IMG/VR virus record: IMGVR_UViG_3300037166_000005 | Span: 1 to 37,404 of that record | Strand: one strand, 5' to 3' | Length of the DNA stretch: 37,404 nucleotides | Source of the DNA: a virus | Program-made: the position numbers and the translations under genes | Shown here: positions 1 to 37,404 of the stretch, in pieces | How the letters are laid out: every line of letters starts with the position of its first letter | Numbering within the stretch: the stretch's first letter is position 1 | The notes under the pieces: generated by a model | What the model was told of the DNA's origin: nothing | What the model saw: only the letters and a program-made list of their open reading frames with translations | The model's database searches: none

Positions 1-901
1 AGTTCTGCGAGGTGCTCGACGCGCCCGTGCCGCCCGACGCCGGAAGCAATGGCGATCCAAGCGTCTCACTGCCAGCCGCGAGGGTGCCTGAGAATGATGC
101 GCTGGTGCCGGTGAGTGCGCCGGTCAGTGTGCCTCCAGAGAGAGGTAGATAGCTCCCACCTCCAGACCCACAAGCCGCTCCAGCATCTGCTAGTGTGCCC
201 GCTGTATCTCCAAACTTTACGCAGTCATTCAGCGTGGTTGTCGTTGGACCCGTTGTAATTCCCGCGCCAGTCCCTGACAATACCTTGCTGCTTGTGATCG
301 TAGTCGAGCTTCCCGCGATGCCCACTTGTCCTGATGTGAGGCCGGAGATACCTCCTCCTGTTCCAGCGCATGTGAGGACGCCCGTAGTGCCGTTAACTTG
401 GCAATTCGTACCGTCCGGCTTCACTCCGCCGAGCGTGGATGTAGTGGCGATGGGGAGATTGTAGCTGCCTGCATACTGCGGAATGTTTATGACGTTCCCA
501 CTGTAGGTCGCCGGGCCGCTACTGCCTGTCGTGGTCAGAGTAAACGCTGGGGCCGCGCCCAGGTTCGCCAGCGCCCCTGCTGCCGTGGTTGCACCTGTGC
601 AGCCATTGGCAATGGTATTGCCACCGATGCACCCCGTTTCGCCACTGGCCTCTAACTCCCATCCACCTGAGGCGCAGTGATAGCGCGTGTTGGGTGACAC
701 CGCTGTGTTCTGATAAGGTTGCCCAAGGTTCGCAGAGGCGCAGGTCGCGCCGGTCGCAATAGGTGTCCCGGCTCCAGTGATCAAAGGCCAGTTAATTTGT
801 GTCACCGGGTTGATTTTCGTCTGCGCTACGCAGATTGCCGAAGCCGCCGCTATAAAACTTAATACCACAGTACGCGCCGCCTTACCGAAAATAAATCGCA
901 T
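1..901 (-). CDS. Exported tail-fibre-like protein (partial, C-terminus outside window)
   Basis: The frame is open from the ATG at 901 to the left edge, giving about 300 residues without a stop. The N-terminus has basic residues (MRFIFGKAAR) and then a hydrophobic stretch ending near AICVAQ, which looks like a signal peptide. The rest is rich in Gly, Thr and Ser. Near residues 252-275 it contains LPLSGGTLTGALTG, a repeat typical of phage tail fibres. The start overlaps the stop of the upstream gene by 20 bases, consistent with translational coupling. It lies at the end of the tail module, where receptor-binding fibres are expected. The signal peptide is odd for a virion protein, because phage tails assemble in the cytoplasm. 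It could be a fibre whose N-terminus only resembles a signal, or an exported surface-binding protein. Fibre-like composition is fairly sure; function is inferred. Confidence 0.75.
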   Translation of the reverse strand, partial: MRFIFGKAARTVVLSFIAAASAICVAQTKINPVTQINWPLITGAGTPIATGATCASANLGQPYQNTAVSPNTRYHCASGGWELEASGETGCIGGNTIANGCTGATTAAGALANLGAAPAFTLTTTGSSGPATYSGNVINIPQYAGSYNLPIATTSTLGGVKPDGTNCQVNGTTGVLTCAGTGGGISGLTSGQVGIAGSSTTITSSKVLSGTGAGITTGPTTTTLNDCVKFGDTAGTLADAGAACGSGGGSYLPLSGGTLTGALTGTSASFSGTLAAGSETLGSPLLPASGGTGASSTSQN

Positions 902-1268
902 AAACGCTGTCTCCTAAAGAAGTCGAGAATGTCAGAGTTACTACTGCGCCCGTAACGCTGTAGTCAACACCAGATCGCTGCACCTGGCCGTTGTAGCAAA
1001 AGGCCAGCAGCAAAGATGGAACGTAACTTAGGGTGTACGTATTGCCGGGGAATGCCCCAGACGGCGCCTCGTTCACGAAGCTAGCAGCCAGCACGGAGCC
1101 TAGATTAGCGATGGTAAATGACGCTACTGACAATGCTGGGATCGTCACTGAACCGCCGAAAATAAGATCAAGAAGATTCCAGTTATAGTTAGTAGGCACC
1201 TGCCAATTAGGCTGGTTGAAGGCTGGCACTTGTAGGCCGACATTCGGTGTTACTGTTTCACTTGGCAT
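882..1268 (-). CDS. Small tail-fibre-associated protein with a beta module
   Basis: A protein of about 128 residues from the ATG at 1268, two bases after the stop of the upstream fibre gene; an upstream GGTGGGG stretch can serve as ribosome binding site. The N-terminal half (VPAFNQPNWQVPTNYNWNLL) resembles linkers that join fibres to the baseplate. The C-terminal half (residues about 65-128) is a predicted beta module with the pattern P.G.FPG.TYTLS, NG...R.GVDYS and GD.VYAIY. The same pattern recurs inside the DUF4054 connector (17362-17571). I know of no assigned function. Position between two fibre genes suggests a fibre or fibre-attachment role. Confidence 0.75.
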   Translation of the reverse strand: MPSETVTPNVGLQVPAFNQPNWQVPTNYNWNLLDLIFGGSVTIPALSVASFTIANLGSVLAASFVNEAPSGAFPGNTYTLSYVPSLLLAFCYNGQVQRSGVDYSVTGAVVTLTFSTSLGDSVYAIYFR

Positions 1269-1269
1269 A

Positions 1270-2343
1270 TTAGTACCCCACCGCAAAAACTACTGGTGTA
1301 AACGTAGTTTCACCGCCAGTGTCAGTCATGATTTGGAAAGTAACATTTACATAGGACTGCGTAGGAGTTCCAACTGTTTGAAACATACAATTTCCGTCCG
1401 CTGTGGATGCACTAATCTGAGTAGATACAAAGGCTGCAAAACAGGCGGTCGGAAACATCAAAGGAAATGTGATCGACTGGGTTAAAGGGTCAAGACCACC
1501 AGTGGTGCACCCAGTGCCATAACACCACTGAAGAATGAATCCACCAAGCCAGTTAGGCAGCTTGATATAGCCATTGGCGGCTAAACTTATCGCGAAACCA
1601 AGTTTACTCCATGCTGTCGTAGCCGTCTTCGTACTATTGTCACTAGACGCAGGTGTTGCGGATGTCAGTGTAGTGAACGCCCCCGTCGTGGCTGACACCG
1701 TGGTGGCCGCTAGCGTAGTGAATGCCCCCGTAGACGGCGATGAATTACCAATCGGCGTGTTGTTGACGCCGCCCGCCGAGATAAGTGGGCCTACAGGCGC
1801 CAATTGCGTCGTGGTAAGCGCGACAAATACTTGTATACTTGAAATTCCGATAGTGGGGTCCGGCTGCGCATCACCACCTGTGAAACCAGTGCTGAATGTT
1901 ACAGTATGCCCACCAACTGAGTCTTGAGTGTATATCACTACGTACACTTGGCCGGCCGTAGCGCCTGTTACTAATAGTGTAGTAGCGCCTTGCAGTGGAA
2001 CTGCAAAAGCTGCGAATGTTGCTGCATTCAATGTGATTGATGGACTCCACACTAAAGCCTGAACACCACTTCGCAGGTCGGTTGTCGTCAGTATATTAGA
2101 CAGTTGAGCAACTAAGACGGCGTAGTTGGAGTCTGATATACTGAAGTTCTTGTTAGCCATCATCTGGGCCAGCGCGGCTACTACTGTTGAAATCTGGTAC
2201 AGTGTTTTATTAGCTGAGTTAGACGGCCAAATGCCGTCCACGCCCGCTCCGCCGGTACGTGTAGCATCGGTTAGGTACGCGGCGTCAGTCTCCTGATTGG
2301 CTTGCGATGGATTGAAAACAAGGATATTAGTTGTTCCTGCCAT
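1270..2343 (-). CDS. Tail fibre protein with gp53-like C-terminal domain
   Basis: A protein of 357 residues with a strong Shine-Dalgarno (AGGAGG) upstream of the ATG. The N-terminal 115 residues are helical and likely attach to the baseplate. Repeats around residues 195-235 (TGAFTTLAATT, TGAFTTLTSAT) are typical of fibre shafts. The C-terminus, from GYIKLPNWLGG through ITFPLMFPTACFA to VVFAVGY, matches the gp53-like receptor-binding tip domain seen in many tail fibres, in which a Gly-Tyr-Ile-Lys-Leu-Pro start and a paired FP motif are diagnostic. It would bind the host surface. The gene follows the DUF2612 protein, as in related phages. Confidence 0.85.
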   Translation of the reverse strand: MAGTTNILVFNPSQANQETDAAYLTDATRTGGAGVDGIWPSNSANKTLYQISTVVAALAQMMANKNFSISDSNYAVLVAQLSNILTTTDLRSGVQALVWSPSITLNAATFAAFAVPLQGATTLLVTGATAGQVYVVIYTQDSVGGHTVTFSTGFTGGDAQPDPTIGISSIQVFVALTTTQLAPVGPLISAGGVNNTPIGNSSPSTGAFTTLAATTVSATTGAFTTLTSATPASSDNSTKTATTAWSKLGFAISLAANGYIKLPNWLGGFILQWCYGTGCTTGGLDPLTQSITFPLMFPTACFAAFVSTQISASTADGNCMFQTVGTPTQSYVNVTFQIMTDTGGETTFTPVVFAVGY

Positions 2344-2357
2344 TTACGTATGTCCTC

Positions 2358-3029
2358 CTACTGCCACTTGCCAACGTCGAAACCAGCTACAAATGCATCA
2401 TTCAAATCGAAACCGAAGGCCGGTAACTCACCTAGATCAAATAAATACTCAACACCTCCGCTTCTAGGTACTATAAGGCCATTCTGCACCACGCCGCTCG
2501 TGACCCCATTTACAGCAAAACCGCAAATCATGTCGATTAGCAGAGTTGATGGTAAGCCCCCGATGAATAGCGTAGCCGTCATGTTCTGATTATCGGCTAT
2601 CACAATACGGACAGGGGAAAATAAGTATGCCCAAATAGCGTACAAACTGCCAATCGTGCCATCCCACTGATTCTGAGCTATCTTTGCTTTGATGTAAATC
2701 CTATACGTCACGTCGTCCAACACAGGACTCACGCCAAAACTTGGTTGGAACGGCAGCACGCGCCCAGCCTGCACGACGGCGCCCTTTGCGTCTAGCTGAT
2801 CTCCAATGGCTGAGTCCAAGTCCAAGGCGGTGTTCATCTTAACAAGGCACTGACTAATGTCGTCGAACTTTTGCAGCAACATTTTCAGCAGCGCCTTTAG
2901 CTTTGCTGAGTTGGCGTACTGCGATGTCAGCAATGCCTGATAGTAGCCTATGGGCAGCAACTCTAAAGGCTCATTGCCGTAACCGCCAATCCCATAGCCC
3001 TGAGTACCGTAGTTGGGGTTGTTTGGCAT
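2358..3029 (-). CDS. DUF2612 baseplate wedge protein (gpI/Mu gp48 position)
   Basis: A 223-residue protein. The stretch LKALLKMLLQKFDDISQCL, then GDQLDAKGAVVQAGR, then a TYRIYIKAKIAQNQWDGTI segment fits the DUF2612 family. These proteins take the place of gpI/gp48 in contractile-tail baseplates, next to the J-like wedge protein. The first 20 residues are rich in Gly, Asn and Tyr. It lies three bases downstream of the J-like gene and upstream of the fibre genes, the conserved order. It probably links the wedge to the fibre. Confidence 0.85.
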   Translation of the reverse strand: MPNNPNYGTQGYGIGGYGNEPLELLPIGYYQALLTSQYANSAKLKALLKMLLQKFDDISQCLVKMNTALDLDSAIGDQLDAKGAVVQAGRVLPFQPSFGVSPVLDDVTYRIYIKAKIAQNQWDGTIGSLYAIWAYLFSPVRIVIADNQNMTATLFIGGLPSTLLIDMICGFAVNGVTSGVVQNGLIVPRSGGVEYLFDLGELPAFGFDLNDAFVAGFDVGKWQ

Positions 3030-3032
3030 AGT

Positions 3033-4490
3033 TTACACCGCCGCCACGGTGATGTTGGCTACCACGCCCTGCGCCGCTTGATAGAACAACAGTGTTAAGT
3101 CAGAAACAGCCGTAGGCTGCACTGCAGTTATGCTTACCGTGGCGCTACTGCCGTATCCACCAGTAACGGCTGCACCAGTTGCAAGCGCGTAACCAGTACC
3201 AGCGGTTGTGGCCTGTGGCTGGATGCCTGTAATACCGCCAGTGCCGTTAATACTGCTGACCGTCACAGTGCCGCTAGTTCCACCTGCCACTGCCAGTACA
3301 TCACCTACATGGTAACCAGATCCTGCGGCGTCTGGTATTACAGTGAAAAGCCCAGTGGCAGTTGTACCAAGCGTGACGCTTTTGATAGAGAATTCTGGCT
3401 GCGATAAATTAGGCGTCACGGCCAGCGCAGCGCCGTACAGTGCTGAGTAGGTGATGCCCTCACCTATAGCCAGTGAACTCAAGTAGTTCACCAATGCCGT
3501 CTGGATGGCAGTTAGCGTGGCTGAGGTGAAACCACTCAACCCATGCACATACATGCCGATGTACGGTTGCACGTAACTGGGCTGGTAATAACTGATGGTA
3601 GTTTCGTATCCAGTGACTGGGTCGGTCACGACTACAGAGGTAGTGCCGTTAGTAAAGCACCCGATGGTCTTCTTATTGTAGATGGCAGTAGCCACTGCTA
3701 ACGGCAGCCCGCCCTCCACTACCATGGTGATGGAATGCGCCGGGTTGCCCCATGGACTGTCAGTGGCGCCGGTGGGATTCTCTATGGAAGTTCCAGGACC
3801 ACCCGGCGTCGGATAACCTGGAGCCACGCGCGTGACACCACTGACCGCCAAGACTACCGCTACAGTGGCGGCAATCGGCGTCGTTGATGGAAGCGCCACT
3901 GAGACAGCCTGGCGCGCCCGCAGAGCAGAGTCTGCCTCTACGCCAGCGCCAGGCACAGCGGCTGATGCGTTACTTACTGATGTCCATCCGTTGGTGGGAG
4001 TGGCTATGATGTTGATGGTTCCAGCTTCAGCCGTGACATTACCTGGCGTTGTGCATACGACTGTGACATTCGTAGTTCCAGTTATCAATGGCGTAGACGT
4101 TGGTAGCGCCCATAGATTACCGTTCTGATCTTGTACAAAAGCATTCGTAAGTGTGATACTAGCCGCGCTAACGCACGCCACTAACGCGGTGGAGTAAGAA
4201 AACGGCGAGCGAGCCAGGCCATTCATCTTGACCACACGGTCCAGTCCGACCCCGATAGCTGTCAATGGTGACGCTTGGTTGTAGGCTAGCTGCAAACCGG
4301 CGTTTGTGTCGGCCTGCTTAAGCGATACGATGGACAGCAGTTGATAGATTGCCGAGTCAGGACCGATATACTGATTAGCGCCGTAGATATTCAAGTATGA
4401 CTGAAGATTATCGGCTAGAATAGAAGCATAAGACGCTGTAGTAAGCCCGGCGGGTCCTACTGAGGGCGGTGCATACGCGGGAGTCGACAT
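3033..4490 (-). CDS. Baseplate J-like wedge protein
   Basis: A 485-residue protein of the Baseplate_J (P2 gpJ, Mu gp47, T4 gp6) type. Visible marks are the N-terminal helix with SIVSLKQADTNAGLQLAYNQ, the region GWTSVSNASAAVPGAGVEADSALRAR with the usual DS.LR.R motif, and the GGLPLAVATAIYNKKTIG segment. It forms the baseplate wedge dimers. Residues about 390-456 hold an extra Gly-rich module (GSGYHVGDVLAV, then GTGYALATG) before the last 30 residues. A similar module is inserted in the tail sheath protein (11749-11958). Assignment is firm; the role of the insert is unknown. Confidence 0.92.
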   Translation of the reverse strand: MSTPAYAPPSVGPAGLTTASYASILADNLQSYLNIYGANQYIGPDSAIYQLLSIVSLKQADTNAGLQLAYNQASPLTAIGVGLDRVVKMNGLARSPFSYSTALVACVSAASITLTNAFVQDQNGNLWALPTSTPLITGTTNVTVVCTTPGNVTAEAGTINIIATPTNGWTSVSNASAAVPGAGVEADSALRARQAVSVALPSTTPIAATVAVVLAVSGVTRVAPGYPTPGGPGTSIENPTGATDSPWGNPAHSITMVVEGGLPLAVATAIYNKKTIGCFTNGTTSVVVTDPVTGYETTISYYQPSYVQPYIGMYVHGLSGFTSATLTAIQTALVNYLSSLAIGEGITYSALYGAALAVTPNLSQPEFSIKSVTLGTTATGLFTVIPDAAGSGYHVGDVLAVAGGTSGTVTVSSINGTGGITGIQPQATTAGTGYALATGAAVTGGYGSSATVSITAVQPTAVSDLTLLFYQAAQGVVANITVAAV

Positions 4491-4492
4491 AG

Positions 4493-4876
4493 TTATACAT
4501 CCAGACTCGCCGAAGACCCCGGCGTGTTGGTTACATTGACAGGACCGAAGGCTGTCTGCACTGAGGCGCTGAACTTGAATGCTCCGTTTTCAAATGCTGC
4601 AGTCACGCTAGAAACTCCAGTAACAAACGGCGCGCCTTGCACCAGCGCCTGTACTAGCGACTGCATAGCCACTTGATTGGCTGGTATTGCCAGCTGCCCC
4701 AGCATGGCTTGAAACACTGGTAGACCAAGATTGAGATTCTCCCACCATTCGCCCATAAATAACCGCAACTGCGTCAAGATAACCTGCGCCACTGCGGCCT
4801 GGTCGGTAAGCTGTGAGTTAGGATCGAATACTGGATCATAGCCAGCATCCAGAAGCAGATAAGTTATACTGGGCAT
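4493..4876 (-). CDS. Baseplate wedge protein, gp25/W-like
   Basis: A 127-residue protein immediately upstream of the J-like gene (two bases between stop and start). The segment VAQVILTQLRLFMGEWWENL followed by GLPVFQAMLG is the hallmark of the small wedge proteins that take the T4 gp25 / P2 gpW place in simple contractile baseplates. It contacts the first sheath ring and the J-like protein and helps trigger contraction. Family identification rests on this motif and on gene order. Confidence 0.85.
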   Translation of the reverse strand: MPSITYLLLDAGYDPVFDPNSQLTDQAAVAQVILTQLRLFMGEWWENLNLGLPVFQAMLGQLAIPANQVAMQSLVQALVQGAPFVTGVSSVTAAFENGAFKFSASVQTAFGPVNVTNTPGSSASLDV

Positions 4877-4877
4877 A

Positions 4878-5222
4878 TTAGATGCACCCTAACTGCGCCG
4901 CTCGCGCTGCAATGGCTGCTTCTAGTGCGACTTGCTTAGCCGTCAAGAGAGTCGCTTGACTAATGGTATTAGTATGCACAACTATCATTGGAGCAATCAT
5001 GTTGGTGATCCAAGTTATTACAGACGGAAGATCTGTCGGCACCACTATAAGAGCGGCTAAGGCTGCTATTTGGCTGTTAATGGCAGTTATCTCAGCTTCT
5101 ACTGATGGAATCATAGCTGCCTGTAACAACGCCAAAGCTACACAGGAAGGCGCCGCTTCAATGGCTGCTATTTGAGAGGTAAAAAATGCTGTGTTTACTA
5201 ATGCTGTACCTTGTGGCTGCAT
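4878..5222 (-). CDS. Helical protein of unknown function in the baseplate cluster
   Basis: A 114-residue protein rich in Ala and Ile, with heptad-like helices (AEITAINSQIAALAALI; LLTAKQVALEAAIAARAAQL). No family is recognised. It sits between the spike and the gp25-like wedge protein, with only one base to the next start, so it is very likely made together with them. A small helical structural or chaperone-like protein is plausible. No catalytic motif or clear membrane segment is seen. Confidence 0.75.
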   Translation of the reverse strand: MQPQGTALVNTAFFTSQIAAIEAAPSCVALALLQAAMIPSVEAEITAINSQIAALAALIVVPTDLPSVITWITNMIAPMIVVHTNTISQATLLTAKQVALEAAIAARAAQLGCI

Positions 5223-5230
5223 AACAGTCC

Positions 5231-5947
5231 TCAGAAGATGTTTGTTATAATGCCATCTTGAACAGTAACGATTTGACCAGTAGGTGTTGTAAAGCTGCCA
5301 GTGGCGCCGTTTCCAACTTGCAAGTTTTGTGATGCAGATGATAATGGCGAGTTGATAGTTACTGAACTCGTGGCATTAACCGTCACGCTCGGCGCCGTCA
5401 CGGTTACAGCCGGCGCCGTCACGGTCACACCAGCTTCTGCTATGTCTATGACAACAGTACCATCATCGCTGCGTAGTTGCGCTGACGTAGTGGAGTAACT
5501 CGGCAGCAACCGTTGCTGGTTCCACGGACCGGGGATGCAGAAGGCGTCTGATAAGTCGTGGCGGCGCAGTTCGAACTGCACGTTCTGCCAGCCGCCATTG
5601 GCCCACCAAGTGTCGATGCATAGGTCGGCGAATACTACTAGGCACTCGTCACCAGCTTTCAACGGCAGCGTTAGTGAGAAGCCGCCGCCGCGCGGCAGCA
5701 CCACTGGCACGTCCAGCAGCTGATGTATCGCCACGTCGACTTGGCCAGCAGGGTCCTGCATGCGTTCCATCACCGTCAATTGCACCATGACAGTCTGCTT
5801 GACTGCATCGAACTTTGTGATGAGACCAGGCATAGCCACGCGCATGTCACACGCTGCTTGATGCAGTAAGTCAGTCCACTGAGCCGCGGATGCTGCACTA
5901 CGCGCCTCTGGCGTGAGGTTAGTGGATGAGGCGGAGTTAGTCGCCAT
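5231..5947 (-). CDS. Baseplate spike protein with Gp138 N-terminal domain
   Basis: About 238 residues. Residues 25-125 match the Gp138 N-terminal domain: a helix with LLHQAACDMRVAMPGLI, then an OB-like barrel with VPVVLPRGGGFSLTLPLKAGDECLVVFAD. The C-terminal part has the beta-helix repeats APAVTVTAPSVTVNATSSV and ends in a short tip. It acts as the central membrane-piercing spike, like P2 gpV. Two starts are possible: ATG at 5953, which overlaps the upstream stop (TAATG), or ATG at 5947. I prefer 5947 because the GGAGG site lies nine bases from it but only three from the first. Confidence 0.88.
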   Translation of the reverse strand: MATNSASSTNLTPEARSAASAAQWTDLLHQAACDMRVAMPGLITKFDAVKQTVMVQLTVMERMQDPAGQVDVAIHQLLDVPVVLPRGGGFSLTLPLKAGDECLVVFADLCIDTWWANGGWQNVQFELRRHDLSDAFCIPGPWNQQRLLPSYSTTSAQLRSDDGTVVIDIAEAGVTVTAPAVTVTAPSVTVNATSSVTINSPLSSASQNLQVGNGATGSFTTPTGQIVTVQDGIITNIF

Positions 5948-5952
5948 AAACA

Positions 5953-6975
5953 TTAGCCTCCAGTCAAGAATATGCCACGCAGGGCATTTTGTGTGTATTT
6001 ACGCGTGTAACCTAATACATCAGTTTGCCATACGTTGCCGCGCGTATCGCCGCGATGGTGAACCTCTGCCACTACATACTGCCCATCTTGAGCTAGTGGC
6101 ATGTATGGACCTTGAGGCATTTGTCGCGTCAACTGTATTATCACAGCGTTATTGATAGCTACTAACAACGGCGGCATCTGCACCTTGAGTCGAGGGTCAA
6201 GCAACACACTGAATTCCACACCGCAGTCAGTCTGCCGCGGCGTGCCTACAATAGTATAGGAAGTGGTTGTAGATGGGGCACTACCGGTCCAGTTAGCCGG
6301 CAATGGTGGTGAGTAAGTGTAGGCTGGCGCGTCAGTTCCAGAGTCCAGTGGACCGATGGCGTAACCTTTAGGTGCCTTGAACCACTGCATGTTGTGAGTA
6401 TCTGCTAACTGCCCAAAATACTTGTCGACACTGCCAAATATAACCTTGCCACGCAGGTACTTAGTATCGCCTAGCGCGGACGGTAGTGGCGCTATTGCTT
6501 GCCCGCTTATAGCCGTCAGCATCTGAGCTACTACTGTTGCCTGCGTTGTGTTTTGCGCTTGATTGAAGTTAACACGCCGTGCTATGCGCGGGTCGGTGGC
6601 TAGGCAGTGGAACGTCATCTTGAGGTCAACGACATCTTCACGTGTCAGTAGCACCTGCATTACAGCACCGCTCCAGATAACCTGCTGGTTACCGATAGAC
6701 TGATAACCAGCGCTAAGCGTTACCCATTGAGCGTTAGTTAGCGCGTTCTGTATAGTAGCGTCGTCGCAGTTGTATACCGATATGTCGGCGAACCACCAAG
6801 GCGATGGAATAGCAGTCTGATGTACGTCGAACGTAATGCGCAGGGCTTCCGGCTCCCACGCGCTGCTGGACAGCACTGCGCCAGGCGAGCCAGATCCATC
6901 AGGCGTGTTATAGACAGTAAGCGTGTAGGCGCGGCCCCAGTATGGCGTAGTGGATGCTAATGACGCGGTACTCAT
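5953..6975 (-). CDS. Baseplate hub protein (gp27/gpD-like)
   Basis: About 340 residues, starting at ATG 6975, which overlaps the stop of the plug gene as ATGA, with GGGGAGA upstream. The order after the Dit-like and plug genes and before the Gp138 spike gene is that of the hub in the simple Pam3-type baseplate. Visible features are a first domain with LRITFDVHQTAIPSPWWFADISVYN, a middle domain with ALGDTKYLRGKVIFGSVDKY and a last domain with GQYVVAEVHHRGDTRGNVW, a segment common in hub proteins. The trimeric hub joins the tube end to the spike. Confidence 0.85.
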   Translation of the reverse strand: MSTASLASTTPYWGRAYTLTVYNTPDGSGSPGAVLSSSAWEPEALRITFDVHQTAIPSPWWFADISVYNCDDATIQNALTNAQWVTLSAGYQSIGNQQVIWSGAVMQVLLTREDVVDLKMTFHCLATDPRIARRVNFNQAQNTTQATVVAQMLTAISGQAIAPLPSALGDTKYLRGKVIFGSVDKYFGQLADTHNMQWFKAPKGYAIGPLDSGTDAPAYTYSPPLPANWTGSAPSTTTSYTIVGTPRQTDCGVEFSVLLDPRLKVQMPPLLVAINNAVIIQLTRQMPQGPYMPLAQDGQYVVAEVHHRGDTRGNVWQTDVLGYTRKYTQNALRGIFLTGG

Positions 6976-7313
6976 GATGGCGTATCTCCCCAAACCAACA
7001 GGAAGTCAGAACCTAAGTCGTTCGCGCCTGGGTAATCAGCGTCAGAACTGCCAACATTCAGCAAGTAAGCGCTACCGATGGCAAGGTAGGCATGTTGAGC
7101 CAGCATGTTAGCAGCTGGATACACACCTGTCAGCATTGGCACTGAGTCAAGAAGCAGCGCTCCCTGAGCGGAGTACACCGTCATTGCCCAATGACCACTC
7201 ATATAAGAGTAGTTCAGTGTAAGGTTCAAAGTCAACGGTAAACCGTCCACCGTCACCTGTACAGACAGTGATTGGTTTGGCATGGAGGTCAGCGGCACTA
7301 TTTGATTAGCCAA
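6972..7313 (-). CDS. Baseplate plug protein, cyanophage Pam3 gp18-like
   Basis: I place the start at TTG 7313, preceded by GGAGG six bases upstream and overlapping the Dit-like gene by eight bases; this gives 113 residues. An ATG start at 7283 would lose the conserved first strand (NQIVPLTSMPNQSLSVQV). The sequence then runs through LNLTLNYSYMSGHWAMTVY and ends LGSDFLLVWGDT, the pattern of the Pam3 gp18 plug family (beta-rich, about 100 residues). The plug sits in the baseplate hub lumen. The non-ATG start is inferred from spacing and homology. Confidence 0.8.
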   Translation of the reverse strand: MANQIVPLTSMPNQSLSVQVTVDGLPLTLNLTLNYSYMSGHWAMTVYSAQGALLLDSVPMLTGVYPAANMLAQHAYLAIGSAYLLNVGSSDADYPGANDLGSDFLLVWGDTPS

Positions 7314-8091
7314 TGGGTTCCTCCGCGCCAGAGACACTGGACAGTGTGCCTGCTCCGATAACAGTCGGAGCAAGCGGATCGGCTACCTCGCCAAACTGTG
7401 CCGCTTGCGCCGTTGTCAGCGGAGTACCTGTAGTAACACCGCTGCTGGTCAACTGCGTGGTCTGCGGCAGTGCGCTGGTGGCTACCTGCTGCACATTGGC
7501 AATGAATACCTGCTTGAAAGTAACTCGGCACCGCAAGCTGGTCTTAGTTTTGTTGGTCTCTTCCGGTGTGATAGACTCGACCATCATGTTAGAATAGACT
7601 TTCAACCGCGTGCCAACACTGACTATCACGCGGCTGGTGGCCCAGGATGTTATCTCGGTAAAAGCATTGACGCTCTTTGATTTCGATGAGCCAGACCACG
7701 CGCCGGCTGCCATCGCAGCGTCAGAACTGGTACTACTAGCGTACGCTGACATAGCATCAGACATACCTATGTCAAGCGTCACGCGGGCCGGCATGGCGTA
7801 GGCGTGGTCTGATATATTAGCGCCAGTTTGTACTGGATGCTCAGTGATGTGCGCTTCTTGCTGATGCTCAACACGCATGACTGCGTCTGGAACGTACATC
7901 TGCAATGTCGTGCCGGATATTGTCACAGTCATCACGCCGCTCGCGGACGTGGTGGTAGTGTCTGCTGGCGCGTTCTGTGAACCGCTGATCAGAATGTAGT
8001 ACAAAGGTGACGCCTGCCACTGCGGCGGGCGCCAGGGCGAACTGCTGGCGCCCTTTGATAGCAAAGCTGCACCAATGATCCCGGCGGCCAT
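7306..8091 (-). CDS. Dit-like distal tail / baseplate protein
   Basis: A 261-residue protein. The first 85 residues are Ala/Ser/Pro-rich. The following region, EHPVQTGANISDHAYAMPARVTLDIGMSD, and later TSRVIVSVGTRLKVYSNMMVESITPEE followed by RCRVTFKQVFIA, is the Dit-like tail protein N-terminal domain of contractile phages with simple baseplates. It connects the tail tube with the hub. The ATG overlaps the tape-measure stop by one base (TAATG). The Thr-rich C-terminus is less conserved. Confidence 0.85.
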   Translation of the reverse strand: MAAGIIGAALLSKGASSSPWRPPQWQASPLYYILISGSQNAPADTTTTSASGVMTVTISGTTLQMYVPDAVMRVEHQQEAHITEHPVQTGANISDHAYAMPARVTLDIGMSDAMSAYASSTSSDAAMAAGAWSGSSKSKSVNAFTEITSWATSRVIVSVGTRLKVYSNMMVESITPEETNKTKTSLRCRVTFKQVFIANVQQVATSALPQTTQLTSSGVTTGTPLTTAQAAQFGEVADPLAPTVIGAGTLSSVSGAEEPIG

Positions 8092-9647
8092 TAAGCGAAT
8101 GCTCCTTGGAACTCAAGAAGGTTACGCTGAGTAGCTGTGCGCAGCCCATCTAGAACACCGGCCGACACGCGCGCCTGCACTTCTTGCGGACTAGCATTAG
8201 GCTGGTTGATGTGAACGTTGACGGAGCCGATAGTTACTGCCTGCGAATCATCGCCATATGACTTCTGATACTGCTTGTCCCACCGTTCCACGCCCGCTGT
8301 GTAGTTACTTTGTGTATCGGCGTAGTAACCACCCTGCTTCAACCGCCCGGCGAAGTCTTCAGGCGACGTCGCTTGTTCTATACCAGAGTAACGGCCGCCT
8401 GGCCGCATCATGTTGGCATAGTAATCACCAAACTCGTCCAGCGAAGAGAAATTGCGGTAGTCCTTGCCGTGCCCACCTGGAATGTTGACTCCAGCTAGAT
8501 TGTTTGTGCCGCCAAGATGCTTAAACCCGCCGGTCTCATGCGCCCACTGAGACCACAGCAGGTCTGGGGCAATGCCGGTCTTTGCCGATACACGCTGCGC
8601 TAGCGCTGCCGCTTGTTGGGCCGTAGCCTGGGCATCGCCAGTTGGTTCGGCGCCGCCTTCATAAGTGGCCTTTCTATGCCCACGCCACAAGTCCAGGCCA
8701 CCTCCAGCTACAGCGCCTACACCGGCACCGATCAGCGTACCTTCTGGACCAAAGAATGAACCTAGCTTAGCACCGGTCAGCGTTCCAGTGATAGTAGCTG
8801 CACTCGGAGATAAGAATTTCTCGATGGCAATGAGTTTTTCTAACAACCAAGCTACGGCATTCGCGCAGTGTTCTATGGCTACTGCGAACCGTTCCCACTT
8901 GGGTAGGCTTTTGTCGACCTCGTCACCAGAGAAGGCGTCAATGACATCTGCAAAATCTACCGCCAAATTACCTAGCAGTTCACCGGTATCCTTCAACACT
9001 CGCCATACAGCTTTGAGTATTGGAACTAGGTGCTTATTTATCTTTTCAGTAATCTCCGGCAAATGGTCAGCGAACCAATCATTGAACCGCTGCAACTTAT
9101 CAATCCACAAATCAATCTGCGGGCCGAAAGCATTCAGCAGTCCGTTCATGACTGACTGCTTCAAATACTGAAGGCTAACCTCCATCTGAGTCACTTGGAA
9201 GCGCAGTTCACGAGCCTTTATCATGTTCTCTTCAAAGTTAGCGGCGTTCAAACCGCCTTCCATCGTATCTTGCAACTTCTCAAGCCGATCGGCGCGGTCG
9301 GATAGCTCCTTGTCCCAGGCAATCATGCCAAGTGGTTGGCCCAGAGCATCCATCGTGATCTTCAGCTTCTTCGCTGCGTCGGCGTTCATATACATCGTCA
9401 AGCCGAACAGACGGTACTCTTGATCAGCTGCTGCTACTGAGCCGGCCATCTCCACGGCGCTGGCTGCAATGGCTACGAATGCTGTGGTAGCAGCGACCTG
9501 CCACTTCAACAGTGATGCAGCCATCTCAAGCGCACGCGAGTCTACCTTAGCGGCGACGTCGCGAAGCACCTGCTCAAACTTCTGAAAGCTAGGAGCGTCG
9601 TAACTAGCGCCTAGACGCACGAGATATTCTTCAATGACATTCGACAT
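8091..9647 (-). CDS. Tail tape measure protein with glucosaminidase-like domain
   Basis: A 518-residue protein just after the tail assembly chaperone genes. Residues 1-270 are mainly helical with hydrophobic stretches (LLKWQVAATTAFVAIAASAV), and residues 290-320 are Gly-rich and possibly membrane-active (GPEGTLIGAGVGAVAGGG). Residues about 350-458 form a FlgJ-like glucosaminidase domain: TGIAPDLLWSQWAHETGG with candidate catalytic Glu371, then NNLAGVNIPGG and GGYYADTQSNYTAGV. The domain would cut peptidoglycan during DNA entry. The length is short for a tape measure and suggests a short tail, roughly 75-80 nm if about 1.5 angstrom per residue applies. A GGAGGA site precedes the ATG. Confidence 0.9.
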   Translation of the reverse strand: MSNVIEEYLVRLGASYDAPSFQKFEQVLRDVAAKVDSRALEMAASLLKWQVAATTAFVAIAASAVEMAGSVAAADQEYRLFGLTMYMNADAAKKLKITMDALGQPLGMIAWDKELSDRADRLEKLQDTMEGGLNAANFEENMIKARELRFQVTQMEVSLQYLKQSVMNGLLNAFGPQIDLWIDKLQRFNDWFADHLPEITEKINKHLVPILKAVWRVLKDTGELLGNLAVDFADVIDAFSGDEVDKSLPKWERFAVAIEHCANAVAWLLEKLIAIEKFLSPSAATITGTLTGAKLGSFFGPEGTLIGAGVGAVAGGGLDLWRGHRKATYEGGAEPTGDAQATAQQAAALAQRVSAKTGIAPDLLWSQWAHETGGFKHLGGTNNLAGVNIPGGHGKDYRNFSSLDEFGDYYANMMRPGGRYSGIEQATSPEDFAGRLKQGGYYADTQSNYTAGVERWDKQYQKSYGDDSQAVTIGSVNVHINQPNASPQEVQARVSAGVLDGLRTATQRNLLEFQGAFA

Positions 9648-9671
9648 GATGCTCCTCCTTCCACAGGTCTA

Positions 9672-10315
9672 TTAGCGCGGCGCGTTTCTTTGCGACTCGC
9701 GATAATCTTCTAAACGCGCTTCGTTCTCTTCCTTAACATCTAAAAACTCATGAATGTCAAGTAAGTCCTGCACATCGTAAGTACCGTCAAACGTCTCACA
9801 TTGACGCCACAGCCCGGCAACTACCGGGCGGAATAGAAAGCCATCAAGGCTAGGATATGGAGCGGCATCAAAACCTCCACTGCCTAGCCGAGAACTGCCT
9901 TCAACCCGCCCCCGTCGAAAAAATCAGCCAGATTAAAAAGAAGTGACTGCACGGTAAGTTCCATGACAGTCATCAAGTTATTGGCCAGCGCTACATCAGC
10001 GAACACGCCAGAGTCTGCCACGATGGGCATAGGAACCTCTGAGCCGTCACCAGGATCTTGCAGTTTGCCAATGACAGCTAAGCAGTTATTCTGGATGAAC
10101 GAGAAAGTCTCGAAGTCCAGCCCGCGCAGGAACGCTGTGAACACAGCGGCGAGGAAGGAGTTTGAAGGTGCTCCGCCTTCTTGCGCGGCACCGGCGTTAA
10201 TACCAGCAGCCAGCACGCGAGTCAGAATATAGCTGCCAACGTTAGGCCGCATCTTGCGCAGCAAGTACCGCTGCCCACTGACCTCTACGATTTTGGTTTT
10301 TTGCAGATCAGCCAT
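9672..10315 (-). CDS. Tail assembly chaperone, long form by -1 frameshift
   Basis: The short chaperone gene (9884-10315) contains the canonical slippery heptamer T TTT TTC, in frame, at codons 131-133. Slipping back one base there opens a frame with no stop for 81 further codons, ending at TAA 9672-9674. The product would have 133 + 81 = 214 residues. The extension reads from RRGRVEGSSRLGSGGFD through ETFDGTYDVQDLLDIHEFLD to ESQRNAPR and is acidic and helical, like other 'T' extensions. It has no good start of its own and fills the gap before the tape measure. This is the conserved place of programmed -1 frameshifting in long-tailed phages (lambda G/GT, P2 E/E'). Confidence 0.8.
9884..10315 (-). 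CDS. Tail assembly chaperone, short form
   Basis: A 143-residue protein located between the tail tube and tape measure genes, the usual place of the gpG-like chaperone. It begins MADLQKTKIVEVSGQRYLLRKMRPNVGSYIL..., and its last 13 residues include the DFFDGGG region where the slippery site lies. Its function would be to coat the tape measure protein before tube polymerisation. Assignment comes from position, size and the frameshift; sequence similarity to a named family is not certain. Confidence 0.85.
   Translation of the reverse strand: MADLQKTKIVEVSGQRYLLRKMRPNVGSYILTRVLAAGINAGAAQEGGAPSNSFLAAVFTAFLRGLDFETFSFIQNNCLAVIGKLQDPGDGSEVPMPIVADSGVFADVALANNLMTVMELTVQSLLFNLADFFDGGGLKAVLG
9917..9923 (-). 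other. -1 ribosomal slippery site T TTT TTC
   Basis: On the minus strand the heptamer reads TTTTTTC in the X XXY YYZ register of the chaperone frame (GAT TTT TTC GAC), 11 codons before the 0-frame stop. The -1 frame is open downstream to 9672. A GC-rich stretch (GACGGGGGCGGG) follows directly and could help pausing; I see no clear stem-loop by eye. Confidence 0.8.
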
Positions 10316-10318
10316 GGC

Positions 10319-10825
10319 CTACAGCCCCAATCCTGATGCTAGTGATGTGATCGCTGTCTGCAGAGCACTGCCGGTGCTGACAACATCAGCGACCATGAGA
10401 GACCAGGTAATCTTCTGGCCGTGGGCCTGATAAGACTTGTCTGGCACCTTGGTGAATGAGCATCCAGTGCACTTATGCGTCGATCCGTCCAGCAGTGTCT
10501 GGATAGAGATAGTAATTGAGGCCCACGCTGCCACCACGCCCTGCTCAGCTAGCGTCTCAGCTAAGTTGTAGGCGTTGAGCAGCTCCTTGTGAAGCAGTGA
10601 CGTCTGCTGAACTTCCAGCGTGACAGTACCATTGTTGCCTGGTACGTACGTAGGCATGACAGTGCCATCTGCAGCCACATCGTGCACAGTACGCTCTGAC
10701 GCCATGGCGATGGTAATGGTTCCGGCGCCCACGTTACCACCAGTAAGCGGGATAGTGATACCCAGCAGCGGGTTGGCAATTACGCCGACGAGATCCTTAA
10801 AGCTGTAAATTGTGCCTACTGACAT
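10319..10825 (-). CDS. Tail tube protein (DUF3277 / KPP10 Orf10-like)
   Basis: A 168-residue protein between the sheath and chaperone genes. It starts MSVGTIYSFKDLVGVIANPLLG, followed by VGAGTITIAMASERTVHDVAADGTVM and a Gly/Thr region (NNGTVTLEVQQTS), the pattern of the DUF3277 structural proteins that form the inner tube of small contractile tails. The segment HKCTGCSFTKVPDKSYQAHGQKITW is also typical. A GGAG site lies five bases before the ATG. Confidence 0.9.
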   Translation of the reverse strand: MSVGTIYSFKDLVGVIANPLLGITIPLTGGNVGAGTITIAMASERTVHDVAADGTVMPTYVPGNNGTVTLEVQQTSLLHKELLNAYNLAETLAEQGVVAAWASITISIQTLLDGSTHKCTGCSFTKVPDKSYQAHGQKITWSLMVADVVSTGSALQTAITSLASGLGL

Positions 10826-10884
10826 TGAGGCTCCTTCGTTTCTTTGTTACAAAAGTGGCTACAAGTTAACTTCCTACCGCAGTC

Positions 10885-12504
10885 TTAGAGCTGAGTGTAT
10901 ACTGCTATCGTCAAGCTGGTAACTGCACCTGCTGTAGTAATCGAGGTGTAGATCGGCATCGCCTTGCCTGCGGCGCGGTCGCCGGCTAACTGCGCCGCAT
11001 AAGGCTGTGATTGATTCAACCAGCCGTTTGGCACCGCCTGCCCAGTCGAAAGGTTCAGTACCGTCGCGCCGGTCCAGATGGCCGGTGCCAAGAAGCCGAT
11101 GTTGACGGCATTGGCGCACGATGTGTCGCATGCGTTAAGCAGTAGGTGCTGCCCGCCATTGGTCTGTGGCACTGCGGGGTTGGCTTGCAGCACATTCAAG
11201 CAGCTGATCTGAAGATTGGCCACCAGCATGGCCAGATTGATCCAGAGATACGACGGTGCGCCGTTGGACATGAAACCGGGTTCTAGTAACTGATATGGGC
11301 TGAAGTTGCAGTAGGCATTGAAGCCGGCACTTACGATGTTGTTGTATTGAGTCTGCGTCAATGGTTCTGCGGCAATACCAGCCAACTGCTTGTGCGCCGC
11401 GGTGAAGAAGCTGCCGGCTAGGCCAGTGTTCAACCCCATCTCAACGCCCATCAAAGCGGCAGCGGCATAAATGTTGTTGGGATACAGGCCGTTCTGCGTG
11501 GTAGAGTAAACGCCCAGTACGCGCATCTCCAACGTCTGCAGCTGTAAAGCGAGGTTGTTAGCGGTGCCGTTGATAATCGCCACGTCGCTGGACCATGCGT
11601 AGTAGCGCACGGTGGCCCACAGCGCGTCGGCCCACTCTGAAATAACCAGGTTGTCAGTATCGCCAGGGTTGTTCACCGCCAGCCCGTACCATGTCGAACT
11701 GGCTGCACGGCACGCCTGTGATGCCTGCAGCAGCGACTCACCTGCCGTGATATTGACCTTCAAGCCGGTGCCAGTAGAAGGCGACACGGCGACGGTGGGC
11801 AGCGCTGTGGCCGTTGTATAGCCAGTGCCCTGCGTTCCCGGAACGGTACCAACAGTCAGCACCTGCCCAGCGGCGCCAACGGTCAACACAGTCAGCGTGC
11901 CATAGCTGGCGCTGCCCTGCGTTACCGTGACAGTATCGAGTACTTTGTAACCGCTACCGACAAAACCAATGCTGGTCTGCGCTGCAGACACAGTAGTAAT
12001 ACAGGGCGAGGCAAGCACTACAACGGTGGGACTTGTGTAGGAGGCGATAGTAGTAACTAGATTCGCTCCCGCCGTGCCAGCACCAATCACAGTGACTGCA
12101 CTACCGACGTCTCCAGCCGCGAAGACAGCCGTGGCTGAGGCCAGGTAGGTGGGGTTGGTGATGGATGACATGACGCCATCGTTCACCGTGCGGCCGTCTA
12201 CTACAGCAGCACCGATGGCTGTCAGGTCTTGGCGCCCAATCCAGAGAAACTCCGGTGCCGGCGTCTGGCTGAAATACACCTGAGCGGCGATGTACTCCGG
12301 GCTGTTGGCGGTGAAACCGTCGCTCAGCAGGCCCATCACGCCGGTGTACTGCCGCAGCCGCGGGTTTGTGCCGTACGACGGAATGACGGCACTCGGCCCG
12401 ACGAACAAGCCTTGGTTGAAACTGTTTGCTGAAGCCGCGGTGGGCGACACTGTTACTGAAATGTCGATGATATTACTGAGAGAGAGGGGAGGCATTAGAG
12501 CCAT
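10885..12504 (-). CDS. Tail sheath protein (DUF3383)
   Basis: A 539-residue protein. The N-terminus (LSLSNIIDISVTVSPTAASANSFNQGLFVG) and the core (LYPNNIYAAAALMGVEMGLN, then FTAAHKQLAGIAAEPLTQTQ) are characteristic of DUF3383 contractile sheath proteins. Residues about 115-255 hold an insertion of beta-rich modules: FAAGDVGSAVTVIGAGTAG..., then GSGYKVLDTVTVTQGSASYG and GTGYTTATALP. The second is the same kind of module as in the J-like wedge protein (3123-3323). The insert likely decorates the outer tail surface. A GGAG site precedes the ATG. Confidence 0.92.
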   Translation of the reverse strand: MALMPPLSLSNIIDISVTVSPTAASANSFNQGLFVGPSAVIPSYGTNPRLRQYTGVMGLLSDGFTANSPEYIAAQVYFSQTPAPEFLWIGRQDLTAIGAAVVDGRTVNDGVMSSITNPTYLASATAVFAAGDVGSAVTVIGAGTAGANLVTTIASYTSPTVVVLASPCITTVSAAQTSIGFVGSGYKVLDTVTVTQGSASYGTLTVLTVGAAGQVLTVGTVPGTQGTGYTTATALPTVAVSPSTGTGLKVNITAGESLLQASQACRAASSTWYGLAVNNPGDTDNLVISEWADALWATVRYYAWSSDVAIINGTANNLALQLQTLEMRVLGVYSTTQNGLYPNNIYAAAALMGVEMGLNTGLAGSFFTAAHKQLAGIAAEPLTQTQYNNIVSAGFNAYCNFSPYQLLEPGFMSNGAPSYLWINLAMLVANLQISCLNVLQANPAVPQTNGGQHLLLNACDTSCANAVNIGFLAPAIWTGATVLNLSTGQAVPNGWLNQSQPYAAQLAGDRAAGKAMPIYTSITTAGAVTSLTIAVYTQL

Positions 12505-12528
12505 GATTGTGAGTCTCCTTGTTTAAGC

Positions 12529-13146
12529 TTATGCTGTTGCAGTGATGCCTGCTACTAGGTCTGACGGCGAACCGTCGTAGACCTTAATCTCTACGCTGGT
12601 TGCTGTGGTGTCGTTGATAGATTCAGTTATGGCCTCGTAGAGGTCAATGCTCAGATCTGCGCGCGCCCACCACTGAGCATTCAATTGTTCGGGCATGTAG
12701 GTGGGATCATGCGGATCTGATAGCGGGAATAAGTTTTGCAATGCTAGTAAGCCGGTGAAGTAGTCGGTAACGAAGAGCGCCGACTTGACGGCGCGCAGGT
12801 TATCGGCGGCATTAGGCCCATAGGCACACCACGCCACGCGCCAGCCGCGAGTGTAAGCCCATAACTCTGTAAGCGTGGTGTCGATGGTAGTCAGCGCCTG
12901 GTCACGCACTCGACTGTACTCATCATCGTGAACGGCACACTGCACAAAGCAGACGTCCTGCGCCGGCGATTGAGCGAATGGCTGCCCCTCGACAGGCCAG
13001 TCCACGCGCACACGGCTGAAGTCGGTAGGCGGGTTGATACCGATGGCGGCTAGCGTCCACGCTTGCATGATGATGTTCATCTGCGGCACGGTCAAAGCTG
13101 AGCTGGTAAGCGTCTGGCCTGAAGGATACGTAATGGAAGTTGTCAT
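12529..13146 (-). CDS. Tail terminator / neck protein (gp12-like, LIC_12616 family)
   Basis: A 205-residue protein whose start overlaps the upstream stop as ATGA. The segment VPQMNIIMQAWTLAAIGINP followed by VDWPVEGQPFAQSPAQDVCFVQC and the C-terminal WWARADLSIDLYEAITES fits the neck terminator proteins encoded just before the sheath in these phages. It would cap the tail and connect to the head. The gene order (head completion, terminator, sheath, tube) supports this. Confidence 0.8.
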   Translation of the reverse strand: MTTSITYPSGQTLTSSALTVPQMNIIMQAWTLAAIGINPPTDFSRVRVDWPVEGQPFAQSPAQDVCFVQCAVHDDEYSRVRDQALTTIDTTLTELWAYTRGWRVAWCAYGPNAADNLRAVKSALFVTDYFTGLLALQNLFPLSDPHDPTYMPEQLNAQWWARADLSIDLYEAITESINDTTATSVEIKVYDGSPSDLVAGITATA

Positions 13147-13688
13147 GGCGTGAGCAAACCTTTAATGCGCACGCTGCACGCGGCCCAATCCTTAGCCACG
13201 CACTGCTGCGCGTCTTGCAGGGTGATCTTGCCGGTGCACGCGAGGCCGCGCGGCCCACCCAGCGTATCTTCCACCTGGTGATCTTTGATGCGTGCTTCAG
13301 TCATCGGCTGCGGCCATAGGTTAGTGAGGCAATCAGGGCACCCGCCAATTTCCAAGCTGATGAGGTGGTCACCCTCGACTGAGCCATCGCATTTGGCTAC
13401 CCCGTAGGCGGCGCAGACTTTGCGCTTCAGCCCGGCGAAGTTCTTAATAGCGGCGCGGATAGGGCCAGTCTTGAAGTCAGGCGCGCAAATATTCAGTTCT
13501 ACGCCGTTCACCACATGCGGTGTCTTGGTGAGATCGGCAACGACGTCTGCTTTGACTGCCCCCGGTGTCGCTACAGGGTCAGGCAGTGTGTAGGTTCCAC
13601 TTTGGCTGTAATGCGCCGTGGCAGGCTGCTGAGCAGATGAAGCGGTGAGGCAAAGGGCAAAAATCGTAATCGGCAGTGTAAACTTCAT
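13143..13688 (-). CDS. Exported HNH-like nuclease-family protein
   Basis: 181 residues from ATG 13688, with GGAGG seven bases upstream. Residues 1-20 (MKFTLPITIFALCLTASSAQ) look like a signal peptide. The core has EGDHLISLEIGG (105-116) and NLWPQP (123-128), the pattern of an HNH-like family of exported bacterial proteins (EiDHLIPLELGG...NLWPQ), followed by DAQQCVAKDW. Asp107-His108 would be the metal site. Eight Cys residues remain after the signal peptide, compatible with disulfides in the periplasm. It sits inside the neck gene cluster between the head-completion and terminator genes, so it behaves like a moron. Possible roles are cell-wall or extracellular DNA processing, or exclusion of other phages; nuclease activity is inferred from the motif only. 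Confidence 0.7.
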   Translation of the reverse strand: MKFTLPITIFALCLTASSAQQPATAHYSQSGTYTLPDPVATPGAVKADVVADLTKTPHVVNGVELNICAPDFKTGPIRAAIKNFAGLKRKVCAAYGVAKCDGSVEGDHLISLEIGGCPDCLTNLWPQPMTEARIKDHQVEDTLGGPRGLACTGKITLQDAQQCVAKDWAACSVRIKGLLTP

Positions 13689-13738
13689 CCGCAAGCCTCC
13701 TCTACAGGGCCGTTCGGTGGAGCCTGGTCAGCTTCTAA

Positions 13739-13753
13739 GGCCTCCGTGAGGCC
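13739..13753 (-). other. Short GC-rich hairpin between neck genes
   Basis: GGCCTC and GAGGCC form a perfect 6-bp stem with a 3-base loop in the 84-bp gap between 13773 and the HNH-like gene. No U-tract follows on the minus strand, so a terminator is doubtful; it may affect mRNA stability. Confidence 0.3.
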
Positions 13754-13772
13754 CGGACAGGGGAAAGTACAC

Positions 13773-14138
13773 CTACGCGGCTGATTCGCGCGTGGCGAGG
13801 GCCTTCCAGTAACCGGCTCCGGGCGTGTGGTAGACCTGAAGCACACGATAAACCTCACCACCTGTAGCTGGGTACTGGATCTTGTCGCTGGCAGCGTTGA
13901 TCCGCGTGACGTAGATGGGTACGGTACTCCAGAAGCTGCGGACCTCGCTCACACGGTCAGCTTCAGGCAGCATGGCGACTTCCTTGTTGGAAGCCTGCTG
14001 TACCGGGCCGAACTGCTGGATGGTGGAAACGGTGCTCTGGAACCCGCCGGCAATCCAGGCGCCTGCACTTCTCAGAATGGTGTATTGCTGCGGGGCGCAG
14101 AGGTCGGGGTCGGAGATCACTTCTTGCATAGAAATCAT
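13773..14138 (-). CDS. Putative head-completion (head closure) protein
   Basis: A 121-residue protein whose start overlaps the preceding stop as ATGA. The pattern ISDPDLCAPQQYTILRSAGAWIAGGF, then MLPEADRVSEVRSFWSTVPIYV and EVYRVLQVYHTPGAGYWKALA, resembles small head-closure or head-tail adaptor proteins (a beta barrel with a 'LPE.DR' loop). Location between the tail-completion and terminator genes supports a neck role. The family is not named with certainty. Confidence 0.65.
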   Translation of the reverse strand: MISMQEVISDPDLCAPQQYTILRSAGAWIAGGFQSTVSTIQQFGPVQQASNKEVAMLPEADRVSEVRSFWSTVPIYVTRINAASDKIQYPATGGEVYRVLQVYHTPGAGYWKALATRESAA

Positions 14139-14641
14139 ACTGACTCACGTCTACTTACTTTGGCTGCTTCAAAGGCTTTCTCAAAAGTTTCACCTTTGCC
14201 AAGCCACTTCACCGTAGTTGAAGCCGCGTAAGGCCGCACACCAACTTTGTACGTGCCCCACTTTCCATAGGCTGCACGACCAGTGTAAGCTGACGCAGGC
14301 GCTTCGACTGTCGCTAGCGTACCCCATAAAGCCTGGGCCTTCTCATAAGCGGCGTGCCAGCTCATGCCTTGGTTAATGGCATCGCTTGCTTTTGTGTTAG
14401 CCTTTATCATAGCTAATCTATCAAGATCACGCTGAAGCATGCCGGCACGTGTAGATGGGTAACTGCCAGTGTGTACAGGCGGATTACCGCTGCTCTTATG
14501 CAGACCATTCCACTTGGTCTTTCCACAAAGCCCACATTTAGGAAACTTCTCGGTTGACGCTTCTGGCATCATGAAGGCATGCTCTTTAGCTGCATTCAAT
14601 ACGTGGTCTAGTGCTCTATGCATTCGCGCTCTTCGGTCCAC
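14135..14641 (-). CDS. Unknown protein with N-terminal RRARMHRALDHVLN motif
   Basis: A 168-residue protein starting at GTG 14641, with AGGGGG upstream. Residues 3-16 (RRARMHRALDHVLN) match a motif that recurs in other proteins of this phage. Residues 33-46 (KFPKCGLCGKTKWN) hold a CxxC knuckle, and the second half (YGKWGTYKVGVRPYAAS..EKAFEAAKVSRRE) is unassigned. It is translationally coupled with the putative head-closure gene. The motif stands at the very N-terminus here, a useful hint that it may act as a targeting tag. No function is known to me. Confidence 0.75.
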   Translation of the reverse strand: MDRRARMHRALDHVLNAAKEHAFMMPEASTEKFPKCGLCGKTKWNGLHKSSGNPPVHTGSYPSTRAGMLQRDLDRLAMIKANTKASDAINQGMSWHAAYEKAQALWGTLATVEAPASAYTGRAAYGKWGTYKVGVRPYAASTTVKWLGKGETFEKAFEAAKVSRRESV

Positions 14642-14649
14642 TATGCCCC

Positions 14650-15027
14650 CTATTTCCAGAAGTGCTCGGCGATGACTATGGCGCCAGCCACGAACAGCGG
14701 CCAGTACCTGTCCATAAAACTCTGTTCGCCAGTCTTCTCGCCGCTGTTAGTATCTTTGGCTGTGCGTAGTTCTGAAATTTCTTCTAGCAGGTGAGTGTGC
14801 TCCCGCCGATACTCTTCCTTGTCCACAAACCGATTGCGCACATCGTTTAGCTCAACCATCTTCTTGCCTAGCGCGTCCTGCGCTATCGTCACCGCTTGGC
14901 CCTCTGCGCGGTGAAGCTGCGGATGTAGCTCCATCCACATCTCAGTCTTCGCTATTCGCGCGATTAGCAGCGGCATAACATCGTGAACCTTTTCAAACTC
15001 TCTTGCAAGATGGTCTAGATCGGCCAT
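14650..15027 (-). CDS. Coiled-coil protein with C-terminal membrane segment
   Basis: 125 residues. Residues 1-90 are helical with strong charge (KMVELNDVRNRFVDKEEYRREHTHLLEEISELR), and the last 20 (DRYWPLFVAGAIVIAEHFWK) form one likely membrane segment. This layout resembles XhlA-type and other small phage membrane-associated proteins, so a holin- or lysis-related role is possible but not shown. The GAGGA site lies eight bases before the ATG, inside the end of the upstream gene. Confidence 0.7.
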   Translation of the reverse strand: MADLDHLAREFEKVHDVMPLLIARIAKTEMWMELHPQLHRAEGQAVTIAQDALGKKMVELNDVRNRFVDKEEYRREHTHLLEEISELRTAKDTNSGEKTGEQSFMDRYWPLFVAGAIVIAEHFWK

Positions 15028-15031
15028 GCAG

Positions 15032-15589
15032 TTATTCCTCTTTGATAATCCCTATTATCGAATTTCTTAAAGCCCCAGTGTCGATCAGCGGCCGGTTGCT
15101 GCCCTTGCGTGCGATCGTGCCAGGTGTGTTTGGTGCCCAGTGATTATCCGGTAAAGTGAACCATTTTCTAGCGGCATTCTGCCCGGCCATCGCGGCGCGC
15201 TTCATCTTCTTGACGGCCAGGTCATGGTCGCCGTCCAGTGACGCCTTCACACTAGCACCTAGTTCGCGAGAGATGATCTTCTTGTTAGTCTCATTCTCGA
15301 TCGCCGGCTCAATGACAGGGCGCGCCGGGATGTACTTCAGTGGGCTACCCTTTGTGTGGATGAAGAGTAACTCTGCATTGGTGACGTCTTGCGTTGCGGC
15401 TTTCTTCAAGCGTGCCAGCTTCTTTTTGCCGCGCACCTTGCCGGCCATTTCCAGCAGCTGCTCAGCGCGGGCGGCAGTACCGGCAGCAGGAACACCGACA
15501 TACGCAGCCAGCTTGGTGATACCAGCTAGGCGCTTGAATGCCGCCGCAGCGCCGGACTTACGGGCGATGGTGATTGTTGGGGAGGTCAC
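15032..15589 (-). CDS. Tail completion / virion morphogenesis protein (gpS/gp10-like)
   Basis: 185 residues from a GTG start that overlaps the upstream stop (GTGA). The segment TNAELLFIHTKGSPLKYIPARPVIEPAIE followed at the end by GSNRPLIDTGALRNSI is the hallmark of the HK97 gp10 / phage virion morphogenesis superfamily ('IPaRPf', 'LvDTG.LrnSI'). These proteins complete the tail top or join head and tail. The Lys-rich stretch GKKKLARLKK is a family-variable insert. Confidence 0.85.
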   Translation of the reverse strand: MTSPTITIARKSGAAAAFKRLAGITKLAAYVGVPAAGTAARAEQLLEMAGKVRGKKKLARLKKAATQDVTNAELLFIHTKGSPLKYIPARPVIEPAIENETNKKIISRELGASVKASLDGDHDLAVKKMKRAAMAGQNAARKWFTLPDNHWAPNTPGTIARKGSNRPLIDTGALRNSIIGIIKEE

Positions 15590-16302
15590 TGTGTAAGATT
15601 ACGCAAAGCAAGCTCAGCACTCATCAGTTCACTCTGAATATCAGACAGAGCATGACGCGCCTTCATTTCGCGCGGACTTTGTAAACAGCCAGATTGACCC
15701 CGCAACCGCTTGCGCGCTTCAACAGCCAGCCCAACTCTACCTCTAGCTGCATCTTCCTTATTTTTAAGACTCTCTATCTTCTTGGTAAGCTGCGCCAACG
15801 TGGGTTCGGCATCTTTCGCCCTAGTACCGCAAGAATCTATTACAGCATCCAGCGCGCGATGGAGTCTGGAGCGGCGGTCTGCATCACGGGCCGAGGCCTT
15901 AGCAGTACCTTCAACAAGTGCCTTAGCCTGCACCTTCCACTTGTAGTTATCGCCTTCAGGACGCACGTAGATGTCACCGCCTGCGATGTCTGTAACAATG
16001 GCAGGCGTGTCACTGCTGAAGCGCTTGAAGTCCTGACCAGCTTGGCCGCCTTTGCCACCGTAACCAGCTTGAATGACTACGTGGTCACCTGGTTTGAAAG
16101 TAGAGTCTTTAGCCCGTGATTTTGGATCGACCCAATAGCCAGAATGAACTACGGGGCGCTTACCGCCCTTCCACTGAAGAATGCCGCGGCTGTCTAGCTC
16201 ACACTCTTGCGGCACTTCAGGTTTGGCATTGGGCCAGGCCCGCTTTTCGAAGTTATACTGTGACCGCAGGCTCTTCAGTTTATCCTCTGACCAAGTACCC
16301 AT
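15586..16302 (-). CDS. Modular protein with RAKD linkers and LHRALD motif
   Basis: A 238-residue protein of unknown function. Residues 1-62 form one module. After RAKD (63-66) comes a beta module starting STFKPGDHVVIQAGYGG and ending IVTDIAGGDIYVRPEGDNYKW; it opens like the KOW-like module of the 975-residue protein (AKDSSTFDVGDKV). ARDADRRSRLHRALDAVID (138-156) follows, and after TRAKDAE (161-166) the C-terminus is a coiled coil. AAGGAG precedes the ATG. It lies just downstream of the orphan connector 3' end (16322-16402). Predicted only as a structural or virion-internal protein. Confidence 0.75.
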   Translation of the reverse strand: MGTWSEDKLKSLRSQYNFEKRAWPNAKPEVPQECELDSRGILQWKGGKRPVVHSGYWVDPKSRAKDSTFKPGDHVVIQAGYGGKGGQAGQDFKRFSSDTPAIVTDIAGGDIYVRPEGDNYKWKVQAKALVEGTAKASARDADRRSRLHRALDAVIDSCGTRAKDAEPTLAQLTKKIESLKNKEDAARGRVGLAVEARKRLRGQSGCLQSPREMKARHALSDIQSELMSAELALRNLTQ

Positions 16303-16321
16303 CTTCCCGCTCCTTCATGAA

Positions 16322-16402
16322 TCACAAAATCAGTACCGGCCCGCCGCCAACCGCGCGCGCCATCGTACTTAGCTGCACGCCGTAAGCCGCATCAAATACT
16401 CC
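16322..16402 (-). pseudogene. Orphan copy of the 3' end of the DUF4054 connector gene
   Basis: Read on the minus strand, the sequence after the stop of the 56-residue gene continues in the same frame as GVFDAAYGVQLSTMARAVGG and then GPVLIL before a TGA at 16322-16324. The intact connector gene ends YGVQLSTMAKVIGGGPVLIM. Twenty-nine bases are identical in both copies; the rest is diverged but encodes nearly the same peptide. There is no start of its own. It looks like the displaced original, or a second allele, of the connector 3' end. Confidence 0.8.
16358..16386 (-). repeat. 29-bp exact direct repeat, copy A
   Basis: Identical over 29 bases to 17179-17207 and in the same orientation, 821 bp apart. 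It encodes the connector's C-terminal YGVQLSTMA segment in the orphan copy. Bases on both sides differ, so the repeat has sharp ends. Confidence 0.9.
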
Positions 16403-16573
16403 TTAGCCCAGTGTCGCGATGAGCCGTGCTTTAGCGGCTTCACGGTCCTGTACGTTCTGTGTGTGCTGTGCTTGAATAACTGCGATCTGCGCACCGGTTT
16501 CAGTCTGAGCCTTATCTGCTGCCAGGAAGTCGGTGAGCGCTTGCTGAGCTACGTTCGGGTCTACTATGGGCAT
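16403..16573 (-). CDS. Small helical protein, 56 residues
   Basis: From ATG 16573 with GGAG upstream, the frame encodes MPIVDPNVAQQALTDFLAAD, then a Gln/Ala-rich amphipathic helix (AQIAVIQAQHTQNVQDREAA) and ends ARLIATLG. It starts 16 bases after the stop of the zinc-ribbon gene. Its frame runs through its TAA straight into the orphan connector 3' end. Codon pattern and ribosome binding site support a real gene; function is unknown. Confidence 0.65.
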   Translation of the reverse strand: MPIVDPNVAQQALTDFLAADKAQTETGAQIAVIQAQHTQNVQDREAAKARLIATLG

Positions 16574-16588
16574 TTCGGTGGTATCTCC

Positions 16589-17128
16589 TTAGTCATCGTC
16601 ACGATAGTGAGTTTTGTGCTGCGCCTTTAACTGCTCGTCAACGGACTTTGAGCTGCTGTGATTGTAGTTGAAACGGCAGCGTGGACACTTATAACTCCAA
16701 CTACCTGGCGCCGTAAAGTTCTTTTCGTCAAGATGAGCACCGCATGCATCACACTCACGGCCCTGCGGCTTGAAGTCCTTTGCCGCTTTGCGATCAAGAA
16801 CGCAGTCCAGTGCGCGATGGAGCCTGGAGCGGCGGTCTGCGGAGTCTTTGGCCTTTTGGTGCTCAGGTGCTTCAATACGTAGTCCACACTTCACGCAGGG
16901 CAGGTTAGCAGAACCGCGCTTTGGTGTTTGGTATGAATGTGGCTCAATCTTCCTCAAAGCTCTGATTCTGTCCTCATTCGTAACCGCGTCTTTGGCGGTA
17001 CGCAGCGCCATCAATTTATCTACCGCTACGGGCGGAAGGCCCTGGTTTATCAACCAATTACGAATACTGCCCTCAGAGTAACCACCAGCCCGCAAATCTT
17101 TAAGCATCTCTTCACGACTCTTCGCCAT
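16589..17128 (-). CDS. Modular zinc-ribbon protein with LHRALD motif
   Basis: 179 residues, with GGAGG eight bases before the ATG. Residues 1-43 form a short helical module (SREEMLKDLRAGGYSEGSI). TAKDAV (44-49) precedes a segment with CVKCGLRIE (78-86). KAKDSADRRSRLHRALDCVLD (92-112) and AAKDF (115-119) precede a zinc ribbon with CDACG (126-130) and CPRC (148-151). Three AKD linkers thus separate the modules. Together with the 56-residue gene it forms the cassette between the two 29-bp repeats. DNA binding is possible from the ribbons; function unknown. Confidence 0.75.
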   Translation of the reverse strand: MAKSREEMLKDLRAGGYSEGSIRNWLINQGLPPVAVDKLMALRTAKDAVTNEDRIRALRKIEPHSYQTPKRGSANLPCVKCGLRIEAPEHQKAKDSADRRSRLHRALDCVLDRKAAKDFKPQGRECDACGAHLDEKNFTAPGSWSYKCPRCRFNYNHSSSKSVDEQLKAQHKTHYRDDD

Positions 17129-17142
17129 CTCTCATTCCTCCA

Positions 17143-18120
17143 CTACATGATAAGCACTGGTCCACCACCGATGACTTTCGCCATCGTACTTAGCTGCACG
17201 CCGTAAGTTGTAAGTTGCCACTGCCCAAACTGCTCCAGTGATGCCAGCGCCTGATAACTCACTGACACGTCACCTACGCTCTTCGCGGTCTGCAGACCGC
17301 CGAACAACCCTTGAGCTGCGATCTGCGCACCGCTACTAACTCCTGGCGTTAGCACTTGGGTTTGAATCAGCCAGGTGGCATAAAGCTGATCACCGCTAAT
17401 GGTAGGCGTCATCAACGTAATAGTAACGCCGCTCAGGGTGTAGTCCACACCGCCCGGACGGAGGTACTCACCGTTCTTGGTGAGCGTGCTGAGCGTGTCA
17501 CCGGGAGGCTGTGCGCTCAAAGTGTAACTGCTGCCAGGAATTACGCCGGTCGGAACTTCACCGTGAACGGAAGACTCTAAGGCGAACCCAACCTCCGCCG
17601 CGTCGCTCTTTGCGAACAGCGTGAGGTAATGGGCGATGTACCATGCAATGGCGATGTACCATGCGTCTTGCCACCGCTCTTGCACCAGCGACGCGACGGC
17701 TAGGTTGAGGTAAAGCTGGATCACCGCAGTAGGCACTGGCGGCGCTTCATACACGGACAGAACGGCGGCGGAGGTCGTCACTAGGGCAGAGTTATTGACG
17801 GTGACGTTGCCGGCACCAATGGCTGTGATCACCGTGCCCTTAGGGAAGTTGCCAGGTGACTGCAGGAACTGTCCGTAGCTCAGGCCGGTGGTGCTAGCAA
17901 CCGTGATGGTGGGGCTGCCTGCTGCGATGGAGCAACCGCCAACGGTAGTGGGCAGCCCGAAGAACTTGTGGTAGACAGACAGGAAGTCATCCAGATAGTA
18001 CGGAGGATTCTGGCCGAACACAAAGCCGACTGAACCACCTCGGCCGCAGTCGGCGAAGAATCCGTTCTCAGCGCCCCAGGCAGTCTGCAGCCACAAATCG
18101 AAGTTCGGCCAGTTTCCCAT
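17143..18120 (-). CDS. Head-tail connector protein (DUF4054) with inserted beta modules
   Basis: 325 residues. The DUF4054 fold is seen in AVIQLYLNLAVASLVQERW, IAIAWYIAHYLTLFAKS, GGLQTAKSVGDVSVSY and the C-terminal FGQWQLTTYGVQLSTMAK. It forms the adaptor ring under the portal. Two extra beta modules interrupt it: residues about 62-124 (ITVASTTGLSYGQ...VITAIGAGNVTVNNSA) and 184-253 (GEVPTGVIPGSSYTLS...GVDYTLSG...GDQLYATWL). The second is related to the small fibre-associated protein at 882-1268. The 3' end carries one copy of the 29-bp repeat. Confidence 0.85.
   Translation of the reverse strand: MGNWPNFDLWLQTAWGAENGFFADCGRGGSVGFVFGQNPPYYLDDFLSVYHKFFGLPTTVGGCSIAAGSPTITVASTTGLSYGQFLQSPGNFPKGTVITAIGAGNVTVNNSALVTTSAAVLSVYEAPPVPTAVIQLYLNLAVASLVQERWQDAWYIAIAWYIAHYLTLFAKSDAAEVGFALESSVHGEVPTGVIPGSSYTLSAQPPGDTLSTLTKNGEYLRPGGVDYTLSGVTITLMTPTISGDQLYATWLIQTQVLTPGVSSGAQIAAQGLFGGLQTAKSVGDVSVSYQALASLEQFGQWQLTTYGVQLSTMAKVIGGGPVLIM
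17179..17207 (-). repeat. 29-bp exact direct repeat, copy B
   Basis: Exact copy of 16358-16386, here inside the intact 3' end of the connector gene. Together the copies bracket the 56-residue gene and the zinc-ribbon gene. Confidence 0.9.
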
Positions 18121-18131
18121 AGTACTCCTTG

Positions 18132-18506
18132 TTACTTCGTCAAGCCCAACTTGGCGCCACGTGAAGACTTCTTGGCAGGTGCCTTGGCCGCTTCTGGTTC
18201 GTCATCCTCGTCGTCCTCGTCGTCCTCGGTTACTCCGCCGTCTTCAGGCACCTTGCCATCCGGTTCCGGTTCCGGTTCCGGTTCCGCTACAACGGCTGCG
18301 ATGGGTTCAGGCGGCGTAAGGTTCACGATGCTGCCATCCTTGATACTCAGCTGGTAAGTCTGCGTCTCAGCGACCCAGGCCGGAACTTGGATGGGGCCTT
18401 CTTTTGTGGGGCCAGTAACGAAGCGACGCTCGCCGTTTTCTCCGCTGTGAAGCAGGAACAACTTGGCGCGCTTGAAGTACAGTGTTAGCATTTTCGTTTT
18501 ACTCAT
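18132..18506 (-). CDS. Acidic-tailed protein of unknown function upstream of the connector
   Basis: 124 residues. The first 75 (MLTLYFKRAKLFLLHSGENGERRFVTG..IQVPAWVAETQTYQLSIKDGSIVNL) look beta-rich and are typical of small proteins between capsid and connector genes. Residues 80-108 are low-complexity acidic (EPEPEPEPDGKVPE, then EDDEDDEDDE), and the C-terminus is basic (KKSSRGAKLGLTK). No family is recognised. An acid-base tail could bind capsid or scaffold. Confidence 0.75.
   Translation of the reverse strand: MSKTKMLTLYFKRAKLFLLHSGENGERRFVTGPTKEGPIQVPAWVAETQTYQLSIKDGSIVNLTPPEPIAAVVAEPEPEPEPDGKVPEDGGVTEDDEDDEDDEPEAAKAPAKKSSRGAKLGLTK
18200..18285 (-). repeat. Two short simple-sequence repeats (hexamer units)
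   Basis: A tcctcg/gtcctc-type hexamer repeats at 18200-18228 (encoding Asp/Glu) and ccggtt repeats four times at 18260-18285 (encoding Glu-Pro). Both preserve the frame, so copy-number change would only lengthen or shorten the acidic tail. Confidence 0.85.
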
Positions 18507-18514
18507 AGCTGGTA

Positions 18515-18661
18515 TTATCTCTCTTCTGCCTTGCTCAGAAGGCTGGTTAGGGAAGTGCTGCGCGGCGGTGATGGGTGTCTTACCAAAGCGGCCTGCAAGG
18601 TGACCGGGATGGTCTGACGCTTATAACCGCCGCGCAACTTCAGTGATGTGCTTTGAGGCAC
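18515..18661 (-). CDS. Possible 48-residue gene (GTG start)
   Basis: An open frame from GTG 18661 to TAA 18515 begins MPQSTSLKLRGGYKRQTIPV and is basic. There is no convincing ribosome binding site, and the start lies next to a terminator-like hairpin. It could also be chance within a structured untranslated region. No family is recognised. Confidence 0.3.
   Translation of the reverse strand: MPQSTSLKLRGGYKRQTIPVTLQAALVRHPSPPRSTSLTSLLSKAEER
18559..18636 (-). other. Long-range inverted repeat in the leader of the acidic-tailed gene
   Basis: TGCGCGGCGGT at 18559-18569 and its exact complement ACCGCCGCGCA at 18626-18636 can form an 11-bp GC-rich stem enclosing 56 bases. It lies between the homing endonuclease and the 18132-18506 gene. 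A structured leader, a non-coding RNA or the remains of a mobile element are all possible. Confidence 0.5.
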
Positions 18662-18665
18662 AAGA

Positions 18666-18694
18666 AAGCCCACAGCCGATGTAGCCGTGGGCTT
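18666..18694 (-). terminator. Terminator-like hairpin after the homing endonuclease
   Basis: On the minus strand AAGCCCAC pairs perfectly with GTGGGCTT (8 bp, 13-base loop), followed by TCTTGT. The hairpin begins 15 bases after the endonuclease stop codon. The U-tract is weak, so partial termination is likely; this could keep endonuclease transcripts from running into the neck genes. Confidence 0.6.
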
Positions 18695-18709
18695 AGTAGA
18701 ATTGATGGT

Positions 18710-19498
18710 TCACGCTTTCTTGCGCGTACCATTAGGATGCGTCTTATGCCAATAGACTTTGTGGGCCTCTGGCGTCATGGCTGCGTAGCGTGCTTTCCCG
18801 CTAATGCTTTGCTTCATACGCTCTGCCGGGTCCTTATAACGCTGTGTCTGCGCTATACTCTGATGTACGCGCTCTGCAGGGTTAGACCAACGACGACAAT
18901 TACCGGCACTTGTTTTTTCGTGCTCTGCCGGATCACTGTAGCGCCGTAATTGCATTGCACTTCGTTTTGCACATTCAGCAGGGTCTTTGCATAATAGTAT
19001 CTGGCTAGCCCGCTGTTTCTCATGCTCCGCTGGATTAGCGTAACGCCATAGTTGACCGTCCTGCATCTTCGCACGTTCAGCTGGGTCTTCAAAACGACGC
19101 TTTACACCAATACTCATCTTTTTACGCGACGCCTTAGAGTGCTTACCACGAAAACCCTCACCGCCAACAGTAAGATTGTAACTTTTATCGCCCAATAAAT
19201 CAGCGTTATATGTATGAAGTTTCTTAATGTAAGAGACTTCTTTTTCAAGTAGGTTTTTGCGTGGTCCGCGCCAGATTACTTCAAACTTAAAGCTCTTCCA
19301 ATGCTTATCAATCTTCCACGCTTTGCGCATAGCGCGATGGAGTGGACCCTTTGACACGCCAGTACAAGCATGCCAAATATGCTTCTTCCACCTATTAGTC
19401 TCCGGTTTACCAGTGGTATCACATCCTACGTAGCGTTTACCATTTACTAAATTAGTAATTAGATAAACACAACCCCAACCTTCTCGATGTTTTCTCAT
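18710..19498 (-). CDS. GIY-YIG homing endonuclease (free-standing) with 17-residue repeats
   Basis: 262 residues from ATG 19498, with AAGG five bases upstream; an ATG at 19510 is a weaker choice. The GIY-YIG nuclease domain is clear: GCVYLITNLVNGKRYVG, the Arg in NRWKKH, the Glu in NLLEKEVSYIKKL, and YNLTVGGEG. Residues about 136-239 are six tandem copies of a 17-residue unit built on a D/N-PAE-R/H-x-K core with aromatic spacing, likely the DNA-binding part. It sits between the major capsid gene and the acidic-tailed gene without interrupting either. It looks more AT-rich than its neighbours, which fits recent arrival. Confidence 0.9.
   Translation of the reverse strand: MRKHREGWGCVYLITNLVNGKRYVGCDTTGKPETNRWKKHIWHACTGVSKGPLHRAMRKAWKIDKHWKSFKFEVIWRGPRKNLLEKEVSYIKKLHTYNADLLGDKSYNLTVGGEGFRGKHSKASRKKMSIGVKRRFEDPAERAKMQDGQLWRYANPAEHEKQRASQILLCKDPAECAKRSAMQLRRYSDPAEHEKTSAGNCRRWSNPAERVHQSIAQTQRYKDPAERMKQSISGKARYAAMTPEAHKVYWHKTHPNGTRKKA
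18782..19093 (-). repeat. Six tandem 51-bp units in the endonuclease C-terminus
   Basis: Six consecutive copies encode FEDPAERAKMQ.., ANPAEHEKQRA.., KDPAECAKRSA.., SDPAEHEKTSA.., SNPAERVHQSI.. and KDPAERMKQSI.., with an exact 17-codon period. Confidence 0.9.
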
Positions 19499-19530
19499 GA
19501 TTACCTTCATGTACCATTTAAGAATTCAGG

Positions 19531-19557
19531 GAAGCGCGGCTGGTAAGACCGCGCTTC
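19531..19557 (-). other. Hairpin between capsid gene and homing endonuclease
   Basis: GAAGCGCGG and CCGCGCTTC form a perfect 9-bp stem with a 9-base loop. No U-tract follows on the minus strand (CCTGAATTC), so it may be a processing or pausing element, or a weak terminator after the capsid gene. Confidence 0.5.
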
Positions 19558-19595
19558 TCATGCAAGGTCATGACCCCTGCACTATCCCTGTAATT

Positions 19596-19601
19596 ATTAT
19601 A
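19596..19601 (-). promoter_or_regulatory. Weak promoter candidate upstream of the endonuclease
   Basis: A perfect TATAAT reads on the minus strand, 98 bases before the endonuclease start. The hexamer at the right distance for a -35 (CGGCAC) is poor and no extended -10 is present, so only the -10 supports it. Confidence 0.3.
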
Positions 19602-19625
19602 CCTCAGTTTGCCGCTTTGTGCCGA

Positions 19626-20684
19626 CTAAATTCCGTCAGCATACACGGCAGTGCTTGGCCGCTTGAAAATGACCTGTGAAATGCAGCCTGCAAACATCGT
19701 TTCATAGGCGCCGCCACGCCGTGTAGTAGGCACTGTCATAGCGGTTGTCATCGGTTGGGGCACCTTGAGGTACAGTGCTTTTTTCTGGTTGTGATAAAAC
19801 ACGGCGCGATCCAGTCCGTTACCAGTCTGCCCAGCCGTCGCAGTGTTGCCGACGCCCTGACCACTGATCCACGGGTTGGGGAGGAAGTCAATGGAAAATT
19901 TTACGCCGTGATGGGCCGCGACGCAGTTCTCTTCCACATACTTGATGATTGATGTCGCGACCGGCGCCCCGCCAATGGCCATCGGTTGGGTCAAGTACGC
20001 AAATTGAGTGTAAGGAATCAGCAGATGGTCAGCCATACCTTCAGAGGCGTCATATCCACTGTTCTGAACGGTCTGGTTGAGCGCAGTGTTGATGTCGGCT
20101 AGAATCTCCTGGGGTGTCTTCTTGCTCCAGTTGGTGCTGCCGCTGCCGCCGCCTGCTACTGTATATTCGTACACATTGGGGTTGTTGATGAGCGCGGGAT
20201 CGCCCAGGAACCCAGCGTAGACAACGAAGTCCAGCGCCTTTGCCCAGTTCGTCTCCACGCTCTCCTCGTACAGTTCTTGCAAGCTGAACGGAGGCGCTTG
20301 TCCGACTCGCAGCGCTGTTTCCATGCGCTTAAGATCGATCCAAGTGATCGTCATTCCCATGGCCCATGTATACGTGCGCCAGATACCCTTCTGAATGTCA
20401 GCCTGCGCAGACGGAATGTCAGTATTACTGGTTCCTTGCAAACCAAAATACTGAGTGCCGGTGGTTGCGTAATTACTGGCGAACGCCGTGATGAACTCGG
20501 GGAAGCCTCCGCCTACTTCAACAGCGATGTCGCGCTTGTGCGTCACCGCCTGCAATGGACGTACGAGGTCCGTGTCGATAAGTTCCAGGTTGCTCTGCAG
20601 GAACGCGAAGCCAGTTGCTCCGGCAGCGTCAAAAACCCGCGCGCGACCTGGAGCCGCGCCGTGATTGCGATTGTTACGAATCAT
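19626..20684 (-). CDS. Major capsid protein (DUF2184)
   Basis: 352 residues. The sequence LIDTDLVRPLQAVTHKRDIAVEVGGGFPEFITAFASNYATTGTQYFG and later the YAGFLGDPALINNP and LPNPWISGQG regions fit the DUF2184 major capsid family (HK97 fold). The C-terminus (QKKALYLKVPQPMTTA...GCISQVIFKRPSTAVYADG) is also typical. It follows the cement and protease genes in the standard order. The AGGAGA site lies about ten bases before the ATG. No N-terminal prodomain is obvious, in keeping with a separate scaffold in the protease gene. Confidence 0.92.
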   Translation of the reverse strand: MIRNNRNHGAAPGRARVFDAAGATGFAFLQSNLELIDTDLVRPLQAVTHKRDIAVEVGGGFPEFITAFASNYATTGTQYFGLQGTSNTDIPSAQADIQKGIWRTYTWAMGMTITWIDLKRMETALRVGQAPPFSLQELYEESVETNWAKALDFVVYAGFLGDPALINNPNVYEYTVAGGGSGSTNWSKKTPQEILADINTALNQTVQNSGYDASEGMADHLLIPYTQFAYLTQPMAIGGAPVATSIIKYVEENCVAAHHGVKFSIDFLPNPWISGQGVGNTATAGQTGNGLDRAVFYHNQKKALYLKVPQPMTTAMTVPTTRRGGAYETMFAGCISQVIFKRPSTAVYADGI

Positions 20685-20702
20685 GGTAAGCTGTTCTCCT
20701 TC

Positions 20703-21536
20703 TTAGGCCGCGTTGCGGACCTTGATTGTGATTTCAAGCATGTTGTTGGCGTCGACGTAACCAGTGCGCGCAACCACGTTCGGCAGCGCGATGAGGTTGC
20801 TGAAAGTCAGCACGCTGGTGGCTGTGATAGCAGTGGTGAGGCCAGAGCTGATAACGATCGTTGTGTACGAACCGGCCGTGCCCGTGCCACTCACGACGTA
20901 GCTGCCAGGAGCGATGCCAGGGCCAGTAACCACCATGCCGACATAGACACCCGTAAAGGTGATGCCGGTCAAAGAGGTCGCAGCCGCGGCAGCCGCGGTG
21001 ATGCCGTTCAACGTGAACAAGTCAGTAGCGACGGGGTTGGTTTCCCAGTCACCGATAAGGCCCGCAGAGACAGCCGTATTGAGGACGGCGCGAGTGTAGA
21101 CCTGTGCACCGGCAGCAGGAGCGCCGACGCTGAGCAGGATGGTTCCTGCACCGCGCTCTAGCACCTCAGCCATCTGCAGGTTGGCATAGCTGCCGACCGA
21201 CTGAACGCCCGGCGTGCCTGCGCCATAGCTCGAAGACCCTTGGTAAGTGAGCTGAGTCTTGACTTCACGGACGGCCATGCCGGCGAAGTAGTTAGCGATG
21301 TTGGCGGTGTTGGCGATGGTGGCGATGTAGTCCTTCACCGAAGTGAAAGCGCCGCCGCTGTTCGTGGTGCTCGGAATAACAACCGCCGGGTCGCCGAAGT
21401 TGAGGGTGTTGGTGGACGTCAGCGGCACGAACGAACGCGCCGTGATGATCGTATCACCGAAGCGAGAGACCGCCCCAGGGAAGCCGATATTCGGCCCAGT
21501 GACGGGAATGACCTGACCAAAAGCATACTGGGTCAT
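20703..21536 (-). CDS. Capsid structural cement protein (gp24-like)
   Basis: 277 residues between protease and capsid genes. The N-terminus (FPGAVSRFGDTIITARSFVPLTSTNTLNFGDPAVVIP) and the segment IANYFAGMAVREVKTQLTY are typical of cement proteins that stabilise the capsid lattice. The C-terminal half holds an extra beta module (GITFTGVYVGMVVTGPGIAPGSYVVSG...TTIVISSGL), similar in style to the first insert in the DUF4054 connector. It ends LPNVVARTGYVDANNMLEITIKV, the family's closing strand. GGAGG lies nine bases before the ATG. Confidence 0.85.
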   Translation of the reverse strand: MTQYAFGQVIPVTGPNIGFPGAVSRFGDTIITARSFVPLTSTNTLNFGDPAVVIPSTTNSGGAFTSVKDYIATIANTANIANYFAGMAVREVKTQLTYQGSSSYGAGTPGVQSVGSYANLQMAEVLERGAGTILLSVGAPAAGAQVYTRAVLNTAVSAGLIGDWETNPVATDLFTLNGITAAAAAATSLTGITFTGVYVGMVVTGPGIAPGSYVVSGTGTAGSYTTIVISSGLTTAITATSVLTFSNLIALPNVVARTGYVDANNMLEITIKVRNAA

Positions 21537-21538
21537 TG

Positions 21539-23212
21539 TTACTTGCCTCCTTTATGGGCATTGTGTGCAGCATCGTATGCGGCCTGTATGTCCGCAATAC
21601 GCTTGTCAGCGCCGGCAGCGCCAGAATCAGCGGCATGGGCGCGGTTGAGTGGTGCGCGAGGCAGCTTGCTATCACGTGCACGGGCTGCTCCGGCAAAGCT
21701 GCCGTAACCGCCGTTGCTGGCGCGAGAGCTGCGGGTAACGCTGCTCAGCGCCGAGTTGAAAGCGTCCTGCACCTTACTATCCTTGCAGCGGGCCACGACC
21801 GGCCGAAGCATCTTCAGCACCGCAGCGGCGCCGTCAGCAGCGCGGGCGCGGTCCTTAGCATGGCGCTTGTCACCCACAGGCTCCAAGTCCTCTTCGCCCT
21901 CTTCAAGGTCGTCGTCCTCAGCGCCCTCTTCTTCTTCGAGTTCCTCAGGATCTTCGTCCTTGGCGTCCTCAGCTTCAGGCTCTTCATTGCCGAGAACTTC
22001 ATCCAAAGGCGCGGCATCAACTACCGGCTCATCCTCTTCCTCGAGGTCTTCGTCGCTAGCATGCGCCGGCTCTTTCTCCTCTTCAGAGAAGAACTGGCCG
22101 AGCAGGGACTTCAGCTCTTCCAGGTCAGCGTCGTTAACCTTGCGGTCCTTTGCGCGGTGCTTGTCGCCGGCTTCTTCCTGGTCAATGAGGTCGTCCAGGG
22201 CGTCGTGCATGGCCTTGCGTTTGCCGTCCATTACTGGTTCGTCCTCCTCGTCAAGCTCGGCATCGCGCAGCTTGCGATCACGTGCCTTGCGCTTGGCGTC
22301 TGCCACCTCTTCGTCATGGTCGTCTTCTTCCATGAGCTCATTGTCGCGGGCCTTGCGGTCTCGCGCCTTCTTGTCCTCAGCGGGCGGAGGTGATTGCTTA
22401 ATGGCCTCAGCCGCCTCAGCCAACGCTTCTGGCTCCGCATCGGTAGCATAAGCCTTCAGGCCCAGACCGAGCAGGTGCTTCAAAACATTCGCCACGGGTT
22501 TGTTCTCCTTTTTCGAGGGTTGTACAGCGGTTGAGGTTTTAGACGTCGCCGCCCTTTCGACGGCGGGCGGCGCTATGGAACTAATGGGCGGTGAACTTGT
22601 AGGGTCAGGGGCGGAGTCGCCGATGGCTACTTCCAAACCGGCGCGGCCCTTGGGGACAATGGCGGCGTGGTTGCCGACCATATTGCATTGAATGATCTTC
22701 TTGCCGTCTCGCGCGATTGAGAAGTCATAGCCAAGGCTGACATCACGCGAAGTCTTATTGCGGACCTTATCGATAAGCGGCGCCCGCGAGATCACAAGGT
22801 CGGCGATCACTGGCCACTCACCGCTGTCCAGCTGCTCATCGCCTTTGCGCACATTCTGGATGTGGCCGCAGGCATACTCGGCAAAGTTGTTTGGAGTGAT
22901 AAAGCCAGGCGGATGGTTGTCTGCGATTGGCTTGCCGTTCAGCGATGCCAAGAACTCTGGCGCGAACACTTCGCTCGCCGGCCGGTACAAGTCAATAAGC
23001 GCCGATGGGTTGCCGATGTCAATGCCCAGGTCCTCCGCGCTCTCCTGCGGCAGGTCGCGCACAGCATACTCTTGGAAACCAGTCCGCGCAATGGGACAGC
23101 CAACCACGATAAGGAAACCCTCTGGCGTCTCGCTGATGTGCTCACTGAGTTGAGATACCAAGTAGCCATGAGCAGTCTGCGTGGCGTCGATCACTTCTTC
23201 GTTATTGGGCAT
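21539..23212 (-). CDS. Prohead protease (DUF2213) fused to an acidic scaffold
   Basis: 557 residues. Residues 1-200 form the DUF2213 protease: GKPIADNHPP (93-102), SRDVSLGYDF with candidate nucleophile Ser159, and MVGNHAAIVPKGRAG with candidate His182. Residues 230-557 are charged and helical and serve as scaffold. They contain repeated ARDRKARD, KARDRKLRD, HRAKDRKVND and RHAKDRARAAD elements and a segment KRKAMHDALDDLID (331-344) similar to the LHRALD motif of other proteins here. AAGGA precedes the ATG. The protease would digest its own scaffold during maturation; cutting at the repeated KD/RD sites is a hypothesis. Confidence 0.88.
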   Translation of the reverse strand: MPNNEEVIDATQTAHGYLVSQLSEHISETPEGFLIVVGCPIARTGFQEYAVRDLPQESAEDLGIDIGNPSALIDLYRPASEVFAPEFLASLNGKPIADNHPPGFITPNNFAEYACGHIQNVRKGDEQLDSGEWPVIADLVISRAPLIDKVRNKTSRDVSLGYDFSIARDGKKIIQCNMVGNHAAIVPKGRAGLEVAIGDSAPDPTSSPPISSIAPPAVERAATSKTSTAVQPSKKENKPVANVLKHLLGLGLKAYATDAEPEALAEAAEAIKQSPPPAEDKKARDRKARDNELMEEDDHDEEVADAKRKARDRKLRDAELDEEDEPVMDGKRKAMHDALDDLIDQEEAGDKHRAKDRKVNDADLEELKSLLGQFFSEEEKEPAHASDEDLEEEDEPVVDAAPLDEVLGNEEPEAEDAKDEDPEELEEEEGAEDDDLEEGEEDLEPVGDKRHAKDRARAADGAAAVLKMLRPVVARCKDSKVQDAFNSALSSVTRSSRASNGGYGSFAGAARARDSKLPRAPLNRAHAADSGAAGADKRIADIQAAYDAAHNAHKGGK

Positions 23213-23224
23213 GTAGAGTCCTTA

Positions 23225-26152
23225 TTACTTAGTGACTTTGACTGGAAGCGGGAGAGCGTCTTTTGCCTTATCTTTCCAGTAATGCACATCCGCCCTCTGG
23301 TACAGTACCTGGGCCTTATTGTCTAAGCGAGTGAACTCTGACTTTGACAGTGCTTTTGGTCCTTTGTTGCCGACTTCTATTGCAGCAAGGTATTTCTTGC
23401 CATCAGGCGAAGACTCAAAAGCTTTTACAGCGCGCTCGCCCTCGTCAGCTTTATCGTATGGATCAAATGAAGCGTCTTTCGCCCTGGCGGAGTTAGGGAT
23501 GCACATACCGCTAATACGCTCACGCGCAGAACTATTTATCTGCGCCCAGGACTTTCTAGCCCACATGTGCGCATCGTCCTCATCGAAGTCATCAAGTAAC
23601 CAACCTACGCGCGTCTGTGGGCTTGCAGCATTCCAGGTGCGCTCGTCGCGCGGGTCAGTGGCATCCTTTCCCACTGTAAGTGGTTCCACTACCTCTTCCC
23701 CAGTCTTCGCGTCATGCGCCACCCGAACACGCTCGCCAGCCCGCGTCCGTTCTACAGCACTTCGCAACGCCGGACCAGCAGCGTCGAATGCCTGGACCTT
23801 GCCGACTGATGGGTGCTCGTACTGCCCATGGTAGCTGCGCACGGCCTGACGCTGGCACTCGGCAATTCCGTCCCTGGCGATCTGCTCATTATGCTGATCG
23901 CCGACCTTACGGAAGCCTGAGGCAGCTTGGCGATAAGAGTCCATCGCTATGGCGTGATTGCCTGTGACTTCTTGGTGCTGGGCCGTGTACAGTGAGATTG
24001 GCGAAGCTGAATCATAAGCCTTGCCAGACCGCGCGGCTTTCAAGGCGGCATCGACTTCGGCTACAAGGTTTGGGTCGCTCTTGAATAAGCCGCGTGCCTG
24101 TTCATATAGCCTAATAGCTGTAGGAAAGTCGCCCGCTTGCGCAGCTTTATCGCCGCGTTCAGCGACTTTCTTGCCATTGTGCAACATCACTTCATTTTCA
24201 GAGTTGTTATAAGCTTGACCCACTGTCACGCCATCCTTTGCAAGAGCTTTACCAGTGACAACGATGTTTCTACCTCCACTAACAGGTTTGATGTCATAGC
24301 GATCACCATCAGCAGTAGCGCCTGTATGATAAACAGCCACAACTTCGCAAGCCTCACCTTTGTAGGTGACTTTATCACCTACGTCAAATGTAGAGGAGTC
24401 CTTCGCTTGTGTTTTCAAGAAACGCTCCAGATCGGCCATCTTTTCAACCTGTCGATGATCAGGGAATTTAATTGCTTTGAGCCGCGTAAGTTCCTGGCGC
24501 AGGCCTTCAGTAGCGCTTTTGGCTTGCTCTTCACTATAGGGCGGAAGAGAGTAGTCCTTTGCCTTCTTTGTGGTCTCAGCTTTGTACTCGCGCAATGCTT
24601 CAGCACGTGTTGGATAGCCGCCGTATGTTTCACCATTTAGCTTGAAGTAGTAGCCGGCGATGTTTCGGCCTATGCTAGGTTCAGCGTCCTTCCCCAATGG
24701 ATACGCTTTCACCTTCTCCCCCATCTCTCTCAGCGCCTGCTCATGCGCGCGCAGTTTATTGGTCGTATCGCCAGGCTTTTCTTTTTCAAGTTGCGCCTGA
24801 ATCTTCTTGCGGCGCTTGAAGTATTCGTCCTCGTCGGAACGGGGAGAGTCGGTGGCATGGAATTTGTTTCCAACGGCGACAGCCTTACCAGACATGGCAC
24901 AGCGCTCATTAGATGAATTTCCCTCACCACTATGATTCAAGAATTTCCCTTCAACCACACCTACGTATTTTTTACACGTTGGGCACTGTGCACCATGACC
25001 AACGTCCTTCCCCTTCACCGCAATAGGAAGCGGGAGGGCGTCTAGCCCGTGATTAGCGTGCCCATCAGGCGTGGTGTCTGGGATTCCTTCTTTGCGCATG
25101 AACGTTTTCAGCGCGGCTTTTGTGCCTTTATTAAAAACGGTGTACTTCTTTTTATTACCGTTCATGTCAGGCGCTTCAGTGGTCACACTCCAGGAGCCGT
25201 CACTGTTTTGCTGAATGTCATACTCTTGGCCCTTGGTACTGCGTGCCCAGTAGGAGTCGTCCTTCGCCTTCCCCACAGGAAGCGGAAGGGCGGCTTCTTT
25301 TGCGGCGCGGTGTTCGGCACGCTTCTGCATCGGCGCAATCGCCGCCTCAGCTGCTGATTTAGAGTAATAACCCTCACCTACAACAGTGTGGTCAGGTCGA
25401 TACACGAACCACCTTACTCCGCGCTGCGCAATGTAGTAACCAGAGTCAGCGGCCTCATCCCTCCCCTTCACCGCAACAGGAAGCGGGATGGCGTCTCTCA
25501 TGGTGGCCTTCTTGCCATTGTTATAGATACTGTGTGTTTTCCAAGTGGTACCGCCGTCAGTGCTCACCTTGATCTTGGCCTGGCCATCGAGTGACTTAGC
25601 GTCCCTGACGGCGCTAGGCAGTGTATCGAACTTCTTGCCCTCTACCATGTAAGTTGGCGCTTGGGCATCACTCCCCTTCACTGCACCCTTTCGCTTTGAT
25701 GCTTCCAGGTATTGCTTCAACTCTCGCAAGTCTTCACCCTCAGCGCCCGCCTTGATGGCGTCTTCACACATATCGATGCACATGCCATAGTCACGCTGTG
25801 TCCACGCGACTCTGACGTCTTTCAACAGTTTGCTTGCATAGCCACTGTCATTCACCGGCACAGGGCGAAGGGAGTCTCTGCTTTGTGCACGTTTAATTTC
25901 GTACTTCAAATCTTTGATTTTTTCTTCAATCTCACGCGTGTTACCACCATGTTGTGAATGCCCTGGCTTGCGTACTTCGCGTAAAATACTTTCTTCCTCG
26001 GCTAGTTCACGTTGCAGACTGCCAAGCGACCGGTCGTCCTTCCCACCCGCCTTGTTCAGCGCGATCGCGACAGCCTGCTTCTTCGGCTTCCCAGCTTCTT
26101 CCTCAACCTTGATGTTGTGTCCGATGTTCTTCTTTCCAGCGAGTAGCGGCAT
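23225..26152 (-). CDS. Multi-module head-region protein with repeated LPLPV / AKD linkers
   Basis: 975 residues directly upstream of the protease. It opens with a small motif common at the start of phage proteins (MPLLAGKKNIGHNIK...GKPKKQAVAIAL). Modules follow, separated by linkers: a coiled coil (45-92), a TPR-like helical module (100-160), a beta module ending STDGGTTWKTHSIYN, YYIAQRGVRWFVYRPDHTVVGEGYYSK (239-265), EYDIQQNSDGSWSVTTE, a zinc ribbon with CPTC (390-393) and C418, AGYYFKLNGETYGGYPTRAEAL (499-520), a KOW-like barrel (588-635), TPR-like helices (660-770) and two C-terminal modules. Linkers include AIPLPVAVKGRD, ALPLPVGKAKD, ALPLPIAVKGKD and the C-terminal ALPLPVKVTK, plus AKD at 531-533, 583-585, 638-640, 891-893 and 963-965. 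No enzyme is recognised. A packaged polyprotein is my best guess. Confidence 0.8.
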   Translation of the reverse strand: MPLLAGKKNIGHNIKVEEEAGKPKKQAVAIALNKAGGKDDRSLGSLQRELAEEESILREVRKPGHSQHGGNTREIEEKIKDLKYEIKRAQSRDSLRPVPVNDSGYASKLLKDVRVAWTQRDYGMCIDMCEDAIKAGAEGEDLRELKQYLEASKRKGAVKGSDAQAPTYMVEGKKFDTLPSAVRDAKSLDGQAKIKVSTDGGTTWKTHSIYNNGKKATMRDAIPLPVAVKGRDEAADSGYYIAQRGVRWFVYRPDHTVVGEGYYSKSAAEAAIAPMQKRAEHRAAKEAALPLPVGKAKDDSYWARSTKGQEYDIQQNSDGSWSVTTEAPDMNGNKKKYTVFNKGTKAALKTFMRKEGIPDTTPDGHANHGLDALPLPIAVKGKDVGHGAQCPTCKKYVGVVEGKFLNHSGEGNSSNERCAMSGKAVAVGNKFHATDSPRSDEDEYFKRRKKIQAQLEKEKPGDTTNKLRAHEQALREMGEKVKAYPLGKDAEPSIGRNIAGYYFKLNGETYGGYPTRAEALREYKAETTKKAKDYSLPPYSEEQAKSATEGLRQELTRLKAIKFPDHRQVEKMADLERFLKTQAKDSSTFDVGDKVTYKGEACEVVAVYHTGATADGDRYDIKPVSGGRNIVVTGKALAKDGVTVGQAYNNSENEVMLHNGKKVAERGDKAAQAGDFPTAIRLYEQARGLFKSDPNLVAEVDAALKAARSGKAYDSASPISLYTAQHQEVTGNHAIAMDSYRQAASGFRKVGDQHNEQIARDGIAECQRQAVRSYHGQYEHPSVGKVQAFDAAGPALRSAVERTRAGERVRVAHDAKTGEEVVEPLTVGKDATDPRDERTWNAASPQTRVGWLLDDFDEDDAHMWARKSWAQINSSARERISGMCIPNSARAKDASFDPYDKADEGERAVKAFESSPDGKKYLAAIEVGNKGPKALSKSEFTRLDNKAQVLYQRADVHYWKDKAKDALPLPVKVTK
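23241..25497 (-). repeat. Four dispersed copies of an LPLPV-coding repeat
   Basis: Copies of about 20 bases (plus strand aggaagcgggagggcgtct or close) lie at 23241-23262, 25023-25043, 25277-25296 and 25478-25497. The copies at 25010-25043 and 25463-25497 are nearly identical over more than 30 bases. Each encodes (A)LPLP[VI] at a module boundary of the 975-residue protein. Confidence 0.8.
25669..25808 (-). repeat. TPR-like module repeat, copy in the 975-residue protein
   Basis: About 140 bases encoding DYGMCIDMCEDAIKAGAEGE and then DLRELKQYLEASKRKGAVKG. The counterpart at 27349-27494 encodes SYGDCIDDCQDAIAAGADGE and DLREAKQYLEACKRKGAVKA. The homology ends just after KRKGAVK, where a linker (GSD or ATD) begins. 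Confidence 0.85.
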
Positions 26153-26214
26153 GGCGGTGGTGCTCCTTCTTTGGTTATTGAGTTAGGCGCGGCCATGCCG
26201 CTGTCTTGGAGGTG

Positions 26215-26496
26215 TTACTCCGGTTGATTGAGAATCGCGTCCAACTCTTCTATAGTGGGCAGTGGCGCAGTGATATTGCGCACAGGCTGGCTCAGTACGC
26301 CCATCACGTCATCGAGGTGCAGGCACTCTTTCAGGTTTGGGCAAGGGTCACCGACCGATGTAGGAGCGAGTCGCCCATTACAGTAGTCATTGCCAGCCAC
26401 TGCATCGTAGAGAATACCCACCATCGGATTCCCATAACTCGGCAGCAAAATAACCTTGTCGCCGTTCTTTGCTTCACGTCCGTTTTTGTAATGCAT
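26215..26496 (-). CDS. Small conserved phage protein
   Basis: 93 residues from ATG 26496, which overlaps the stop of the 36-residue gene (TGATG). It starts MHYKNGREAKNGDKVILL and contains GILYDAVAGNDYCNGRLAP and LKECLHLDDV, a pattern I recognise from small head-region phage proteins of unknown function. The first half looks like a small barrel (NGDKV..L...VGIL). AGAGGA precedes the start by ten bases. Confidence 0.75.
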   Translation of the reverse strand: MHYKNGREAKNGDKVILLPSYGNPMVGILYDAVAGNDYCNGRLAPTSVGDPCPNLKECLHLDDVMGVLSQPVRNITAPLPTIEELDAILNQPE

Positions 26497-26606
26497 CAGT
26501 GCATGTTCCTCTCGTACCAAGTAAGGTCCGGCTTCGGCGGAACCCTAACGCCGCCTATCACAGGTGGAAGTGTTGGGTGCTTCTTAGTGCTAGTCTTTAC
26601 CTTCAT
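26496..26606 (-). CDS. Very small protein, 36 residues
   Basis: From ATG 26606 the frame reads MKVKTSTKKHPTLPPVIGGV, then RVPPKPDLTWYERNMH, and its TGA overlaps the next ATG as TGATG. The start lies five bases after the stop of the upstream gene. Basic and Pro-rich; unknown function. The tight coupling on both sides is the evidence that it is translated. Its own ribosome binding site is weak. Confidence 0.6.
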   Translation of the reverse strand: MKVKTSTKKHPTLPPVIGGVRVPPKPDLTWYERNMH

Positions 26607-26611
26607 AGCAC

Positions 26612-26929
26612 TTAGTGCGCAGTGCCAGTAGTGAGGCTGACGGTGGATGTGCATCCTGGGACGCCTGTCATCATTGCGATATAGGTGAAACTGCCAGTGT
26701 GAATGTCTACCACCAGTGCCTGTCCCGGCATAACCACGGTGCCGTTGGGATTCACCACAGTTACTGCGCTGCTTGTGCCCAGGTTGAAGTACACCGGCAG
26801 GTTGCCCACGTTCTGGATAAGCAGGGCAGTATCGGTGGAGACCGTGGTGCCAGGCAGTAGGACGGCCGCGGTGGTACTGCCTACGCTTGTGCCGATGGAG
26901 GCGTCGATGGTGATGAAATTGAGTGCCAT
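26612..26929 (-). CDS. Small beta-sandwich protein, possible decoration protein
   Basis: 105 residues, mostly Thr, Val and Gly, with AAGGAG upstream. The pattern TALLIQNVGNLPVYFNLGTSSAV then GTVVMPGQALVVDIHTGSFTYIAMMTG resembles small beta-sandwich proteins found beside head genes. It could be a capsid or fibre decoration protein; this is inferred from fold type and place. Confidence 0.75.
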   Translation of the reverse strand: MALNFITIDASIGTSVGSTTAAVLLPGTTVSTDTALLIQNVGNLPVYFNLGTSSAVTVVNPNGTVVMPGQALVVDIHTGSFTYIAMMTGVPGCTSTVSLTTGTAH

Positions 26930-26956
26930 GTTTCTCCTTGCTACTTAGTGACTGGT

Positions 26957-28759
26957 TTACTCATACTCTGGTGCTTCAGCGCCTGAACCACTGCACACCT
27001 TGCCATTCAGGTAGTGCCGCGAAAGAACACCCCGTACATTTGGTATGTACTGGCGGCAGACCTTGCATAAACTCACGGCATCCTTCGCTCTCCCACGCGC
27101 CGAGTCCATCACCGCATCCAAAGCCCTGTGGAGCCGCGTGCGGCGGGAGTCGGTGGCATCATATCCGCGTGTATTACCAATCTTCCACTCACCTGTTCTG
27201 CGCGTGCTTACCAAGAACTTCAAAGCTATGCGCGTCCCATTTGAAAGCGTGGCTGTATCGCTGCCGATGCTCTCAATAGTGACGCCACCGACTTTATCGC
27301 CAACGCACGGCCTGTACCCTGTAGGATTCGTTATGATACCGGAGTCGGTGGCTTTAACGGCACCTTTACGCTTGCAGGCTTCAAGGTACTGCTTTGCCTC
27401 GCGTAAATCTTCACCATCAGCACCCGCCGCAATTGCATCTTGACAATCATCAATACAATCGCCATATGAATGCATCTGCCAATGCTCGCGCGCTTCACGC
27501 AGAAACTTCTGCGCTCTATCTGAGTAATCCTTCGCTCTGCGGGAATCAGTGGCCTTCTTAGGCTCACCAAGACTTTCCTTCACGCCCTTAAAAAGTTGGT
27601 TTGCTAACCGTATGGCGTCTGGCTCAGGAATACCTCGCTGCTTCAACTTATAAACGTAAGTTTGTAACGCATCTGCCACAGCGTCCTTCGCTCTCGTCAC
27701 TACGCTACCACCCTTCTTGCTCAACTTACCGAGCCGTTCCAGTTCATTGAATGCAGTTTCGAGCAGCACATCGCGCTGCTGCGGTGGGCGGTCAATAAAC
27801 GCTTTGATGTCAATGCCCAGAGTATCGAGTAGTGATTGCATAGAATACTTGTCAAGCTGTCTTGTAGAAAGCCTGTCTTGTGTCCTAGTAGCTGAGTCAC
27901 GTGCACCAGGCTTTAAGCTCCTGGCTAGCTCACCGCGTCTCACGGCTTTGTGGTATGCTTCACGTAGTTCAGATTCTTTCTTCGGGTCTTTATTCAGTAT
28001 CCAGGCGAGACGCGCTTGATTTTCAGGCGAAGCGTCGCTCCCGCGCGAAGTTCCAGATTTTCTCATTTTATCAATCACCGAGTGTGCTATACTAAAGGCG
28101 CAGTCTTGATATGCTATTGCGCGGCCAAAATCATTTGACTTAGCGAATTGCTCGGCCTGCTTCAAAGCGTCTTTTGCAGTCTGGAGTTTCTTCTGCCAGT
28201 AAACAGGGTCATCATCCAGTTTGGCATTGCTGAGAAGTGCCTCGGCTTGCCTTACCAAATCAACGACAGCTTGATGGGTGGCACGATAACTCGCCGCCTT
28301 ATTTTGATCAAAGCGCGCGGGGTTGTTATAGATGTCATCATGTTTAGCTCGCAGAAGTTCAGCAGCGGAGTTAAGGCGCTTGCCAGAGAGCACATCTTTC
28401 GCCTCACCCTTCACCCTAGTCAGCACCCCATACTTCAAAGGTTTAACCAAGCCGCGTCCAGTCCCGTCCATAGGATGAGGGTCCATTTTTACTACGCCGT
28501 CAACTCCCACTACAGCGTGCATTCCACCGCGCGGCGAGATTCCTAGAATAAGGTGCTCTCCGACTGGTGGTTGCTCGGCATCATACGGAAGCTCTTCATA
28601 ACGGAGGCCGTGCTTGGCAAGGAACGTGTTAACATATGGGTCCTCGTTGGCGTCTAGGAAGTCTGGTACATCAGATTCTTGGAGATTGAGGATGGAAGCT
28701 AGTGAAGTGCGGAAGCATGTTCCCGTGCCGCCTGTTCTCGATTGTGTGAGCTTCCGCAC
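26957..28759 (-). CDS. Cysteine-peptidase-like protein fused to linker modules
   Basis: 600 residues from GTG 28759, with GGAGG six bases upstream. Residues 1-110 look like a papain-fold peptidase domain known from phage proteins: GTGTCFRTSLASIL with candidate Cys15, VPDF, ISPRGGMHAVVGVDG with His81, and MDPHP with Asp93. A long helical part follows (120-400) with GSDAS, GARDS and RAKDA boundaries. Then come a TPR-like module (409-472) shared with the 975-residue protein, a barrel (VGDKVGGVTIESIG), DSRRTRLHRALDAVMDSARG (536-555), RAKDA and a Cys-rich C-terminus (CKVCRQYI). Proteolytic activity is inferred from the triad; the natural substrate is unknown. Confidence 0.8.
   Translation of the reverse strand: MRKLTQSRTGGTGTCFRTSLASILNLQESDVPDFLDANEDPYVNTFLAKHGLRYEELPYDAEQPPVGEHLILGISPRGGMHAVVGVDGVVKMDPHPMDGTGRGLVKPLKYGVLTRVKGEAKDVLSGKRLNSAAELLRAKHDDIYNNPARFDQNKAASYRATHQAVVDLVRQAEALLSNAKLDDDPVYWQKKLQTAKDALKQAEQFAKSNDFGRAIAYQDCAFSIAHSVIDKMRKSGTSRGSDASPENQARLAWILNKDPKKESELREAYHKAVRRGELARSLKPGARDSATRTQDRLSTRQLDKYSMQSLLDTLGIDIKAFIDRPPQQRDVLLETAFNELERLGKLSKKGGSVVTRAKDAVADALQTYVYKLKQRGIPEPDAIRLANQLFKGVKESLGEPKKATDSRRAKDYSDRAQKFLREAREHWQMHSYGDCIDDCQDAIAAGADGEDLREAKQYLEACKRKGAVKATDSGIITNPTGYRPCVGDKVGGVTIESIGSDTATLSNGTRIALKFLVSTRRTGEWKIGNTRGYDATDSRRTRLHRALDAVMDSARGRAKDAVSLCKVCRQYIPNVRGVLSRHYLNGKVCSGSGAEAPEYE
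27349..27494 (-). repeat. TPR-like module repeat, copy in the peptidase-like protein
   Basis: Counterpart of 25669-25808. Encodes HSYGDCIDDCQDAIAAGADG and then EDLREAKQYLEACKRKGAVK. The two copies differ at many third positions, so the duplication is not recent. Confidence 0.85.
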
Positions 28760-28769
28760 TTACAGCCTC

Positions 28770-28982
28770 CTACGCCATTACTCCACTAGCCGTATCTGGT
28801 ACATGTTGATGCTCAAGTTCCCGCTCTTCACGCCACAGCAGCAGGTTCAGCGGATTAGATCTGACCGGAACGTAACGGCCATCATCGCCTAGAGGCGCGG
28901 CGTTTGGAGCAGTAACTTTCTGATGACAAGTTGGACAGCTGTATGTGAACGACCGACCGCATTGACACATTTTGAATAGCAT
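28770..28982 (-). CDS. Small zinc-ribbon protein
   Basis: 70 residues, start overlapping the portal stop (TGATG). The N-terminus MLFKMCQCGRSFTYSCPTCH has four Cys (6, 8, 16, 19) arranged as a zinc knuckle. The rest (GDDGRYVPVRSNPLNLLLWREE) is unassigned. It lies between the portal and the peptidase-like gene. Possibly a separated module of the same kind as the ribbons in its neighbours. Confidence 0.75.
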   Translation of the reverse strand: MLFKMCQCGRSFTYSCPTCHQKVTAPNAAPLGDDGRYVPVRSNPLNLLLWREERELEHQHVPDTASGVMA

Positions 28983-31948
28983 CAGGGTTTCACCGTTCCG
29001 GCTGGTTTACTCATGTCATGCTTTTTGAGCCACTTCTTGAAATCGTCAACTTGCATTGGTGTCACATCCATGTAGATGGAGCAAGCGCGGTCGTGGCCGG
29101 CATTGAATGCCTTGATGGCGTCATCCATAGATGAATAACCGACAAAACACTTGTGCTCGTCAAACCCACGCCGTGGCGGCAAATGCTTCTGATCGAAGAT
29201 GTAAACCCAGGTAGACGCTGGATCAGGCCCGATGCAGATGTCGAGCGAATCACCGTCCGCACCAGGAATGCCGTCAAAGTAGCCGTAGTCATACGCCATG
29301 CGCACTCGCCAGCCTTGCCCTGTGCGCCATTGGCCGCGTTTCTGCTCGATGACCACTGGAAGGCCGTGGATAGTTTTAGTTTCAACTGCGGGGCCGTCGG
29401 CGTCGCGGGCCTGGCCTGTGTCACCAACGAAACCACGACTTCTAGCGTATGCTTTACATTTAGCCGGATCAACACCGTACTGGTCTGCGTAGATATACAG
29501 GTTATCAAATGCGCGCCTATAAAGCAGTGCTACACCTTCGTCAGTACCGCGCAGTGCTTTTGGCAATGTTTCCGCTTCATTATCGCAAGCTTCCAGCCAG
29601 ATAAGCTCGGGCGTCATCTTAGTGTCTTCGGCCCTCGTACGCGCCTTCCCCTGAGCACGCTGTACATACTTTAATACTTGCTGCTGCACATGCTCTGGCT
29701 TGAACCCGCGCTCAGTAGTAACATAGGCACCCCTAACCCACACACCCATTTCATACTGTCCGTTGCCGCTCACTGTCGCTCGCAAGTCCAGGTCAGGTTT
29801 GCGCGCGCCAGGCGCCTCTGTCCCAAACCAAACAATGTAGGCATAGTTTGAATCACTTGTTATTCGGAAGCCAGCGCTACGCAGCGCCTCTACTGTTGCC
29901 AGTTTAGCCGCACTCCATGGTTTGACGTCGTTCGCCCTTCCGCGTCTATAAGCATCAGAACAAGACGGGCAGACTACCGAGCCGTTCACGTCATCGCCAT
30001 CCAAGTCAGCGGCACACCATTGGCACTTGGTGACGCCCTTGCGGAGGTCGGCATCTTGTGCGAAGCCTCTAGACCGTGCATACGCCATACATTTAGCTGG
30101 GTCAACGTGAGCCTGCTCTGCATAAAAGCTGAGGTTTCTAACTACACGTTTATGAAGTTCGATCTCGCCTTGTTCCGTACCCCGCAGTGCTTTTGGCAGT
30201 GTTAAAGCCTCATTGTCACAGGCGTCCAACCAAACAAGCTCAGCGCGAGTTGTCGCATACTTAGACCCGGCATCCTTCGCCTTTGAAGTGCCTTCCGAAC
30301 CCTCCTCCACAGACCCATTTGGTGGAGCCTGGTGACCCTGTGGCTCATCCGCCTCACCCGGCTGGCCGTTTACCTTACCGGCCTTATTCTCTTCCGTCAG
30401 GGCCTTAGCGGGCGAGGACGCAGGATTCAGCCCTCCGCCCTCAGCACCGAATAACCCTTCGCCCATTTCGCCTTCGGCTTGGACCTTGTCACTAAGCTTC
30501 TCGATGTCCTCGTCAGTGATGTTGGTGAAGATCTCGGTGCGGGTGCTGGACTGCTTCAGTTCCTTGGCGAATGTGCGCAGGCTGATGCCGCCTGCATTCA
30601 ACGCCACTACGGCGGTATCTACTACGGTCTTAGCCAGCTCAGCCTTCTCTTTGTCATCCAGCACGCGGATGGAGGGGAACAGTAGGTCAAGGTCGTCCGG
30701 CACTTCTCCCAACTCGCTCATACACAGGACCGGGTACAGCTTTTCCAAAGCTGGCCGCAATGTAACGTCGGACTCAGTGGAGATGGTCTCTTCGTAAATC
30801 TTCTCGTCACCGTCACCGGCCTGTCCGAGCCCGCTGTAAGTACGGCCCCACAACCGAGTGACCGGCATCTTGGCGGCACCGCTAATAGCCAACTGCCACA
30901 TCTGCATCATGTCCGACAAGCCGGCGAAGCTATACTGCGTTTGGCTCAGCTCACCGTCCTTCTCGAGCAGCGCGAGGCTTTGATTCGACAGCATCTCATT
31001 GAACCGCTGCATGCGCTGCTCGAACTTCTGCGCCGCTGCTTGGTTCATACTGAGACCGGACATCATGCCGGCAAGGTCTGGCGCCTTCATCCCAAGAATG
31101 TTAGCTCTGAAGGAAAGCGACAATGCGTTCGACGTCAGCGTGTCATAACCTTGAATGGTTTGAATCACTGGAGCTAGGACGCTGATGCCCCAATCCTGAT
31201 AAGCTGAGTTCTCCGGCTCCGGCATTCGCGGGCCGCTAAAACGAAGGATGCGGCTGTTGTGCACTTTGAAGCTGTCGCCGCCTTTGACCTTAACTTCGTA
31301 GAATTCTGAATGACCAAAGTCCAATGGGCGATTGAGGTCGTCGCAAACGTCGCCCGTTGGTGAGATCCCACTCCAGCGATCGAAGGTGATAAGACCTGCG
31401 TAGTCATGAATACCCACGCTGTCAAGTTCTAGGGGTTGATCCAGTTCTTTGTCTTGCTTCTTGATAGCGATCAGCGCGCCTGCGCCGCCAAACAACCGCG
31501 CCTTCTCAATAGCCTCGCGAACCTTACTGCGCGTGTTGGTGCGGCGAACGGCGCGATCGATACGCGTAAGATCTTCAGGATCAATGTCGCTAGTGATCTT
31601 CGGCCAAGTCTTGACGATATCCTCAGCGGGCGCGCAGACGATGCGGCGGGCGATCCAGGACGACTCGAAGAAGGAGATGATAGCCCAAAAATTAAGCGAG
31701 AACCGCATTAGCGGGTATTCAGCATAGTTCTCAAGGCTGGAAGTGCCATAACCCGTGCGTGCCGCTGGGTTGCTGAAGACGTCGATGGCATGGGCCAAGT
31801 TGGAGGTAGTGGGTCCTATCAAACCAAGATGATCTTCTTGCTTAGTGATCTTACTGCGCTTTGAATACTGTGCGCCAACGGGCGCTGTGCGGGCGTCGAA
31901 CAATGTGTCAAGAGCGGAGCGGGCCGCTTTGTTTTTGCTAGATGGCAT
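28982..31948 (-). CDS. Portal protein (DUF1073) with a long modular C-terminal extension
   Basis: 988 residues. Residues 1-500 are a DUF1073 portal: SFFESSWIARRIVCAPAEDIVKTWP, AIEKARLFGGAGALI, LSFRANILGMKAPDL and MPVTRLWGRTYSGLGQAGDGD. The extension carries AKDAG (about 555), a helical module ELVWLDACDNEALTLPKALRGT ending AYARSRGF, a zinc ribbon (CQWC, CPSC), a beta module, a second copy ELIWLEACDNEAETLPKALRGT ending AYARSRGF, and then a domain of about 125 residues. That last domain (WRVRMAYDYGYFDGIPGADGDSLD, CIGPDP, VYIFDQKHLPPRRGFDEHKC) matches the phage 'InPase' pyrophosphatase-like domain. Portals of this family usually have 450-600 residues. The extension would face the capsid interior or the neck; its function is unknown. 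Confidence 0.88.
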   Translation of the reverse strand: MPSSKNKAARSALDTLFDARTAPVGAQYSKRSKITKQEDHLGLIGPTTSNLAHAIDVFSNPAARTGYGTSSLENYAEYPLMRFSLNFWAIISFFESSWIARRIVCAPAEDIVKTWPKITSDIDPEDLTRIDRAVRRTNTRSKVREAIEKARLFGGAGALIAIKKQDKELDQPLELDSVGIHDYAGLITFDRWSGISPTGDVCDDLNRPLDFGHSEFYEVKVKGGDSFKVHNSRILRFSGPRMPEPENSAYQDWGISVLAPVIQTIQGYDTLTSNALSLSFRANILGMKAPDLAGMMSGLSMNQAAAQKFEQRMQRFNEMLSNQSLALLEKDGELSQTQYSFAGLSDMMQMWQLAISGAAKMPVTRLWGRTYSGLGQAGDGDEKIYEETISTESDVTLRPALEKLYPVLCMSELGEVPDDLDLLFPSIRVLDDKEKAELAKTVVDTAVVALNAGGISLRTFAKELKQSSTRTEIFTNITDEDIEKLSDKVQAEGEMGEGLFGAEGGGLNPASSPAKALTEENKAGKVNGQPGEADEPQGHQAPPNGSVEEGSEGTSKAKDAGSKYATTRAELVWLDACDNEALTLPKALRGTEQGEIELHKRVVRNLSFYAEQAHVDPAKCMAYARSRGFAQDADLRKGVTKCQWCAADLDGDDVNGSVVCPSCSDAYRRGRANDVKPWSAAKLATVEALRSAGFRITSDSNYAYIVWFGTEAPGARKPDLDLRATVSGNGQYEMGVWVRGAYVTTERGFKPEHVQQQVLKYVQRAQGKARTRAEDTKMTPELIWLEACDNEAETLPKALRGTDEGVALLYRRAFDNLYIYADQYGVDPAKCKAYARSRGFVGDTGQARDADGPAVETKTIHGLPVVIEQKRGQWRTGQGWRVRMAYDYGYFDGIPGADGDSLDICIGPDPASTWVYIFDQKHLPPRRGFDEHKCFVGYSSMDDAIKAFNAGHDRACSIYMDVTPMQVDDFKKWLKKHDMSKPAGTVKP
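29437..30248 (-). repeat. Two copies of a 59-residue module in the portal extension
   Basis: Copies at 29437-29613 and 30069-30248 share W-L-x-ACDNEA-x-TLPKALRGT and YGVDPAKC or AHVDPAKC followed by AYARSRGF. They are clearly related at the DNA level in parts. A zinc ribbon and a beta module lie between them. Confidence 0.9.
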
Positions 31949-31992
31949 AACTCAGCGGCCCTCCTTTCCCTTGTTAGGTGTATGTGGTCGAC

Positions 31993-32517
31993 TTAGACTG
32001 AAACTGTGAATGATGCTGTCGCAGGTGTACTACTGACGCACTCCGGCAATCGCTGCAAATCATCGGTCAGGCGGCTGTGTACACCGAACTTACTCAGATC
32101 GATGTGCCAGGTTGGCCAGCCATTTTGCAATCGTTCCAGCGCGCTCAGCCACGCGCCATCTTCAGTGGCGGCGAAAGTAGAGTTTGCACTAATAACGAGG
32201 TAACTACCGCCTTCCACATCAGATCGCAATCGTTCGCCTAGCACCACAAAACCTACATGACCAAGCATAACGGCATTAGCCAGTGGAAAGTCCTCAGTTA
32301 CACGCGAACTAGCTGAAAAACTTTTACGCGCCAGTACTAGTTTGGGGTCACAGACGTGTGGGTACCATTCTGTATTGGGGTAAATAGGTCCGACTGGATT
32401 GTTGAACGCCGTCCCGCCCCACTCAGTTCCCATCTTGACAATAAGTTCGCCGCAATTCTCACAAGTGTGCGGCCCGTAATAAACGATTTTCGAATTTCTA
32501 AACGTAATCAATGCCAT
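31993..32517 (-). CDS. Unknown protein with a CxxC metal-site motif
   Basis: 174 residues from ATG 32517, with AGGAGA eight bases upstream; an earlier in-frame start lacks one. The N-terminal half has HTCENCGELIVKMG (Cys19, Cys22) and WYPHVC (His54, Cys56), a likely zinc site. The second half (LANAVMLGHVGFVVLGERLRSD, SANSTFAATEDGAWLSALERLQ) resembles no family I can name. It lies just before the portal gene. Confidence 0.75.
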   Translation of the reverse strand: MALITFRNSKIVYYGPHTCENCGELIVKMGTEWGGTAFNNPVGPIYPNTEWYPHVCDPKLVLARKSFSASSRVTEDFPLANAVMLGHVGFVVLGERLRSDVEGGSYLVISANSTFAATEDGAWLSALERLQNGWPTWHIDLSKFGVHSRLTDDLQRLPECVSSTPATASFTVSV

Positions 32518-32603
32518 TTGCGTATTCTCCTGCGTAAGTAGGTCGCGCGCTGTCAAGTCGAATGCTACAAATACCGCGCATTAAGTATTCGTATCACTAT
32601 GGA

Positions 32604-32897
32604 CTACTTATCAGGCGCTTCCAACTCAGTTTTCGCGGCGTACGCATCAAGCCGCGCGTTCATCACGTCGTCAAGCGTAAAGCCCTTTTCAATTTCGCAC
32701 TTACTAAGTGTCGGCTCTGTTCCAGTGAAACTCAACTTTGTACAAACGGCAACCTGTTCACCCGTCGGTTTGTACAAAGTAAGACTAGTGGGCATGCTGA
32801 GCGGCGCCGTAACACCCGACTGAACGAGCCGGGGCGCGGCTGATGTAGGAGGAGCATGAACTGACACGCTCAGTACAAGCGCAAGCAGAAAGTACAT
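32604..32897 (-). CDS. Small exported protein
   Basis: 97 residues with GGAGG seven bases before the ATG. Residues 1-20 (MYFLLALVLSVSVHAPPTSA) are a probable signal peptide ending SA-AP. The mature part has two Cys and a Val/Thr-rich segment (SMPTSLTLYKPTGEQVAVC) followed by a charged helical end. Function unknown; the SD lies inside the end of the upstream gene, so it is probably coupled. Confidence 0.75.
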   Translation of the reverse strand: MYFLLALVLSVSVHAPPTSAAPRLVQSGVTAPLSMPTSLTLYKPTGEQVAVCTKLSFTGTEPTLSKCEIEKGFTLDDVMNARLDAYAAKTELEAPDK

Positions 32898-32899
32898 AC

Positions 32900-33172
32900 T
32901 CAGACCTCCGTGCCCAGATTCACTTCATCAGAGGTAAGCCAGATGACTTCATCTTCACTATAGCACCGCGGTTTGATATCGCCGCCCTGCTTGACGAAGG
33001 CCCAGAGCACGCGCTTGCTAGGCGAAACGATCTCACGCAAGATGGCAGCATCAAGTTCCATACCGTTGATGACAAGGATGTCGTTTTTACTAACAATGAG
33101 GCGCCATCGTGCGGGCGCGACCGTGCCGCTAGGCCGTGTTACGCCCGCCGTGTGGGTCAAGCGCTTAATCAT
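32900..33172 (-). CDS. Small protein of unknown function
   Basis: 90 residues from ATG 33172, which overlaps the upstream stop (ATGA). Sequence begins MIKRLTHTAGVTRPSGTVAP and contains RWRLIVSKNDILVINGMELD and EDEVIWLTSDEV. A small beta-rich fold is likely. No family is recognised, no signal peptide. It lies between two exported proteins. Confidence 0.7.
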   Translation of the reverse strand: MIKRLTHTAGVTRPSGTVAPARWRLIVSKNDILVINGMELDAAILREIVSPSKRVLWAFVKQGGDIKPRCYSEDEVIWLTSDEVNLGTEV

Positions 33173-33978
33173 TGCTGGACGTAAGTTAGGACGCCGATCT
33201 GCGTACCAGCGCCGCCGTTGACAAGGCAAAGCCCTGAGCCAGCCGGCGCAGTAAATGTAGTTCCGCCCCACCCCATCGTAAGCCACATGCCCGCAGTAGG
33301 CACGATAGTGCCTGTCAAAGCGGTTGGCGACGTGCAGGTAGTGCTGCCGCCCGATTCAAACGCCGCGGTAGCAGTAGTGGCGGAGATGCCCATGGCGACA
33401 TTGCAAACGTAGATAGCCTTGCCAGCTGACACTGCAACAAGCTGCGTTGTACCGGCGCCGCTCGTACTGATAACGACAGACGACTTCACCACATTAGGGT
33501 TCACGCATGGATCACCGCCGATTGTGTGCGTAACGACGATGAGCGCTGGACTGAATGTTACATTGATAGTACCAGCGGTTGGGTATGTAGTACAGGCGTA
33601 CGTTGCTACATACTGATCACCCTCAGCAACAGTTGGCGTAATGCTGAATTGCTGAATACCTGTCGATGGCGTAAAAGCCGTGCTAACTGCCAATATAGTG
33701 CTAGAATTGACCACGTTGTTCTGCACATAATAAAGATTCAAAGTGCAGGCATTCGGCGATCCGGTAATGCCAGTCTCAGTGATATTCAAAGTACCGATAC
33801 CGCTGAACGTTGTCAACCTGATAGCCGAACTAGTGACCGTGGCTGTAGCGGGCGCGCCTGTGATCAACGTAATGCCGCCATATCCGACATTAGTGATGGA
33901 AGGTGTTTGAGTGGAAGCGGGCAGCGCCGTGAAGAGGCCGAGGACAGCTGCCAAGAGAGCTACGAAATACTTCTTCAT
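33169..33978 (-). CDS. Exported beta-rich protein
   Basis: 269 residues from ATG 33978, with AGGAG nine bases upstream. MKKYFVALLAAVLGLFTALPAS is a clear signal peptide. The mature chain is Thr/Ser/Val-rich and beta, with eight Cys. The C-terminal 110 residues (STSGAGTTQLVAVSAGKAIYVCNVAMG..CTSPTALTGTI..GSGLCLVNGGAGTQIGVLTYVQ) match a domain I know from proteins beside phage structural genes, of unknown role. It may coat or modify the cell surface, or attach to virions after lysis. Confidence 0.75.
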   Translation of the reverse strand: MKKYFVALLAAVLGLFTALPASTQTPSITNVGYGGITLITGAPATATVTSSAIRLTTFSGIGTLNITETGITGSPNACTLNLYYVQNNVVNSSTILAVSTAFTPSTGIQQFSITPTVAEGDQYVATYACTTYPTAGTINVTFSPALIVVTHTIGGDPCVNPNVVKSSVVISTSGAGTTQLVAVSAGKAIYVCNVAMGISATTATAAFESGGSTTCTSPTALTGTIVPTAGMWLTMGWGGTTFTAPAGSGLCLVNGGAGTQIGVLTYVQQ

Positions 33979-34016
33979 GTGCTGCGTCTCCTGTGGTTCT
34001 TGGTGCGTTGAAGTTG

Positions 34017-34865
34017 TCAAGCCGCGCTCTGTAAATTGAATGCGGTGATGAATTGTTGCTTATTCATTTGCTGCAGAGTACCATGGCGATACACTTTGCG
34101 AGGCCAGGTTACGTCGTCGATTGAAAGCAGCGGAGCGATGGTACAACGGCAGTTGAAGATGCCGCCTGGGCCGTAGTGGCCATGCGACGGTTCACCATGC
34201 AGAACCTCGGGGTCAGGCAAGTCATCAAGTGCGAAGATTATCTTGTCCATCGCTTTGTGGCTAGGGCGAACCCGTGCATCCTCACTTGTCATCCACTCTG
34301 CAAAGTTGATGCCGATGTCAGCGCACCTCGCCTGCGTTAAGGCAAGCGACGCCTTTGAAGTCTCCGTCCGCGAGATAAGCTGCACTCGTGAACGAAGCAA
34401 TTCCGGGAACCGCGCCCGCATCATTTTCGTCACTGTGCCAGGCCGCGCGCCGTTCTGCTGTGCTTTGCTTACCTCATCGACTAGGGTCTGCGCGGCTTCG
34501 AGCGGAAGCGAACTGATATAAGCGGCATTCTCACGGATGATAGCAGCGATGCGCGCGCCGGTAGCAGTGCCTGTGAGTTCCTTTTGAAGCAGGGTATAGA
34601 GTTTGCGGGCGTTCGTAGACTTCGCCGCGGCAGCGCGCCAGGTTTTCATGTTCGAAACATGGCACCAACTGACCATGCGCTGCGCAAGGGTAGCTGATGC
34701 ATCCTGGATATCTTGGGCCTTGCTACGAGCGGCGAGTTCTTCAAGCCATTGCTGAAGAGTTTGGTCTTTACGCTGCGGGGTGAGGACGCGCCCTGTTATT
34801 TGGCGAATGCCGGCGGCATATTCCCTTTGGATGCGCTGGGGGAGGGTGAACTTAGGTGGAGGCAT
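34017..34865 (-). CDS. Minor head protein, Mu gpF-like head morphogenesis
   Basis: 282 residues. The C-terminal half has RVQLISRTETSKASLALTQAR, MTSEDARVRPSHKAMD and PGGIFNCRCTIAPL, the hallmark of the Mu gpF / SPP1 gp7 minor head family. The N-terminal half is helical. It assists portal and capsid assembly and can be ejected with DNA. It is usually encoded beside the portal gene; here four small genes intervene. GGAGG lies upstream of the ATG. Confidence 0.9.
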   Translation of the reverse strand: MPPPKFTLPQRIQREYAAGIRQITGRVLTPQRKDQTLQQWLEELAARSKAQDIQDASATLAQRMVSWCHVSNMKTWRAAAAKSTNARKLYTLLQKELTGTATGARIAAIIRENAAYISSLPLEAAQTLVDEVSKAQQNGARPGTVTKMMRARFPELLRSRVQLISRTETSKASLALTQARCADIGINFAEWMTSEDARVRPSHKAMDKIIFALDDLPDPEVLHGEPSHGHYGPGGIFNCRCTIAPLLSIDDVTWPRKVYRHGTLQQMNKQQFITAFNLQSAA

Positions 34866-34892
34866 GATGAGGAGTTACCTCCATAAACTTAA

Positions 34893-35246
34893 CTACTGAA
34901 TCGTTCCAGCTTCGCGCCGATTACGCCACGCGCTCATCGCCTGGTCTTGCTTTGTCGCTGCCATCACTATCGCAGCGTGTTCATCAGGCAACCATAAGTA
35001 ACGGAAGCAACCTAAACGCTGGTCTCGCAGGTCTGGCTTCACTCGCGCGAGTTTGCCGTGCGATAAGCGCAAGTTGATAATCCCCTCGACTGGTCCACCT
35101 GCTGCCTTGAGCTTCTCAAGCAGCTTCTGATTGAACCCATCCGGACTGGTGTGCTCCGTTGCCATGGTGGAGAGCTCGAACCAATCCAGTGTTATGGGGA
35201 TGGGAAGCTCCTCGCAGTTCGGGAGGGCTAAAGTCGTAGTACCCAT
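34893..35246 (-). CDS. Unknown protein upstream of the minor head gene
   Basis: 117 residues, start overlapping the upstream stop (TGATG). It begins MGTTTLALPNCEELPIPITL and contains IINLRLSHGKLARVKPDLRD and YLWLPDEHAAIVMAATKQDQ. No family or motif is recognised. The spacing places it in the head operon. Confidence 0.7.
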   Translation of the reverse strand: MGTTTLALPNCEELPIPITLDWFELSTMATEHTSPDGFNQKLLEKLKAAGGPVEGIINLRLSHGKLARVKPDLRDQRLGCFRYLWLPDEHAAIVMAATKQDQAMSAWRNRREAGTIQ

Positions 35247-35701
35247 CAGAGACCTCCCAGTACATCATCGGGTCCATCCAACAAACCGTCTTGGCGCTTT
35301 CCTAGTGGAAAGGCTCGGTTGTAGGGTATCTGCAAGCCATACACACCATCAACCCAGTCTTCATCAATCTTACGACGGCGGTTATGCGCATTGTCGTAGC
35401 GCCGCTGCAAGCGCTCGGTAACTGCGAACTCTTTAGTCTTACAGCCTTTGTCGAACCACACAACGGCGAGGCGATGGTAGCCGGCAGTTACTTCGATGAA
35501 CTTCACCACACCAGTCAGCGTTACGCCAACCGTCAGTCCACGCCAGTGAAACACAGTACGAGCCAACTCGTGCGGCTGCCAATGATCATCGTGAGCGACA
35601 ATCTGCGCCCACATCAATTTCAAGCGGCCTAAACTATGACCACCGCATTTACGACTGGCTGCCCACAGCGGACCGTCAATTACAAACTCAGCAAAACTCA
35701 T
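35246..35701 (-). CDS. Unknown protein
   Basis: 151 residues with AAGGAG upstream of the ATG. Contains DGPLWAASRKCGGHSLGRLK, VFHWRGLTVGVTLTGVVKFIEV and a basic stretch (RLQRRYDNAHNRRRKIDEDW). No family recognised. Translationally coupled to the next gene. Confidence 0.7.
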   Translation of the reverse strand: MSFAEFVIDGPLWAASRKCGGHSLGRLKLMWAQIVAHDDHWQPHELARTVFHWRGLTVGVTLTGVVKFIEVTAGYHRLAVVWFDKGCKTKEFAVTERLQRRYDNAHNRRRKIDEDWVDGVYGLQIPYNRAFPLGKRQDGLLDGPDDVLGGL

Positions 35702-35723
35702 TCAGTCTCCTTGCAAAAGACTT

Positions 35724-35855
35724 CTAGTGAACTACCGTGACGACGCCGTCAAGCGCCACGTGGACCCTGCAGCATGAAACTGCGTTCAACGCCGTCTCCA
35801 GCTTCTTCGCCGCCTTGCGTTTACGGCGAAGCTTGAACCACTCGAACAAGAACAT
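35724..35855 (-). CDS. Very small basic protein, 43 residues
   Basis: From ATG 35855, with AAGGAGA eight bases upstream that overlaps the end of the previous gene. It begins MFLFEWFKLRRKRKAAKKLE and ends VHVALDGVVTVVH. An aromatic N-terminus and a highly basic helix suggest membrane or nucleic-acid contact. Longer in-frame starts lack such a site. Confidence 0.65.
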   Translation of the reverse strand: MFLFEWFKLRRKRKAAKKLETALNAVSCCRVHVALDGVVTVVH

Positions 35856-35868
35856 GCGTGCTATCTCC

Positions 35869-36414
35869 TTACCAAGTTTTACGTTCCGGTTGATAAGTGC
35901 GCAGATCGTAACTGCCCATCCCCACGGTTTCTTTTGGGCCGTAGTGCTTAGCAATGAGGGCGGCAATAATGCCGGCCCAGAAGAGAGTGTTGAAAGAGAG
36001 GGAGTCGTGGGCTTTGGACTTGATAAGCTTTGCCATCTTGTCCTGCAGAATGATCTGCTGGCCGTAGTTCAGACCTTTAATCTTCTCAGCCCACAACCTA
36101 CGCGCCGCCGCTTCGCTTTGCGTCTTGTACGCGTTGGCAAGCTCAGCGGCGTCCGTGTCAACTTGGGCGTCGGTGGCTTTGCCGATTAGCCGATCCAAGT
36201 CTACGTTAGACGGCGCACCCAATATAGTGCGTACTAGCTCTGAACTTCCATCTGAGCGACAGATGATCCGCGTGATAGTTGCACCAGGATCGCGCTTCTC
36301 TACGCTCCAGCCATTCGCCGTAGGTACTACATATCGACGTGCTCCGCTGTTCTGTGCGCTGCTAAGCGCGGCTTTAACAGCTGAGTCTTTATCAGCTCGA
36401 TTATACCTAGCCAC
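35869..36414 (-). CDS. Unknown protein with a DUF2188-like N-terminal segment
   Basis: About 181 residues from GTG 36414; GTG 36417 is also possible but sits closer to the GAGG site. Residues 15-45 (AALSSAQNSGARRYVVPTANGW, SVEKRDPG) resemble the small DUF2188 strand module. A basic helical middle and a hydrophobic segment FNTLFWAGIIAALIAKHYG near the C-terminus (possible membrane segment) follow. Starts right behind the orphan terminase 3' end. Confidence 0.7.
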   Translation of the reverse strand: MARYNRADKDSAVKAALSSAQNSGARRYVVPTANGWSVEKRDPGATITRIICRSDGSSELVRTILGAPSNVDLDRLIGKATDAQVDTDAAELANAYKTQSEAAARRLWAEKIKGLNYGQQIILQDKMAKLIKSKAHDSLSFNTLFWAGIIAALIAKHYGPKETVGMGSYDLRTYQPERKTW

Positions 36415-36417
36415 CAC

Positions 36418-36546
36418 TCACCCTCGCAACATCCGCCACGCGGGAATCTTTTCATGCACTCCATAGCGCAAAGCGTCGCAATCATCGTCCTCAACCTTAA
36501 ACGGCTGCTCTTTACCAGCCTTTGCTGCAGTGGCATCCCACGTCAG
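36418..36546 (-). pseudogene. Orphan second copy of the terminase large subunit C-terminus
   Basis: Directly after the stop of the endonuclease gene an open frame of 42 codons begins LTWDATAAKAGKEQPFKVED, continues DDCDALRYGVHEKIPAWRML and ends RG. It aligns without gaps to the intact terminase end (WDKKKSENGTEQVVKKRDHC, PDAGRYIVND), sharing WD, G, EQ, K, D, DA, RY and V. It has no start codon or ribosome binding site. It is a diverged allele of the terminase tail left behind the inserted gene. Confidence 0.75.
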
Positions 36547-37266
36547 CTACGCATGAAGTACATGGCCCATGCGTTTATGCTGCGCACTGGCTTTAGCGCT
36601 AAGCACTGTGAGCGTTTTATCAGAGAAGTAACGCCCGCTAGCTGCACGACGTTTGCCAGCCTCTGATTGTTTGCGCCGTGTTACCACACCAGCTAGACTA
36701 GCATAGTGGCGCATCGATGCTTCACGCGTCTTTACGTGCTCGGCTTCACTCGCGTAACGAATACGAAGTCCGGTTGAATGATTAGCGCATTCACGCTTGC
36801 TAAGCTTACGGCCGGACAACTTCGCTGCTATACGAGCTTTGCACGCTGCACCTTCAGGCGTAGCATAGTACGCAATTTTCTTAGCGGCAACTTTGCCCTT
36901 ATTAGCCGCACCAATCTTCGCGCCGATGGCTTTGCGTTCTTTGTAACTACGATGCCCATAACCGCCGCCATCGCCACCGAGTGTAAGGTTGTAGCCATGC
37001 GGCGTAATTGTATTTAGCTGCTTAATAAAGCACCGCTCAGCTTCGCGCAATAAAGGCTCAGTACATTGATGCAGTGTTTCTATGACAAAATTTGCCGCGC
37101 CCCATTTGCGTAATGCGCGATGAAAGTAAACGTCACTACCATGCGCAGCATCATAGAGATGTCGCGCAAATCGCTTTTCGACAGCGACGATTGTCCACCC
37201 AACGTAGCGCTTACCATTCAGTTTGTTAGTTACGCTGTAAACATTACCGACACGATAACTTTTCAT
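36547..37266 (-). CDS. GIY-YIG homing endonuclease with NUMOD-like repeats
   Basis: 239 residues from ATG 37266, which overlaps the terminase stop (ATGA) and has GGAGG eight bases upstream. The nuclease domain shows NVYSVTNKLNGKRYVGWT, the Arg in KRFARHLYDA, the Glu in PLLREAERCFIKQL and GYNLTLGGDGGG. Lys/Ala-rich DNA-binding repeats follow (GAKIGAANKGKVAAKK, RKLSKRECANHSTGLR). It sits between two copies of the terminase C-terminus. Homing into terminase genes is known in phages; the target here would be terL. Confidence 0.9.
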   Translation of the reverse strand: MKSYRVGNVYSVTNKLNGKRYVGWTIVAVEKRFARHLYDAAHGSDVYFHRALRKWGAANFVIETLHQCTEPLLREAERCFIKQLNTITPHGYNLTLGGDGGGYGHRSYKERKAIGAKIGAANKGKVAAKKIAYYATPEGAACKARIAAKLSGRKLSKRECANHSTGLRIRYASEAEHVKTREASMRHYASLAGVVTRRKQSEAGKRRAASGRYFSDKTLTVLSAKASAQHKRMGHVLHA

Positions 37267-37404
37267 GCCGACAGCCTCCACTCCTGCGCAAACACATCAT
37301 TGACAATGTAACGTCCGGCGTCGGGACAGTGATCACGCTTCTTGACAACTTGCTCAGTGCCATTCTCACTTTTCTTCTTATCCCATGCGTAGCTTTGAAA
37401 CTCA
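37263..37404 (-). CDS. terL: Terminase large subunit, C-terminal end (partial)
   Basis: The frame is open from the right edge to TGA at 37263-37265. It reads EFQSYAWDKKKSENGTEQ, then KKRDHCPDAGRYIVNDVFAQ, the typical end of a phage terminase nuclease domain in which Asp-His-x-x-Asp-Ala-x-Arg-Tyr is conserved. The protein packages DNA into the prohead with ATP. The stop overlaps the endonuclease start. Confidence 0.8.
   Translation of the reverse strand, partial: EFQSYAWDKKKSENGTEQVVKKRDHCPDAGRYIVNDVFAQEWRLSA

Follow-up and report, generated by a model that had tools for sequence, protein, structure and literature searches.

Putative HNH-type nuclease with a predicted export signal, encoded by a cargo gene among the neck genes of a phage

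Both HNH nucleases and exported DNases carried by phages have been described before (PMC5304195, PMC3482391). The portion of PMC5304195 which supplied the description of phage GVE2 HNHE used for comparison also reports that HNH genes adjoin terminase genes. Extracellular DNases of streptococcal prophages are reported to be likewise exported nucleases carried as phage cargo, in other hosts, and are likened to the present protein by kind. The DNA/RNA non-specific endonucleases (PF13930 Endonuclea_NS_2, NucA and streptococcal Sda1) are also exported enzymes, of the beta-beta-alpha-metal type. Here we present a computational analysis of a gene from a virus record of 37,404 bases, the whole of which was analysed and is called the window, whose product shares features with these groups and belongs to an exported family without a name.

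The gene encodes 181 aa (13143..13688, minus strand), starting with ATG at 13688 and ending with TGA at 13145-13143. Seven bases before the ATG lies a ribosome-binding site, GAGGAGG (13696..13702, minus strand), and the stop codon overlaps the start of the next gene within ATGA (13143..13146, minus strand). Between the window and locus L007 the dN/dS of the gene is 0.065 over 181 codons, which indicates purifying selection; two neighbour genes give 0.051 and 0.114, and a third has zero synonymous changes. Because the open reading frame is conserved in other phages and is under purifying selection, it is not a chance one.

The upstream neighbour (13773..14138, minus strand) matches the phrog_939 head protein (E 4e-11), and a Neck1-type protein (E 5e-23) is encoded four genes upstream. 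The downstream neighbour (12529..13146, minus strand) matches phrog_1973, of unknown function (E 1.8e-18), and is followed by the tail sheath gene (E 8e-65). A previous sequence-only reading had placed the gene between two neck genes, which is a reasonable if inexact description. In all seven loci L019-L025, which include two nearly identical pairs (L020/L021 and L022/L023), the phrog_1973 gene comes directly after the head gene and the HNH-type gene is missing; the whole record of L024 likewise has none. Since these seven relatives keep the same flanking genes and lack it, the window copy is inserted cargo in the neck genes; the remark in the same reading that such a protein is unexpected there agrees with this absence.

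Several other readings of the locus were considered and rejected. A moron carrying a promoter and a terminator of its own is not indicated, as the sites do not exceed those of shuffled sequences (promoter-like 1 against a shuffle mean of 0.9, terminator-like 1 against 1.6) and the GC content resembles that of the surroundings. Direct repeats expected of a transposon-like insertion are absent in 13000-14000, and Rfam gave no match to an RNA element in 12400-14300.

Elsewhere in the window we noticed a DRR[SA]R[LM]HRALD module common to otherwise different proteins (14135-14641, 15586-16302 and 16589-17128), present also in L007 at 3498-4052. For 18710-19510 there are matches to families of homing endonucleases (phrog_314 at E 1e-20), and the protein of 36547-37281 resembles it by eye only. 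Signal-like hydrophobic N-terminal segments without a PHROG match occur in 32604-32897 and 33169-34020, and the C-terminal part (858-984) of the portal protein (28982-31948) matches minor-head and DarB-like families.

Export of the protein is predicted from hydropathy and a cleavage site. Its first 19 residues (13632..13688, minus strand) form a predicted Sec signal peptide, with a hydrophobic stretch of 12 residues from residue 3 (mean Kyte-Doolittle 2.27) followed by SSA-QQ, which by the cleavage rule we take to be a signal-peptidase-I-like site. Ten of the 13 family proteins from viral contigs, this one included, reach a hydropathy of 2.0 and the remaining three lie at 1.88-1.96, as compared with 4/39 other open reading frames of the window that reach 2.0 with a stretch beginning in the first 25 residues. 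The signal peptide and the eight further cysteines noted from the letters are thus both borne out: C13 lies within the signal, and C68, C92, C100, C117, C120, C151, C163 and C171 lie in the mature region. Six of these (C92, C100, C117, C120, C163 and C171) are almost confined to the phage clade. In eight relatives (L008, L010, L011, L012, L014, L015, L016 and L035) the N-terminal hydrophobic segment is followed by a Cys with Ser or Gly in front of it, which may point to anchoring as a lipoprotein and not to a signal that is cleaved off. In L008 a small coiled lipoprotein gene (5207-5593) precedes the HNH-type gene, and its product faintly resembles N-terminal extensions fused to the HNH-type protein in L014 and L012. 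A lipoprotein-HNH fusion in L010/L012/L014 is a lead, set aside here since cross-locus matches, at best about E 0.003, are too weak.

The motif of the protein reads DH (107-108), GG (115-116) and N123-LWPQP, so that His108 and DHLISLEIGG...NLWPQP are present as claimed. Conservation was judged in an alignment of 95 rows, comprising the window, 14 viral loci and 80 genome loci, the last being the best 80 of at least 590 relatives. Thirteen residues are invariant in 95/95 rows: G43, C68, R78, E105, D107, G115, G116, N123, K135, D136, E140, C151 and W168. H108 is present in 80/80 genome rows, which says little because the scan pattern demanded DHL and GG. Among the viral rows DH is kept in 13/15 and replaced by DD in L037 and L038, and in the 24 loci retrieved independently of the pattern (L128-L151) DH occurs in 14/24, several of them duplicates of earlier loci, and Tyr or Phe takes the place of His in 10/24. 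By hhalign, D107 and H108 (13365..13370, minus strand) align with the DH of PF01844 proteins and are the proposed metal ligand and general base; N123 (13320..13322, minus strand) aligns with the Asn of the HNH motif. The third canonical residue, a His or Asn on the helix, is off its usual spacing, and candidates for the metal site are found in K135-D136-H137...E140 (13269..13286, minus strand), among which D136, H137 and E140 are candidates for this third residue.

The AlphaFold2 model built from the 95 rows (pLDDT 94, pTM 0.84) contains a beta-beta-alpha core at residues 104-143 (13260..13379, minus strand), with strands 104-108 and 124-128 and a helix 129-143 across the motif. H108 ends the first strand and N123 lies at the start of the second, i.e. 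the His-Me-finger order is present in the model. Foldseek against the PDB gave nothing at E < 0.001 for the protein, its lists containing also unrelated proteins such as maltose-binding protein, and phmmer found no solved PDB relative. In a second structural alignment against 45 PDB chains, 13 entries reached a Z of at least 2 and every one is an HNH nuclease (Rhs2-CT, Cas8-HNH, Cas9 HNH and McrA types), the best at Z 4.2 with rmsd 4.1 over 98 aligned residues. For the cellular relative L060 (pLDDT 95.9), compared with 155 chains, 23 of the 24 entries shown are beta-beta-alpha-metal nucleases, by title or as known enzymes of that type; the remaining one is a maltose-binding-protein fusion. As the single matches are weak, it is the enrichment for HNH nucleases that makes the argument. 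Three matches under 0.001 were obtained among viral structure models, two of them named HNHc. In hhalign against 13 PF01844 proteins, DH...GG...N is aligned with their HNH motif at a probability of 87.5% both for the full alignment and for its genome rows, and at 40% when the phage rows are used by themselves; 30 column-shuffled controls peaked at 2.3% with the full alignment and at 4% with the phage rows. These comparisons support a beta-beta-alpha core of HNH type; the sequence-only reading had named a fold lacking the beta-beta-alpha metal core as what would speak against it, and the predicted fold has that core.

The protein thus shares with described HNH nucleases (PF01844 and others, GVE2 HNHE, Gme HNH, Cas8-HNH, Rhs2-CT) the beta-beta-alpha order in the model, the His ending strand 1, the Asn starting strand 2 and the aligned DH...GG...N. 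It differs from them in its predicted export, its extra cysteines, the lack of a third His/Asn at the usual spacing and the lack of a match above the Pfam cut-off. Towards PF13930 there is a weak profile match in 3/11 members (best E 0.01, 16.5 against a cut-off of 27 bits), and among the structures matched to L060, Sda1 and NucA score Z 2.6-3.7. PF13930 was rejected as the parent family, the matches being below cut-off and the window protein without a hit; the HNH-type domain is smaller, and PF13930 members were found in 1/13 genomes.

The closest relationship is with an unnamed exported family of bacteria and archaea (Streptomyces, Crenobacter and Nitrososphaera loci), with which homology extends over the whole length and includes the 13 invariant residues; the phage clade differs in having the six additional cysteines, a helix that reads KDH..ED and an insertion ahead of C68. 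The window protein has zero matches in Pfam and NCBIfam at E 10, and its best PHROG stands at E 0.055; 0/44 family members match NCBIfam at E 0.1, and PADLOC placed the protein and three relatives in none of its families at E up to 1. Neither the exported family nor its phage clade is modelled in Pfam, NCBIfam or PADLOC, and the match in PHROGs is weak; among the titles and abstract openings surveyed no description of the family was found. A search of 50,697 phage records gave no match to the protein at E 0.01; 24 records appeared at E 10 with short stretches, mostly in T4-type internal head proteins, and were taken as chance. In viral contigs, tblastn confirmed 15/20 pattern stretches and, with a profile, 22/36, many from the same contigs as the pattern set; L002-L007 stem from the window phage itself or from one very close to it. 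Relatives occur in 53 plasmid records, most commonly of Streptomyces (18), then Sphingobium and Agrobacterium, and those listed are called 'hypothetical protein' where annotated, with whole-length homology at about 29-38% identity. A first scan of genome contigs with the phage profile gave relatives in 0/29 stretches; a second gave at least 590 relatives among at least 599 stretches, in bacteria and archaea. Distribution is patchy: at E 1e-10 members occur in 11/297 genomes of one phylum and 3/385 of one class, counts centred on genomes already known to contain members. In a tree of 102 rows the window clade holds 14/15 viral rows and two rows of the L048 genome with support 100/95, whereas L039 is placed elsewhere on a long branch. 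L048, which was listed among the genome rows, is itself phage-like, lying directly before a large terminase gene.

The strongest rival to a nuclease is a non-catalytic domain, by which the exported protein would bind something in the envelope or virion, its cutting ability lost. In ten Acidobacteriota proteins (L138-L147) a hydrophobic segment precedes the domain, whose His is replaced by Tyr in nine and by Phe in one while its other parts are kept. They begin zinc-finger-like, two of three tested being above the zf-HC2 cut-off and one below, and look like anti-sigma factors with the domain as their outer part. The Tyr or Phe in these ten proteins suggests that the domain can lose its catalytic His and yet be retained. 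Judging from such DY and DF members, and from DD in L037 and L038, a non-catalytic role must be taken seriously, although we hold it to be unlikely for the window protein: DH is found in it and in 12/14 other phage rows, and D107, N123, D136 and E140 never vary.

Gene context in the relatives bears on the time of action. Among 16 relative loci, of which L012 nearly duplicates L013 and L048 shares its genome with L128, an endolysin gene lies upstream in 9/16, upstream sequence in L009, L038, L048 and L128 being too short to judge, and a large terminase gene lies downstream on the same strand in 13/16. PHROGs agreed for the endolysin in 6/6 tested and for the large terminase in 6/6 tested. Neither gene is present at L007, which has the neck site of the window, or at L030 and L037, and no neighbour gene is conserved across all contexts. 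In most phage relatives, then, the HNH-type gene sits in the lysis-to-terminase stretch.

On balance we consider it somewhat more likely than not that the window gene is phage cargo encoding a late-made exported His-Me-finger (HNH-type) nuclease which acts outside the cytoplasm. The computation supports conservation, selection, the predicted core, the insertion and the late context of relatives, and export and the beta-beta-alpha core are both well-supported predictions. Against the nuclease reading stand the absence of Pfam, NCBIfam and PDB sequence matches, the weakness of each single fold match, the 40% of the phage rows in hhalign, the unusual spacing of the third HNH residue, and the replacement of H108 in two phage rows and ten Acidobacteriota proteins. 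The protein would pass through the inner membrane by the Sec route and fold in an oxidising compartment, where its extra cysteines may help by forming disulfides. Because most phage relatives occupy the lysis-to-terminase stretch, we propose that it would most likely accumulate in the periplasm late in infection. Nucleic acid would be cut outside the cytoplasm, with H108 as the putative base and the metal held by D107 and helix residues; the target could be DNA in the envelope or released at lysis.

Superinfection exclusion, by which the exported nuclease would degrade DNA of other phages crossing the periplasm, was the activity suggested in the sequence-only reading. Export is predicted, and in several relatives a Cys behind the hydrophobic segment gives the look of a membrane-anchored protein. 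We nevertheless find this role improbable, given that the lysis-to-terminase stretch of most relatives would be late for exclusion, that PADLOC yields no match at E up to 1 and that no neighbour is common to all contexts. Nothing speaks directly for an action on competing phages, and two phage relatives lack the proposed catalytic His.

A packaging HNH, helping terminase like the HNH genes beside terminase genes, would fit the large terminase downstream in 13/16 relative loci, but is a poor candidate, since the N-terminal export signals predict a protein that is not cytoplasmic and the window copy lies among neck genes, not beside TerL. That the gene is a homing endonuclease inserted between genes is hardly credible: its insertion, as judged from seven relatives, and a GIY-YIG homing endonuclease elsewhere in the window would fit, but an export signal is predicted, flanking direct repeats are lacking, and the family is widespread in cellular genomes, its members viewed often starting signal-like by eye.

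Beyond the single gene, we offer as a tentative and doubtful extension of the exported-nuclease reading that such proteins may form a new class of lysis-stage envelope nucleases, recruited from the large unnamed exported family, spread among phages of several gene orders and hardened by disulfides, with the His-replaced domain found in anti-sigma-like proteins. If the late exported nuclease is real, it would give the late stage of phage infection an exported enzyme of this kind, and it would point to a widespread exported family without a Pfam, NCBIfam or PADLOC model and with a weak PHROGs match. Candidate reasons for a phage to export a nuclease before lysis may be clearance of debris DNA, action on the DNA of competitors or the release of nucleotides.

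Follow-up and report, generated by a model that had tools for sequence, protein, structure and literature searches.

The internal proteins of phage T4 (IPI-III and Alt) are diverse, small and united by a common targeting peptide. They join the scaffold in the prohead core, are processed by the prohead protease and are ejected. The targeting sequence has been suggested to let T4-like phages package varied proteins (PMC9026906). T4 gp21 processes head proteins at short motifs ending in Glu, and SPN3US gp245 cuts after A-X-E (PMC9026906, PMC10052503).

We analyzed a virus sequence of 37,404 nucleotides (IMG/VR record IMGVR_UViG_3300037166_000005, positions 1 to 37,404), referred to here as the window. 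Its phage group is known here from metagenomes only. Between the connector gene and the neck gene of the window lie three cassette genes and a second copy of the connector 3′ end. Our explanation, to which we give a probability of about 70%, is that this boundary is a hotspot for cassettes, that cassettes occasionally stack and leave scars, and that tagged head cargo is the likeliest function of what they encode. The connector and its second 3′ end are placed as follows.

17143 to 18120, minus strand: intact connector / head-completion gene (DUF4054, phrog_302), 325 aa, with a 'type I' 3′ end (LIM, then stop)
17179 to 17207, minus strand: 29-nt block inside the intact connector, identical to 16358 to 16386
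16322 to 16386, minus strand: orphan connector 3′ end, 'type II' (LIL, then stop), with 29 nt identical to the intact gene and diverged thereafter

The intact gene matches both connector families (DUF4054, E 1e-12; phrog_302, E 6e-17). No match to it was found in INPHARED by tblastn, and the sole matches in a genome collection were distant loci of Bacillota that cover part of the gene. The two 3′ ends belong to a repeat pair (16310 to 16386 and 17131 to 17207) that is 77 nt long and 73% identical. Within it, the 29-nt block is present as two exact copies, where 0 are expected by chance, and the record holds no further copy at up to 3 mismatches. Read in the connector frame, the orphan encodes AAYGVQLSTMARAVGGGPVLIL and then stops. 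This frame has no start, since the TAA that ends the 56-aa gene interrupts it upstream.

The original prediction of a second connector 3′ end with 29 bp of identity is correct. Both copies, intact and orphan, also occur in an independent contig (L001/L008) that is 99% identical, so the arrangement is not an assembly error of a single record. The sharp ends that had been ascribed to the block hold for one side. Its left edge is a real junction; its right edge is the point at which two connector lineages diverge. The intact connector of one relative, L003, ends in CCGGTACTGATTTTGTGATTCATGGAGGAG and resembles the window orphan. It already carries the silent differences that had been taken as preserving the orphan peptide. 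Since these differences are found in another lineage, they are no sign of selection on the orphan, and selection on its peptide was dropped as an explanation.

The connector gene is a mosaic. The window and L040 are 97-100% identical over about nt 150-525 and less alike in most other parts. An Ig-like domain (a weak CBM_X2 match) spans connector residues of about 175-254. It recurs in the window gene at 882-1286 and inside the 13773-type head gene of relatives (L020-L025, L031-L034), and is missing from the L013 connector; this domain is mobile among structural proteins. At the window's orphan junction, one contig stops and another starts, on opposite sides of it (L002/L017 and L007, from a single sample), which looks like variation of the population at this point.

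IMG/VR was scanned with a profile, which confirmed 147 connector relatives; the best 80 of the 147 were read. The neck gene (phrog_222) directly abuts or overlaps the connector in L013, L020, L026, L034, L045, L080, L110 and others, and this arrangement is taken as the ancestral state. Elsewhere the boundary holds a GIY-YIG endonuclease gene (L021, L031, L048, L054), small zinc ribbons (mini-ORFs), coiled-coil-like proteins, a DUF6527 gene (L033), or genes that carry the tag peptide described below. Because it is empty in many relatives and variously filled in others, the boundary is a hotspot of cassette exchange in these phages.

Close relatives lack the window's pair of zinc-ribbon and 56-aa genes (16403-17128), which bears out the proposal that the pair is an insert. 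L003 has a connector protein 96% identical to the window's and a single, different cassette gene, and the final codons and leader of its connector are those of the window orphan. L004/L040 has a connector protein 95% identical to the window's, and right behind an orphan-like end comes a relative of the 15586-16302 gene. Such an end, and this gene behind it, had been forecast for relatives free of the pair. The 15586-16302 gene is not the ancestral neighbor of the connector; it is itself a cassette gene, and the neck gene holds the ancestral place. The matches run crosswise. The window's intact end (LIM, then stop; TAGTGGAGGA) is matched by the L004/L040 orphan, and the window's orphan (LIL, then stop; TGATTCATG) by the intact end of L003 and, less exactly, by that of L004/L040. 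Variants of the connector end thus travel with cassettes.

What drives the exchange could be homing endonucleases. GIY-YIG enzymes would cut near the boundary, repair with a diverged partner would replace or stack cassettes, and the tag genes would be passengers. The presence of GIY-YIG genes at this boundary in at least four lineages agrees with this, as do two more such genes elsewhere in the window (18710-19510 and 36547-37281). However, none of the three stacked arrays described below has an endonuclease in the boundary itself, and there is no known cleavage site. Family searches found no endonuclease gene in the window's own insert between connector and neck. As the driving force, endonucleases are unlikely; as a trigger compatible with the stacking model, their cutting is possible. 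Both GIY-YIG genes of the window are free-standing, and the one at 18710-19510 lies between the capsid gene and the gene at 18132-18506, a site also used in L003, L030 and L034.

The window's insert, from the connector stop to the neck gene, is composed as follows.

17129 to 17142, minus strand: leader with ribosome-binding site, from the connector stop to the first cassette gene (TGGAGGAATGAGAG)
16589 to 17128, minus strand: cassette gene 1, 179 aa, with an N-module, a tag helix and a zinc-ribbon-like C-module
16787 to 16837, minus strand: tag DRRSRLHRALDCVLDRK in cassette gene 1
16403 to 16573, minus strand: cassette gene 2, 56 aa, without a family match
16387 to 16402, no strand assigned: junction zone from the stop of the 56-aa gene to the orphan (GGAGTATTTGATGCG), probably a ribosome-binding-site-like stretch with a lost gene start
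16303 to 16321, minus strand: leader that bears the ribosome-binding site for the 15586-16302 gene and is conserved after the intact connector of L003
15586 to 16302, minus strand: cassette gene 3, 238 aa
15829 to 15879, minus strand: tag DRRSRLHRALDAVIDSC in cassette gene 3
15032 to 15589, minus strand: neck / tail-completion gene (phrog_222), taken as the connector's ancestral right neighbor

A close version of the leader TGGAGGAATGAGAG is found at the L040 orphan. The N-module of cassette gene 1 (about 47 aa) is common to L010, L073 and L082 and ends at AKD, and its zinc-ribbon-like C-module gives weak Pfam matches only. In cassette gene 3, a block running from AKD (residue 64) through the tag is also present in L004/L040, at 89% nucleotide identity over 312 nt. 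The window's cassette genes on either side of the orphan are unrelated outside the tag. No recombinase, integrase or transposase was identified by family searches of the three cassette genes, neither PADLOC nor Pfam assigned their products a convincing domain, and the zinc-ribbon protein had no match in INPHARED by tblastn. Its AlphaFold model is poor (pLDDT 57, pTM 0.28); the usable hints are that the N-module is helical at residues 5-47 and that residues 96-117, over the tag, form a helix. Across tag carriers, the attached modules seem to include zinc-ribbon- and helix-turn-helix-like domains, on weak matches. A stretch of 17 nt in the 56-aa gene (16480-16496) is identical to the connector at 17316-17332 in the same frame (GAQIA); 0 of 1000 shuffles exceed 13 nt. 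The neck/connector joint of L040 lies at these same codons.

Exchange of cassettes can be followed in three contigs from three different samples, L030, L081 and L082. L030 and L082 share 99.9% identity across 1,104 nt of connector-side flank and 100% across 1,289 nt of neck-side flank. Their middle genes differ, the common part being a 64-nt tag segment alone (89%). This swap of a whole cassette leaves no repeats. The L081 gene derives its first 245 nt from L030 (99.6%) and its last 353 nt from L082 (98.3%), and the two parts overlap in the 64-nt segment. L081 is a recombinant whose crossover lies inside this shared tag segment.

The 64-nt segment encodes the tag, RRxRLHRALDxVLD. The tag is present in both large cassette genes of the window and in other head-region genes (14135, 26957). 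These copies, and the helix on which the tag is proposed to be modeled, lie at the following positions.

14588 to 14638, minus strand: tag DRRARMHRALDHVLNAA at the N-terminus of the 14135-14641 gene
27098 to 27148, minus strand: tag SRRTRLHRALDAVMDSA near the C-terminus of the 26957-28759 gene
22175 to 22225, minus strand: GKRKAMHDALDDLIDQE, the putative model of the tag, a scaffold helix encoded within the DUF2213 head protease-scaffold gene (21539-23212)

A tag profile found 24 segments at E<1e-3 among 15,517 ORFs, mostly in unrelated proteins; the 8 examples that seeded the profile are among the 24. Shuffled ORFs gave 0 matches. A degenerate DNA pattern for the tag, run against all of IMG/VR, found 47 stretches, 46 of them with the head-region markers of this group (the exception is L134). 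The tag sits at residues 98 and 142 of the window's cassette proteins, and elsewhere anywhere from the N- to the C-terminus. Two tags per chain occur in proteins of L126/L132, L149 and L155. In L131, L142 and L146 the tag is at the extreme C-terminus of a protein encoded near the protease-scaffold gene.

The scaffold helix, RKxMHDALDRxLD, is conserved in 18 distinct DUF2213 homologues. Its R, H, A, L, D and D positions coincide with those of the tag, and the residue after H is mostly R in tags (HRALD) and D in scaffolds (HDALD). The best non-tag matches of the tag profile are protease-scaffold proteins, at cross-matching E values from 0.003 to about 1, weak for so short a motif. By its sequence, the tag resembles the conserved scaffold helix, through either common descent or convergence. 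A peptide common to cassette genes and capsid scaffold suggests that the cassette products are packed into the virus particle. Among titles and abstracts of the literature on DUF4054, DUF2213 and DUF2184, none describes such a tag.

Tag proteins and scaffold have a second feature in common, the motif (A/G)(K/R)D. It is enriched in the scaffold (8 observed vs 1.6 expected), in the 23225 gene (12 vs 2.3) and in the 26957 gene (6 vs 1.5), and is not enriched in the capsid, connector or tail genes of the window. Each of the two large cassette genes shows modest enrichment by itself: the zinc-ribbon gene with 3 vs 0.46 (P 0.011), the 15586 gene with 3 vs 0.61 (P 0.022). When 50 tag proteins are pooled with the tag masked, 78 motifs are found vs 24.3 expected. 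The 14135-14641 tag gene has no AKD-like site. AKD also marks module borders, namely the end of the N-module common to the zinc-ribbon gene, L010, L073 and L082, and both ends of the block that the 15586 gene shares with L040. The capsid protein, for which tblastn against INPHARED gave distant matches only (at most 36% identity among the matches listed), has an N-terminal stretch that varies in length and leads to an invariant D; in nearly all cases the next residue is A (L090: VKDAVA). The (A/G)(K/R)D sites at the module borders resemble this D-A step of the capsid, and both are candidate maturation sites, with Asp before the cut.

The proteins at 23225-26152 (975 aa) and 26957-28759 (600 aa), with their 12 and 6 (A/G)(K/R)D sites, may be head-cargo polyproteins. 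The portal (28982-31948) ends in an inorganic-pyrophosphatase (InPase) domain with a DarB-like PHROG match, just before which stands ARDADGP. This domain is possibly cargo fused to the portal, and it would fit a head that carries effector domains.

The tag might instead be unrelated to the virion, a linker or nucleic-acid-binding helix kept because it promotes cassette recombination. The L081 crossover falls within tag DNA, and the modules attached to tags look zinc-ribbon- or helix-turn-helix-like (weak matches), both as this would have it. Against this stand the restriction of the tag to head-region genes, its resemblance to the scaffold helix, and the enrichment, among tag carriers, of the D sites that the scaffold also has. 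We regard a non-virion role as rather improbable.

A further profile scan, for pieces of the connector and neck genes, revealed three separate arrays with an orphan connector 3′ end: the window, L004/L040 and L073. In L004/L040 a tag gene follows the connector; next comes a fusion of about 125 nt from the neck 5′ end with about 190 nt from the connector 3′ end, and after it a second tag gene and the intact neck. In L040 the neck fragment is 92% identical to the intact neck downstream, and the connector fragment is 71-73% identical to the connectors of L040 itself and of the window. In L073, about 32 nt of the neck 5′ end is fused to a connector 3′ end at an 8-nt overlap, GCTCGCAA; past the joint, 99 nt repeat exactly, up to the contig end, where assembly is least certain. 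Because the orphan is fused to a neck 5′ fragment in L040 and L073, it marks a joint between two stacked alleles. Such a joint brings the right end of one allele up against the left end of a second. The sequence left of the window orphan is not a neck 5′ fragment. A two-sided joint of the same kind is nonetheless probable in the window; its left partner ends in GGAGTATTTGATGCG, so the joint would lie inside a cassette and not in the neck gene. The window orphan is an ordinary kind of recombination scar, the joint of two stacked cassette units.

The original prediction had been of another kind, a discrete mobile cassette of the zinc-ribbon and 56-aa genes, inserted in the connector 3′ end and bringing its own copy of that end to restore the gene, as elements integrating in tRNA genes do. 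The connector is indeed intact, the displaced end resembles those of the pair-free L003 and L004/L040, and the left edge of the duplicate is sharp. The cassette, however, has no integrase or transposase, and no fixed core is seen. The repeated stretch differs in length and position among the three arrays (29 nt in the window, with 65 nt to the stop; about 190 nt, diverged, in L040; 99 nt, identical, in L073), neck-gene fragments belong to the joint in two of the three, and the near-identical L030 and L082 exchange whole cassettes without repeats. The 29-bp segment, which had been proposed as something to look for beside other inserts, is duplicated only in the window and the near-identical contig, and L040 and L073 repeat other stretches. 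An insertion that restores its target is very unlikely. Least likely, and largely refuted for the window, is tandem duplication within one genome with later divergence of the spare connector end: the exact 99-nt repeat of L073 is as expected of a young duplication, but the window's spare end and leader match the connectors of other lineages and not its own gene, and the cassette genes flanking the orphan are unrelated beyond the tag.

Under the stacking explanation, the unit of exchange would be a cassette allele made up of the last codons of the connector, a ribosome-binding leader, one or a few genes, and the first codons of the neck gene. Alleles would usually be exchanged whole, with borders at the conserved flanking genes, the step seen in L030 and L082. 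Occasionally, a crossover at little or no homology would fuse one unit, at its end, with the connector tail of a different unit. This would stack two cassettes, and the inner connector tail, with or without a neck 5′ fragment, would be left as a scar. The orphan may be kept for the sake of the next cassette gene, whose ribosome-binding leader it carries. This leader stands directly behind the orphan stop, so a joint upstream of it would give a working cassette.

The cassette proteins are modular, with an internal scaffold-like helix and modules split at (A/G)(K/R)D sites. The tag helix would bring the protein into the prohead, and the maturation protease would cut at the D sites. The freed modules would then ride in the head and enter the next host, where they might have an anti-host role. 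Tag DNA also provides short homology for recombining N- and C-terminal modules, as in the one clean recombinant, L081. We infer that the cassettes encode scaffold-tagged head cargo, similar to the T4 internal proteins but with an internal tag. For the group as a whole, we put forward a broader view tentatively, at a little under even odds. A scaffold-mimicking internal helix would be a portable packaging tag between protease sites, swappable cassettes at fixed head-gene boundaries would vary the ejected proteins, and tag DNA would be the recombination hinge.

If the tag is a packaging signal, every tag-bearing gene could be read as head cargo. This would give a list, from sequence alone, of ejected proteins, which are candidates for counter-defence or host takeover, and a small internal tag with which proteins could be loaded into capsids. 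In natural populations, the locus further displays joints and crossovers that stack and swap accessory genes between essential head genes.

Several known systems can be set beside this one. In its stacking, the locus is like the segmental amplification of T4 dmd-tifA, where tandem repeats arise by recombination at short homologies (PMC9391042); unlike it, the boundary here is fixed, and what is stacked in the window and L040 are different alleles of different lineages. An insert flanked by a duplicated target end, as in the window, is also left by integrative elements restoring the 3′ ends of tRNA genes. Here, in contrast, there is no recombinase or fixed core, the target is a protein gene, and joints include the second flanking gene. 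The P1 Dar proteins are head proteins linked to antirestriction, and the InPase domain of the window's portal matches a DarB-like PHROG; no homology of the cassettes to P1 Dar proteins was found. In SPN3US and phiKZ-type phages, a phage protease cuts many head proteins at a motif of three residues that ends in an acidic one (A-X-E in SPN3US; PMC10052503). Those phages are unrelated and much larger, and the putative motif here is (A/G)(K/R)D.

The likeness to the T4 internal proteins lies in a short peptide common to otherwise unrelated head-region proteins, which is found here as well. The T4 sequence is an N-terminal propeptide that is removed, and 10 of its residues suffice, whereas the tag here is internal, a helix about 17 residues long that some proteins carry twice. 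T4 sites are of the E type, whereas the candidate sites here are D followed by A or S, or similar; the tag here also resembles the phage's scaffold helix. Because the tag is internal and not an N-terminal propeptide, the system is not classed as a T4-type member, though it would work alike if the tag directs packaging. The cassette system is likely to be head-cargo targeting of a new variant sort.
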